Positions 1 to 64,000 of a stretch of DNA of 64,000 nt are shown here, in pieces. The notes below the pieces were generated by a model, which saw only the letters and a list, made by a program, of their open reading frames with translations, ran no database searches and was not told the origin of the DNA. The stretch is taken from positions 21,273,501-21,337,500 of the forward strand of contig NC_091966.1 of assembly GCF_036711975.1 (NCBI RefSeq), written 5' to 3'. Within the stretch, counting starts at the first letter, position 1, and each line of letters begins with the position of its first letter. Origin of the DNA: Onthophagus taurus. Taxonomy: Eukaryota > Arthropoda > Insecta > Coleoptera > Scarabaeidae. Position numbers and translations under genes: made by a program.

Positions 1-3000
1 TTCCGATAATTCTGTTGACCATATTTGTGATATTCAGGCGCCAAATGACATCTTGGAGCATGTTGGAGATAAAAAACAAAATGTGCCCAAAACGTGATAT
101 TATGACGTTATACGCCGTTCTGAGCCATGTTTGAACTTTCTATCACTTTCGGTTCCGATAATTCTGTTGACCATATTTGTGATATTCAGGCGCCAAATGA
201 CATCTTGGAGCATGTTGGAGATAAAAAACCAAATGCCCCCAGAACGGGATATTATGACGTTATACGCCGTTTTGAGCCATGTTTGAACTTTCTATCACTT
301 TTGGTTCCGATAATTCTGTTGACCATATTTGTGATATTCAGGCGCCAAATGACATCTTGGAGCATGTTGGAGATAAAAAACAAAATGTGCCCAAAACGTG
401 ATATTATGACGTTATACGCCGTTCTGAGCCATGTTTGAACTTTCTATCACTTTCGGTTCCGATAATTCTGTTGACCATATTTGTGATATTCAGGCGCCAA
501 ATGACATCTTGGAGCATGTTGGAGATAAAAAACCAAATGCCCCCAAAACGGGATATTATTACGTTATACGCCGTTTTGAGCCATGTTTGAACTTTCTATC
601 ACTTTTGGTTCCGGTAATTCTGTTGACCATATTTGTGATATTCATGCGCCAAATGACATCTTGGAGCATGTTTTAGATAAAAAACAAAATGTGCCCAAAA
701 CGTGATATTATGACGTTATACGCCGTTTTGAGCCATGTTTGAACGTTCTATAACTTTTGGTTCCGGTAATTCTGTTGACCATATTTGTGATATTCAGGCG
801 TCAAATGACATCTTGGAGCATGTTGGAGATAAAAAACAAAATGTGCCCAAAACGTGATATTATGACGTTATACGCCGTTCTGAGCCATGTTTGAACTTTC
901 TATCACTTTCGGTTCCGATAATTCTGTTGACCATATATGTGATATTCAGGCGCCAAATGACATCTGGGAGCATGTTGAGGATAAAAAACAAAATGTGCCC
1001 AAAACGTGATATTATGACGTTATACGCCGTTTTGAGCCATGTTTGAGCTTTCTATCACTTTTGGTTCCGGTAATTCTGTTGACCATATATGTGATATTCA
1101 GGCGCCAAATGACATCTTGGAGCATGTTGGAGATAAAAAACCAAATGCCCCCAAAACGGGATATTATGACGTTATACGCCGTTTTGAGCCATGTTTGAAC
1201 TTTCTATAACTTTTGGTTCCGGTAATTCTGTTGACCATATTTGTGATATACATTCGTCAAATGACATCTTGGAGCATGTTGGAGATAAAAAACAAAATGT
1301 GCCCAAAACGTGATATTATGACGTAATACGCCGTTTTGAGCCATGTTTGAACGTTCTATCACTTTTGGTTCCGGTAATTCTGTTGACCATATTTGTGATA
1401 TTCAGGCGCCAAATGACATCTGGGAGCATGTTGGAGATAAAAAACAAAATGTGCCCAAAACGTGATATTATGACGTTATACGCCGTGTTGAGCCATGTTT
1501 GAACGTTCTATCACTTTTGGTTCCGGTAATTCTGTTGACCATATTTGTGATATTCAGGCGCCAAATGACATCTTGGAGCATGTTGGAGATAAAAAACCAA
1601 ATGCCCCCAAAACGGGATATTATGACGTTATACGCCGTTTTGAGCCATGTTTGAACTTTCTATCACTTTTGGTTCCGGTAATTCTGTTGAAAATATTTGT
1701 GATATTCAGGCGTCAAATGACATCTTGGAGCATGTTGGAGATAAAAAACAAAATGTGCCCAAAACGTGATATTATGACGTAATACGCCGTTTTGAGCCAT
1801 GTTTGAACGTTCTATCACTTTTGGTTCCGGTAATTCTCTTGACCATATTTGTGATATTCAGGCGCCAAATGACATCTTGGAGCATGTTGGAGATAAAAAA
1901 CAAAATGTGCCCAAAACGTGATATTATGACGTTATACGCCGTTCTGAGCCATGTTTGAACTTTCTATCACTTTCGGTTCCGATAATTCTGTTGACCATAT
2001 TTGTGATATTCAGGGGCCAAATGACATCTTGGAGCATGTTGGAGATAAAAAACCAAATGCCCCCAAAACGGGATATTATGACGTTATACGCCGTTTTGAG
2101 CCATGTTTGAACTTTCTATCACTTTTGGTTCCGATAATTCTGTTGACCATATTTGTGATATTCAGGCGCCAAATGACATCTTGGAGCATGTTGGAGATAA
2201 AAAACAAAATGTGCCCAAAACGTGATATTATGACGTTATACGCCGTTCTGAGCCATGTTTGAACTTTCTATCACTTTCGGTTCCGATAATTCTGTTGACC
2301 ATATTTGTGATATTCAGACGCCAAATGACATCTTGGAGCATGTTGGAGATAAAAAACCAAATGCCCCCAAAACGGGATATTATTACGTTATACGCCGTTT
2401 TGAGAAATGTTTGAACTTTCTATCACTTTTGGTTCCGGTAATTCTGTTGACCATATTTGTGATATTCAGGCGTCAAATGACATCTTGGAGCATGTTGGAG
2501 ATAAAAAACAAAATGTGCCCAAAACGTGATATTATGACGTTATACGCCGTTTTGAGCCATGTTTGAACTTTCTATCACTTTTGGTTCCGATAATTCTGCT
2601 GACCATATTTGTGATATTCAGGCGCCAAATGACATCTTGGAGCATGTTGGAGATAAAAAACAAAATGTGCCCAAAACGTGATATTATGACGTTATACGCC
2701 GTTTTGAGCCATGTTTGAACTTTCTATCACTTTTGGTTCCGATAATTCTGATGACCATATTTGTGATATTCAGGCGCCAAATGACATCTTGGAGCATGTT
2801 GGAGATAAAAAACAAAATGTGCCCAAAACGTGATATTATGACGTTATACGCCGTTCTGAGCCATGTTTGAACTTTCTATCACTTTCGGTTCCGATAATTC
2901 TGTTGACCATATTTGTGATATTCAGACGCCAAATGACATCTTTGAGCATGTTTTAGATAAAAAACAAAATGTGCCCAAAACGTGATATTATGACGTTATA

Positions 3001-6000
3001 CGCCGTTTTGAGCCATGTTTGAGCTTTCTATCACTTTCGGTTTCGATAATTCTGTTGACCATATTTGTGATATTCAGGCGTCAAATGACATCTTTGAGCA
3101 TGTTTTAGATAAAAAACAAAATGCGCCCTAAACGTGATATTATGACGTTATACGCCGTTTTGAGCCATGTTTGAACGTTCTATCACTTTTGGTTCCGGTA
3201 ATTCTGTTGACCATATTTGTGATATTCAGACGCCAAATGACATCTTGGAGCATGTTGGAGATAAAAAACCAAATGCCCCCAAGACGGGATATTATTATGT
3301 TATACGCCGTTTTGAGCCATGTTTGAACTTTCTATCACTTTTGGTTCCGGTAATTCTGTTGACCATATTTGTGATATTCATGCGCCAAATGACATCTTGG
3401 AGCATGTTTTAGATAAAAAACAAAATGTGCCCAAAACGTGATATTATGACGTTATACGCCGTTCTGAGCCATGTTTGAACTTTCTATCACTTTCGGTTCC
3501 GATAATTCTGTTGACCATATTTGTGATATTCAGGCGCCAAATGACATCTTGGAGCATGTTTTAGATAAAAAACAAAATGTGCCCAAAACGTGATATTATG
3601 ACGTTATACGCCGTTTTGAGCCATGTTTGAGCTTTCTATCACTTTTGGTTCCGGTAATTCTGTTGACCATATATGTGATATTCAGGCGCCAAATAACATC
3701 TTGGAGCATGTTGGAGATAAAAAACAAAATGTGCCCAAAACGTGATATTATGACGTTATACGCCGTTTTGAGCCATGTTTGAACTTTCTATCACTTTTGG
3801 TTCCGATAATTCTGCTGACCATATTTGTGATATTCATGCGCCAAATGACATCTTGGAGCATGTTGGAGATAAAAAACAAAATGTGCCCAAAACGTGATAT
3901 TATGACGTTATACGCCGTTTTGAGCCATGTTTGAACTTTCTATCACTTTTGGTTCCGATAATTCTGCTGACCATATTTGTGATATTCAGGCGCCAAATGA
4001 CATCTTGGAGCATGTTGGAGATAGAAAACAAAATGTGCCCAAAACGTGATATTATGACGTTATACGTCGTTCTGAGCCATGTTTGAACGTTCTATCACTT
4101 TTGGTTCCGGTAATTCTGTTGACCATATTTGTGATATTCATTCGTCAAATGACATCTTGGAGCATGTTGGAGATAAAAAACAAAATGTGCCCAAAACGTG
4201 ATATTATGACGTAATACGCCGTTTTGAGCCATGTTTGAACGTTCTATCACTTTTGGTTCCGGTAATTCTCTTGACCATATTTGTGATATTCAGGCGTCAA
4301 ATGACATCTTGGAGCATGTTGGAGATAAAAAACAAAATGTGCCCAAAACGTGATATTATGACGTTATACGCCGTTTTGAGCCATGTTTGAACGTTCTATC
4401 ACTTTTGGTTCCGGTAATTCTGTTGACCATATTTGTGATATTCAGGCGCCAAATGACATCTTGGAGCATGTTGGAGATAAAAAACAAAATGTGCCCAAAA
4501 CGTGATATTATGACGTTATACGCCGTTTTGAGCCATGTTTGAGCTTTCTATCACTTTTGGTTCCGGTAATTCTGTTGACCATATATGTGATATTCAGGCG
4601 CCAAATAACATCTTGGAGCATGTTGGAGATAAAAAACAAAATGCCCCCAAGACGGGATATTATTACGTTATACGCCGTTTTGAGCCATGTTTGAACTTTC
4701 TATCACTTTCGGTTCCGATAATTCTGTTGACCATATTTGTGATATTCAGACGCCAAATGACATCTTGGAGCATGTTGGATATAAAAAACCAAATGCCCCC
4801 AAGACGGGATATTATTACGTTATACGCCGTTTTGAGCCATGTTTGAACTTTCTATCACTTTTGGTTCCGGTAATTCTGTTGACCATATTTGTGATATTCA
4901 TGCGCCAAATGACATCTTGGAGCATGTTTTAGATAAAAAACAAAATGTGCCCAAAACGTGATATTATGACGTTATACGCCGTTTTGAGCCATGTTTGAAC
5001 TTTCTATCACTTTTGGTTCCGATAATTCTGCTGACCATATTTGTGATATTCAGGCGCCAAATGACATCTTGGAGCATGTTGGAGATAAAAAACAAAATGT
5101 GCCCAAAACGTGATATTATGACGTTATACGCCGTTCTGAGCCACGTTTGAACTTTCTATCACTTTCGGTTCCGATAATTCTGCTGACCATATTTGTGATA
5201 TTCAGGCGTCAAATGACATCTTTGAGCATGTTTTAGATAAAAAACAAAATGTGCCCAAAACGTGATATTATGACGTTATACGCCGTTTTGAGCCATGTTT
5301 GAGCTTTCTATCACTTTCGGTTCCGATAATTCTGTTGACCATATTTGTGATATTCAGGCGTCAAATGACATCTTTGAGCATGTTTTAGATAAAAAACAAA
5401 ATGTGCCCTAAACGTGATATTATGACGTTATACGTCGTTTTGAGCCATGTTTGAACGTTCTATCACTTTTGGTTCCGGTAATTCTGTTGACCATATTTGT
5501 GATATTCAGACGCCAAATGACATCTTTGAGCATGTTTTAGATAAAAAACAAAATGTGCCCTAAACGTGATATTATGACGTTATACGCCGTTTTGAGCCAT
5601 GTTTGAACGTTCTATCACTTTTGGTTCCGGTAATTCTGTTGACCATATTTGTGATATTCAGACGCCAAATGACATCTTGGAGCATGTTGGAGATAAAAAA
5701 CCAAATGCCCCCAAGACGGGATATTATTACGTTATACGCCGTTTTGAGCCATGTTTGAACTTTCTATCACTTTTGGTTCCGGTAATTCTGTTGACCATAT
5801 TTGTGATATTCATGCGCCAAATGACATCTTGGAGCATGTTTTAGATAAAAAACAAAATGTGCCCAAAACGTGATATTATGACGTTATACGCCGTTCTGAG
5901 CCATGTTTGAACTTTCTATCACTTTCGGTTCCGATAATTCTGTTGACCATATTTGTGATATTCAGGCGCCAAATGACATCTTGGAGCATGTTTTAGATAA

Positions 6001-9000
6001 AAAACAAAATGTGCCCAAAACGTGATATTATGACGTTATACGCCGTTTTGAGCCATGTTTGAGCTTTCTATCACTTTTGGTTCCGATAATTCTGCTGACC
6101 ATATTTGTGATATTCAGGCGTCAAATGACATCTTTGAGCATGTTTTAGATAAAAAACAAAATGTGCCCAAAACGTGATATTATGACGTTATACGCCGTTT
6201 TGAGCCATGTTTGAGCTTTCTATCACTTTCGGTTCCGATAATTCTGTTGACCATATTTGTGATATTCAGGCGTCAAATGACATCTTTGAGCATGTTTTAG
6301 ATAAAAAACAAAATGTGCCCTAAACGTGATATTATGACGTTATACGCCGTTTTGAGCCATGTTTGAACGTTCTATCACTTTTGGTTCCGGTAATTCTGTT
6401 GACCATATTTGTGATATTCAGACGCCAAATGACATCTTGGAGCATGTTGGAGATAAAAAACCAAATGCCCCCAAGACGGGATATTATTACGTTATACGCC
6501 GTTTTGAGCCATGTTTGAACTTTCTATCACTTTTGGTTCCGGTAATTCTGTTGACCATATTTGTGATATTCATGCGCCAAATGACATCTTGGAGCATGTT
6601 TTAGATAAAAAACAAAATGTGCCCAAAACGTGATATTATGACGTTATACGCCGTTCTGAGCCATGTTTGAACTTTCTATCACTTTCGGTTCCGATAATTC
6701 TGTTGACCATATTTGTGATATTTAGGCGCCAAATGACATCTTGGAGCATGTTTTAGATAAAAAACAAAATGTGCCCAAAACGTGATATTATGACGTTATA
6801 CGCCGTTTTGAGCCATGTTTGAGCTTTCTATCACTTTTGGTTCCGGTAATTCTGTTGACCATATTTGTGATATTCAGGCGTCAAATGACATCTTGGAGCA
6901 TGTTGGAGATAAAAAACAAAATGTGCCCAAAACGTGATATTATGACGTTATACGACGTTCTGAGCCATGTTTGAACTTTCTATCACTTTTGGTTCCGGTA
7001 ATTCTGTTGACCATATTTGTGATATTCAGGCGTCAAATGACATCTTGGAGCATGTTGGAGATAAAAAACAAAATGTGCCCAAAACGTGATATTATGACGT
7101 TATACGACGTTCTGAGCCATGTTTGAACTTTCTATCACTTTCGGTTCCGATAATTCTGTTGACCATATTTGAGATATTCAGGGGCCAAATGACATCTTGG
7201 AGCATGTTGGAGATAAAAAACCAAATGCCCCCAAGACGGGATATTATTACGTTATACGCCGTTTTGAGCCATGTTTGAACTTTCTATCACTTTTGGTTCC
7301 GGTAATTCTGTTGACCATATTTGTGATATTCATGCGCCAAATGACATCTTGGAGCATGTTTCAGATAAAAAACAAAATGTGCCCAAAACGTGATATTATG
7401 ACGTTATACGCCGTTCTGAGCCATGTTTGAACTTTCTATCACTTTCGGTTCCGATAATTCTGTTGACCATATTTGTGATATTCAGGCGCCAAATGACATC
7501 TTGGAGCATGTTTTAGATAAAAAACAAAATGTGCCCAAAACGTGATATTATGACGTTATACGCCGTTTTGAGCCATGTTTGAGCTTTCTATCACTTTTGG
7601 TTCCGATAATTCTGCTGACCATATTTGTGATATTCAGGCGTCAAATGACATCTTTGAGCATGTTTTAGATAAAAAACAAAATGTGCCCAAAACGTGATAT
7701 TATGACGTTATACGCCGTTTTGAGCCATATTTGAACTTTCTATCACTTTTGGTTCCGGTAATTCTGTTGACCATATTTGTGATATTCAGGCGCCAAATGA
7801 CATCTTGGAGCATGTTGGAGATAAAAAACCAAATGCCCCCAAAACGGGATATTATGACGTTATACGCCGTTTTGAGCCATATTTGAACTTTCTATCACTT
7901 TTGGTTCCGGTAATTCTGTTGACCATATTTGTGATATTCAGGCGCCAAATGACATCTTGGAGCATGTTGGAGATAAAAAACCAAATGCCCCCAAAACGGG
8001 ATATTATGACGTTATACGCCGTTTTGAGCCATGTTTGAACTTTCTATCACTTTTGGTTCCGGTAATTCTGTTGACCATATTTGTGATATTCAGGCGTCAA
8101 ATGACATCTTGGAGCATGTTGGAGATAAAAAACAAAATGTGCCCAAAACGTGATATTATGACGTTATACGCCGTTTTGAGCCATGTTTGAACGTTCTATA
8201 ACTTTTGGTTCCGGTAATTCTGTTGACCATATTTGTGATATTCAGGCGTCAAATGACATCTTGGAGCATGTTGGAGATAAAAAACAAAATGTGCCCAAAA
8301 CGTGATATTATGACGTTATACGCCGTTCTGAGCCATGTTTGAACTTTCTATCACTTTCGGTTCCGATAATTCTGTTGACCATATATGTGATATTCAGGCG
8401 CCAAATGACATCTGGGAGCATGTTGGGGATAAAAAACAAAATGTGCCCAAAACGTGATATTATGACGTTATACGCCGTTTTGAGCCATGTTTGAGCTTTC
8501 TATCACTTTTGGTTCCGGTAATTCTGTTGACCATATTTGTGATATTCAGGCGTCAAATGACATCTTGGAGCATGTTGGAGATAAAAAACAAAATGTGCCC
8601 AAAACGTGATATTATGACGTTATACGCCGTTCTGAGCCATGTTTGAACTTTCTATCACTTTCGGTTCCGATAATTCTGTTGACCATATTTGTGATATTCA
8701 GGGGCCAAATGACATCTTGGAGCATGTTGGAGATAAAAAACCAAATGCCCCCAGAACGGGATATTATGACGTTATACGCCGTTTTGAGCCATGTTTGAAC
8801 TTTCTATCACTTTTGGTTCCGATAATTCTGTTGACCATATTTGTGATATTCAGGCGCCAAATGACATCTTGGAGCATGTTGGAGATAAAAAACAAAATGT
8901 GCCCAAAACGTGATATTATGACGTTATACGCCGTTCTGAGCCATGTTTGAACTTTCTATCACTTTCGGTTCCGATAATTCTGTTGACCATATTTGTGATA

Positions 9001-12000
9001 TTCAGGCGCCAAATGACATCTTGGAGCATGTTGGAGATAAAAAACCAAATGCCCCCAGAACGGGATATTATGACGTTATACGCCGTTTTGAGCCATGTTT
9101 GAACTTTCTATCACTTTTGGTTCCGATAATTCTGTTGACCATATTTGTGATATTCAGGCGCCAAATGACATCTTGGAGCATGTTGGAGATAAAAAACAAA
9201 ATGTGCCCAAAACGTGATATTATGACGTTATACGCCGTTCTGAGCCATGTTTGAACTTTCTATCACTTTCGGTTCCGATAATTCTGTTGACCATATTTGT
9301 GATATTCAGGCGCCAAATGACATCTTGGAGCATGTTGGAGATAAAAAACCAAATGCCCCCAAAACGGGATATTATTACGTTATACGCCGTTTTGAGCCAT
9401 GTTTGAACTTTCTATCACTTTTGGTTCCGGTAATTCTGTTGACCATATTTGTGATATTCATGCGCCAAATGACATCTTGGAGCATGTTTTAGATAAAAAA
9501 CAAAATGTGCCCAAAACGTGATATTATGACGTTATACGCCGTTTTGAGCCATGTTTGAACGTTCTATAACTTTTGGTTCCGGTAATTCTGTTGACCATAT
9601 TTGTGATATTCAGGCGTCAAATGACATCTTGGAGCATGTTGGAGATAAAAAACAAAATGTGCCCAAAACGTGATATTATGACGTTATACGCCGTTCTGAG
9701 CCATGTTTGAACTTTCTATCACTTTCGGTTCCGATAATTCTGTTGACCATATATGTGATATTCAGGCGCCAAATGACATCTGGGAGCATGTTGGGGATAA
9801 AAAACAAAATGTGCCCAAAACGTGATATTATGACGTTATACGCCGTTTTGAGCCATGTTTGAGCTTTCTATCACTTTTGGTTCCGGTAATTCTGTTGACC
9901 ATATATGTGATATTCAGGCGCCAAATGACATCTTGGAGCATGTTGGAGATAAAAAACCAAATGCCCCCAAAACGGGATATTATGACGTTATACGCCGTTT
10001 TGAGCCATGTTTGAACTTTCTATAACTTTTGGTTCCGGTAATTCTGTTGACCATATTTGTGATATACATTCGTCAAATGACATCTTGGAGCATGTTGGAG
10101 ATAAAAAACAAAATGTGCCCAAAACGTGATATTATGACGTTATACGCCGTGTTGAGCCATGTTTGAACGTTCTATCACTTTTGGTTCCGGTAATTCTGTT
10201 GACCATATTTGTGATATTCAGGCGCCAAATGACATCTTGGAGCATGTTGGAGATAAAAAACCAAATGCCCCCAAAACGGGATATTATGACGTTATACGCC
10301 GTTTTGAGCCATGTTTGAACTTTCTATCACTTTTGGTTCCGGTAATTCTGTTGACCATATTTGTGATATTCAGGCGTCAAATGACATCTTGGAGCATGTT
10401 GGAGATAAAAAACAAAATGTGCCCAAAACGTGATATTATGACGTTATACGCCGTTCTGAGCCATGTTTGAACTTTCTATCACTTTCGGTTCCGATAATTC
10501 TGTTGACCATATTTGTGATATTCAGGGGCCAAATGACATCTTGGAGCATGTTGGAGATAAAAAACCAAATGCCCCCAGAACGGGATATTATGACGTTATA
10601 CGCCGTTTTGAGCCATGTTTGAACTTTCTATCACTTTTGGTTCCGATAATTCTGTTGACCATATTTGTGATATTCAGGCGCCAAATGACATCTTGGAGCA
10701 TGTTGGAGATAAAAAACAAAATGTGCCCAAAACGTGATATTATGACGTTATACGCCGTTCTGAGCCATGTTTGAACTTTCTATCACTTTCGGTTCCGATA
10801 ATTCTGTTGACCATATTTGTGATATTCAGGCGCCAAATGACATCTTGGAGCATGTTGGAGATAAAAAACCAAATGCCCCCAGAACGGGATATTATGACGT
10901 TATACGCCGTTTTGAGCCATGTTTGAACTTTCTATCACTTTTGGTTCCGATAATTCTGTTGACCATATTTGTGATATTCAGGCGCCAAATGACATCTTGG
11001 AGCATGTTGGAGATAAAAAACAAAATGTGCCCAAAACGTGATATTATGACGTTATACGCCGTTCTGAGCCATGTTTGAACTTTCTATCACTTTCGGTTCC
11101 GATAATTCTGTTGACCATATTTGTGATATTCAGGCGCCAAATGACATCTTGGAGCATGTTGGAGATAAAAAACCAAATGCCCCCAAAACGGGATATTATT
11201 ACGTTATACGCCGTTTTGAGCCATGTTTGAACTTTCTATCACTTTTGGTTCCGGTAATTCTGTTGACCATATTTGTGATATTCATGCGCCAAATGACATC
11301 TTGGAGCATGTTTTAGATAAAAAACAAAATGTGCCCAAAACGTGATATTATGACGTTATACGCCGTTTTGAGCCATGTTTGAGCTTTCTATCACTTTTGG
11401 TTCCGGTAATTCTGTTGACCATATATGTGATATTCAGGCGCCAAATAACATCTTGGAGCATGTTGGAGATAAAAAACAAAATGTGCCCAAAACGTGATAT
11501 TATGACGTTATACGCCGTTTTGAGCCATGTTTGAACTTTCTATCACTTTTGGTTCCGATAATTCTGCTGACCATATTTGTGATATTCAGGCGTCAAATGA
11601 CATCTTTGAGCATGTTTTAGATAAAAAACAAAATGTACCCAAAACGTGATATTATGACGTTATACGCCGTTTTGAGCCATGTTTGAGCTTTCTATCACTT
11701 TCGGTTCCGATAATTCTGTTGACCATATTTGTGATATTCAGGCGTCAAATGACATCTTTGAGCATGTTTTAGATAAAAAACAAAATGTGCCCAAAACGTG
11801 ATATTATGACGTTATACGCCGTTTTGAGCCATGTTTGAGCTTTCTATCACTTTTGGTTCCGGTAATTCTGTTGACCATATATGTGATATTCAGGCGCCAA
11901 ATGACATCTTGGAGCATGTTGGAGATAAAAATCCAAATGCCCCCAAAACGGGATATTATGACGTTATACGCCGTTTTGAGCCATGTTTGAACTTTCTATA

Positions 12001-15000
12001 ACTTTTGGTTCCGGTAATTCTGTTGACCATATTTGTGATATTCATTCGTCAAATGACATCTTGGAGCATGTTGGAGATAAAAAACAAAATGTGCCCAAAA
12101 CGTGATATTATGACGTAATACGCCGTTTTGAGCCATGTTTGAACGTTCTATCACTTTTGGTTCCGGTAATTCTGTTGACCATATTTGTGATATTCAGGCG
12201 CCAAATGACATCTTGGAGCATGTTGGAGATAAAAAACAAAATGTGCCCAAAACGTGATATTATGACGTTATACGCCGTTCTGAGCCATGTTTGAACTTTC
12301 TATCACTTTCGGTTCCGATAATTCTGTTGACCATATTTGTGATATTCAGGGGCCAAATGACATCTTGGAGCATGTTGGAGATAAAAAACCAAATGCCCCC
12401 AAAACGGGATATTATGACGTTATACGCCGTTTTGAGCCATGTTTGAACTTTCTATCACTTTTGGTTCCGATAATTCTGTTGACCATATTTGTGATATTCA
12501 GGCGCCAAATGACATCTTGGAGCATGTTGGAGATAAAAAACAAAATGTGCCCAAAACGCGATATTATGACGTTATACGCCGTTCTGAGCCATGTTTGAGC
12601 TTTCTATCACTTTTGGTTCCGGTAATTCTGTTGACCATATATGTGATATTCAGGCGCCAAATAACATCTTGGAGCATGTTGGAGATAAAAAACCAAATGC
12701 CCCCAAAACGTGATATTATGACGTTATACGCCGTTTTGAGCCATGTTTGAACTTTCTATCACTTTTGGTTCCGATAATTCTGCTGACCATATTTGTGATA
12801 TTCAGGCGTCAAATGACATCTTTGAGCATGTTTTAGATAAAAAACAAAATGTGCCCAAAACGTGATATTATGACGTTATACGCCGTTTTGAGCCATGTTT
12901 GAGCTTTCTATCACTTTCGGTTCCGATAATTCTGTTGACCATATTTGTGATATTCAGGCGTCAAATGACATCTTTGAGCATGTTTTAGATAAAAAACAAA
13001 ATGTGCCCAAAACGTGATATTATGACGTTATACGCCGTTTTGAGCCATGTTTGAGCTTTCTATCACTTTCGGTTCCGATAATTCTGTTGACCATATTTGT
13101 GATATTCAGGCGTCAAATGACATCTTTGAGCATGTTTTAGATAAAAAACAAAATGTGCCCAAAACGTGATATTATGACGTTATACGCCGTTTTGAGCCAT
13201 GTTTGAGCTTTCTATCACTTTTGGTTCCGGTAATTCTGTTGACCATATATGTGATATTCAGGCGGCAAATGACATCTTGGAGCATGTTGGAGATAAAAAA
13301 CCAAATGCCCCCAAAACGGGATATTATGACGTTATACGCCGTTTTGAGCCATGTTTGAACTTTCTATAACTTTTGGTTCCGGTAATTCTGTTGACCATAT
13401 TTGTGATATTCATTCGTCAAATGACATCTTGGAGCATGTTGGAGATAAAAAACAAAATGTGCCCAAAACGTGATATTATGACGTAATACGCCGTTTTGAG
13501 CCATGTTTGAACGTTCTATCACTTTTGGTTCCGGTAATTCTGTTGACCATATTTGTGATATTCAGGCGCCAAATGACATCTTGGAGCATGTTGGAGATAA
13601 AAAACAAAATGTGCCCAAAACGTGATATTATGACGTTATACGCCGTTCTGAGCCATGTTTGAACTTTCTATCACTTTCGGTTCCGATAATTCTGTTGACC
13701 ATATTTGTGATATTCAGGGGCCAAATGACATCTTGGAGCATGTTGGAGATAAAAAACCAAATGCCCCCAAAACGGGATATTATGACGTTATACGCCGTTT
13801 TGAGCCATGTTTGAACTTTCTATCACTTTTGGTTCCGATAATTCTGTTGACCATATTTGTGATATTCAGGCGCCAAATGACATCTTGGAGCATGTTGGAG
13901 ATAAAAAACAAAATGTGCCCAAAACGTGATATTATGACGTTATACGCCGTTCTGAGCCATGTTTGAGCTTTCTATCACTTTTGGTTCCGGTAATTCTGTT
14001 GACCATATATGTGATATTCAGGCGCCAAATAACATCTTGGAGCATGCTGGAGATAAAAAACAAAATGTGCCCAAAACGTGATATTGTGACGTTATACGCC
14101 GTTTTGAGCCATGTTTGAACTTTCTATCACTTTTGGTTCCGGTAATTCTGTTGACCATATATGTGATATTCAGGCGCCAAATAACATCTTGGAGCATGTT
14201 GGAGATAAAAAACAAAATGTGCCCAAAACGTGATATTATGACGTTATACGCCGTTCTGAGCCATGTTTGAACGTTCTATCACTTTTGGTTCCGGTAACTC
14301 TGTTGACCATATTTGTGATATTCAGGCGCCAAATGACATCTTGGAGCATGTTGGAGATAAAAAACAAAATGTGCCCAAAACGTGATATTATGACGTTATA
14401 CGCCGTTTTGAGCCATGTTTGAACGTTCTATCACTTTTGGTTCCGATAATTCTGTTGACCATATTTGTGATATTCAGGCGCCAAATGACATCTTGGAGCA
14501 TGTTGGAGATAAAAAACAAAATGTGCCCAAAACGTGATATTATGACGTTATACGCCGTTCTGAGCCATGTTTGAACTTTCTATCACTTTCGGTTCCGATA
14601 ATTCTGTTGACCATATTTGTGATATTCAGGGGCCAAATGACATCTTGGAGCATGTTGGAGATAAAAAACCAAATGCCCCCAAAACGGGATATTATGACGT
14701 TATACGCCGTTTTGAGCCATGTTTGAACTTTCTATCACTTTTGGTTCCGATAATTCTGCTGACCATATTTGTGATATTCAGGCGTCAAATGACATCTTTG
14801 AGCATGTTTTAGATAAAAAACAAAATGTGCCCAAAACGTGATATTATGACGTTATACGCCGTTTTGAGCCATGTTTGAGCTTTCTATCACTTTTGGTTCC
14901 GGTAATTCTGTTGACCATATATGTGATATTCAGGCGCCAAATGACATCTTGGAGCATGTTGGAGATAAAAAACCAAATGCCCCCAAAACGGGATATTATG

Positions 15001-16505
15001 ACGTTATACGCCGTTTTGAGCCATGTTTGAACTTTCTATAACTTTTGGTTCCGGTAATTCTGTTGACCATATTTGTGATATTCATTCGTCAAATGACATC
15101 TTGGAGCATGTTGGAGATAAAAAACAAAATGTGCCCAAAACGTGATATTATGACGTAATACGCCGTTTTGAGCCATGTTTGAACGTTCTATCACTTTTGG
15201 TTCCGGTAATTCTGTTGACCATATTTGTGATATTCAGGCGCCAAATGACATCTTGGAGCATGTTGGAGATAAAAAACAAAATGTGCCCAAAACGTGATAT
15301 TATGACGTTATACGCCGTTCTGAGCCATGTTTGAACTTTCTATCACTTTCGGTTCCGATAATTCTGTTGACCATATTTGTGATATTCAGGGGCCAAATGA
15401 CATCTTGGAGCATGTTGGAGATAAAAAACCAAATGCCCCCAAAACGGGATATTATGACGTTATACGCCGTTTTGAGCCATGTTTGAACTTTCTATCACTT
15501 TTGGTTCCGATAATTCTGTTGACCATATTTGTGATATTCAGGCGCCAAATGACATCTTGGAGCATGTTGGAGATAAAAAACAAAATGTGCCCAAAACGTG
15601 ATATTATGACGTTATACGCCGTTCTGAGCCATGTTTGAGCTTTCTATCACTTTTGGTTCCGGTAATTCTGTTGACCATATATGTGATATTCAGGCGCCAA
15701 ATAACATCTTGGAGCATGTTGGAGATAAAAAACAAAATGTGCCCAAAACGTGATATTGTGACGTTATACGCCGTTTTGAGCCATGTTTGAACTTTCTATC
15801 ACTTTTGGTTCCGGTAATTCTGTTGACCATATATGTGATATTCAGGCGCCAAATGACATCTTGGAGCATGTTGGAGATAAAAAACAAAATGTGCCCAAAA
15901 CGTGATATTATGACGTTATACGCCGTTTTGAGCCATGTTTGAACTTTCTATAACTTTCGGTTCCGGTAATTCTGTTGACCATATTTGTGATATTCATTCG
16001 TCAAATGACATCTTGGAGCATGTTGGAGATAAAAAACAAAATGTGCCCAAAACGTGATATTATGACGTTATACGCCGTTTTGAGCCATGTTTGAACTTTC
16101 TATCACTTTTGGTTCCGATAATTCTGCTGACCATATTTGTGATATTCATGCGCCAAATGACATCTTGGAGCATGTTGGAGATAAAAAACAAAATATGCCC
16201 AAAACGTGATATTATGACGTAATACGCCGTTTTGAGCCATGTTTGAACGTTCTATCACTTTTGGTTCCGGTAATTCTCTTGACCATATTTGTGATATTCA
16301 GGCGCCAAATGACATCTTGGAGCATGTTGGAGATAAAAAACAAAATGTGCCCAAAACGTGATATTATGACGTTATACGCCGTTCTGAGCCATGTTTGAAC
16401 TTTCTATCACTTTCGGTTCCGATAATTCTGTTGACCATATTTGTGATATTCAGACGCCAAATGACATCTTGGAGCATGTTGGAGATAAAAAACCAAATGC
16501 CCCCA
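1..16505. repeat. 152-bp satellite array, left flank (about 108 monomers)
   Basis: Head-to-tail copies of a 152-bp monomer; the landmark GAGCCATGTTTGA recurs every 152 bp. Monomers fall into variants: one with ACAAAATGTGCCCAAAACG, one with ACCAAATGCCCCC followed by GACGGG or AACGGG, and one with AGCATGTTTTAGAT. Variants are arranged in dimers and longer higher-order blocks, for example 760 bp (5599 vs 6359), 1,824 bp (8639 vs 10463), 1,368 bp (12287 vs 13655) and 1,672 bp (13655 vs 15327). Open frames of up to 103 codons span two monomers, but they are translations of the repeat in rotating frames and not genes. The array runs up to and includes the CCCCCA target duplication. Confidence 0.98.
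16500..16505. repeat. Target-site duplication of outer Polinton, left copy (CCCCCA)
   Basis: CCCCCA lies inside the satellite variant AAATGCCCCCAAAACGGG. The same six bases follow the right end of the element at 51824-51829, where the satellite resumes in register. Six-base duplications are typical of Polinton integration. Confidence 0.9.
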
Positions 16506-16518
16506 AGTAGTAGATAAA

Positions 16519-16635
16519 AGCCGATTCTAGAACCTCCTCTCAGAACCTCAGGTCAAGGTCAAGGCCAAGGTCACGTTGAGTGACCATGACCTTGACCTTG
16601 CCCTGAGGTTCTGGGAGGAGGTTCCATAATCGGCT
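16519..16635. other. Terminal long imperfect palindrome (hairpin-capable), left end of outer element
   Basis: AGCCGATTCTAGAACCTCCT near the tip is complementary to AGGAGGTTCCATAATCGGCT at 16616-16635, and the bases between also pair (CTCAGGTCAAGGTCAAGG against CCTTGACCTTGCCCTGAG). This gives a stem of over 50 bp with a short loop around GTTGAG. The mirror copy is 51697-51813. Such a structure may mark the terminal-protein-primed replication origin; that role is inferred. Confidence 0.7.
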
Positions 16636-16850
16636 ATTGCAAAGGGGGTCGTTGACCAGTAACCTTGACCTAAACAATGACCTTTACTTTGAGCTCACCT
16701 CAGGTCAAGATCACGTTTAGTGACCATGACCTTGATCAGTAACCTTGACCTGAACAATGACCTTTACTTTGATCTCAACGGAGACCTTGAAGTCAACCTT
16801 AATTGTGACCATTACATTGACCGTGTACGTGACCTGAAATGAAGGTTACA
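16547..16850. promoter_or_regulatory. Cluster of nuclear-receptor-like half-sites (AGGTCA / TGACCT)
   Basis: About a dozen exact AGGTCA or TGACCT hexamers plus near variants (TGACCA, AAGTCA) occur in roughly 300 bp. Many are in the extended form TCAAGGTCA or its complement TGACCTTGA, which matches the monomeric site known for FTZ-F1/ERR-class receptors. Both TIRs and an internal partial copy (17799-17931) retain them. Binding by a host receptor is inferred. Confidence 0.55.
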
Positions 16851-16892
16851 CGACGTGAGGCCATTGAAAACCCCACTTCGGAGGAGGTATGC

Positions 16893-16900
16893 TTTAAATA
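16893..16900 (+). promoter_or_regulatory. TATA-like box in left TIR (TTTAAATA)
   Basis: TTTAAATA lies 109 bp upstream of the ATG at 17009. The right TIR carries the same box in mirror position (51433-51440), about 50 bp upstream of the zinc-finger/PolB start, so one promoter design serves both ends. Confidence 0.5.
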
Positions 16901-17008
16901 GCAGATAGAAAATCGTGTTCAACAGTATTGAAGTAAGAGTGTTGTGAACATAAAGAAATTGAGGAACTTGTAACTCCTATTTTAAGCAGTTTACTTCGCT
17001 TAAATATA

Positions 17009-17491
17009 ATGGCATCGAGAAATCCAATTAAGGTCATCGATATGCAAGGGTTTACTTTATCTTCGGGATTTCGAGTTAAAGAATTGGCTATCGGTGATGG
17101 TGAGTCGATTTCCCATTTCATATTTCAACCTGATATAAGTTATGAAAGACTCAATAAGCGAGAATGTCGACAAGTGCGTTGGGAGGAGAATAACTTACAC
17201 CATTTGCATTACGAGAATGGATATGTGCCCTATAATCAACTGAAAGACATTCTGGAACAGCATACATGCGGAGTGGAGGTGGTGTTTGTAAAGGGATCTC
17301 AAAAAGAAAAGGTATTGAGAGACCTATTATCATCGGTAAAGCCAGTGATTATTAATTTACAAGATAATATATATTGCCCTTTGCTTTCGTTGAGTCAAAA
17401 TTCTTGCGCATATCATTATAAATCGGAAAGCAGTTGTGCAATTGAAAATGTTAAATTAATTTTAAAATTTTTAAAAATGGATTTAAATTAG
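17009..17491 (+). CDS. DIQGF-family protein, left-end copy (function unknown)
   Basis: Intact 160-residue protein. It is a paralogue of the protein at 32062-32541 (inner element) and of the truncated copy at 40753 (outer element). Shared landmarks are DxQGF near residue 11, a KELA segment near 24, HFIFQP / HYVFQP near 35, a W/N-rich stretch followed by YxxGYVP, a V-x-F/Y-VKG motif near 92 and a C-terminal C-x2-H...C-x4-NV. I do not recognise a named family; no catalytic motif can be assigned. It is the first gene inside the left TIR and is probably driven by the TIR promoter. Having this copy in addition to the capsid-linked one suggests an internal duplication or gene capture in the outer element. 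Confidence 0.75.
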   Translation: MASRNPIKVIDMQGFTLSSGFRVKELAIGDGESISHFIFQPDISYERLNKRECRQVRWEENNLHHLHYENGYVPYNQLKDILEQHTCGVEVVFVKGSQKEKVLRDLLSSVKPVIINLQDNIYCPLLSLSQNSCAYHYKSESSCAIENVKLILKFLKMDLN

Positions 17492-17798
17492 TGTTAAAAT
17501 TTAAAATTTAAATAAATTAATTTTTATTGTACTGACTTTTTTTATTCAATTTAAATGTATCACATTCCTAATCCTAATATATAAAATGGAAAAGAAAAAC
17601 AACCGAATTAAATTTCATTTAATTTATTGAACTCATCTTTAATAAATGATAAACAATTGCATATCTTTTTAACGTATTATTTATGGTGTCAACTCGACGC
17701 CCCCGAGTTAGCAGTTCATGATGTTTTTTTGGTGTACTCAAGTCGAGTGATGGCTCTTCTCGGGTGCTCCCGGAGGAGTGGAGCATGACCGGGTTGGA

Positions 17799-17931
17799 TT
17801 TACTTTGAGCTCACCTCAGGTCAAGATCACGTTGAGTGACTATGACATTGATCAGTAACCTTGACCTGAACAATGACCTTTACTTTGATCTCAACGGAGA
17901 ACTTGAAGTCAACCTTAATTGTGACCGTGAC
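17799..17931 (+). repeat. Internal partial copy of the TIR regulatory segment
   Basis: Near-identical to 16683-16814 of the left TIR, starting at TTTACTTTGAGCTCACCTCA and ending in GTGACCGTGACG. It carries TGACCTTGA/AGGTCA half-sites and sits just upstream of the TATA-like box of the 299-aa gene, so that gene may share TIR-type control. Confidence 0.8.
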
Positions 17932-17952
17932 GTCCCCACCTAAAATGATGTG

Positions 17953-17960
17953 CATAAATA
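17953..17960 (+). promoter_or_regulatory. TATA-like box of the 299-aa gene (CATAAATA)
   Basis: CATAAATAGC lies about 80 bp upstream of the splice donor that ends the first, AUG-free exon at 18033. The inner element has TATAAATA in the equivalent position (37693-37700). Confidence 0.5.
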
Positions 17961-18032
17961 GCAAGTCAGGTTCATAAAAGATTAGTTTTATTGAAATCAT
18001 CCGACGTAGTGGTGACATAACAACGCAGAACA

Positions 18033-18987
18033 AGTAAGTCCATAAACACTTGTCTTACAGCAGAAGTATTAATGTTATATATACTTAGTGGGTTCCAGAC
18101 AACAATATACAAAAGCACCGAAGAGAAGTCTCGAGGTTCAACAGGCGGTGTCCAAAAAAGCGAGCATAAGTCCAAAGGTGATAAAACCCTCGTTGACACC
18201 CGTGGCATCTGAAGAGGTGTTAAAACAAGAAAAGTTTAATACAGTTATAGAGTGTGGTAACAATATGCAAGCGGTCGCTGATGGAAAAGATTCGTTTGCA
18301 GACTTAAGCCCTTTTATTATGACGCAAAGTGTTAACGGTAATAATGAAGTAGTTTCGAGAATAGATAACATGGAGAGCTTAACCAACATGTCGGACAGTA
18401 CAGTAAGAGCAAGTAGAGGTCCTCTATTTTCGGAAACAGTGTATGCACTAAATAAGAGCCGCACGAAATGTGTGGCAATAGGATTAAGTGCTGACTTACA
18501 TTTTGAACCAGTGGTAAGGTTAATGGGAAAAGGTCAATGTTTAACATTAACGGAAAACGATTGGCACAACATTATTATGTATAAGTCAACAATCACAAAC
18601 AGTTTTGCTAATCAGTCTCCGTCGCAGATAGTGTTGTGTGGTGTCAGTATATCGTGCGATTGGATGGAAAACGTTTGCAAGATTTTAAAGTTGGAGAGGG
18701 GTGGAGAATATGTATATATTGCATATGAATCGTTGCATGAGCTTTGGAACGTAGCAGATTTAGTAGCAACTCGACTGAAATTATTGAGAACTGTGAATTA
18801 CAAAGCATATTATGATAGTGTTATAAACGCATTAGCTGCAATGGATGGAGATGTGAAACGTAATATGTTAACGATGCTCAATGAATCGTGTTCTGAACAA
18901 ATATGTATAAGTAAGGAAGTGATGTTGTACAATTTCGATAAAATCTTGTTGGATGTAGATTTGTTTAAATTATTTCACAATCAATAA
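18033..18987 (+). CDS. Conserved Polinton protein of about 300 aa with a splice-made start codon
   Basis: The frame is open from 18089 to 18987 (299 residues) but has no ATG at its start; the frame begins right after TTAG. A donor, CAA|GTAAGT, lies at 18033/18034 and an acceptor at 18087-18088. Splicing out 18034-18088 (55 nt) joins A to TGG and makes ATG. The inner homologue (36601-37565) is built the same way. The N-terminus is basic and divergent. The C-terminal two thirds are conserved, with an LNKSRTK segment, RLMGKGQC, SLHELW and a YYDSVI motif. Function unknown; no named domain recognised. A 74-aa gene follows 4 bp downstream. The gene is intact in this element. Confidence 0.75.
18034..18088 (+). 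other. Intron splitting the start codon (A|TG), outer element
   Basis: GTAAGT donor and TTAG acceptor, 55 nt. The upstream exon, from the CATAAATA box on, has no ATG, so the spliced AUG would be the first in the mRNA. The inner element has an equivalent 65-nt intron at 37500-37564. Confidence 0.65.
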
Positions 18988-18991
18988 AGAC

Positions 18992-19216
18992 ATGGGTAAG
19001 GTGCGGATTGATGAGAGTAAAAATGAGATGCATAGAATGTATGCATGGACTTATGCGTATAGACAATCACGAAAGTGTAATTGGGAGGAAATGTATTTAG
19101 ATCGTCTTAGATTTAAGAATAGAATAAGTTATGTAAATGATATGTTACACCTGTACTTAAGCAGCGAATTTAGAAATAAGATTTTTCATGAAAGATTTAA
19201 ATATGTAATGACTTAA
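18992..19216 (+). CDS. Small conserved Polinton protein, 74 aa
   Basis: It starts with ATG 4 bp after the stop of the preceding gene and is basic and helical. Conserved residues with the inner homologue (36367-36590) include ESKN, HRMYxWTxAYRQSR, WEE, the spacing R(F)K-x-R, and a C-terminal ERF. The AYRQSR core is identical in the two elements. No signal peptide or membrane segment. Function unknown; the tight coupling suggests co-expression with the 299-aa protein. Confidence 0.75.
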   Translation: MGKVRIDESKNEMHRMYAWTYAYRQSRKCNWEEMYLDRLRFKNRISYVNDMLHLYLSSEFRNKIFHERFKYVMT

Positions 19217-19330
19217 AATAAATAAAAAATTTTTTCAAATGTGAGCGTATTATTAACCATCCAATATTCACCGAATAATGTGCGAAAGCTATTAAATATA
19301 ATGGTATGAATGTTAGGACAGTGAAACAGT

Positions 19331-20233
19331 ATGCATCGATCAAGCAAATGGCCTGGTCGAGGTATTGTGAATACATTAATCAATAAGCTTCCGATAGAAC
19401 TACATTTGCCAGGTTATAATTATTGCGGTCCGGGAACCAAATTGGTAAAGAGATTAGTTCGTGGAGATCAGGGAGTGAATAAATTAGACGACGCCTGTAA
19501 AACGCATGATATTGCCTACGCAGCGACATCGAATTTAGCTGAGCGACACATAGCCGATAAAGAGTTGTATAAGACAGCGAAAGAGCGGTTGAGAAGTAAA
19601 GACGCAAGCTTAGGAGAGCGACTATCGTCGGCGTTAGTGTCAACGATAATGAAAGGAAAAACAATAATGGGTATGGGAATGCAAATTCGTGCCCTAAGAC
19701 GTAGAGGGACAACTCGTCAGAAGTTGAAACGTGGCGGTAAGTTGTCGTTTACGCAGGCAATGAACTTAGTGCGGCGAGCGATTGCACAGACCAACAGTAC
19801 GAATACAAAGGGAGATGTACAAGTGGGTTACAATCTGTTGAAACCTTATCAAGGTAGAATACTTAAACCGCGCGGAAAAATAATCAAGATTCCCAAGACG
19901 GGAGGTTTTTTACCCTTAATACTTGCAGCTTTGGGTGCTCTCGGTTCTTTAGGCGGAGGTGCAGCAGCTATTGCAAAAACCGTAAACGAAGCAAAAATAG
20001 CAAGGGAGCAGTTACAAGAAGCCGAACGTCACAATCGGGCTATGGAACCAAAAGCGATCGGCAGCGGTTTGTATATAAAACCATATAAGCATGGTTGCGG
20101 ACTAGTCATGAAAACGGTATCACGAAAATCAAAGCCACTAAAACGCACCAAGAGGGCGAACAAAATTGGTACAGGAATGTTTATTAATCCATATAAAAAG
20201 GGTTGTGGTTATAAAACTGTAGCAAAAAACTAA
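19331..20233 (+). CDS. PLA2/pX-like virion protein (300 aa); 0-frame partner of the protease
   Basis: Residues 28-63 match a parvovirus-type phospholipase A2 signature: YCGPGT (calcium-loop type) at 31-36, then DDACKTHDIAY with the catalytic-type His-Asp pair at 59-60. The middle part is very basic. Residues 193-216 are a Gly/Ala/Leu hydrophobic segment starting GGFLPLILAALGAL, which resembles the C-terminal part of adenovirus core protein pX. The tail has two GxGxxIxPYKxGCG repeats (about 244-257 and 280-293). Likely a minor virion protein for membrane breach or DNA condensation (inference). The gene ends in A AAA AAC TAA, a -1 frameshift signal leading into the protease frame. Conserved KRGG (133-136) and KTGG (189-192) could be maturation sites. 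Confidence 0.8.
   Translation: MHRSSKWPGRGIVNTLINKLPIELHLPGYNYCGPGTKLVKRLVRGDQGVNKLDDACKTHDIAYAATSNLAERHIADKELYKTAKERLRSKDASLGERLSSALVSTIMKGKTIMGMGMQIRALRRRGTTRQKLKRGGKLSFTQAMNLVRRAIAQTNSTNTKGDVQVGYNLLKPYQGRILKPRGKIIKIPKTGGFLPLILAALGALGSLGGGAAAIAKTVNEAKIAREQLQEAERHNRAMEPKAIGSGLYIKPYKHGCGLVMKTVSRKSKPLKRTKRANKIGTGMFINPYKKGCGYKTVAKN
20224..20230 (+). promoter_or_regulatory. Putative -1 ribosomal frameshift heptamer A AAA AAC (outer)
   Basis: In the frame of the upstream gene the codons read GCA AAA AAC TAA, so the heptamer A AAA AAC is in the X XXY YYZ register directly before the stop. The -1 frame continues into the protease frame, which has no ATG until after conserved protease sequence. The same arrangement exists at 35231-35237. 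Confidence 0.72.
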
Positions 20234-20426
20234 TAAAAATACCCCAACATTCTTTAACGGATGTAGAGTTAAGGCGATATGCACGAGCGCTTGATCTGTT
20301 AAACTTTCGTGGGGTGTACATGAGAAACAATTTACCGAAGAAAATCCGAAAACGAGAGAGTGGGATAATAAATCTTGATAATCGTACGGGTCCCGGTACT
20401 CACTGGACAGCTTACAACAAGGATGG

Positions 20427-20811
20427 AACGAATGCATTACAAATTTATTGTAATTTGAGCTCCGGATCGTATACGAATGGACAACCCATGCACGTGTTGT
20501 ATCATTTCTTCCCGAACGTACCGGCTGGTTTTAAAATAATAGAAGCTCCGCAACAACCGATTTACTTACCTGTTACAACGAACGTGATTAGTACATTAAT
20601 AGTACGCATACTTGATCAGGACGGTCAGTTGGTAAACTTCAGAGACGAAGAAGTGACCGTGAGAGTGCACTTGAAATCGGTGTGAGTAGTAGGGTATTTA
20701 ATATGGGTATAGTGTACGACGTTCGAAGAAAAGCACAGGAAAGTCTGGGTGATAGAGTAATGTATAAAACGGTACGAAAGGATGTAAAACCTAACAGTAA
20801 GCGAAAATCAA
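20427..20811 (+). repeat. 385-bp duplicate of 38925-39309 inserted in the protease gene
   Basis: Identical to 38925-39309 with one mismatch noticed (AGTCTGGG vs AATCTGGG, near 20740) and no indel across 385 bp. It carries the C-terminal part of the minor capsid protein and the start of the small basic protein; both are non-functional here. Without the inner element the two copies were about 1.1 kb apart, in the same orientation. Confidence 0.92.
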
Positions 20812-20995
20812 TGTTAACTACTTTGACAGTTATGGAGATTTACGACCACCGATTGAAGTGGAGAAGTATTTTATATCGGATGGGGGGAGAAATATTGTGA
20901 GGTATAATTATCGACGATATCAAAAAGAAGATCAAACAAATTGTGGACAATTGTGTTTGCATTTCTTAGATAGTTTAAATACCAAGGAAGTATCC

Positions 20996-21001
20996 GTGTA
21001 A
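20996..21001. repeat. Target-site duplication of inner Polinton, left copy (GTGTAA)
   Basis: GTGTAA is repeated at 38414-38419 directly after the right end of the inner element. Its TAA is the protease stop codon, so the insertion fell between protease and penton genes without cutting either. Confidence 0.93.
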
Positions 21002-21605
21002 AGTAGTATAGATTCGCCGATTCAAGAACCTCCTCCTCGAACCTGCGTTCTAGGAGGAGATTCTTGAATCGGCAAATTTTTTGGGGGTCAGAGGAGGTTC
21101 GATGAGGAGAGGAGGTTCTTGAATCGGCGATTCTTTTGAGGGTCGGAGGAGATTCGATGAAGAGAGGAGGAGGTCAATTAACTTGAGAAGGTCATGTTAT
21201 TTTGACGAAATTATTAAAAATTTATCTTTATTAAAAATGTATCTTTATTTAGGTTATGTTATTAAAAATTTATCTTTATATGTAACCTGTTTACCTAGAT
21301 GAAAACAATTACTATGTTTATCCTTCGACGCTTCTCAATGAACTGGTAATGTTTTCGATATATCTCTTAACTTATTGTACACAAAGGTATACGGTTTTGG
21401 GACATGTAGGTATACAAATAAGTGAGTCATCATCTACCTGCGGGATATTTTTTAAAATTTATTGTGTAAAGGTATACGGAGCTTTAAAATATGCGAGGAG
21501 GTTCTTGAATCGGCAAATTTTTTGGGGGGATACGTTCGAGGAGGAGGTCAATTAACTTAATACTAGTAAGTGAGTCATGATCTACCTGCGAGATATTTTT
21601 TTAAT
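21002..21605 (+). repeat. Inner Polinton left TIR
   Basis: Inverted copy of 37835-38413, with small indels (this side has an extra stretch near 21145-21165). It contains several copies of the core GCCGATTCAAGAACCTCCTC or its complement, and AT-rich direct repeats (AAAAATTTATCTTTAT). The match fades after GATATTTTTTTAATTT. Confidence 0.85.
21016..21073. other. Terminal hairpin-capable palindrome, inner left end
   Basis: GCCGATTCAAGAACCTCCTC at 21016 pairs with GAGGAGATTCTTGAATCGGC ending at 21073, leaving a short loop. Mirror copy at 38342-38399. Same core motif as the outer element's termini. Confidence 0.7.
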
Positions 21606-21779
21606 TTATTATGCAGAGGTATACGGAGTTATAAATATACATGTATACAAACGCACTCGATGCATCCTCCTCCTCCCCAATAAGTTTCAGGAGCGGTGAG
21701 GGTTTATAAACGCCTGCGAAATGTGGTATTGACGTAGTTCTTTCATAACAAGTAGAAGTGTACAACATTAAATTGTAAA
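21606..21779 (+). promoter_or_regulatory. Promoter region of inner PolB
   Basis: Contains TTTATAAA at 21703-21710, 70 bp upstream of the zinc-finger/PolB start codon at 21780, preceded by a C/T-rich patch (CCTCCTCCTCCCC). No ORF. Confidence 0.5.
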
Positions 21780-24700
21780 ATGGTCGTGTGTGAGGATTGT
21801 GGAAAAAGTTTTACTCGAGTTGACAATTTAAAAAGACATCAACGATTATCTTGTATTGGCAAGAGAATCAAGCTTGACGCACCGCAAATTCCAAAAGCAG
21901 TAAAATGTGAGGCTTGCGATGATTATGTAAATAGACAATGTTACTCTGCACATTTACGAAGCAACGCACACAAGCGTAACGCTTTTGTTATAATCGATGA
22001 CGGAGTGGAGAGAATAGCTGGAGCATTCGGTGACAAAATTGTCAGTTATCGAATAAGTGAAGAAGGTTTTTTTGTAGATTTGGATGAATTTTCTCATAGA
22101 ATTCGAGAAAAAATACTAAATCTAATACAAAGCGCAATCGATATTCACCGAAATGTAAAATTAAATATGGAATGTTTTGGTTTGTATTTTTTACAATCAA
22201 AGGAAGACTGTGAAATAAAATCATTCAATACGAAAAATAAGGTAGTATCATTAGCGTCGGATCTGTATAAAATATATAAGGAATTTATTGATGAAATTTC
22301 ATCAAAAATGTCAGAATTCCAGGAACGAGATTCAGGTAAGCGTAATGTGACATAATATACCTATATATTAAAAAATAAATGTTTCAATATTTTATTTAGG
22401 ATGGACTTTAATGCAAATTCTCTATATGGAGTTAAATTTAAACAAATATAATCCTATCAGAGCATCTAATTACATCGATCTACCATCGCAAATAAAAGCA
22501 AAGCGTGCTGTGATAAATATACAAAACGCGGATGATGCATGTTTTGCATGGGCTGTAACATCCGCACTACATGAACCGAACGGTTTACCACAGAGGACAT
22601 CTTCGTATCCGAATTACCTAGACTGCGGCTTAGACTATTCAAATATTGTTTTTCCAGTTAAATTACGAGATATACCTGTATTTGAAAAGCAGAACAAACT
22701 ATCTATTAATGTATATGGAATAAATGAGTATTTTAAAGACGGTGTTATGAATTATGACATAATTACAATGTATATATGTCGACAAAAAGAAGAAAGACAT
22801 ATAAATTTATTATTGGTTACAAATGATTCCGGGAATAGTCACTATTGTTGGATAAAAAATCTGTCTCGATTACTATCATCGCAAGCATCGCAGAATGGTC
22901 ATGAAAAGTATATTTGCGACGGATGCTTGGTATTCTTTACGTCAGAAAATAAACTTATCCGTCATCAAAGTGACGATTGCAGCAAGGTAAGGGCAATTTT
23001 ACCAACAACAAATTTGAAAATAAATAAATATGGAAATGAAGAAAAGGAAAATATACTACAGTTCGAAAATTTTGAACGACAATTAAAAATACCGTTCGTG
23101 GTGTATGCAGATTTTGAAGCATTACAGAAACCGATCGCCGATGCGGAAGCAACAGAACTTAACGATGATAATTCATACTCCGTCAAATGTTTCAAACACG
23201 AACCTTATGCATTTGCATATTATATAAAATGTTCATATGACGAATCATTGTCGAAGTTTGAAATATATCGCGGATGTAATGCTGCTCAAATTTTCATGAG
23301 CAAGTTGGAACATGACGTTCTGAATATATACAAAAATTATTTAAGCCAACCAAAAGAAATGCTCCCATTACCACCTATTGATAGATTAATACATGAGATG
23401 CAGGATATCTGTCACATTTGTTCGCACAAAATAAAAGAAGGTAATAAAGTGTGCGATCATGATCACCTAACTGGGTTGTATAGAGGACCCGCACATGCTG
23501 TATGTAACATCAATTATCAATTACCAAAGTTCATACCGATATTCTTTCACAATCTTTCGAACTACGATTGTCATATGTTTGTGAAAGATATGGCATTAAA
23601 AGAAGAAGACGTGGACGTTATAGCACAGAATAAAGAAAAGTATATATCATTTTCGAAAAAAATTATCGTAGGAGAAAACATTGACAGCAAGGGAAAGCTA
23701 AGGCGGGTTCATATGAAATGGAGATTTGTGGATTCATTTAGGTTTATGGCTTTATCGCTAGAGAAGTTGGGTTCATTTTTGGAAGACAACCAATGCGTTC
23801 AAATCAGAAAATATTTTAGGAACGAAGAACAGTTTCGACTTATACGTCAGAAAGGAGTTTTTCCGTATTCCTTTGTGGATTCATTCGAAAAGCTGAATCT
23901 TACCGCTCTGCCAGATCGAAGTAGTTTTTACAATACTTTATGCGACGATAGTATAACCGAAGAAAATTATTGTCGTGCACAAACGGTGTGGAACTTATTT
24001 AACTGTCGCACTTTAGGCGAATATAGCGACATTTATTTAACGTCTGACGTTTTACTTTTGGCGGACGTATTTGAGAATTTCCGAACCATCTCGATGAAGT
24101 ATTACTCTTTAGATCCATGTCATTACTTCATAGCGCCGGGCTTCGGTTGGGATGCATTATTACGAATGACAGGGGTAAAATTAGAATTATTAACGGACAT
24201 AGACATGTTACACTTCTTTAAAAATGGTATTCGCGGTGGATTAAGTATGTGCACTAAACGCAGTGCGAAGGCTAACAATAAATTAATGATGGAATTTGAT
24301 GAAACCAAAGACCCATCTTATATTTTGTATCTCGACGCTACGAATTTGTATGGACACGCAATGAGACGAAAATTACCGACGGGTGGATTTCGATGGCTAT
24401 CAGATGAAGAGATTCAAAAGTTAGATATTTACAATACGGAAGACGATTCCGAAAAGGGTTACGTGTTCGAGGTAGATTTAGAGTATCCGGAAGCAATACA
24501 TGATGAACACAACGATTTGCCATTTTGTCCAGAACGGATTGTACCCCCAGGTTCAAAAAATGCAAAGTTAATAGCAAATTTGGAAAATAAAACAAAATAC
24601 ATCATTCATTACGTGAATCTAAAGCAGTGTATCAAGTTCGGATTGAAACTAACGAAGATTTACAGAGTATTAGAATTTAAACAATCCAACTGGATGCGGA

Positions 24701-25564
24701 GCTACATCGATTTCAATTCCGATAAACGTGCGAAAGCTAAGAATGAATTTGAAAAAAATCATTACAAAGCAATGAATAACATCGTATACGGTAAGACAAT
24801 GGAAAATGTGGAAAAGCGAGTGGATATAAGACTAGTTACCCACTAGGAATGTCGTCATAAGAAACCGGGCGTGGAAGCCCTAATAGCTAAACCAAATTTT
24901 AAATCTTCGAAAATATTTTGCGATAATTTGATAGCCGTTCAATTGAACGTCGCGGAATTGCAAACCGCTGTATGTGGGTTTCAGTATATTAGAGCTTTCG
25001 AAAACCGTAATGTACAGCTTCTTCTATGATTACTTAAAAGTTAAATATGGAAATAACATAACACTTTTATACACCGATACTGATTCCCTAATCCTAGAAA
25101 TTACTACTCCCAATGTATATGAGGATATAAAAGAAAATATTGAATTTTTTGACACGTCCAATTATCCGTTAGAGAATATACACAATATACCTCGCGGTCG
25201 ATCTGTGTTGGGAAGAATGAAAGATGAATATCCAAACAGGTGCATAACGTCATTTGTTGGAACAGGAGCTAAGGCGTACTGCATCACCTTGTTGAATGAT
25301 AATGTAAAGAAGGCTAAAGGAGTAAAGAAATATGTTATAGATAAACATTTAAGCGTGACCGATTATAAACGTGTGGTTGAATGTGGCGGATCGGTTCATA
25401 AAAAAATGTACATTTTTAAGTCAGAATTTCATACTATGTATACCGAATTAAAGAATAAAATTGCTCTTTCATCGTGCGATGATAAACGATACATATTACC
25501 GAACGGATGTAATACTTTGGCGTGGGGTCATTGGTTGATAAAAAGATTGAATGCGAATAAATGA
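21780..25564 (+). pseudogene. polB: Zinc-finger + protein-primed DNA polymerase B, two exons, disrupted (inner)
   Basis: Exon 1 (21780-22335) encodes a C2H2 finger (C-x2-C...H-x4-C type) and a second Cys/His finger. A 64-nt phase-1 intron (22336-22399) joins it to the polymerase ORF. The polymerase part has another finger (YICDGCLVFF), exonuclease motif YADFEA, an endonuclease-VII-like CDHDHLTGLYRG site, polymerase motif A (LDATNLYG), the YGKTMEN motif and catalytic YTDTDS (about 25069-25086). Replicates the linear genome by protein priming in this family. Two lesions: a TAG at 24844-24846 where the outer copy has Trp, and a frameshift close to 24960-24973, both before the catalytic DTDS. Without readthrough the product lacks the active site. 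Runs convergently towards the integrase, with AATAAA at 25632-25637. Confidence 0.92.
22336..22399 (+). other. Phase-1 intron joining zinc-finger exon to PolB (inner)
   Basis: Donor TTCAG|GTAAGC, acceptor TTATTTAG|GATGG, 64 nt. Exon 1 would otherwise end a few codons later (GKRNVT stop). The outer element has an intron at the identical codon (Gly, phase 1), 50766-50824. Confidence 0.85.
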
Positions 25565-25671
25565 ATTTAATTTAAAAAAAAAATTGTAAAGAATAATAAT
25601 AATAATAATGTATTTGTAATGTTCGATTGTTAATAAAGTCTTGTAAACTTTTAAATAGGTCTTTATACGTT

Positions 25672-26607
25672 TTAAAGAACGTTAGTTTTTGAGATCCAAG
25701 AATTATGAGACGGACCTAATCCTAACCATTTCACAAACACTTGATTTCCTTTTCGCCGTAGCACTTTTTCCACCAAGTAGACGTCAGGATATTTAACTTT
25801 TTGTAATTCCTCTCGATAAGAACCACCCATAATTTTTTCATTGGATGCATCTTTGAGCAGATATGTTGTTGGGAAAGTATTACGAACAGAATGTATTGTA
25901 AACACTTCGTTAGACCAATTGGGAGTATAGTTCTTGGTGAAGGCGTGTCGATGCTTGCTCACTCTAACGTGATCACCGACATTAAATTTTTTGGTGTAAG
26001 GATCGACAATTTTTATGTAATTATATACAGTTTTTAACAGTGTCGATGCGTTTCTGTTATTTACCTCGCTAGGTTTCATTCCTATCGTCCTGTGAACTTG
26101 GTTGTTATAATCCAGAATTAATTTGGGAAGCAATTCCAACCAACGATAGTTACCTTGCATACTAAATTCTTTCCACATTTTTTCTTTTATTGTTCTATTA
26201 AACCGTTCAACAATAGAACTTTTTAAATTGGAAAATGAACTGTAGTGATTGATGTGATATCGTGACATGAGCTTTTTAAAATCCTCATTGTAAAATTCTT
26301 TTCCGTTATCCGTTTGCAGATTCTTCGGTATGTTTTTCCGCTTTTCCGATAGAATTGTTTCCATAGCTCGCGTAACTTCTTTGCCAGTTTTGTTTTTTAG
26401 TGGTACAGCCCATCCATACTTTGAGAAAGCATTAATAACTGTTAGAATATATTTAAAATTACCATTTGCTTTTGAATAAGGTATCATCTCCACTAAATCA
26501 GCTTGAAATAAGTCCGTTAAACCTTTTATAATAACACGTCTGCGTTTATACTTTTTCCTCGCGGACGCGTGCAACTCGTTTACGACGGACCTTTTAATAT
26601 CGCTCAT
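25672..26607 (-). CDS. int: Retroviral-type DDE integrase with C-terminal chromodomain (inner)
   Basis: Intact, 311 residues. The RVE core shows D (FQADLVEMI), D (LQTDNGKEF) and E (SSIVERFNRT), the D,D-35-E triad. The C-terminus (VEKVLRRKG...VKWLG...NSWI) is a chromodomain, which may steer insertion to particular chromatin. Catalyses strand transfer and the 6-bp target duplication. The start ATG overlaps the stop of the preceding minus-strand gene by 4 bp (ATGA), so the two are translationally coupled or read from one message. Roughly 70 percent identical by eye to the outer integrase, with no disabling change. Confidence 0.95.
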   Translation of the reverse strand: MSDIKRSVVNELHASARKKYKRRRVIIKGLTDLFQADLVEMIPYSKANGNFKYILTVINAFSKYGWAVPLKNKTGKEVTRAMETILSEKRKNIPKNLQTDNGKEFYNEDFKKLMSRYHINHYSSFSNLKSSIVERFNRTIKEKMWKEFSMQGNYRWLELLPKLILDYNNQVHRTIGMKPSEVNNRNASTLLKTVYNYIKIVDPYTKKFNVGDHVRVSKHRHAFTKNYTPNWSNEVFTIHSVRNTFPTTYLLKDASNEKIMGGSYREELQKVKYPDVYLVEKVLRRKGNQVFVKWLGLGPSHNSWISKTNVL

Positions 26608-27029
26608 TTTCTGGATATTTCAATGAGCAGTTCTACCATAAATGGTTTCTTGAGTAAAGTGGTCTTCGTTGTGGGTTTGCAAACTATTTTATCTCCAAAG
26701 AAGAGAACATTTAACTTTTTATTTGGATCGAAGATACTCCCGTTAATAATCATTTCAACGTCTCCTTCAAATCGGTATTTCACTATTTCACCAATATATA
26801 AAAAGTTTATATATTTACTTACGTAACCTAAATTTTGAATAATGTAATAATTATCCGTTGTATCCGTAGTTCCATCTCCGCTAAACGTAAGTATTGTTGG
26901 TTGTTTGAAATATCGTTGTAAGTTTTCACGTTTATTAAAATGAGCAGCAATGTTGTGTCCGTGTACGTGTTTACCAAACTTATCGATCGTCATACTAGAC
27001 GAATGTTTTCCGAACTTGCTTAAACTCAT
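26604..27029 (-). CDS. Small conserved Polinton protein with FGKH motifs, 141 aa
   Basis: The N-terminus has repeated FGKH (MSLSKFGKH, then IDKFGKHVH), followed by a beta-rich body ending FMVELLIE. The outer homologue (46056-46463) keeps FGKHVHxH, GDG, YINxxYxG, and the PFxVELLIE end. It lies directly upstream of the integrase in both elements, with 4-bp overlap here. Function unknown; a virion surface role is conceivable but unsupported. Confidence 0.8.
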   Translation of the reverse strand: MSLSKFGKHSSSMTIDKFGKHVHGHNIAAHFNKRENLQRYFKQPTILTFSGDGTTDTTDNYYIIQNLGYVSKYINFLYIGEIVKYRFEGDVEMIINGSIFDPNKKLNVLFFGDKIVCKPTTKTTLLKKPFMVELLIEISRK

Positions 27030-27098
27030 CTGCTCTAGTTCACAAACGTCGGTGTTTTAAAACAAAAAATGTGAGAGTCGTATATTTATGATAATATT

Positions 27099-28262
27099 TT
27101 AACGTATAATCTCGGCCTCTGTTAGCTCCGATATTATTGATGATATTTCATTGACATGTGCAGAATGACCTGCAGTTTGCGAGGCCATCAACAAACGCAG
27201 TCTGTCGACAAGTTCGTTGGGATCGTCCCAATACTCGTATTCGATAAGAGCCCCAGGAACGACTTGTTTTTGTAATGCACCACCGACTTTTTTCTTCGGA
27301 TTCGGCCAGTATTTAGCCCAATGCACCTTGGGTTTGTTACCTTCAACGATAGGCTTGATAATATTCTGAAATTTCCCACTGTCGTCCTCAGTAGTCATAC
27401 CTGCCTCTGGAATGTAATTAATGTACGGAGCATTTGAACGTAGTAAGATATCTTTGTAGTTGCGCATGTCCTGAATTGTAAATTTGCCCGGTTCGTTTTT
27501 AAATAGTAAATCATATAAACCAACGGTTCCCGTATATTTGAAGTTTCCAACGTGAATATCCTGATCCTCAAAGTGAACAGGACTGACTCCAATGTAGAAA
27601 CCTTCGGGAGTTTCGCGAACACCGTATAAACGATCATAATCATCTTTTAAATCAGTTGTTAAACCAACAATATACGTTCTGGGCAAAGGATGAAACTGAC
27701 TCAAAGCGGCTTGTACCTCTGGAGACTCCAATCTTTCTTCTATTTCATCTTTAAGTCGTTCTATTCGATTATGTGCGTCCGAAATAAGAGCTCCGGTATC
27801 CTCGCTAGAATCGAGGAGTTCTTCTTCTTCGCCCGGCGGAACTTCATATACTTCTTCTTCTGCATGAGCTAATGGACCAAGAGGAGAAGACGTGGGAGAA
27901 GATACCAACCTTTTTTCAGGAGTCGATGTAGCAAATTTTCGTCGTTGTTCTTTTAATGGAACTTTCGGTTTTCGAATAAAATATTCGGTCTCGGTTTTAG
28001 CTGGTACGTCAGAAATATCCGGCGAGTAGCGTTGTATCTTAGATATCAATTTTTCTTCTTTTGGAGATAAACTTCGTTTTGGAATGGATAGTAAAGGCGC
28101 AGTGTCAAGTTTTGCGACAATATCCTGTAAGGGCCTTGCGATGGGTGCATATGCGGTTTCCGACCGAATCCTTGACTCCTCTAAGTCTTCTTTTAAAGAA
28201 CGAATTTTGTCTCTCACGACTTCTCGTGCCGCGATAAGTTCTGCAGCTATCGTCTTGTTCAT
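27099..28262 (-). CDS. Conserved Polinton protein, 387 aa, coiled-coil N-terminus and DUF8207-like C-terminus
   Basis: Residues 1-60 are a charged amphipathic helix (MNKTIAAELIAAREVV...). The middle is acidic, Ser/Pro-rich and probably disordered. The conserved C-terminal half includes PLPRTYIVGLT, YTGTVGLYDLLF, NYKDIL, KPxVHWAKYWP and a C-terminal HNEISSIISEL helix. The GLYDLLF...NYKDIL pattern recalls the DUF8207 domain of arthropod hypothetical proteins (from memory, not searched). Homologue at 44849-46009. Encoded between ATPase and integrase in both elements. Role unknown. Confidence 0.82.
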   Translation of the reverse strand: MNKTIAAELIAAREVVRDKIRSLKEDLEESRIRSETAYAPIARPLQDIVAKLDTAPLLSIPKRSLSPKEEKLISKIQRYSPDISDVPAKTETEYFIRKPKVPLKEQRRKFATSTPEKRLVSSPTSSPLGPLAHAEEEVYEVPPGEEEELLDSSEDTGALISDAHNRIERLKDEIEERLESPEVQAALSQFHPLPRTYIVGLTTDLKDDYDRLYGVRETPEGFYIGVSPVHFEDQDIHVGNFKYTGTVGLYDLLFKNEPGKFTIQDMRNYKDILLRSNAPYINYIPEAGMTTEDDSGKFQNIIKPIVEGNKPKVHWAKYWPNPKKKVGGALQKQVVPGALIEYEYWDDPNELVDRLRLLMASQTAGHSAHVNEISSIISELTEAEIIR

Positions 28263-28313
28263 TGTATGATGTATGTGAAGTTACTACGAACTGTACAGCT
28301 GAAGTCGTTAGTT

Positions 28314-29018
28314 TTAAACTTCAATGAATTTATCAAAACCCTTACGGTAACGTCCCTTAGATACACTACAATCTAAATCAATAACTAGGATGCCGTGTCT
28401 ATTCTCCCAACAAGCATCGCTAATTTCCTTTAGCCGATGAAACTCCATATCGCTCATTATGTGATCTTCAAATACGTGTTTTAAATTTGTTAAGTCTTGT
28501 TTAAATAACACCAAAAAGTTACAATTATCGCGAACTAATTGTTTTGGAATTGCACTATAACTTTGACAAATTAGAAAACAATCAATGTTTTTATGTCGAC
28601 CATACGAAAAAAATTCCTTAATGACATTTTGACCTGTACAGGAAACATCGTCAAATACGACTACCGAATATTCTTTCGCATCTTCCGGTCGAATGAACTC
28701 GTCTATATTAGAAAATTCATAGTAACCGCAATCTTTTATAGGTTCAATTAAACGTCTTAAAAAATCGTACTTATTTTGGTATAACGAATTAGAGCATAAG
28801 TACAAGTTTAGGAAGCGCAACCCATTACGTGCAACTAAAAGCGATAACATAGCATTTGTTTTTCCGACACCTGAGGGTCCTACAATTAAACCTCGCTTAC
28901 ATTTTCCACCAAATAAATTGCTGTGTCTTGTAAAGTGTTCTTCGACCGAACCATTACTAAAATTTACTATAGGCAGTGTTAGAAGTTGCGGTAAACATTT
29001 TAATTTCTCGTCGATCAT
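28314..29018 (-). CDS. Genome-packaging ATPase (A32/FtsK-HerA type), inner, intact
   Basis: 234 residues from ATG at 29018 (the frame is open further upstream but without ATG). Walker A is GPSGVGKTNAM, Walker B is SVVVFDDV, followed by a FSYGRHKN segment and a QSY sensor-like motif. In adintoviruses and related viruses this ATPase pumps DNA into preformed capsids. A TATATATAG at about 29073-29081 (minus strand) lies about 55 bp upstream. The outer homologue is interrupted by a stop codon. Confidence 0.93.
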   Translation of the reverse strand: MIDEKLKCLPQLLTLPIVNFSNGSVEEHFTRHSNLFGGKCKRGLIVGPSGVGKTNAMLSLLVARNGLRFLNLYLCSNSLYQNKYDFLRRLIEPIKDCGYYEFSNIDEFIRPEDAKEYSVVVFDDVSCTGQNVIKEFFSYGRHKNIDCFLICQSYSAIPKQLVRDNCNFLVLFKQDLTNLKHVFEDHIMSDMEFHRLKEISDACWENRHGILVIDLDCSVSKGRYRKGFDKFIEV

Positions 29019-29187
29019 GATTCTCGTACTAAATGAATTGGATAAGACTGAATGAAAATATAGCAAAAGAAACTATATATACATATATTTAAGAAGAATA
29101 ATAATAATAATAATAAGTATAATACCTTAACCATTTAACCTAACATAACCTAACCTAACCTAACCTAAGGAAGAGGAGGAAAAATGG
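29019..29187. other. Intergenic stretch with simple repeats
   Basis: AT-rich promoter of the ATPase gene, an AATAATAATAAT run, then the CCTAA tract and a GAGGAGGAAAAA patch that forms a short palindrome with CCTCCTCCTC downstream. No gene seen. Confidence 0.5.
29138..29168. repeat. Short CCTAA (TTAGG-type) telomere-like tract
   Basis: AACCTAACATAACCTAACC and onward, about five CCTAA units with one variant. TTAGG is the common insect telomere repeat; such AACCT runs also occur as plain microsatellites. Confidence 0.8.
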
Positions 29188-29499
29188 TTACCACTCCTCC
29201 TCCTCTTCCTGCTCATCCCGCACTTCATACGGGGGCGGAGGCGCTGCAGGTGTCGGTGTCGGAGGTTCTATCCCAGTCGAACAATGGTGTATGTGCATGT
29301 TTTGAACATGCACCTGCCCTCTCACCACTGCCGACTCTGAGACAATACTGTTTACCTAAGAAGATTATGAAATTAAAAACGTGCAAAAAAGATTATAGAT
29401 ATAGCCTACCAGCTGAAACAGGGTATCTACTTTGACCTCCAATGACGCAACTCTTCGCTCCAACGTGAGCACCCTCCCGAAGTTGTTGCTACCGGACAT
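29188..29499 (-). CDS. Two-exon leucine-zipper protein with Pro-rich and acidic tail, 85 aa
   Basis: Not visible as one ORF. Exon 1 (29499-29410) starts ATG 8 nt after the stop of the 325-aa ORF. Donor CAGCTG|GTAGGC, acceptor TTCTTAG|GTAAAC; intron 29356-29409 is 54 nt, phase 0. Exon 2 (29355-29188) runs to TAA. The product has four heptads from residue 10, with Val at every a position and Leu/Leu/Leu/Ile at d. The last a/d pair lies across the splice junction, which supports the intron. A Pro-rich segment (PPTPTPAAPPPP) and a C-terminal run of Glu follow. It resembles a small dimerising regulator, function unknown. Part of the inner accessory locus; no homologue in the outer element. Confidence 0.6.
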
Positions 29500-29507
29500 C
29501 TTTTTAG

Positions 29508-30485
29508 CTAGGAAGGGAAGTTATTAGTATGTAAAGAAGACAAAATGAATTCTGCTTTTTTCATTTCAACGGTTAATGTTGCAACGGTGATGTCGAGTGA
29601 CGTTGTTAAAGAGTGGTTAGAACTCGACGCCAGCCCTTCCCTAAACTGTGCAAGTTCTCTCAAAGAGGTCTGCAATTGAAGTACCTTTGCATGAAGGTCT
29701 TTATAAAAATTTTGATACAAAATATTAATTTCGGTCAAAATCTCCTCTTTGGTTGTTTCTACTGCTGCACACATTGCATTTGAAAAAAGGCTGGCAGGTA
29801 CATCGGAAATGACTGAAGTAGCGGGAATTGTGTCCACCCTTAAGATTTGTACTTTCGGGCTTAATGAGGGAACTTCTATGGTAGGAATGTTTATGTTAGT
29901 AGGGGGAGTGGGAATCGACGAAGCTTTAGAAGAAGAAGCCTTAGAAACAAAAGCTGCATTAATAGCTTTAAGGTATGTCCGGTTTTCGGTGCAGTGTTGG
30001 GATACCGCCATTAAAGAAAGAGAGTCGTTGGACTCATCGCCGCTAGCCACTTCCGAGTGTGTCACTTCAACCTTTGACAGAGTCGCAGGTTCAACTGACA
30101 CACGCTTGTGTTTGGTACTTCGCGAACGAGCACGGGTCTCCCGTCGAAGCTCTCTATACTTATCTGGCGGTAACCACACACCTGCACCCTTCTTCCGGTG
30201 TTCACGGTTCCCCGACTTTCGACGAAGTGAAAGTGAAAGGTGTTTCACATTCTTATCGTCGACTTTCGAGGAACCTGCGATGTTTGGAAGCGCCGTAGCT
30301 TGCTGCACATTAGATTCAACGTTTGGATCCATCGGCTGCTCATTAGGCTGCACGTTTGGATCCAGAGCCTTCTCAACAGTCGACATGTTCAACAGGTTTA
30401 TGTCAAAACTGTTTAACAGAAAGGATTCCTGGCTGGCGAAACCCGGAGCAGTTAAATCAATTTGACTAAAACCGTCTTGAGACAT
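29508..30485 (-). CDS. Accessory protein, 325 aa, disordered with basic patch and C-terminal coiled coil
   Basis: Starts ATG at 30485, immediately after a splice acceptor (TCAAG|ATG). Contents: a low-complexity N-terminus with repeated DPNVxPNxQP-type phrases, a basic segment (REHRKKG, then RRETRARSRSTKHKR, residues about 95-130) that could bind nucleic acid or act as a nuclear localisation signal, Ser/Thr/Pro-rich middle, and a helical C-terminus (KEEILTEINILYQNFYKDLH) likely forming a coiled coil. No known domain recognised. It occupies the same position as the unrelated 385-aa protein in the outer element. Expressed from a multi-intron leader. Confidence 0.65.
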   Translation of the reverse strand: MSQDGFSQIDLTAPGFASQESFLLNSFDINLLNMSTVEKALDPNVQPNEQPMDPNVESNVQQATALPNIAGSSKVDDKNVKHLSLSLRRKSGNREHRKKGAGVWLPPDKYRELRRETRARSRSTKHKRVSVEPATLSKVEVTHSEVASGDESNDSLSLMAVSQHCTENRTYLKAINAAFVSKASSSKASSIPTPPTNINIPTIEVPSLSPKVQILRVDTIPATSVISDVPASLFSNAMCAAVETTKEEILTEINILYQNFYKDLHAKVLQLQTSLRELAQFREGLASSSNHSLTTSLDITVATLTVEMKKAEFILSSLHTNNFPS

Positions 30486-31205
30486 CTTGATAAGAAAAGA
30501 AAATTAATTAATTTTATTTTAATAAAAAAAACATGTATACTTACATCGCTTGATGAAAAATACAGTTGCACGTTAAAATCTAACTGCAGAGGGTGCTTGT
30601 CAACAAAGTGCTGAATGATAGGATATGAATGATAAAACGTTCGAAAAAATAAAGTTATGCTTACCAATAAAAGTTAACTTGAAAAAATAGAAGGAGCTAT
30701 AGGAATGAAAAACACAAGATTAAAAACAATATATGTCAAGAAAGGAGACTATACTTACCAGAAAAAAGTTGCTGAAATTACGATGTTAAAAACTGATCGG
30801 TCTAATCGAACTGATCAGCAGTAAGCTCCTGTAGGAATTGGGAAAAAATATCAATTTAACATAACAAACAAATAAACAAGTTGTACTCACAAAAACAAAG
30901 TAGAACGAGCTGTCATGATGAAATAAAGCAAGAATATATTATATAAACATGGAAGTAGAAAAGGTTACTTACCAAATAAAACACAGCAAAAAAAGAGAAA
31001 GCTGAATGAGCAAGGATGTCTAGGAGTGGAAAAAACAATTTTAAATATTATATAAACATGCAAAACAAATATAGTTTTACTCACCAAAAAAGAGAAAGTT
31101 GTAGAAAGAGCTGTAGTGATGGAGAGAAAATGAACGTTATATAAACATGATAATAAAGAAGGTTGTACTTACCAAAAAACTGAAGAACACAAACACTTAA
31201 GTGAC
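30486..31205 (-). promoter_or_regulatory. Seven-intron, AUG-free 5' leader of the 325-aa gene
   Basis: On the minus strand seven GT-AG introns of 54-65 nt alternate with tiny exons: introns 31172-31111, 31084-31020, 30972-30910, 30890-30829, 30758-30697, 30664-30611 and 30544-30486; exons between them are 26, 47, 19, 70, 32 and 66 nt. Donors are GTAAGT, GTGAGT or GTAAGC. Exons contain no ATG, while most introns do. Introns 1-3 share CATGTTTATATAA, and exons 2, 4 and 6 all begin CTC-TTCTA-like, so the units arose by tandem duplication. Confidence 0.65.
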
Positions 31206-31228
31206 TTTCAAAGGCTGGGAGGTGCCTT

Positions 31229-31330
31229 CTTATACTAGAGTAATGAAGGGGGGCGTGGGGTGGGGCGTGACAAGGGGGAGGAGTGGGGAATGGGCGGAGT
31301 TAGAGTGGGGGTACTTTTTTAGATTTCCCC
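31229..31330 (-). promoter_or_regulatory. GC-box/CACCC-rich TATA promoter of the inner accessory locus
   Basis: Minus strand reads, in order, CCGCCC, a run of CCCCACTCC / CCACCCCACGCCCCCC boxes, then TATAAG (complement of 31229-31234), then the AUG-free first exon ending at the donor 31172. The G-rich plus strand could form a G-quadruplex. It differs sharply in composition from the rest of the element. Confidence 0.55.
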
Positions 31331-31672
31331 CACTCCCATCCCCACTCTTCCATCTCCACTTTGGGAGGAGCCTGAGGAGGAGCATGGGAGGAGCATAGGA
31401 GGACCTTCAATAAACAATCCTTTTCCCTTTTTCTTTTCTTTTTTTTTTTTTTTTTTTTTCTTCCTTTTTTCCCCTTTCTTTCTTCCTTTTTTTCTTCCAA
31501 TTTAATACTTTTTCAATGTACAACCCAAGTCATACCAACCCAACCCAATGTATACATACCATGTATTCATTTAGATTAACTATTTTTTCTTTTAAATTAA
31601 AACAACTTTTTACACTTTTTACAATCTTTTATTATTATTAATTTACAATCTATAACTGACAATGTTTATATA
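31331..31672. other. Non-coding stretch with long polypyrimidine run
   Basis: An inverted match of GGAGGAGCAT-type motifs near 31370-31400, a T/C-only tract at about 31427-31500 (including about 22 T in a row), then AT-rich sequence with TTTATTATTATTAA. No supported gene; the charged ORF on the minus strand is a translation of the tract. Confidence 0.6.
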
Positions 31673-32005
31673 CTAAACCATACATAAAGAACAATCCTTT
31701 CTTGCCGATGGTGGACCATCAATATGCGTTTCCCAATGAGGCAAATTATAATGTTCAAAACAGGGCAGCTTGCTTTGTAATCGCTCATCGTTTCTATACT
31801 TCAACGGTAATTTAAACCAAACCGCCGCCAAATCTAATGGCTTTACTTTATTGATATAATAATCGATTGGTAAATAACATAATTCGTAGTTTTTAATATT
31901 CGCAAAAGATAAATCAGATTCGTATCTTTCCATAATATCCCACACTTTATTAATTATAAAAGTTGAAAGTCCCAATCTGGTAACTAACCGCCAAAGACGT
32001 TCCAT
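31673..32005 (-). CDS. Unknown protein, about 110 aa, Cys-rich end (inner)
   Basis: First in-frame ATG at 32005; the frame is open up to about 32116, overlapping the end of the DIQGF gene in another frame, so it may instead be a second exon (GTATGT donor at about 32125, ATTCAG acceptor near 32050; I could not fit the phases). Features: a helical N-terminus, LDLAAVWFKLPLKYR, then a C-terminus HWETHIDGPPSARKDCSLC whose Cys/His spacing could bind a metal. No homologue left in the outer element, where this part was lost. Function unknown. Confidence 0.55.
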   Translation of the reverse strand: MERLWRLVTRLGLSTFIINKVWDIMERYESDLSFANIKNYELCYLPIDYYINKVKPLDLAAVWFKLPLKYRNDERLQSKLPCFEHYNLPHWETHIDGPPSARKDCSLCMV

Positions 32006-32061
32006 CTTGAACTGCTCTACCGCTACTACCCGTCTGCCTTTCTCAATTCGTTTACATATAG

Positions 32062-32541
32062 TTATAGATGTCTGAATACGTATGAAAATAAATAAAAAAC
32101 ATTCGATAAGGAGCACATACTTGGTCTCTTTTTATGATAGGGACACATCGGCGCACCAACCTCCAATTTGCATTCATTTTCCGGCAATTCTTTTACCGGT
32201 ATTGTTAAAATTCTTCTTAAAAATGTAGCTTTCTCACGTCCTTTTACGTACGCTACTTTTGTCGAACGACACAAATAATAAACGATCTCATCGAAACGAG
32301 ACGCAGGAACAAACCCGTCGTTCCAATCAATACAATGATGATGACTCATTAACCAATTCGCCGTATTGCGAAATTTGGTAGATAGTGAAGAAAAGCTTCG
32401 ACTAGGTTGAAACACGTAATGACTTATACAATGATTACTGTCGTAAGAAGCCAGTTCCTTTGGGATAAATTCTTCATCGTTTATCGTGAAACCTTGAATG
32501 TCCAAAATAATAAAATCCCTTTGAAAAACCATAATATCCAT
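32062..32541 (-). CDS. DIQGF-family protein, capsid-linked copy (inner), 159 aa
   Basis: Intact. Landmarks: LDIQGF (residues 13-18), FIPKELA, CISHYVFQP, the HHHCIDWNDGFVP segment, VAYVKGREK and a C-terminal CPYHKKRP...C...NV. The first part matches the truncated outer copy (40753-40908) closely and the outer left-end paralogue (17009-17491) more weakly. The position, directly downstream of the major capsid gene, is shared by the two elements. A nuclease-like RNase H fold is conceivable from the leading Asp but not demonstrable here. Confidence 0.75.
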   Translation of the reverse strand: MDIMVFQRDFIILDIQGFTINDEEFIPKELASYDSNHCISHYVFQPSRSFSSLSTKFRNTANWLMSHHHCIDWNDGFVPASRFDEIVYYLCRSTKVAYVKGREKATFLRRILTIPVKELPENECKLEVGAPMCPYHKKRPSMCSLSNVFYLFSYVFRHL

Positions 32542-32614
32542 AATATACCACTATATGCAAACGTTTCCTTCGATGATTAGAGATACACTAAATGACGTTG
32601 CTTCAACAGTACCA

Positions 32615-33874
32615 CTATATTAATTGCTTAACCATTTTCGTAAGAGGCGAATACACAAATGCTCTGTCATGCAGAATTAATGCGTAAGCTGTCGTACCTT
32701 CCGGAATTGGATTTTTCGTTGAATACTCGATTTTTATTTCTACTCCGCTTTTATGTATTGCTTCCTGTTGATACGTGCAATCGATTCCAATTAACGGCGC
32801 GTAAGTTTTAAATTCTTCCGGTGAAAACAAAGGTTCGCTTTCTTGATAGTAGTATGCTTGCTGAAATCTTGAATACATATCATACAAAATCGCATAGTGA
32901 TTGTTATCAAAATCCACATTCAAATTATCGTAAGGAAAACGTTCTCCATTCAAGAAAACGGTTACGTTCGTTAAGTTTATATTATCAAATAATGCCATGT
33001 TTCCTTTAAATATACCCTTTCGATTTGTTTGAAATCCGATGATTATAAATCTAGGCGTTTCCAATTGTGGAGCAGTTTTGACGGCCCAAGATTGCTTCGT
33101 AGTTTGAGGTAATTGAGGGTACTCGTGTATTTCCCACGATCGAAAAGGAACGTGAATGTCTACGTTTCTTTCTGATAGTTTTGTTAATGCCAACTGTTCG
33201 CGTAATCCCACCGCCACGTGAGGAACTCTCCATATAATTTTATTAATGATCAATTTCAATTTTTCGTCGTTCGGAGCGGCTGCTGGTTGAAAGATGACGT
33301 CCGTATCATCGTGTCCGCGAGTTAGCACAAGTTCCTGTCGAACGTTCATCATGATCTTTCTGAAATCTTCTGCGAATCCTAGCAACGTTTTTAGCGGAAC
33401 GCTAAGACCGAAATTTCCATTTTTATCTAAAGCCTTTGAAACACCCGCTATATCATCTTTCCAAGGTTTTATGTGCCAACCGGCGTTCTCTAATTTCACC
33501 ACCTCGTTCTGTGTAGATGAGAAATAACCCTTCATGCATGAGCTTATACCGACGTTCCGCACACCATCAACATGTACTCCGTTAATAAGATATCGAATAT
33601 CGCTAAACATAAATGCAACGGGATTGTTAACCAATTGCCCCGTTGCGCTGGCATCTTTTGTTATACTTCCGTCCGCGGCTAACTTACGAACGCTACCCTC
33701 GACGTATAGATAACTCTCGCTCGGTAAAGTATAATTATCTATTTCCGGAATTGAAATTCTAATTTCGTCATTGTTATCGAACGTGGTCGATCCAAACGGT
33801 TGATGCGAATGGAATTCATAACTTACGATAGAGTGATCTGTTTTTATCTTATCCGTTACTTTTGAAATGTCCAT
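32615..33874 (-). CDS. mcp: Major capsid protein (double jelly-roll type), inner, intact
   Basis: 419 residues, close in length to Polinton major capsid proteins. It starts MDISKVTDKIK and includes SFEFH-like HSHQPFGSTTF, NNPVAFMFSDIRYLINGV, VPLKTLLGFAEDF, FRSWEIHEYPQLPQTTKQ, PRFIIIGFQTNRKG, VFLNGERFPYDNLN and IEYSTKNPIPEGTTAY, the recurring strands expected of a beta-rich double jelly roll. Assembles the icosahedral shell. Its ATG overlaps the stop of the small basic gene by 1 bp (TAATG). The outer homologue is a pseudogene. Assignment rests on synteny and overall resemblance, not on a search. Confidence 0.85.
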   Translation of the reverse strand: MDISKVTDKIKTDHSIVSYEFHSHQPFGSTTFDNNDEIRISIPEIDNYTLPSESYLYVEGSVRKLAADGSITKDASATGQLVNNPVAFMFSDIRYLINGVHVDGVRNVGISSCMKGYFSSTQNEVVKLENAGWHIKPWKDDIAGVSKALDKNGNFGLSVPLKTLLGFAEDFRKIMMNVRQELVLTRGHDDTDVIFQPAAAPNDEKLKLIINKIIWRVPHVAVGLREQLALTKLSERNVDIHVPFRSWEIHEYPQLPQTTKQSWAVKTAPQLETPRFIIIGFQTNRKGIFKGNMALFDNINLTNVTVFLNGERFPYDNLNVDFDNNHYAILYDMYSRFQQAYYYQESEPLFSPEEFKTYAPLIGIDCTYQQEAIHKSGVEIKIEYSTKNPIPEGTTAYALILHDRAFVYSPLTKMVKQLI

Positions 33875-34065
33875 TACTTTAACACTTCGTATCCTAACTG
33901 AACTAAATACCTTCGATTGACTGGTGATAATCGATGAATGGATCGTCTTCTACTGCCGCTACGTTGACTGATGACGCGCGCTTTATAGTTTTCTCCATTA
34001 AACAATTTTCTCGCTCTGTCTCTTCTTGACCACCGCGTTCTTTTGTTTTGATATAACACTGTCAT
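33874..34065 (-). CDS. Small basic protein, 63 aa (inner)
   Basis: ATG at 34065; the frame is open slightly further upstream without ATG. Very rich in Arg/Lys (RTRWSRRDRARK, RSGSRRRSIHRL). The conserved end SPVNRRYLVQLGYEVL matches TRVNRQYLSNLGFQLL in the outer element. Sits between penton and capsid genes in both. Could be a DNA-condensing core protein; inferred only from charge and context. Confidence 0.7.
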   Translation of the reverse strand: MTVLYQNKRTRWSRRDRARKLFNGENYKARVISQRSGSRRRSIHRLSPVNRRYLVQLGYEVLK

Positions 34066-34088
34066 AACGTTAGTCAAATTTAAATAAT

Positions 34089-34820
34089 TCAATTTATCGA
34101 TCTCAGGTGAACTCTCACTGTTATTTCTTCTTCTCTGAAGTCTACCAAGTTTCCGTCCTGATCAAGTATACGTACTGTTAAGCTACTAATCACGTTCGTT
34201 AAAACCGGTAAATAAATAGGTAGTTGTGGTGATTCGATTATTTTAAAACCTGCCGGAACGTTTGGGAAAAAATGATATAAAACGTGCACGGGAACTCCGT
34301 TATTATACGATCCCGTCACTAAATTACAATAAATTTGTAAGGCGTTCGTTTTATTTATGTTTACTACGAAATCGGATTCCACTTCCGTATCTCTAGGTAA
34401 TATTTGAGGCTTGAAGCCAAGTAACGGCCCTATAGAATTATCGCATGCAAAATTAATTCGACGGGTACTTTTTATTAAAGAATGTTGTGTGTTATTATTC
34501 CCCTTAATCCTTATTACGACACTTTTAGCGTGTCTTTTGTCTAGCTGTTCATTCACGAACTCGGCAATATCATCAATATCGTACGTTCCAACAGGTACTA
34601 TTATATTGTTTTTAAAATGTCCTGTCTTATCTTCGTATTGGATTACGTTGTTGTTTTTATTAACGTTTGCTAAACTATTAAACGTTTCGAAATTCAAAAG
34701 AGCCAACTCGTAACTACCAAATTCGTTCAAATAGATCGGAGGATTAAAATTACAAGTCAATTCAGATGACTTTCCAGTCAACGTAAATGTATATGTCGTG
34801 TGTATTGCTTCTTTCTCCAT
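34089..34820 (-). CDS. Minor capsid (penton) protein, inner, intact
   Basis: 243 residues, beginning MEKEAIHTTYTFTLTGK and carrying CNFNPPIYLNEFGSYELALL, a HVLYHFFPNVPAGFKIIE segment and a C-terminal VRILDQDG...VRVHLRS. Conserved with the outer copy (38440-39183) nearly throughout. Length and position next to the major capsid gene fit the single-jelly-roll minor capsid protein that forms the vertices in Polinton-type virions (family knowledge). Confidence 0.82.
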   Translation of the reverse strand: MEKEAIHTTYTFTLTGKSSELTCNFNPPIYLNEFGSYELALLNFETFNSLANVNKNNNVIQYEDKTGHFKNNIIVPVGTYDIDDIAEFVNEQLDKRHAKSVVIRIKGNNNTQHSLIKSTRRINFACDNSIGPLLGFKPQILPRDTEVESDFVVNINKTNALQIYCNLVTGSYNNGVPVHVLYHFFPNVPAGFKIIESPQLPIYLPVLTNVISSLTVRILDQDGNLVDFREEEITVRVHLRSIN

Positions 34821-34850
34821 TACTTCTGAACGTCTAAACGTCTCTAGACT

Positions 34851-35230
34851 CTAATAGATCCTTTTATTACTTAGAAACTTCAGACACAACTGTCCGCAAT
34901 TTTGATCTATTTCTCTTTGATATCGACAGTAATTATACATTACTTGACCACCCCTACCGTCTGACAGCAAATATTGTTCAATTTCTAATGGCGGTCTTAA
35001 ATCACCGTAACTGTCGAAATAGTATATGTCCTTGTCGTCTTTCTTATAGGCGACCCAATGAGTCCCTCGTCCTTTCAAGTTATCCAAGTTAACAATACCT
35101 CTTTCCTTCTTTTTAATCTTACTCGGGAGATTGTCTCTCATAAATATACCCCGAAAATGTGGAATTTTTAGTACTTTCGCAAACTTTTCCAACTCGACGT
35201 TAGTTAACGCACGACGAGGTATTCGAACTA
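34851..35230 (-). CDS. Adenain-type cysteine protease (inner), probably expressed by -1 frameshift
   Basis: The frame is open from the slippery site (35231-35237) to the stop at 34851. Motifs: IPxxxLTxVEL, FRGIFMRDNLPSKI, catalytic His in GTHW, the FDSYGDLRPP segment (Asp/Glu of the triad region) and catalytic Cys in QNCGQLC. The first Met (in FMRDNLP) comes after about 30 residues that are conserved with the outer element, so an internal ATG start would discard conserved sequence. Length about 125 residues, short against adenovirus protease of about 200. Cleaves capsid and core precursors during maturation in related viruses. Confidence 0.82.
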
Positions 35231-36145
35231 GTTTTTTGAACTAGTGGTTATACCGCAACCTTTCTTATAGGGCTTATTGAAGTAACCTGTGCCGCCAACA
35301 TTATTCCCCTTTCCTTCAATAAACAAACCGCAACCTTTCTTATATGGTTTTATATAAAATCCGCTACCTACGGCCTTTGCTTCCATAGCCTTGTTATGTC
35401 TTCGTTCTTCATCTAATTGCTCTCTAGCTGTTTTCGCGTTGTTTATAGTTCTTGCAATAGCGGCAGCACCACCGCCGATACTACCTAGGGCACCTAAAGC
35501 TGCGAACAGGGGAATTAAAGGTAAAAATCCTCCCGTTTTCGGAATTCGAATAACTCGACCTCTAGGTTCGGAAATTCTTTTTCTTATCTTTTTCAAAGCT
35601 CCGTACGCCGCTTTAACGTTTGTCAACAAATTCTTAGCACCTGATCTCGATATTGCGTTGCGAGCGAATCGAAGTGCATCTACAAAAGATATAGCTCCAC
35701 CACGCTTTACACGCGTTCGGACTTTTTTTAAAGGTCGTCGACCCGTACGATTTCTTTTTCTACCTACGCCCATACCGACCGCTACTTTTGCTTTCATTAA
35801 GGCGGCAACTGCGGACGATGCCACTTTTTCTCCAAGAGTAGACTCTTTATTTCGTATTCGTTCTTTCGCTGCTTTATATAATGCTCTGTCTGCGTCGTGT
35901 CTAAATTTTAAATTTGAACTGACCGTATATGCTATATCGTGTTTCTTACACGCTTCGTCTAATGGATTCACGCCTCGATCTCCTCTCGATAATCTCTTTT
36001 CCAACTTGGTACCCGGTCCACAAAAATTATATCCTGGCAAATGAAGTTCTATCGGAAGTTTATCTATCAACTTGTTAAAAAATCCTCGACCAATTCGTTT
36101 GCCTGTCAAACGATAACTGTTACGATTAGGTTCTAACAAATTCAT
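35228..36145 (-). CDS. PLA2/pX-like virion protein (inner), 305 aa
   Basis: Intact; ATG at 36145. PLA2-type signature: LPGYNFCGPGTKL, then DEACKKHDIAY with the His-Asp pair. Basic middle (RTGRRPLKKVRTRVKRGG), then a hydrophobic Gly/Ala segment GGFLPLIPLFAALGALGSI like adenovirus pX, and two GxGxxxKPYKKGCG repeats at the end. Matches the outer protein domain for domain, including KRGG and KTGG. It ends at A AAA AAC TAG, so a fraction of ribosomes may continue into the protease. Probably a virion-internal protein (inference). Confidence 0.8.
   Translation of the reverse strand: MNLLEPNRNSYRLTGKRIGRGFFNKLIDKLPIELHLPGYNFCGPGTKLEKRLSRGDRGVNPLDEACKKHDIAYTVSSNLKFRHDADRALYKAAKERIRNKESTLGEKVASSAVAALMKAKVAVGMGVGRKRNRTGRRPLKKVRTRVKRGGAISFVDALRFARNAISRSGAKNLLTNVKAAYGALKKIRKRISEPRGRVIRIPKTGGFLPLIPLFAALGALGSIGGGAAAIARTINNAKTAREQLDEERRHNKAMEAKAVGSGFYIKPYKKGCGLFIEGKGNNVGGTGYFNKPYKKGCGITTSSKN
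35231..35237 (-). promoter_or_regulatory. Putative -1 ribosomal frameshift heptamer A AAA AAC (inner)
   Basis: Minus strand reads TCA AAA AAC TAG in the frame of the PLA2/pX gene, so A AAA AAC is in the X XXY YYZ register directly before the stop. The flanking ACTAGTT...AACTAGT is a perfect 7-bp inverted repeat spanning the heptamer. No clear downstream pseudoknot could be drawn by eye. Confidence 0.72.
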
Positions 36146-36366
36146 TTTATAATTTCACTCCTTCTTCCTTTTCTTCACAGTTAAAAACTAGAAATGAAGC
36201 TCTGCTGTTGTGCTTTAAGCTTTTATTCCTTTTAAATATTTTACAAAAACAGTTTTGCTCTTAATTTATACTTAAATCTATTAATATTATTATTATTATT
36301 ATTCAGCTACACTTAAATCTACTAATATCCTAAAAATTAATTGTTACTCAGTTAAAAACATTTCGA
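36146..36366. other. AT-rich intergenic region
   Basis: Contains a run of TATTAT repeats and several AAATCTA(C/T)TAATAT-like short direct repeats; no gene seen. Probably 3' flank of the 70-aa gene and promoter of the PLA2/pX gene. Confidence 0.5.
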
Positions 36367-36590
36367 TTACTCTACAATGCTAAAACGTTCTTGATATATA
36401 TTTAATCTATAATCTACATCTAAATATTTTTCTAATAACTTATTTACGTTTCTTATCCTAGTCTTAAATCTAATTCCGTCCAACATCTTTTCTTCCCAGT
36501 CACTTATCCTTGATTGTCTGTAAGCAAACGTCCAAGTGTGCATTCGGTACACTCTATTTTTCGATTCGCAAAACGTCACTTTTTTTCCAT
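36367..36590 (-). pseudogene. Small conserved protein (inner), start region frameshifted at A7 run
   Basis: The frame to 36367 encodes the homologue of the 74-aa outer protein (CESKN, AYRQSR, DWEE, KTRIRNVN, ERF). The only suitable ATG, at 36588-36590, is separated from it by an A7 run (T7 at 36580-36586 on the plus strand) and is one base out of frame, reaching TGA after four codons. Either a real frameshift or a homopolymer error. The rest of the gene is clean, about 70 codons. Confidence 0.65.
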
Positions 36591-36600
36591 TTTATTCACT

Positions 36601-37565
36601 TCACATCTTCATTAATGCGTGCAAATCTAAATAAAGTAATACCTTATCCATACCGTATACGAGCAGTTCTTTAGTTACGCACAAATGTTCACTTGGTGCA
36701 CCGTTTGAAGCAACCAATATATTCGATTTTATATCACCTTGCATTGTTGATACCACATCGATCACGCTATCGTAATAATTTTTATATTCCATACACTTTA
36801 ATACTTCTACCCTACTCGAAACTAAATCGCTAAGTTTCCACAATTCGTGTAACGAGTCGTAAGCCAGGTAAAATATTTCTGACCCCCTTTCCATTTTCAA
36901 CACTTTTCGTACATTTTCTATCCATTGGCTGCTGCAGGTTACGCCGCTTACAACGAAATGTGGTGGTGCCGACAAATCACCAACAAAACTATTCATAATC
37001 AATTGTCTGCTATTAATCACATTTTTCCATTCGTCTTCGGTAAAAGTTATGCATTGTCCTTTTCCCATTAATCTGATAACCGGATCAAAATGTAGATTGG
37101 CAGACATGCCAACCGATATCCATTTCGTTCGACTTTTATTTAAATAATATGTACTCTCGGAGAATAATGGCGCTTGATTACCTTTTTGGAGATTATTTTT
37201 CACTGCTTCATTTAATACTACGTTACTTGTGAAAGGTAACTTTCCACAATTTTCTACATAATGTTGTTGATTGCTAGGAAATACGTACTCCGCTAAGTCG
37301 AAAGCCAACAAATTAATTCCATCGAATACCACATCCTTTTTTCTTTGATTATCACTTCCTAGCGACACATTTGTTGCAGTTGTCTCATTACAATTACCCT
37401 CCATTTTGATGTTTCGGGCAGGTTTTTTATTTTCACCCTTTTCAAATGAATTTACAGCAGCTCTCTTAGTTGGACATTTGGGGTTCGGTCTGGTTGCCAC
37501 TAAACATCAATATTATTGTTTACATTAGTACATTATCTACTTGTATTACATTTGAATTACTTACT
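36601..37565 (-). CDS. Conserved Polinton protein of about 300 aa with a splice-made start codon (inner)
   Basis: Open frame 37499-36601. No ATG stands at its start; the frame begins after TTTAG. Donor ACGA|GTAAGT at 37565/37564 and acceptor at 37501-37500 define a 65-nt intron whose removal joins A to TGGCA, making ATG GCA. The spliced first exon has no earlier ATG back to TATAAATA at 37693-37700. Conserved core with the outer protein: LNKSRTKW, HFDPVIRLMGKGQC, SLHELW, YYDSVIDV, and the C-terminal helix. Function unknown. Intact. Confidence 0.72.
37500..37564 (-). other. Intron splitting the start codon (A|TG), inner element
   Basis: GTAAGT...TTTAG, 65 nt on the minus strand. Same logic as 18034-18088 although the intron sequences have diverged. 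Confidence 0.62.
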
Positions 37566-37692
37566 CGTTACGTTAAAAATCCTCTGTACTAAATGCACCA
37601 AAAATCTACACGATATTTTTAATATGTACTAAATACACAAAAACCTTACTCTGAAGCACAACACTCTGCGGTACAACTTCGACCAACGTTTG

Positions 37693-37700
37693 TATTTATA
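37693..37700 (-). promoter_or_regulatory. TATA box TATAAATA of the inner 300-aa gene
   Basis: TATAAATA on the minus strand, about 130 nt upstream of the donor of the start-codon intron. Confidence 0.55.
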
Positions 37701-37834
37701 GCAATACATAAGGTTGCTGGTGGGGGGAGTAATATTTCACATCATTACCGAATATATCTATTATACATGTTCTAACACGTCATTATATCGTGAGACGTCA
37801 GACAAAACGCATGACAAATTTATTAAGAAGCTCT

Positions 37835-38413
37835 TAAAAAATATCTCGCAGGTGGATCATGACTCATCTACTAACAAGTTAGTTGACCTCCTCCTCAAAC
37901 CTGTCCTCCCAAAAAATTTGCCGATTCAAGAACCTCCTCGCATATTCTTAAATACCCGTACACCTTTACATAATAAAATAAAAAATATCTCGCAGGTAAG
38001 TTATGACTCACTTATTTGTATACCTACATATCTCAAAACCGTATACCTTTGTGTATAATAATAAATTAAGAGATATATCGAAAACATTAACAGTTCATTG
38101 AGAAGCGTCGAAGGATAAACATAGTAATTGTTTTCATCTAGGTAAACAGGTTACATATAAAGATAAATTTTTAATAACATAACCTAAATAAAGATACATT
38201 TTTAATAAAGATAAATTTTTAATAATTTCGTCAAAATAACATGACCTTCTCAAGTTAATTGACCTCCTCCGACCCTCAAAAGAATCGCCGATTCAAGAAC
38301 CTCCTCTCCTCATCGAACCTCCTCTGACCCCTAAAAAATTTGCCGATTCAAGAACCTCCTCCTAGAACGCAGGTTCGAGGAGGAGGTTCTTGAATCGGCG
38401 AATCTATACTACT
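37835..38413 (-). repeat. Inner Polinton right TIR
   Basis: Inverted counterpart of 21002-21605; the outermost 120 bp are almost identical. The terminal hairpin is at 38342-38399. Several copies of GCCGATTCAAGAACCTCCTC occur (about 37919, 38288, 38342). Confidence 0.85.
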
Positions 38414-38419
38414 GTGTAA
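38414..38419. repeat. Target-site duplication of inner Polinton, right copy (GTGTAA)
   Basis: Second copy of GTGTAA; the outer element resumes here. Confidence 0.93.
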
Positions 38420-38439
38420 GATTAGTCTTGAGAACAACA

Positions 38440-39183
38440 ATGGAACAAGATACAATACATACAAGTTATACATTTACGCTCACCGGAAGGGGATCGGAGT
38501 TGTCTTGTAACTTTAACCCACCGATTTATTTGAATGAACTCGGTACATACGAGTTAGCTCTTTTAAATTTCGAAACGTTCAATACGTTACCTAATATCGA
38601 TTCAACAAACAATATTTTACAATATGAAGATCATATGGGAAATTTCACAGAGAATATTGAAATACCGCTAGGAACATACGATATTAACGATATTAACGAA
38701 TACGTTAAAAAAACATTAACAGCGAGGAATATTCTCAGCGTGACTACACCGGGTACACAGATACGCATAAGAGGTAATAATAATACGCAACGTGCTGAGA
38801 TAAAAACAAACCGGCGAATAAATTTTGCTAGCGATAATTCAATCGGTTCCTTACTTGGTTTTAACCCTAAAGTTATACCTAAAAACACGATAACAGAATC
38901 GGATCATATCGTGAATATAAATAAAACGAATGCATTACAAATTTATTGTAATTTGAGCTCCGGATCGTATACGAATGGACAACCCATGCACGTGTTGTAT
39001 CATTTCTTCCCGAACGTACCGGCTGGTTTTAAAATAATAGAAGCTCCGCAACAACCGATTTACTTACCTGTTACAACGAACGTGATTAGTACATTAATAG
39101 TACGCATACTTGATCAGGACGGTCAGTTGGTAAACTTCAGAGACGAAGAAGTGACCGTGAGAGTGCACTTGAAATCGGTGTGA
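38440..39183 (+). CDS. Minor capsid (penton) protein, outer, intact
   Basis: ATG at 38440, 20 bp after the GTGTAA duplication; 247 residues. Starts MEQDTIHTSYTFTLTG and shares CNFNPPIYLNE, YELALLNFETFN, RINFASDNSIGSLLGF and HVLYHFFPNVPAGFKIIE with the inner copy. Before the inner insertion it lay just downstream of the protease. Its 3' part (38925 on) is the source of the 385-bp segment duplicated into the protease gene. One of the few structural genes of the outer element with no lesion. Confidence 0.82.
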   Translation: MEQDTIHTSYTFTLTGRGSELSCNFNPPIYLNELGTYELALLNFETFNTLPNIDSTNNILQYEDHMGNFTENIEIPLGTYDINDINEYVKKTLTARNILSVTTPGTQIRIRGNNNTQRAEIKTNRRINFASDNSIGSLLGFNPKVIPKNTITESDHIVNINKTNALQIYCNLSSGSYTNGQPMHVLYHFFPNVPAGFKIIEAPQQPIYLPVTTNVISTLIVRILDQDGQLVNFRDEEVTVRVHLKSV

Positions 39184-39200
39184 GTAGTAGGGTATTTAAT

Positions 39201-39371
39201 ATGGGTATAGTGTACGACGTTCGAAGAAAAGCACAGGAAAATCTGGGTGATAGAGTAATGTATAAAACGGTACGAAAGGATGTAAAACCTAACAGTAAGC
39301 GAAAATCAACTACCCAGTTAACACGCGTCAATCGTCAGTATTTAAGCAACTTAGGTTTTCAACTACTATAA
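39201..39371 (+). CDS. Small basic protein, 56 aa (outer)
   Basis: ATG at 39201, 18 bp after the penton stop; it ends one base before the capsid ATG (39372). Rich in Lys/Arg, with the conserved end TRVNRQYLSNLGFQLL. Positional and C-terminal homologue of 33874-34065. Likely core or assembly role, inferred from charge and context. Confidence 0.65.
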   Translation: MGIVYDVRRKAQENLGDRVMYKTVRKDVKPNSKRKSTTQLTRVNRQYLSNLGFQLL

Positions 39372-40560
39372 ATGGACTCCTTAAACGTCACGGAGAAAAT
39401 AAAAGTAGATAACTCGATTGTAAGTTACGAATATCATTCCCATCAACCGTTTGGTTCTACTAGCTTCGGTAACAATGATGAAATTCGTATAGGCATACCC
39501 GAAATAGACAATTACATTACTGGATGCGAGTGGTAAAGCAACAAAAGATGCTAGTGCAACTGCAAAATTGATAAATAATCCTGTAGCGTTTATGTTCAGT
39601 GATATTCGCTATCTTATAAATGGTGTTCAAATAGATGGAGTGAGAAACGTGGGGTTAACATCATGTATGAAAGGATACTTTTCGTATACCCCTCACGATA
39701 TAATAAAGTTGGCGAACGCAGGTTGGAACATGGGCGAGGATCTGCTAGGTCAAGTGGTCCCAACATCCCCTGTAACGGATGCAATAATGGATAAAAATGG
39801 AAATTTTGGATTGAGTGTACCGCTAAAGACATTAATAGGGTTTGCTGAAGATTTTAAAACAATTGTGATGAATGTGAGACAAGAGCTAGTGTTAATTCGT
39901 AATAATGATGATAATGATGTGCTTGTGAATACGGTAGAAGAACCGTTACAGTTAAAAATCGATAAAGTTGTGTGGAGAATGCCCCAGCTCTAACAAAAAT
40001 AGCAGGACGAAATATTGATCTGCAAATACCTTTTCGCAGTTGGGAAGTACATGAATATCCTTCTTTACCTCAAACAACAAAGCATTCATGGGCTGTGAAA
40101 ACAGCTCCGCAGTTGGAAACACCTAGATTTATAATAATTGGGTTTCAAACAAAGAAGAAAGGAAAACAGTTGGCGAACATGGCAACCTTTGATAATGTAA
40201 AACTCACCAATGGCGGTATTCCTAAACGGTGAACGCTACCCATACGATAATCTGAACGTGGACTTTGATAGTAATCGTGTCGCAGTGTTATATGACATGT
40301 ATACACGCTTTCAAAAGTCCTACTATGGGAAGGAAGGAGAACCATTACTCACTCCGAAACAATTTATTGAAAATTATCCACTGATTGGAATTGATTGTAC
40401 ATATCAAGCAGAAGCGCTACACAAAAGTGGGGTAGAAATACGGATAGAATTTACGACAAAAAATCCGATTCCTGATGGTACCACAGCATACTGTTTAGTT
40501 TTACATGATAAGGCGTTTCAATATTCTCCACTAACAAAAATCGTCAAACAAATGACTTGA
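39372..40560 (+). pseudogene. mcp: Major capsid protein, outer, broken by deletions and frameshifts
   Basis: Starts cleanly at ATG 39372 and tracks the inner capsid protein, but is broken at least three times: a deletion with frameshift near 39527, another near 39983 (about ten residues' worth of sequence missing) and an indel near 40215. Between breaks the frames keep capsid segments such as NNPVAFMFSDIRYLINGV, FRSWEVHEYPSLPQTTK and FLNGERYPYDNLN, and the C-terminus KIVKQMT is present. Not translatable as one chain. Confidence 0.9.
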
Positions 40561-40752
40561 GTATGGGGAAAGAAGGGTTGGTAGTGTGTAGTTGGATCGG
40601 ATCCTGAGCCGCATCGCACCCGTAGCTCATCATCCGAAATGTGAGACTTCTATATTCAGCGTAAACAAAAAAAAGTCGTAGAGTATAAGTTGTGCGACAG
40701 ATTTCTACGGCTGCATAGTACGACGTTGTACGTTGTATGGATAATCGTGTTG
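40561..40752. other. Intergenic region upstream of the truncated DIQGF gene
   Basis: Moderately GC-rich sequence without a supported gene; probably 3' flank of capsid and promoter of the next gene. Confidence 0.4.
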
Positions 40753-40920
40753 ATGTACGGAAGCAAGATGTATTCAAATAAAACTCAATACATAATTCTC
40801 GATATACAAGGTTTCATGGTCAACGAAGATCAGTTCGTACCTAAAGAATTAGCATCATGTGATAGTAACAAATGCATAACCCACCACGTTTTTCAACCGA
40901 GTAGCAGTAACCCCCCTTGA
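40753..40920 (+). pseudogene. DIQGF-family gene, truncated by the accessory locus (outer)
   Basis: Starts ATG 40753 (or 40768) and matches the inner protein through LDIQGF, FVPKELASCDSN and HHVFQPS, then leaves the family near 40906 and stops at 40920. The breakpoint coincides with the start of a 68-bp minisatellite and the outer accessory locus, so the rest of this gene and the neighbouring 110-aa gene were lost when that segment arrived. Confidence 0.8.
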
Positions 40921-41115
40921 GTCACGGGCGAAGATAAGGTCCGAACGACCTCGCATTCTCAGACAGTATGACCTCCCCTTGGGCCACAGGCGATAACAAG
41001 GAGAAAACCTGGACAACCTCGCATTCCCAGACAGTATGACCTCCCCTTCAGTCACAGGCGATAACAAGGAGAAGACCTAAACGACCTCGCATTCCCAGAC
41101 AGTTGACCGGACAAA
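40912..41115. repeat. Minisatellite, three units of about 68 bp
   Basis: GACCTCGCATTC(T/C)CAGACAGT recurs at about 40948, 41016 and 41084, with CACAGGCGATAACAAGGAG between. GC-richer than its surroundings. It marks the left edge of the outer accessory locus. Confidence 0.88.
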
Positions 41116-41653
41116 TACCTGTTCACTAACCCGTACTTAAAGGTAGTGGAAAGTGGGTTACTCCTCACTCCGTGTACAGCAGTCGCTGAGTGATATAGTA
41201 GTGTACAAAAGACGATAATTCCTTAAAAAGTGTGTTTACGATAATAACAGATTTTGTTAAAAACTGTGTTTTTCCGACCACGAAGAAATCGCTTTCTGCT
41301 AGAAAACCATTTGAAAAGTAAGTTACATCAATACAATTTTTATCGGTTTTCTTCATGTATGTTTGTGATGATTTCAGGTATTAATTGTTATACGCTGAGA
41401 AAAGTGGTTCTTCAGCGCATTGCAAACCTGTCAGACGTGATAGAAAACCATTTGAAAAGTAAGTTACATCAATACAATTTTTATCGGTTTTCTTCATGTA
41501 TGTTTGTGATGATTTCAGACATTAATTGTTATACGCTGAGAAAAGTGGTTCTTCAGCGCATTGCAAACTTGTCAGACGTGAGCGAACGTATAATTTTAAT
41601 AAAATAATCCAAATTTTTTGTAACCCTTTTGATTCCTTGAAGTCTTTCCCATT
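41116..41653 (+). promoter_or_regulatory. Spliced, AUG-poor leader of the 385-aa gene
   Basis: Holds two identical-length introns (41318-41377 and 41459-41518, 60 nt each) inside two tandem 141-bp units, and possibly a third donor (GAC|GTGAGC near 41579). The exon parts of the two units have no ATG; the introns carry several (CATGTATGTTTGTGATG). Confidence 0.6.
41301..41582 (+). repeat. Tandem duplication of a 141-bp exon-intron unit
   Basis: AGAAAACCATTTGAAAAGTA starts both units (41301 and 41442). They differ at only a few bases (TTCAGGTATT vs TTCAGACATT; AACCTG vs AACTTG). Each includes a complete GTAAGT...TTTCAG intron. Confidence 0.93.
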
Positions 41654-42811
41654 ATGCTTCACTTAATTGGTAACAGCCACGCTCGTGCAAGCGATAATAC
41701 CGATGGTATGACCGACCCACTGGTTGCCGTGCTGCCACGCAATAACGACAGTACGAATGTTGTTGAGTCAAGCCTACCGTCGTTACCATTATATTGCAGC
41801 GGCAACTTTGACGGTTTGAGTCGTACCATGCAGGATTTCACTACAGACCCACCACTGTACGAGCAAATAATGAATGAGCTCCGGTCACAGCCAGGGAACG
41901 ACAATGGTGCGATTGTTACCACCAGTCCAACCTTGTCGTCCTACGGCTTAACTCGCATCAGTATGGAGATACGAGAAGAAGGAACATATCAGGAAGTTGT
42001 TGTGCCACCTGAACCTGCTACCAATCAGGCCGACGTGGTACAACCACTTCCAGATATTGTACATACGGATGTCACAAGTCAAGCACCTGCTGAAAACCAG
42101 GTGCTTGCGGCACCGTCTGTACCAGCGACGGAAGACGTATCCCAACCCTCCGATAGGATATGTGTTTCGCCTGTCTTCTCGAGTGGACCCATACGGTACA
42201 CATCCCGCCGTATAAAAAAACGCGTCAACTTGTTGTCAAGGGGTTGCGTGAAACAAACTACCCGCCCAAACCCTTCTCCTGCTTCACAAGACTCCTGTAG
42301 ATTGCTGCGCAACGCATTAGCCAAACCTCCCCGTAACACACGAAGAGTACCTACACTCGCTACAGTAACCAGACCTGCAACGGTGGTTACATCTCCACCA
42401 GAGGTGACCATCGACATCCGTGACAGCCCGCCAACTATCACAACTATCCCACCACAAAATGTGGTGTTCCCACCACCTTTACCTATCCCTACTATCCCGC
42501 AGAGGCAAAATCTTCCAGCTGTAAATACCGCACATCCCGACCCATGGGTTGATGCGTTTCTGCATTCAACAACCAACTTGGCAAGCAGTCTTTTGTCCCA
42601 AGAGGATTTTTTCATCTTGGGCTTGAAACCTCAATTGCAAACCAAAGTGACGACTTTGGAACATCATAAGCGCCACTTCGTGAACGCGTTGAATGCAGTA
42701 AACCAGAATCCCACCGTCTGCTTTGCTGCTTCTTCAAACATCCTTAACATGTACAACACCAAAATTAACCTGTATAAGTCCCTTCTCAGGCTGCTGCCTG
42801 ACAACGGTTAA
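41654..42811 (+). CDS. Accessory protein, 385 aa, Pro/Thr-rich disordered (outer)
   Basis: ATG at 41654. Mostly low-complexity Pro/Thr/Val/Ser sequence with a basic patch (RYTSRRIKKRVNLLSRG, about 180-200) and a helical C-terminus (about residues 300-385: PWVDAFLHSTTNLASSLL, then LQTKVTTLEHHKRHF). No domain recognised and no sequence resemblance to the inner 325-aa protein, but the layout is alike (disordered, basic patch, C-terminal helix, spliced leader). It occupies the same slot between DIQGF gene and ATPase. Base composition is more GC-rich than neighbouring genes, suggesting separate origin. Confidence 0.6.
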   Translation: MLHLIGNSHARASDNTDGMTDPLVAVLPRNNDSTNVVESSLPSLPLYCSGNFDGLSRTMQDFTTDPPLYEQIMNELRSQPGNDNGAIVTTSPTLSSYGLTRISMEIREEGTYQEVVVPPEPATNQADVVQPLPDIVHTDVTSQAPAENQVLAAPSVPATEDVSQPSDRICVSPVFSSGPIRYTSRRIKKRVNLLSRGCVKQTTRPNPSPASQDSCRLLRNALAKPPRNTRRVPTLATVTRPATVVTSPPEVTIDIRDSPPTITTIPPQNVVFPPPLPIPTIPQRQNLPAVNTAHPDPWVDAFLHSTTNLASSLLSQEDFFILGLKPQLQTKVTTLEHHKRHFVNALNAVNQNPTVCFAASSNILNMYNTKINLYKSLLRLLPDNG

Positions 42812-42879
42812 TAGCGTTTTTTTTTTGAAGCTCGTTCAGTTTTTTGTCTCTTGCAGTGTTAACGTTGCAGGAGTTGGCT

Positions 42880-43440
42880 ATGGAGAGCGTTAATTCGACG
42901 ATTTCCCGTAAAGACCGTACGTTGCGGTTAGTAGATGTTTTACCAAAGACTCTACTACTAAACGTAATGTACAGCTGGGACATATGCTTCTGGCGTCGAA
43001 TATCCCGAAAGGGCGATCGAATCAATCTTGGGGAGGTTTGCTTCCCCACCGTGGAACGCTTTGGAAAGAAAATGTCGCAAGGCACCGTACATAAGTTGTT
43101 CCACGGTTCTCCGGTTGATTGGAGTTCAACTTTCGGAGTGGGTCTTCAGTATCAAGCAAGGTATGTTTTTTATGAATCACATTTGGGCAACCTTTGCTAT
43201 CGTTGTCGACGCCGCCTACACCATATTAGTATAACGAACGTTTTACAACTGGATTGTCGTGTGAAATTGCGCTCGAAAATAAAGTATGCATCTTCTGAAC
43301 GATTGCAGACTATTATTTTAAATAAAAAATATTGGTGTGCGATGTGTTGTCGTGTGTCTTTGTTTCGAGTCTGTTTTAAACCACAACTTGAGGAGGATCA
43401 AAGTACTGAGGAATTGTCGGAGGGATGTCTCAGCAACTAA
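42880..43440 (+). CDS. Accessory Cys-pair protein, 186 aa (outer)
   Basis: First ATG at 42880. The frame is open slightly upstream of a TCTCTTGCAG acceptor-like site, so it could be an exon of a longer transcript with the 385-aa gene. The C-terminal half has two C-x2-C pairs, CYRC and CAMC, about 45 residues apart, fitting a zinc-binding module. The N-terminal half is basic (RRISRKGDR). No known family recognised. Possibly regulatory, not demonstrable. Confidence 0.5.
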   Translation: MESVNSTISRKDRTLRLVDVLPKTLLLNVMYSWDICFWRRISRKGDRINLGEVCFPTVERFGKKMSQGTVHKLFHGSPVDWSSTFGVGLQYQARYVFYESHLGNLCYRCRRRLHHISITNVLQLDCRVKLRSKIKYASSERLQTIILNKKYWCAMCCRVSLFRVCFKPQLEEDQSTEELSEGCLSN

Positions 43441-44083
43441 TATGTTGTAGGTGGTTTTTTCAAATTTGTACACCATCCTTGTATGATACTGAAAATCGTT
43501 CGAATTGATGATATGACAACAAGTTCGCTTCCTTTTCACCTTTTCCGCTCCCATGCTTTTGTTTATATGTATTATTAATTATTTATTTGAATATTTACCG
43601 TATCTACTTATTGTTACCGCTCCCATGCTTTTGTTAATATGTATTATTAATTACTTATTTGAATATTTACCGTATCTACTTATTGTTAATTTAATACTAA
43701 GTAGTGTAAATTGTACTGTGACTTACACTGCTTTATTTTGTTTAATCACATAACATCTGTATGTGAATAACCCACTGGTGGTTCTACTACATCAACCATA
43801 CAGATACTTTTGAAATCATGATAATAAATAATTTTGTAAATTTATGTATACCACGTCTTATTGTAAAATAAATATTGTGTAATATTACGCACGCTTTAAA
43901 TAACTTTCAAACTCAATGTTAACAGTTTATATAGTTAAAGTGTTGTAAACCATTATTTTGAAACAATGATAATAAATAATCTGCTGAAATTTTTTGTATG
44001 CTACTTTTTATGATAAAATAAACATTGTTTTCTACTACGACTTCATTTCTTGTTAATCTCCCGTTCAAGTATCACCCGTCAGC
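43441..44083. other. Non-coding region with tandem and dispersed repeats
   Basis: Contains a 72-bp tandem duplication (43545-43688) and a second, diverged pair (about 43810-43890 and 43960-44040) sharing GATAATAAATAAT...AAAATAAA. AATAAA signals suggest 3' ends of accessory transcripts. No ORF supported. Confidence 0.6.
43545..43688. repeat. 72-bp tandem duplication
   Basis: CCGCTCCCATGCTTTTGTT begins at 43545 and 43617; the units are nearly identical (TTTATATG vs TTAATATG, ATTATTTA vs ATTACTTA). Confidence 0.9.
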
Positions 44084-44785
44084 ATGGTTGAAGACGTTAA
44101 GTTTGTTAGCCAACCTTTAACACTACCAATCTGTAATCTTCATAACGACTTCGCTGCAAATAAATTTAAACGACATAGCGAATTATTTGGTGGGGAATGT
44201 AAACGTGGTTTGATAATTGGTTCTTCGGGTGCCGGAAAAACAAACGTAATGTTAACTTTATTGACAGCTCTCAACGGGTTGCGCTTTTTGAATGTATATT
44301 TGTGCTCTAATTCACTCTACCAAATCAAATACGAATTTCTACGATAATTACTTAAACCTATCCGCTCTTGCGGCTATTATGAATACTCAGATGTCGGACG
44401 ATTTCTACCACCGTCAAAGGTGAAAGAATATTCAATTATTATTTTTGATGATATTGCTCCTACAGAGCAACAGATTATCAAGGAATATTTTTCATACGGT
44501 CGTCATAGAAACGTTGATACTTTTTTACTCGCTCAAAGTTATAGCGCCATTTCCAAGCAGCTTTTACGTGACAATTGCAACCTTTTAGTTTTATTTAAAC
44601 AAGATCTCACTAACTTGAAACATATTTACAACGATCATTTGCTAGGGGACATTACGTGGGATGATTTTGTCAGAATTTGTCGAACTTGTTGGGATACACC
44701 GCACGGTATATTAGTTATTGATTTAGATTGCGATAAAAATAACGGACGCTATCGGAAAGGTTTCGATGAGTACATTATACTGTAA
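44084..44785 (+). pseudogene. Genome-packaging ATPase, outer, one in-frame stop
   Basis: The reading frame is the same before and after a single TAA at 44345-44347. Before it lies Walker A (GSSGAGKTNVM); after it lie Walker B (SIIIFDDI), FSYGRHRN, LAQSYSAI and the GILVIDLDC end. Otherwise collinear with the inner ATPase. Truncation after about 87 residues would remove Walker B, so the copy is predicted inactive unless the codon is read through or is a sequence error. Confidence 0.9.
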
Positions 44786-44848
44786 AACCATTGACTTTAC
44801 GACTGCATGCTCAGTCTCTGTGCGATCATTACACTATCACGTTGAACT

Positions 44849-46009
44849 ATGAATCGTAATGTTGCACAACAGTTAATAGCTGCGCGAGAAGATGTTAAAC
44901 ATAAAATACGCACTTTGAAAGGAGATATAAAACAGAAGCAGTCCATTGCCGAAGCTCAACTCGCTCCACTGAAAGAACCTCTGACAGATATTTCCAAAAA
45001 ATTACAAACTGTCAATTTATTAGCGCTCGACAATAAATTCGGGATAAAACGTGATTTATTTACCCCGAAAAAGGAGCAGTCACCAGATATCTCAGCCTTA
45101 CTGGCTGACTTGCAGAAACCTTCTAAAGGACTTAAACTGGAAACTCCTAGAGTGAAACCTAAACGTAGAGTTACGTCAACACCCATTAAACCGGGAGCTA
45201 GCATGGATGTTTCACCGGAACTCGCACGGAGTCCGCAATTTCTCAGCGACGAAGAGGTGTTCGAGGGTCGAGATACTACACCTGAGTTTTCTGTTCGTGA
45301 GTCAGACACATCTTTAGATGTCTACGAGCGGGACGCTAGGGAGCAGTTGGCGCGCATGAAAGAGAATATGGAGGGAATGATGGAACAGACAGTTATTCGA
45401 GAAGCTTTAGGACAGCTGGACCCCTTACCACGTACCTATGTTACGGGTTTAACAGTAGATGTAAATAACGAGTTCGATCAAACTTACGGTGTTCGTGCAC
45501 TTACCGATGGATTGTATATCGCAAATCAACCAATAACGTTTGACGGGAAAAACATTTTGGTGGGTGAATTTACGTATACAGGAACACCGGGGTTATACGA
45601 GTTGTTATTCAAAAATAAACCGGGTAAATTTACTTTACCAGATGCGAGAAATTACAAAGATATCTTACAACGTTCGAATGTACATAAAAGAGATTATGAC
45701 GCTTCAAAAAGTATCATAACTGATGATGAAAATGAAAAGTTTGTGAACATAATCAAACCAATTTCCTTGGGTCAAAGACCAAATGTGTACTGGGCTCGAT
45801 ATTGGCCAAAACCTAAAACTGGATCAGGTCACTTAAATAAGTTGTTAGTACCTGCTGCAATTAAAGAGTACGAATACTGGGACGACGTGAACGAATTAGT
45901 TGATCGGTTGCGTTTACTACTTGCTTCCGAAGCAGCAGGTCATACTGCTCATCATAACGAAATTATATCCCTCATAGAGGAATTACGGGAAGCGCAAGTC
46001 ATTCGTTAA
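44849..46009 (+). CDS. Conserved Polinton protein, 386 aa, DUF8207-like C-terminus (outer)
   Basis: Intact homologue of 27099-28262. N-terminal helix (MNRNVAQQLIAAREDVKHKI), acidic Ser/Pro-rich middle, conserved C-terminal half with LPRTYVTGLT, YTGTPGLYELLFKNKPGKF, NYKDIL, VYWARYWPKP and HHNEIISLIEEL. Length matches within one residue despite a variable middle, so the ends are under constraint. Role unknown. Confidence 0.82.
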   Translation: MNRNVAQQLIAAREDVKHKIRTLKGDIKQKQSIAEAQLAPLKEPLTDISKKLQTVNLLALDNKFGIKRDLFTPKKEQSPDISALLADLQKPSKGLKLETPRVKPKRRVTSTPIKPGASMDVSPELARSPQFLSDEEVFEGRDTTPEFSVRESDTSLDVYERDAREQLARMKENMEGMMEQTVIREALGQLDPLPRTYVTGLTVDVNNEFDQTYGVRALTDGLYIANQPITFDGKNILVGEFTYTGTPGLYELLFKNKPGKFTLPDARNYKDILQRSNVHKRDYDASKSIITDDENEKFVNIIKPISLGQRPNVYWARYWPKPKTGSGHLNKLLVPAAIKEYEYWDDVNELVDRLRLLLASEAAGHTAHHNEIISLIEELREAQVIR

Positions 46010-46055
46010 GGGTATATAAACTTTTTTCTGTTTCTGTGACGCTTCAGAAGCCAAT

Positions 46056-46463
46056 ATGCCTTTAAACCGTTTTGGTGAACATGGTTCTACATCTATCGAT
46101 AAATTTGGTAAGCATGTTCACCACCATGTTATACAGAACCACATAGCAAGATCCGAAGTTCTACAACCTTCATCAACATTTATTTTAACTTTACGTGGTG
46201 ATGGAGATGTTGATCCAAAAACAAAACTTTATAAAATCACAAACAAAAGTGGAATTACGGATTACATCAATTCTTTCTACGAAGGTATGATAAAAGATGT
46301 TGTAAAGTCCGCTCATGTTCAGTTACTTGTTAACGATATCGTTATTAAGTCGCTCCAGGGAGTCCAACTCAAACGCGGAGATACCATTAAGTGTAAAAAT
46401 AATGCACCGATAGGAGGACTACCTTTTCTTGTAGAGTTGTTGATTGAAGGGGTTGTAGAGTAA
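46056..46463 (+). CDS. Small conserved protein with FGKH motif, 135 aa (outer)
   Basis: Homologue of 26604-27029. N-terminus MPLNRFGEHGSTSIDKFGKH, C-terminus PFLVELLIEGVVE. Its stop overlaps the integrase start by one base (TAATG). Intact. Confidence 0.8.
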   Translation: MPLNRFGEHGSTSIDKFGKHVHHHVIQNHIARSEVLQPSSTFILTLRGDGDVDPKTKLYKITNKSGITDYINSFYEGMIKDVVKSAHVQLLVNDIVIKSLQGVQLKRGDTIKCKNNAPIGGLPFLVELLIEGVVE

Positions 46464-47398
46464 TGGTTAGTGTTAAGCGAGATCTCGTTAACGAACTACA
46501 TGCACCTGCGAGACGACATTATCGGCGACGCCGCGTTCTGCTTCACGGACTATTGGATCTTTATCAAGCTGATTTGGTTGAAATGATCCCATATGCGTCG
46601 GTCAATAAAGGTTACAAGTATATACTGACTGTTATCAACGCTTTTTCAAAAGACGCATGGGCCTTACCACTCAAAACCAAAACTGGGAAAGAGGTTACTC
46701 AAGCTATGAAGGACATTTTGCATAGTAAAAAGAATATTACTCCGAGCAACTTACAAACCGATAATGGGAAAGAGTTTTACAATAGCGATTTTCAAAAATT
46801 AATGGAACAACTTAACATTAATCATTACAGCACCTATTCCACTTTAAAAAGCTCGATTATCGAACGGTTTAATAGAACCCTAAAAAATAAAATGTGGAAA
46901 GAATTTAGTATGCAAGGAAATTATCGCTGGTTAGACTTATTACCCAAATTACTAAAATCTTACAACAACACAATACATCGCACCATTCACATGAAACCTT
47001 CAGCTGTTAATCGACGAAATGAATCTGCTCTGTTAAATACTGTATACAATTCCATTAAAGTTGTCGACCCCAACCACCGTAAATTTAATGTGGGGGAACA
47101 CGTACGAATTAGCAAGTACAGACACGCTTTTGCTAAAGGTTACCAACCAACTTGGTCCAATGAAATTTTCACCATAGCGACAGTTCAAAATACTAATCCC
47201 AGGACTTACCTTATTAAAGATGGTAGAGGAGAACCCATTCTTGGAGCATTTTACGACGAAGAATTACAACGTGTGAAACACCCGGATGTATTTTTAATTG
47301 AAAAAGTTCTTCGTCGAAAAGGAAATAAAGTCCGAGTGAAATGGTTGGGAATGGATAGCTCTCATAATTCTTGGATTGCAAAAAAGGATGTATTATAA
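46463..47398 (+). CDS. int: Retroviral-type integrase with chromodomain (outer), intact
   Basis: 311 residues, the same length as the inner enzyme. DDE triad in YQADLVEMI, LQTDNGKEF and SSIIERFNRT; chromodomain-like end VEKVLRRKGNKVRVKWLG...HNSWI, with a preceding leucine-isoleucine. Convergent with PolB; 153 bp between the two stops, containing AATAAA and a T run. Confidence 0.95.
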   Translation: MVSVKRDLVNELHAPARRHYRRRRVLLHGLLDLYQADLVEMIPYASVNKGYKYILTVINAFSKDAWALPLKTKTGKEVTQAMKDILHSKKNITPSNLQTDNGKEFYNSDFQKLMEQLNINHYSTYSTLKSSIIERFNRTLKNKMWKEFSMQGNYRWLDLLPKLLKSYNNTIHRTIHMKPSAVNRRNESALLNTVYNSIKVVDPNHRKFNVGEHVRISKYRHAFAKGYQPTWSNEIFTIATVQNTNPRTYLIKDGRGEPILGAFYDEELQRVKHPDVFLIEKVLRRKGNKVRVKWLGMDSSHNSWIAKKDVL

Positions 47399-47551
47399 TT
47401 TTTACACTAAGAAAATAAAAAACTTTTTTTAATTTCGTTGATTTTATTTCAAGTAACCTTTTTAACAACCTACTTTCTACTTTATATACAAGTTTTGTGA
47501 TACAAGCAAGTATTTTTTTTTTTTTTTACAAATTAACTGATCGCAATTTAA

Positions 47552-50500
47552 CTAGCCATACATGTTTACGTTTAACAACTCCAATAAGTTGTCCAAAAGA
47601 TCTTCCCTGCGTAGATCTTCAATAAGATAGTTTCCCCAAGCTAACGTATGACATCCATCCTCCATCACGTAACGTTTATCGTCATGTGCAGAGAGCGCCA
47701 CTTTATTCTTTAGTTCTGTATACATCGTGTGATAGGAGGAGCGAAAGACATACATCTTTTTTCGCACAGAACCTCCATCTTCGATAATCCGTTTATATTC
47801 TGAAACACTTAAGTTTTTATCGATAACATACTTTTTCACACCCTTGGCACGCTTGACAACTCCTTCCAAAGTGTTAATACAATAAGCTTTAGCTCCTGTA
47901 CCATAAAACGATGTTAATATCGTATTTGGGTACTCATCTTTCATTTTTCCAACTATCGGCGGCCCTGGAGGAATATTATGTCTGTTGTTTAACTTGTAAT
48001 TAGAGGTATCGAACATCTCTATATTTTCTTTGATATCCTGGTATACATTCTCAGTAAATATTTCGAGAATTAACGAATCCGTATCTGTATATAACAATAA
48101 TACGTTTTTACCATATTTCTCTTTTAAAAAATTATAAAAAAAGTTATAAATGACCGCTTTCGACAATTCCAGTACGCTAAACCCTACATACAGAGGTTTG
48201 TTATATTTGACCTCCACCTTCTGCATTTCAATGGCTGCCAAATTATGGCAGAAAATTTTCGATGACTTGAAAGTCGGCTTTGCGATAAGAGCTTCTGCAC
48301 CGGGTCTCCTGTAACGATTCTCCCAATGTGACACTAATCGTATATCGACTCTATTTTCAACATTTTCCATCGTTTTCCCATACACGATATTATTCATTTG
48401 TTTATAATGATTTTTCCCAAATTCATTCGTAGCATTCATTCGTTTCTCAGAGTTAAAATCGATATATGGTTTCATCCACGGCGATTGTTGAAATTGCAAT
48501 GCACGGTGTATTTTGGTTAGCTTAAGACCTTTTTTCACACATTCACGTAGGTTTACATAGTGAATTATGTATTTCGATTTATTTTGTAAGTTCGCAATCA
48601 ACTTAGGATGCTTCGATCCGGGAGCGATTATGTTTTCGGGACAAAACGGTAGATCATCATGCTGGTTGTGTAACCTTTCGGGATACTCCAAATCCACTTC
48701 AAACACATAACCAAGGTGTTCATCATCTAAACACTCCACATCTATATCTGCTATTTCTTGGTTCGACAACCATCGAAAACCGCCTGTTGGTAATTTACAA
48801 CTCATTGCATACCCATACAAATTGGTAGCGTCCAAGTATAGAATATATGATGATGGTTTTTCCGGGTTAAAATCATCAAGGAACTTGTTGTTTGCTATTG
48901 CAGATCGTTTTACACACATACAGAGACCGCCTCTAATTCCTTTCTTAAAAAAGTGTAACATGTCAATGTCTGATAACAATTCTAATTTTACACCTGTCAT
49001 TTTTAACAGAGCATCCCACCCAAACCCGGGCGCAGTATAATAATGGCAAGGATCCAGATTGTAATTCTCCAAAGATATTGTCCTGAAATTTTCAAAGACA
49101 TCAGTCAACATTAACACATCGGACGTCAAATACAGGTCTCTGTATTCTCCCAACGTTGTACACTTAAATTTATTCCATACAGTCTGTGCTCTAGAGTATT
49201 GTTCCTTTGAAATATTACTTGAACTCAATATGTCGTAAAACTGTGTATGATCAGGCAATTTACTATACTCCAACTTTTCAAACGAATCTACGAACAAATA
49301 TGGAAATACACCTTTCTGGCGCATCAATCTAAATTCTTCAGAGTCTTTGAATTTTTTTTTCACTTCCACACAATCCTTATCATCCAAATATGAAACCAAC
49401 TTTTCCAAAGAACTCGCCATGAATCTAAACGAGTCGACGAATCTTATTTTCATAAACACTTTGCGTTTCTTTCCCTTGTTATCGGTTGTTTCTCCGACAA
49501 CTATTTTTTTGGAAAAAGAAATATATTTTTCTTTGTTTTGTGCTATCACCTCTACTTCCTCCTTGTTTAGGGCAATACTTTTCACAAACATGTGGGCATC
49601 GTAATTCGACAGGTTGTGGAAAAACACAGGGATAAACATCGGTAATTTATAATTTATATTGCAGACGGAATGCGCAGGACCCCTATACAATCCTGTCAAG
49701 TGATCGTGATCACACACTTTCTCTTCTTTGTTTATTGGTTTATCACAAATGTGACATACGGAACTCAGTTCATGTACAAATTGGTCCAGACAGCTTAGCG
49801 GTATCATATCCTTTGTTTGCCTCAAATGTTGTTTATAGATCTCTATTACATCCTTCTCCAATCTTATAATAAATTCCAGAGCAGCGTTTCGCCCTCGGTA
49901 TATTTGGAATTTCGATAAGTTATCATCGTAAGCACACTTAATGTAGTACGCAAACGCGTATGGTTCGTGTTCAAAACATCGGGCCGTATATGGTTTATTA
50001 TCATCGTAAACTTTTCCTTCTTCGGGCGTTAAGGGTTTCAGAATCGCCTCGAAATCGGCGTACACCACAAACGGAACTTTCTTTTTTTTTCAAATCCTTC
50101 AAATTGTAAAACATTTTCCTTTTCTAGATGTCCGAACTTATTCACTTTTATTTGTTCGCTTGGTACTGTTGCTTTCACTTTTTTACAGTCATCCATCTGA
50201 TGTCGTACCAACTTGTCTTCAGTTGAAAAGTATTGCAAACAACCCTCACAAATATATCTTTGATGTTCATGAGTCGATGATTGTGTATTTATCAGTCGAG
50301 ATAAGTTTTTTATCCAACAATAGTGGTTATTCCCGAAATTGTCGCTGACTACTAATAAGTTTACATGACGCTCCCGTTTCTGTTTACATATACATACAGT
50401 TACAATATCATCTACCATTTTCTCTCCATTATACCAAGAATTTATACCATAGACGTTAATTGAAATGTTATTTTCTTCCTCAAATTTTGGTATGTCTCTG

Positions 50501-51383
50501 ATGGGTACTGGGCATGTTACGCAGTCAAACTTTAATTCTGTTTCCCTATAATCTGGGTATGATGATATTCTTTGCGGTAAACCTGTGGGTTGGTACAGCG
50601 CGGACATCAGTGCCCAAGCAAAGCACTTATTATCGTTATTTTGCACGTTTATTACCGCTCTCTTCCCTTTTATGGATGTCGGTAAGTCGATGTAGCTCGA
50701 TGCTCTTGTAGGATTAAACTTGTTACAGTTCACTTCAAGATATAATATTTCCAACAAGGTCCAACCTGCAGTATTAACACCTTTAGTTTCGCATTTTACT
50801 ACTTTTCTATTCTTATACTCTTACCTGAGTCCCGTTCTTGGAATTCCGACATTTTCACCATAATCTCGTCCATAAAGTCCTCGTATGTTTGGTACAAGTC
50901 TACGGCTACTGTTATAATTTTATTTTTTGTGTTGAATGATTTGATTTCCACTTCTTCCTTCGTATTTATGAAATACAATCCAAAAATTTCCGTATTCACT
51001 TTTAAACTATCATTTACATTCCTCACGGACTGTATCAAACTGATAACTTTTTCTCTAATTCGGTTACTGAATTCCTTCATGTCTACGTACTTCCGTTCAT
51101 GATCGCTCACTCTAAAACTACATATTTTATCTCCAAATATCGAATCTATTTTTTCTACACCATCATCTATTATTACGAAGGCTTTCTGTTTATGTTTGTT
51201 GCTGCGCAGATGTGAGGAATAACATTGTCTGGTTACGTGTTCATCACATATTTCACACACTATAACATCTCCTTGTTGATCCTCTTCCACCTTTCGACGT
51301 TTCCCAATACATGCTGTACGTTGATGTCTCACAAGATTATCTGGTCTAGTAAACTCTTTGTAACACACGTCGCAGGTCAACAT
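47552..51383 (-). pseudogene. polB: Zinc-finger + protein-primed DNA polymerase B (outer), frameshift at T9
   Basis: Exon 1 is 51383-50825 (ATG at 51383, first codon right inside the TIR) and encodes a C2H2 finger (CDVCYKEF...H-x4-C) plus a second one. Intron 50766-50824 (59 nt, phase 1) leads into the polymerase, 50765-47552. Motifs: finger YICEGCLQYF, exonuclease YADFEA, endonuclease-VII-like CDHDHLTGLYRG, LDATNLYG, YGKTMEN, catalytic YTDTDS (about 48075-48092), KGVKKYV. The frame is broken once, at a T9 run (50082-50090), just before the exonuclease motif; all else is open. This may be a true frameshift, a homopolymer error, or slippage. Confidence 0.9.
50766..50824 (-). other. Phase-1 intron joining zinc-finger exon to PolB (outer)
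   Basis: Donor ACTCAG|GTAAGA, acceptor TACTGCAG|GTTGG on the minus strand, 59 nt. Interrupts the same Gly codon as the inner intron. Confidence 0.85.
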
Positions 51384-51823
51384 GTTCACAACACTCTTAC
51401 TTCAATACTGTTGAACACGATTTTCTATCTGCTATTTAAAGCGTACCTCCTCCGAAGTGGGGTTTTCAATGAACTCACGTCGTGTAACCTTCATTTCAGG
51501 TCACGTACAAGGTCAATGTCATGGTCACAATTAAGGTTGACTTCAAGGTCTCCGTTGAGGTCAAAGTAAAGGTCATTGTTCAGGTCAAGGTTACTGATCA
51601 AGGTCATGGTCACTAAACGTGATCTTGACCTGAGGTGAGCTCAAAGTAAAGGTCATTGTTTAGGTCTAGGTTACTGGTCAACGACCCCTTTGCAATAGCC
51701 GATTCTGGAACCTCCTCCCAGAACCTCAGGGCAAGGTCAAGGTCATGGTCACTCAACGTGACCTTGGCCTTGACCTTGACCTGAGGTTCTGAGAGGAGGT
51801 TCTAGAATCGGCTCTTATCTACT
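51382..51823 (-). repeat. Outer Polinton right TIR
   Basis: Inverted copy of 16506-16951, with about ten differences. Includes TATA-like TTTAAATA (51433-51440 complement), the half-site cluster and the terminal palindrome (51697-51813). Confidence 0.93.
51697..51813. other. Terminal long imperfect palindrome, right end of outer element
   Basis: AGCCGATTCTGGAACCTCCT at the inner edge pairs with AGGAGGTTCTAGAATCGGCT at the outer edge. Mirror of 16519-16635. Confidence 0.7.
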
Positions 51824-51829
51824 CCCCCA
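51824..51829. repeat. Target-site duplication of outer Polinton, right copy (CCCCCA)
   Basis: CCCCCA, after which the satellite continues as AAACGGGATATT in register with the left flank. Confidence 0.9.
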
Positions 51830-54800
51830 AAACGGGATATTATTACGTTATACGCCGTTTTGAGCCATGTTTGAACTTTCTATCACTTTTGGTTCCGGTA
51901 ATTCTGTTGACCATATATGTGATATTCAGGCGCCAAATAACATCTTGGAGCATGTTGGAGATAAAAAACAAAATGTGCCCAAAACGTGATATTATGACGT
52001 TATACGCCGTTTTGAGCCATGTTTGAACTTTCTATCACTTTTGGTTCCGATAATTCTGCTGACCATATTTGTGATATTCATGCGCCAAATGACATCTTGG
52101 AGCATGTTGGAGATAAAAAACAAAATGTGCCCAAAACGTGATATTATGACGTTATACGCCGTTTTGAGCCATGTTTGAACTTTCTATCACTTTTGGTTCC
52201 GATAATTCTGCTGACCATATTTGTGATATTCAGGCGCCAAATGACATCTTGGAGCATGTTGGAGATAAAAAACAAAATGTGCCCAAAACGTGATATTATG
52301 ACGTTATACGTCGTTCTGAGCCATGTTTGAACCTTCTATCACTTTTGGTTCCGGTAATTCTGTTGACCATATTTGTGATATTCATTCGTCAAATGACATC
52401 TTGGAGCATGTTGGAGATAAAAAACAAAATGTGCCCAAAACGTGATATTATGACGTAATACGCCGTTTTGAGCCATGTTTGAACGTTCTATCACTTTTGG
52501 TTCCGGTAATTCTCTTGACCATATTTGTGATATTCAGGCGCCAAATGACATCTTGGAGCATGTTGGCGATAAAAAACAAAATGTGCCCAAAACGTGATAT
52601 TATGACGTTATACGCCGTTCTGAGCCATGTTTGAACTTTCTATCACTTTCGGTTCCGATAATTCTGTTGACCATATTTGTGATATTCAGGGGCCAAATGA
52701 CATCTTGGAGCATGTTGGAGATAAAAAACCAAATGCCCCCAAAACGGGATATTATGACGTTATACGCCGTTTTGAGCCATGTTTGAACTTTCTATCACTT
52801 TTGGTTCCGATAATTCTGTTGACCATATTTGTGATATTCAGGCGCCAAATGACATCTTGGAGCATGTTGGAGATAAAAAACAAAATGTGCCCAAAACGTG
52901 ATATTATGACGTTATACGCCGTTCTGAGCCATGTTTGAACTTTCTATCACTTTCGGTTCCGATAATTCTGTTGACCATATTTGTGATATTCAGACGCCAA
53001 ATGACATCTTGGAGCATGTTGGAGATAAAAAACCAAATGCCCCCAAAACGGGATATTATTACGTTATACGCCGTTTTGAGCCATGTTTGAACTTTCTATC
53101 ACTTTTGGTTCCGGTAATTCTGTTGACCATATTTGTGATATTCAGGCGTCAAATGACATCTTGGAGCATGTTGGAGATAAAAAACAAAATGTGCCCAAAA
53201 CGTGATATTATGACGTTATACGCCGTTTTGAGCCATGTTTGAACGTTCTATCACTTTTGGTTCCGGTAATTCTGTTGACCATATTTGTGATATTCAGGCG
53301 CCAAATGACATCTTGGAGCATGTTGGAGATAAAAAACAAAATGTGCCCAAAACGTGATATTATGACGTTATACGCCGTTTTGAGCGATGTTTGAGCTTTC
53401 TATCACTTTTGGTTCCGGTAATTCTGTTGACCATATTTGTGATATTCAGGCGCCAAATGACATCTTGGAGCATGTTGGAGATAAAAAACAAAATGTGCCC
53501 AAAACGTGATATTATGACGTTATACGCCGTTTTGAGCCATGTTTGAGCTTTCTATCACTTTTGGTTCCGGTAATTCTGTTGACCATATATGTGATATTCA
53601 GGCGCCAAATAACATCTTGGAGCATGTTGGAGATAAAAAACAAAATGCCCCCAAGACGGGATATTATTACGTTATACGCCGTTTTGAGCCATGTTTGAAC
53701 TTTCTATCACTTTCGGTTCCGATAATTCTGTTGACCATATTTGTGATATTCAGACGCCAAATGACATCTTGGAGCATGTTGGAGATAAAAAACCAAATGC
53801 CCCCAAGACGGGATATTATTACGTTATACGCCGTTTTGAGCCATGTTTGAACTTTCTATCACTTTTGGTTCCGGTAATTCTGTTGACCATATTTGTGATA
53901 TTCATGCGCCAAATGACATCTTGGAGCATGTTTTAGATAAAAAACAAAATGTGCCCAAAACGTGATATTATGACGTTATACGCCGTTTTGAGCCATGTTT
54001 GAACTTTCTATCACTTTTGGTTCCGATAATTCTGCTGACCATATTTGTGATATTCAGGCGCCAAATGACATCTTGGAGCATGTTGGAGATAAAAAACAAA
54101 ATGTGCCCAAAACGTGATATTATGACGTTATACGCCGTTTTGAGCCATGTTTGAACGTTCTATCACTTTTGGTTCCGGTAATTCTCTTGACCATATTTGT
54201 GATATTCAGGCGCCAAATGACATCTTGGAGCATGTTGGCGATAAAAAACAAAATGTGCCCAAAACGTGATATTATGACGTTATACGCCGTTCTGAGCCAT
54301 GTTTGAACTTTCTATCACTTTCGGTTCCGATAATTCTGTTGACCATATTTGTGATATTCAGGGGCCAAATGACATCTTGGAGCATGTTGGAGATAAAAAA
54401 CCAAATGCCCCCAAAACGGGATATTATGACGTTATACGCCGTTTTGAGCCATGTTTGAACTTTCTATCACTTTTGGTTCCGATAATTCTGTTGACCATAT
54501 TTGTGATATTCAGGCGCCAAATGACATCTTGGAGCATGTTGGAGATAAAAAACAAAATGTGCCCAAAACGTGATATTATGACGTTATACGCCGTTCTGAG
54601 CCATGTTTGAACTTTCTATCACTTTCGGTTCCGATAATTCTGTTGACCATATTTGTGATATTCAGACGCCAAATGACATCTTGGAGCATGTTGGAGATAA
54701 AAAACCAAATGCCCCCAAAACGGGATATTATTACGTTATACGCCGTTTTGAGCCATGTTTGAACTTTCTATCACTTTTGGTTCCGGTAATTCTGTTGACC

Positions 54801-57800
54801 ATATTTGTGATATTCAGGCGTCAAATGACATCTTGGAGCATGTTGGAGATAAAAAACAAAATGTGCCCAAAACGTGATATTATGACGTTATACGCCGTTT
54901 TGAGCCATGTTTGAACGTTCTATCACTTTTGGTTCCGGTAATTCTGTTGACCATATTTGTGATATTCAGGCGCCAAATGACATCTTGGAGCATGTTGGAG
55001 ATAAAAAACAAAATGTGCCCAAAACGTGATATTATGACGTTATACGCCGTTTTGAGCGATGTTTGAGCTTTCTATCACTTTTGGTTCCGGTAATTCTGTT
55101 GACCATATTTGTGATATTCAGGCGCCAAATGACATCTTGGAGCATGTTGGAGATAAAAAACAAAATGTGCCCAAAACGTGATATTATGACGTTATACGCC
55201 GTTTTGAGCCATGTTTGAGCTTTCTATCACTTTTGGTTCCGGTAATTCTGTTGACCATATATGTGATATTCAGGCGCCAAATAACATCTTGGAGCATGTT
55301 GGAGATAAAAAACAAAATGCCCCCAAGACGAGATATTATTACGTTATACGCCGTTTTGAGCCATGTTTGAACTTTCTATCACTTTCGGTTCCGATAATTC
55401 TGTTGACCATATTTGTGATATTCAGACGCCAAATGACATCTTGGAGCATGTTGGAGATAAAAAACCAAATGCCCCCAAGACGGGATATTATTACGTTATA
55501 CGCCGTTTTGAGCCATGTTTGAACTTTCTATCACTTTTGGTTCCGGTAATTCTGTTGACCATATTTGTGATATTCATGCGCCAAATGACATCTTGGAGCA
55601 TGTTTTAGATAAAAAACAAAATGTGCCCAAAACGTGATATTATGACGTTATACGCCGTTTTGAGCCATGTTTGAACTTTCTATCACTTTTGGTTCCGATA
55701 ATTCTGCTGACCATATTTGTGATATTCAGGCGCCAAATGACATCTTGGAGCATGTTGGAGATAAAAAACAAAATGTGCCCAAAACGTGATATTATGACGT
55801 TATACGCCGTTTTGAGCCATGTTTGAACTTTCTATCACTTTTGGTTCCGATAATTCTGCTGACCATATTTGTGATATTCAGGCGCCAAATGACATCTTGG
55901 AGCATGTTGGAGATAAAAAACAAAATGTGCCCAAAACGTGATATTATGACGTTATACGCCGTTCTGAGCCATGTTTGAACGTTCTATCACTTTTGGTTCC
56001 GGTAATTCTGTTGACCATATTTGTGATATTCATTCGTCAAATGACATCTTGGAGCATGTTGGAGATAAAAAACAAAATGTGCCCAAAACGTGATATTATG
56101 ACGTAATACGCCGTTTTGAGCCATGTTTGAACGTTCTATCACTTTTGGTTCCGGTAATTCTGTTGACCATATTTGTGATATTCAGGCGCCAAATGACATC
56201 TTGGAGCATGTTGGAGATAAAAAACAAAATGTGCCCAAAACGTGATATTATGACGTTATACGCCGTTTTGAGCCATGTTTGAACGTTCTATCACTTTTGG
56301 TTCCGGTAATTCTGTTGACATTTTTGTGATATTCAGGCGCCAAATGACATCTTGGAGCATGTTGGAGATAAAAAACAAAATGTGCCCAAAACGTGATTTA
56401 TGACGTTATACGCCGTTTTGAGCCATGTTTGAGCTTTCTATCACTTTTGGTTCCGGTAATTCTGTTGACCATATATGTGATATTCAGGCGCCAAATAACA
56501 TCTTGGAGAATGTTGGAGATAAAAAACCAAATGCCCCAAGACGGGATATTATTACGTTATACGCCGTTTTGAGCCATGTTTGAACTTTCTATCACTTTCG
56601 GTTCCGATAATTCTGTTGACCATATTTGTGATATTCATGCGCCAAATGACATCTTGGAGCATGTTTTAGATAAAAAACAAAATGTGCCCAAAACGTGATA
56701 TTATGACGTTATACGCCGTTTTGAGCCATGTTTGAACTTTCTATCACTTTTGGTTCCGATAATTCTGCTGACCATATTTGTGATATTCAGGCGCCAAATG
56801 ACATCTTGGAGCATGTTGGAGATAAAAAACAAAATGTGCCCAAAACTTGATATTATGACGTTATACGCCGTTCTGAGCCATGTTTGAACTTTCTATCACT
56901 TTCGGTTCCGATAATTCTGTTGACCATATTTGTGATATTCAGACGCCAAATGACATCTTGGAGCATGTTGGAGATAAAAAACCAAATGCCCCCAAAACGT
57001 GATATTATGACGTTATACGCCGTTTTGAGCCATGTTTGAACTTTCTATCACTTTTGGTTCCGGTAATTCTGTTGACCATATTTGTGATATTCATGCGCCA
57101 AATGACATCTTGGAGCATGTTTTAGATAAAAAACAAAATGTGCCCAAAACGTGATATTATGACGTTATACGCCGTTCTGAGCCATGTTTGAACTTTCTAT
57201 CACTTTCGGTTCCGATAATTCTGTTGACCATATTTGTGATATTCAGGCGCCAAATGACATCTTGGAGCATGTTTTAGATAAAAAACAAAATGTGCCCAAA
57301 ACGTGATATTATGACGTTATACGCCGTTTTGAGCCATGTTTGAGCTTTCTATCACTTTTGGTTCCGGTAATTCTGTTGACCATATATGTGATATTCAGGC
57401 GCCAAATAACATCTTGGAGCATGTTGGAGATAAAAAACAAAATGTGCCCAAAACGTGATATTATGACGTTATACGCCGTTTTGAGCCATGTTTGAACTTT
57501 CTATCACTTTTGGTTCCGATAATTCTGCTGACCATATTTGTGATATTCATGCGCCAAATGACATCTTGGAGCATGTTGGAGATAAAAAACAAAATGTGCC
57601 CAAAACGTGATATTATGACGTTATACGCCGTTTTGAGCCATGTTTGAACTTTCTATCACTTTTGGTTCCGATAATTCTGCTGACCATATTTGTGATATTC
57701 AGGCGCCAAATGACATCTTGGAGCATGTTGGAGATAAAAAACAAAATGTGCCCAAAACGTGATATTATGACGTTATACGTCGTTCTGAGCCATGTTTGAA

Positions 57801-60800
57801 CGTTCTATCATTTTGGTTCCGGTAATTCTGTTGACCATATTTGTGATATTCATTCGTCAAATGACATCTTGGAGCATGTTGGAGATAAAAAACAAAATGT
57901 GCCCAAAACGTGATATTATGACGTAATACGCCGTTTTGAGCCATGTTTGAACGTTCTATCACTTTTGGTTCCGGTAATTCTCTTGACCATATTTGTGATA
58001 TTCAGGCGCCAAATGACATCTTGGAGCATGTTGGAGATAAAAAACAAAATGTGCCCAAAACGTGATATTATGACGTTATACGCCGTTTTGAGCCATGTTT
58101 GAACGTTCTATCACTTTTGGTTCCGGTAATTCTGTTGACATTTTTGTGATATTCAGGCGCCAAATGACATCTTGGAGCATGTTGGAGATAAAAAACAAAA
58201 TGTGCCCAAAACGTGATTTATGACGTTATACGCCGTTTTGAGCCATGTTTGAGCTTTCTATCACTTTTGGTTCCGGTAATTCTGTTGACCATATATGTGA
58301 TATTCAGGCGCCAAATAACATCTTGGAGAATGTTGGAGATAAAAAACCAAATGCCCCCAAGACGGGATATTATTACGTTATACGCCGTTTTGAGCCATGT
58401 TTGAACTTTCTATCACTTTCGGTTCCGATAATTCTGTTGACCATATTTGTGATATTCAGACGCCAAATGACATCTTGGAGCATGTTGGAGATAAAAAACC
58501 AAATGCCCCCAAGACGGGATATTATTACGTTATACGCAGTTTTGAGCCATGTTTGAACTTTCTATCACTTTTGGTTCCGGTAATTCTGTTGACCATATTT
58601 GTGATATTCATGCGCCAAATGACATCTTGGAGCATGTTTTAGATAAAAAACAAAATGTGCCCAAAACGTGATATTATGACGTTATACGCCGTTTTGAGCC
58701 ATGTTTGAACTTTCTATCACTTTTGGTTCCGATAATTCTGCTGACCATATTTGTGATATTCAGGCGCCAAATGACATCTTGGAGCATGTTGGAGATAAAA
58801 AACAAAATGTGCCCAAAACGTGATATTATGACGTTATACGCCGTTCTGAGCCATGCTTGAACTTTCTATCACTTTCGGTTCCGATAATTCTGTTGACCAT
58901 ATTTGTGATATTCAGACGCCAAATGACATCTTGGAGCATGTTGGAGATAAAAAACCAAATGCCCCCAAAACGTGATACTATGACGTTATACGCCGTTTTG
59001 AGCCATGTTTGAACTTTCTATCACTTTTGGTTCCGATAATTCTGCTGACCATATTTGTGATATTCAGGCGTCAAATGACATCTTTGAGCATGTTTTAGAT
59101 AAAAAACAAAATGTGCCCAAAACGTGATATTATGACGTTATACGCCGTTTTGAGCCATGTTTGAACGTTCTATCACTTTTGGTTCCGGTAATTCTGTTGA
59201 CCATATTTGTGATATTCAGGCGTCAAATGACATCTTGGAGCATGTTGGAGATAAAAAACAAAAGGTGCCCAAAACGTGATATTATGACGTTATACGCCGT
59301 TCTGAGCCATGTTTGAACTTTCTATCACTTTCGGTTCCGATAATTCTGTTGACCATATTTGTGATATTCAGGGGCCAAATGACATCTTGGAGCATGTTTT
59401 AGATAAAAAACAAAATGTGCCCAAAACGTGATATTATGACGTTATACGCCGTTTTGAGCCATGTTTGAGCTTTCTATCACTTTTGGTTCCGGTAATTCTG
59501 TTGACCATATATGTGATATTCAGGCGCCAAATGACATCTTGGAGCATGTTGGAGATAAAAAACAAAATGTGCCCAAAACGTGATATTATGACGTTATACG
59601 CCGTTTTGAGCCATGTTTGAACTTTCTATCACTTTTGGTTCCGGTAATTCTGTTGACCATATTTGTGATATTCAGGCGCCACATGACATCTTGGAGCATG
59701 TTTTAGATAAAAAACAAAATGTGCCAAACACGTGATATTATGACGTTATACGCCGTTTTGAGCCATGTTTGAGCTTTCTATCACTTTTGGTTCCGGTAAT
59801 TCTGTTGACCATATTTGTGATATTCAGGCGCCAAATGACATCTTGGAGCATGTTGGAGATAAAAAACAAAATGTGCCCAAAACGTGATATTATGACGTTA
59901 TACGCCGTTCTGAGCCATGTTTGAACGTTCTATCACTTTTGGTTCCGGTAATTCTGTTGACCATATTTGTGATATTCAGGCGTCAAATGACATCTTGGAG
60001 CATGTTGGAGATAAAAAACAAAATGTGCCCAAAACGTGATATTATGACGTTATACGCCGTTTTGAGCCATGTTTGAACGTTCTATCACTTTTGGTTCCGG
60101 TAATTCTGTTGACATTTTTGTGATATTCAGGCGCCAAATGACATCTTGGAGCATGTTGGAGATAAAAAACAAAATGTGCCCAAAACGTGATATTATGACG
60201 TTATACGCCGTTCTGAGCCATGTTTGAACGTTCTATCACTTTTGGTTCCGGTAATTCTGTTGACCATATTTGTGATATTCAGGCGTCAAATGACATCTTG
60301 GAGCATGTTGGAGATAAAAAACAAAATGTGCCCAAAACGTGATATTATGACGTTATACGCCGTTCTGAGCCATGTTTGAACTTTCTATCACTTTCGGTTC
60401 CGATAATTCTGTTGACCATATTTGTGATATTCAGGGGCCAAATGACATCTTGGAGCATGTTGGAGATAAAAAACAAAATGTGCCCAAAACGTGATATTAT
60501 GACGTTATACGCCGTTCTGAGCCATGTTTGAACTTTCTATCACTTTCGGTTCCGATAATTCTGTTGACCATATTTGTGATATTCAGGCACCAAATGACAT
60601 CTTGGAGCATGTTTTAGATAAAAAACAAAATGTGCCCAAAACGTGATATTATGACGTTATACGCCGTTTTGAGCCATGTTTGAACGTTCTATCACTTTTG
60701 GTTCCGATAATTCTGCTGACCATATTTGTGATATTCAGGCGTCAAATGACATCTTTGAGCATGTTTTAGATAAAAAACAAAATGTGCCCAAAACGTGATA

Positions 60801-63800
60801 TTATGACGTTATACGCCGTTTTGAGCCATGTTTGAGCTTTCTATCACTTTCGGTTCCGATAATTCTGTTGACCATATTTGTGATATTCAGGCGTCAAATG
60901 ACATCTTTGAGCATGTTTTAGATAAAAAACAAAATGTGCCCAAAACGTGATATTATGACGTTATACGCCGTTTTGAGCCATGTTTGAGCTTTCTATCACT
61001 TTTGGTTCCGGTAATTCTGTTGACCATATATGTGATATTCAGGCGCCAAATGACATCTTGGAGCATGTTGGAGATAAAAAACAAAATGTGCCCAAAACGT
61101 GATATTATGACGTTATACGCCGTTTTGAGCCATGTTTGAACGTTCTATCCCTTTTGGTTCCGGTAATTCTGTTGAACATATTTGTGATATTCAGGCGTCA
61201 AATGACATCTTGGAGCATGTTGGAGATAAAAAACAAAATGTGCCCAAAACGGGATATTATTACGTTATACGCCGTTTTGAGCCATGTTTGAACTTTCTAT
61301 CACTTTCGGTTCCGATAATTCTGTTGACCATATTTGTGATATTCAGGCGCCAAATGACATCTTGGAGCATGTTGGAGATAAAAAACAAAATGTGCCCAAA
61401 ACGTGATATTATGTCGTTATACGCCGTTTTGAGCCATGTTTGAGCTTTCTATCACTTTCGGTTCCGATAATTCTGCTGACCATATTTGTGATATTCAGGC
61501 GTCAAATGACATCTTGGAGCATGTTGGAGATAAAAAACAAAATGTGCCCAAAACGGGATATTATTACGTTATACGCCGTTCTGAGCCATGTTTGAACTTT
61601 CTATCACTTTTGGTTCCGATAATTCTGTTGACCATATTTGTGATATTCAGGCGCCAAATGATATCTTGGAGCATGTTGGAGATAAAAAACAAAATGTGCC
61701 CAAAACGTGATATTATGACGTTATACGCTGTTCTGAGCCATGTTTGAACTTTCTATCACTTTCGGTTCCGATAATTCTGTTGACCATATTTGTGATATTC
61801 AGGCGCCAAATGGCATCTTGGAGCATGTTGGAGATAAAAAACCAAATGCCCCCAAAACGGGATATTATTACGTTATACGCCGTTTTGAGCCATGTTTGAA
61901 CTTTCTATCACTTTTGGTTCCGGTAATTCTGTTGACCATATTTGTGATATTCAGGCGCCAAATGACATCTTGGAGCATGTTGGAGATAAAAAACAAATGC
62001 CCCCAAAACGGGATATTATGACGTTATACGCCGTTTTGTGCCATGTTTGAACTTTCTATCACTTTTGGTTCCGGCAATTCTGTTGACCATATTTGTGATA
62101 TTCAGGCGCCAAATGACATCTTGGAGCATGTTGGAGATAAAAAACAAAATGTGCCCAAAACGTGATATTATGACGTTATACGCCGGTCTGAGCCATGTTT
62201 GAACTTTCTATCACTTTCGGTTCCGATAATTCTGTTGACCATATTTGTGATATTCAGGCGCCAAATGACATCTTGGAGCATGTTGGAGATAAAAATCAAA
62301 TGCCCCCAAAACGGGATATTATGACGTTATACGCCGTTTTGTGCCATATTTGAACTTTCTATCACTTTCCGTTCCGATAATTCTGTTGACCATATTTGTG
62401 ATATTCAGGCGCCAAATGACATCTTGGAGCATGTTGGAGATAAAAAACCAAATGCCCCAAAACGGGATATTATGACGTTATACGCCGTTTTGTGCCATGT
62501 TTGAGCTTTCTATCACTTTTGGTTCCGGCAATTCTGTTGACAATATTTGTGATATCCAGGCGCCAAATGACATCTTGGAGCATGTTGGAGATAAAAAACA
62601 AAATGTGCCCAAAACGTGATATTATGACGTTATACGCCGTTTTGAGCCATGTTTGAGCTTTCTATCACTTTCGGTTCCAATAATTCTGTTGACCATATTT
62701 GTGATATTCAGGCGCCAAATGACATCTTGGAGCATGTTGGAGATAAAAAACAAAATGTGCCCAAAACGTGATATTATGTCGTTATACGCCGTTCTGAGCC
62801 ATGTTTGAACTTTCTATCACTTTCGGTTCCGATAATTCTGTTGACCATATTTGTGACATTCAGGCGTTAAATGACATCTTGGAGCATGTTGGAGATAAAA
62901 AACAAAATGTGCCCAAAACGTGATATTATGACGTTATACGCCGTTTTGAGCCATGTTTGAACTTTCTATCACTTTTGGTTCCGATAATTCTGTTGACCAT
63001 ATTTGTGATATTCAGGCGCCAAATGACATCTTGGAGCATGTTTTAGATAAAAAACAAAATGTGCCCAAAACGTGATATTATGACGTTATACGCCGTTCTG
63101 AGCCATGTTTGAACTTTCTATCACTTTCGGTTCCGATAATTCTGTTGACCATATTTGTGACATTCAGGCGTTAAATGACATCTTGGAGCATGTTGGAGAT
63201 AAAAAACAAAATGTGCCCAAAACGTGATATTATGACGTTATACGCCGTTTTGAGCCATGTTTGAACGTTCTATCACTTTTGGTTCCGGTAATTCTGTTGA
63301 CCATATTTGTGATATTCAGGCGTCAAATGACATCTTGGAGCATGTTGGAGATAAAAAACCAAATGCCCCCAAAACGGGATATTATGACGTTATACGCCGT
63401 TCTGAGCCATGTTTGAACTTTCTATCACTTTCGGTTCCGATAATTCTGTTGACCATATTTGTGATATTCAGGCGCCAAATGACATCTTGGAGCATGTTGG
63501 AGATAAAAAACAAATGCCCCCAAAACGGGATATTATGACGTTATACGCCGTTTTGTGCCATGTTTGAACTTTCTATCACTTTCCGTTCCGATAATTCTGT
63601 TGACCATATTTGTGATATTCAGGCGCCAAATGACATCTTGGAGCATGTTGGAGATAAAAAACCAAATGCCCCCAAAACGGGACATTATGACGTTATACGC
63701 CGTTTTGTGCCATGTTTGAGCTTTCTATCACTTTTGGTTCCGGCAATTCTGTTGACCATATTTGTGATATCCAGGCGCCAAATGACATCTTGGAGCATGT

Positions 63801-64000
63801 TGGAGATAAAAAACAAAATGTGCCCAAAACGTGATATTATGACGTTATACGCCGTTTTGAGCCATGTTTGAACTTTCTATCACTTTTGGTTCCGATAATT
63901 CTGCTGACCATATTTGTGATATTCAGGCGCCAAATGACATCTTTGAGCATGTTTTAGATAAAAAACAAAATGTGCCCAAAACATGATATTATGACGTCAT
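51824..64000. repeat. 152-bp satellite array, right flank (about 80 monomers)
   Basis: Same monomer as the left flank. A clear 1,672-bp (11-monomer) higher-order unit repeats: rare markers TTGGCGATAAAA (52567, 54239) and GAGCGATGTTTGAGC (53383, 55055) recur at that spacing. Monomers with small deletions (GTTGACATTTTTGTG; CGTGATTTATGACG) recur near 56315-56400 and 58136-58220, marking a second duplicated block of about 1.8 kb. From about 61,990 further variants (TTTTGTGCCATG, ATATCCAGG) appear. ORFs here are repeat artefacts. Confidence 0.97.

Follow-up and report, generated by a model that had tools for sequence, protein, structure and literature searches.

The stretch of DNA analysed here, called the window below, comprises 64,000 nucleotides of the Onthophagus taurus genome (NC_091966.1, positions 21,273,501 to 21,337,500) and holds two nested Polintons, each with a PLA2/pX gene that runs into a gene for an adenain-like protease. 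The features are the following.

16509-51823, no strand: outer Polinton, with inverted ends 16509-16951 and 51382-51823, split by the inner Polinton
21002-38413, no strand: inner Polinton, with inverted ends and a 6-bp target duplication, GTGTAA
19325-20233, plus strand: outer PLA2/pX open frame, stop to stop; its inner homologue matches PF08398
20224-20230, plus strand: slippery heptamer A AAA AAC (X XXY YYZ) of the outer Polinton, in the last two PLA2/pX codons
20231-20233, plus strand: zero-frame stop TAA, directly after the outer heptamer
20215-20426, plus strand: outer adenain-like protease in the -1 frame, N-terminal part only, no ATG before codon 36
20427-20742, plus strand: insert in the outer protease, 316 nt identical to 38925-39240, with similarity to about 20816
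35228-36154, minus strand: inner PLA2/pX open frame, stop to stop (PF08398, E 1.2e-12)
35231-35237, minus strand: slippery heptamer A AAA AAC of the inner Polinton
35228-35230, minus strand: zero-frame stop TAG, directly after the inner heptamer
34851-35240, minus strand: inner adenain-like protease in the -1 frame, 129 aa, first Met at residue 34

Both Polintons have terminal inverted repeats, and target duplication was demonstrated for the inner one, which is flanked by copies of GTGTAA at 20996-21001 and 38414-38419. The inner Polinton also has the capsid, integrase and ATPase that define Polintons and adintoviruses, in the form of a double jelly-roll capsid protein (PF21738, E 1.5e-100), an rve integrase (PF00665, E 4.5e-12) and a packaging ATPase (PF04665, E 1.1e-8). 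The protein-primed DNA polymerase B was assigned by eye to the long frames 22372-24846 and 47552-50089. The polymerase frames are split in both elements (47552-50820 on the minus strand, 22372-25564 on the plus strand), one break lying near an A run at 50083, and because of this both copies look inactive. A satellite array with a 152-bp unit, about 95% alike, lies on either side of the outer Polinton (1-16506 and 51826-63997), and within that element short tandem duplications at 40944-41108, 41297-41578 and 43542-43688, with units of 68, 141 and 72 bp, surround two unidentified frames (41633-42811 and 42829-43440).

The original prediction was that the PLA2/pX gene of both Polintons ends in an in-register A AAA AAC directly before its stop, and that the protease follows in the -1 frame without an ATG for about 30 codons. 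Both statements are correct, for the heptamers at 20224-20230 and 35231-35237 (minus strand), and the first ATG is codon 36 in the outer and codon 34 in the inner copy. The outer junction reads GCA AAA AAC TAA in the PLA2 register, and its -1 frame opens at 20215, which is 9 nt 5' of the heptamer, and meets its first ATG within the FRGVYM block. The inner -1 frame opens at 35240, 3 nt 5' of the heptamer, where a stop closes it upstream, and the stretch over which the two frames are open together is thus just 10 nt long, seven of which are the heptamer itself. Among 28 ORFs scanned in the window, three in-register slippery heptamers are followed by a -1 run of at least 25 codons beyond the zero-frame stop, namely the two PLA2/pX junctions and an A AAA AAA at a DNA polymerase gene that is broken. 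Of 7,978 codon positions in 26 ORFs, four carry A AAA AAC in register, and two of the four are at the junctions.

The prediction missed that the outer protease is not intact in the window. The segment 38925-39240, which matches the insert, is the 3' end of the penton gene and the start of the next region, and the 156-aa outer frame is a chimera that consists of penton gene end from 20427 onward. The outer protease is broken because this copy interrupts it from 20427; sibling copies have an uninterrupted protease frame of 135 aa. Given its full identity the insert is recent, or possibly an assembly artefact. By eye, the TAA of GTGTAA closes the frame that bears the C-terminal motif of the outer protease.

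To see how the junction looks elsewhere in the O. taurus genome, 127 places were read, made up of 126 fetched loci (the inner copy included) and the outer copy, with at most 150 candidates scored in each genome search for the protease locus. The -1 frame could be located at 124 of the 127, the exceptions being L014, L058 and L063. The alignment of junctions that had been proposed as a check came out in favour of the prediction in this one genome, with an in-register heptamer at 111 of the 124 located junctions, in several divergent lineages: A AAA AAC at 98 and U UUU UUA at 13. By lineage, the in-register counts are as follows.

A AAA AAC: I 31/33, II 26/28, IIIa 1/1, IIIb 19/20, IIIc 6/6, VI 8/10, VII 6/7, IX 1/3
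U UUU UUA: IV 10/10, IVb 3/4
Neither heptamer: V (one copy, L021) and VIII (one copy, L045)

After A AAA AAC the zero-frame stop comes at once in 58 copies, one codon on in 34 and five codons on in 6, and after U UUU UUA it comes 13-16 codons on. In each representative copy the -1 frame opens 5' of the zero-frame stop. Loss of the heptamer in close relatives with a functional protease had been named as evidence that would speak against frameshifting; of the 13 junctions without the arrangement, L021 belongs to lineage V and the other 12 are broken or altered at the junction. The heptamer letters are kept and the frames or the stop altered in L020, L042, L048, L050 and L068, and the run is changed or gone in L034, L045, L047, L051, L055, L067 and L102. 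In L048 and L034 PLA2/pX and protease share one open frame, the A run of L034 being longer.

Between the frame opening and the FRG block there is no ATG in 91 of the 92 A AAA AAC loci of lineages I, II, III, VI and IX, L085 being the one locus that has it. The protease frame of L046 (lineage IX, G000:C10:15041742-15043748) is 137 aa long and contains no Met at all, with the GTHW and CGHLC motifs kept. An in-frame ATG 5' of the FRG block is found in all six heptamer copies of VII and in 10 of the 13 U UUU UUA copies, and 15 of these 16 ATGs are at most 11 codons from the FRG block, inside the conserved N-terminal block. In the single copy of lineage V an ATG overlaps the TGA stop. Relatives with an ATG-started protease, which the prediction had counted as adverse evidence, thus do exist, at the DNA level in L021 and as several database proteins that begin Met-Lys-Leu-Pro, but since L021 is without the heptamer it solves the same problem by other means and is no refutation.

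Among IIIa, IIIb, IIIc and VI, dN in the N-terminal -1-frame region is 0.10-0.21 and dS 0.68-1.03, and two IIIb copies differ there by 4 synonymous and 0 nonsynonymous changes. These rates indicate that, wherever lineages can be compared, purifying selection acts on the -1 reading of the stretch that lacks an ATG. An ungapped comparison of IX with IIIb gave dN 1.18 and a saturated dS between sequences of unequal length, and for these reasons shows no selection for IX. In a confident predicted model the region forms a helix (14-23) and a strand (29-34), and the fold matches adenain, with the catalytic His, Asp/Glu, Gln and Cys in place.

Could the protease instead have a start of its own, by reinitiation after the stop or on a separate mRNA, at an internal AUG or a near-cognate codon? 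Lineage V has such an ATG, and among the 86 listed protease homologues 11 begin Met-Lys-Leu-Pro or Met-Lys-Ile-Pro and 62 have a called start at least 12 residues before FRG, for which callers may accept GTG or TTG; because of these 62, another start is possible in many relatives. A protease begun at the internal AUG, residue 34 of the inner copy, would however lack the conserved helix and most of the strand, a region under purifying selection, and L046 has no Met to start from. The sole near-cognate position common to 11 representatives is an Ile/Leu codon that precedes FRG by three codons and lies inside the conserved block, and none common to them lies between the stop and that block. Nor would an own start need the overlap of the -1 and zero frames that each representative has, and we regard it as very improbable. 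Thirteen of the 86 begin at a Met within the FRG block, as a gene caller would have them begin where an upstream start is absent.

Splicing that removes the stop and shifts the frame, also named beforehand as adverse evidence, proved to be poorly supported. GT and AG dinucleotides are common, and in I, III, VI and IX an AG follows within 6 nt of the first base of the stop, but the distance from that base to the first AG is 34 nt in lineage II, 46-48 nt in IVb/IV and 31 nt in VII, so long that an acceptor in II, IV and VII would cut the conserved N-terminal block. As splicing would moreover require no heptamer, we find it hard to believe.

Other species were studied as proteins. The 143 listed PLA2/pX homologues are drawn from the 120 best of 951 and the 120 best of 298 matches, leaving out five fusions and the window's own protein. 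Lys-Asn followed by 0-2 residues forms the C-terminus of 121 of them (28, 42 and 51 with 0, 1 and 2 residues); shuffled tails give 4.6 on average and 12 at most. The ending would seem to be a footprint of A AAA AAC; it is missing in 22. Hosts with the ending include Popillia, Anoplophora, Aquatica, Photinus, Molorchus and Pyrocoelia, and hosts without it Tribolium, Exocentrus and, in a second entry, Popillia again. In a 155-row tree built without the tails, and with up to five residues allowed after Lys-Asn, the 128 Lys-Asn rows are spread over all main clades (16 label changes versus 25.3 when shuffled), and 12 of the 22 tree rows without Lys-Asn fall in one 14-row clade. On the protease side, Lys-Lys-Leu, which is the -1 reading of A AAA AAC, precedes the conserved block in 13 of the 86 listed homologues. 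Natural in-frame fusions of PLA2/pX and protease also occur: P0207 (Lucilia), P0208 (Temnothorax) and P0209 (Brassicogethes) are annotated as such, in gene models that might contain introns, and P0019, P0210 and P0235 come from contigs.

That the conservation reflects selection, as first proposed, is borne out by the recurrence in divergent lineages, by the low dN and high dS of the -1 N-terminus and by the footprint in the homologues. One could still argue that Lys-Asn is a motif of the protein and that the protease gene has merely decayed at its start, since Polintons often are decayed and the dipeptide itself is conserved. Yet the residues upstream in the tail vary while the codons xxA AAA AAC do not, and given Lys-Asn, codon use alone predicts them only 9% of the time; dN is well below dS 5' of the first ATG, and the arrangement is common to nearly all copies of I and II. 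Chance or a constraint on the protein is in our opinion next to negligible as an explanation.

The nearest rival to frameshifting is transcriptional slippage, in which RNA polymerase adds an A (or U) in the run so that some mRNAs join both frames. The sites are indeed runs of A6-A7 or U7, the product would be identical, and L034 is a natural copy that has a longer A run and both genes in one frame. Polymerase slippage needs neither a fixed register nor a C after the A run, and yet the Lys-Asn end recurs in the homologues and xxA AAA AAC in every intact A-type lineage. Runs of 6-7 are also short compared with those known for polymerase slippage, and the explanation is an improbable one.

The RNA downstream of the heptamer was folded and scored in windows of 60 and 90 nt. 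In lineage VII a long hairpin lies 9 nt after the heptamer (60 nt, z -5.3, 0/61 windows lower; 90 nt, z -3.8, 3/61 lower), and in lineage II a long-range stem lies 8 nt after it, with a signal at 90 nt (z -3.3 in L016, 1/61 lower; z -3.6 in L015) and none at 60 nt. The corresponding features in the window are two.

20239-20317, plus strand: possible stimulatory stem in the outer copy, arms 20239-20246 and 20310-20317, their sequences equal to those of the arms in the lineage II copies
35146-35222, minus strand: weak counterpart in the inner copy, arms 35222-35215 and 35153-35146, 90-nt z -0.6 to -0.7, not significant

Lineage I has the stem topology of II, by eye with 3 of 8 pairs different (one of them on both sides), and is not significant. 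Lineage IV reached a modest z of -2.0 to -2.3 (3 and 2 of 61 lower) and IIIa z -2.0 at 90 nt in one of two runs; no structure signal was seen in IIIb, IIIc, VI and IX. A search for simple H-type pseudoknots scored clearly better than shuffles only in VII (0/60), where the plain hairpin already accounts for the score, and the next best was I with 6/60. The original prediction, which saw no clear pseudoknot downstream by eye, missed the hairpin of VII and the stem of II at 8-9 nt. By the simple methods used, a downstream structure does not appear to be general.

The most rational explanation, to which we give a probability of about 85%, is that the PLA2/pX-protease junction is a programmed -1 ribosomal frameshift site that makes a minor fusion product, and the frameshift interpretation of the original prediction is supported. 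The heptamer, its register, the overlap, the missing ATG, the selection in the -1 frame, the recurrence in divergent lineages, the footprint in homologues and the natural fusions are the observations on which this is based. Most ribosomes would terminate 0-5 codons past A AAA AAC and yield PLA2/pX, while a minority would slip back one base on the heptamer and continue through KKL into a PLA2/pX-protease fusion, which would be made at a set ratio. In most lineages no other way to obtain a complete protease is evident, and the protease would presumably be delivered into the particle inside the fusion and later be cleaved from it.

Known frameshift sites offer a parallel. Retroviral gag-pro frameshifting in the -1 direction uses heptamers of the A AAA AAC class, and U UUU UUA is the HIV-type heptamer. 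The Polinton junctions share with gag-pro the two heptamer types, the register, the stop at or near the heptamer and a protease that would be the minor C-terminal extension of a structural protein. They differ in that Polintons are dsDNA elements without homology to that system, in that the Polinton protease is not an aspartic protease behind Gag but an adenain-like cysteine protease behind PLA2/pX (PF08398), and in that a stimulatory structure does not appear to be general. The junction would work like Gag-Pro, yet it is no member of that class.

We hypothesize further, and hold it to be an even bet, that the ancestral way in which arthropod Polintons make the maturation protease is to extend PLA2/pX by frameshifting at a low ratio, and that descendants repeatedly swapped the device, for U UUU UUA, for an in-frame fusion or for an ATG overlapping the stop. 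Tied to PLA2/pX, the protease would enter the particle, and the tether might also act as its cofactor in cis. In adenovirus the cofactor peptide of adenain is cleaved from another protein, whereas the Polinton protease would share one chain with PLA2/pX. The structures 1nln and 1avp in the PDB are entered as the adenovirus protease with its 11-residue peptide cofactor. In the one model made of a natural fusion, P0019, the pX tail (residues 40-54) has pLDDT below 50 and is disordered, which lends the cis-cofactor idea no support.

The original prediction knew of no such description for Polintons. As regards the PLA2/pX junction this stands: literature searches of incomplete coverage found no report of a frameshift there, and the junction is not mentioned in section 16 and further passages of PMC11071296, nor described in passages of PMC8097293, PMC12567637, PMC8310308, PMC4028283, PMC3671162, PMC12721341 and PMC8363768. 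It does not stand for the group as a whole, as a 2024 preprint (PMC11071296, section 16) suggested -1 frameshifts at the 3' end of the adintovirus penton gene and in potential Hexon-Adenain ('Hexain') fusions. Those sites have the virus group and the mechanism in common with ours, and in the Hexain case also a protease downstream, but the upstream genes are penton and hexon, and that section bases them on KnotInFrame with no test of conservation.

According to a passage in PMC8310308, frameshifting is known from relatively few DNA viruses of eukaryotes. If the ancestral scenario above is right, the junction would be a case of frameshifting between a structural protein and a protease that is deeply conserved within a lineage of eukaryotic dsDNA viruses. 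A conserved site would explain why some Polinton proteases are missed or shortened by gene callers, and the natural series of two heptamers, fusion and overlapping ATG would be material for studies on how recoding is gained and lost. Frameshifting also predicts the exact junction peptide, and would give a simple test of whether or not Polinton virions are built under a Gag-Pro-like control of dosage.

Three scans of viral contigs (protease, A1 and A2) and a scan of a phage collection gave no confirmed relative, and a scan of genome contigs gave one locus, L049 (WRFS01000058.1), a broken PLA2 fragment with no readable junction. Because no usable relative came from these scans, the evidence at the DNA level is from one genome and that from other species is in the form of proteins. 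The contig of L049 is filed under an Oscillospiraceae MAG and holds the PLA2-like fragment together with integrase-like frames, all of them Polinton-like and broken, and it is probably mis-binned animal DNA.
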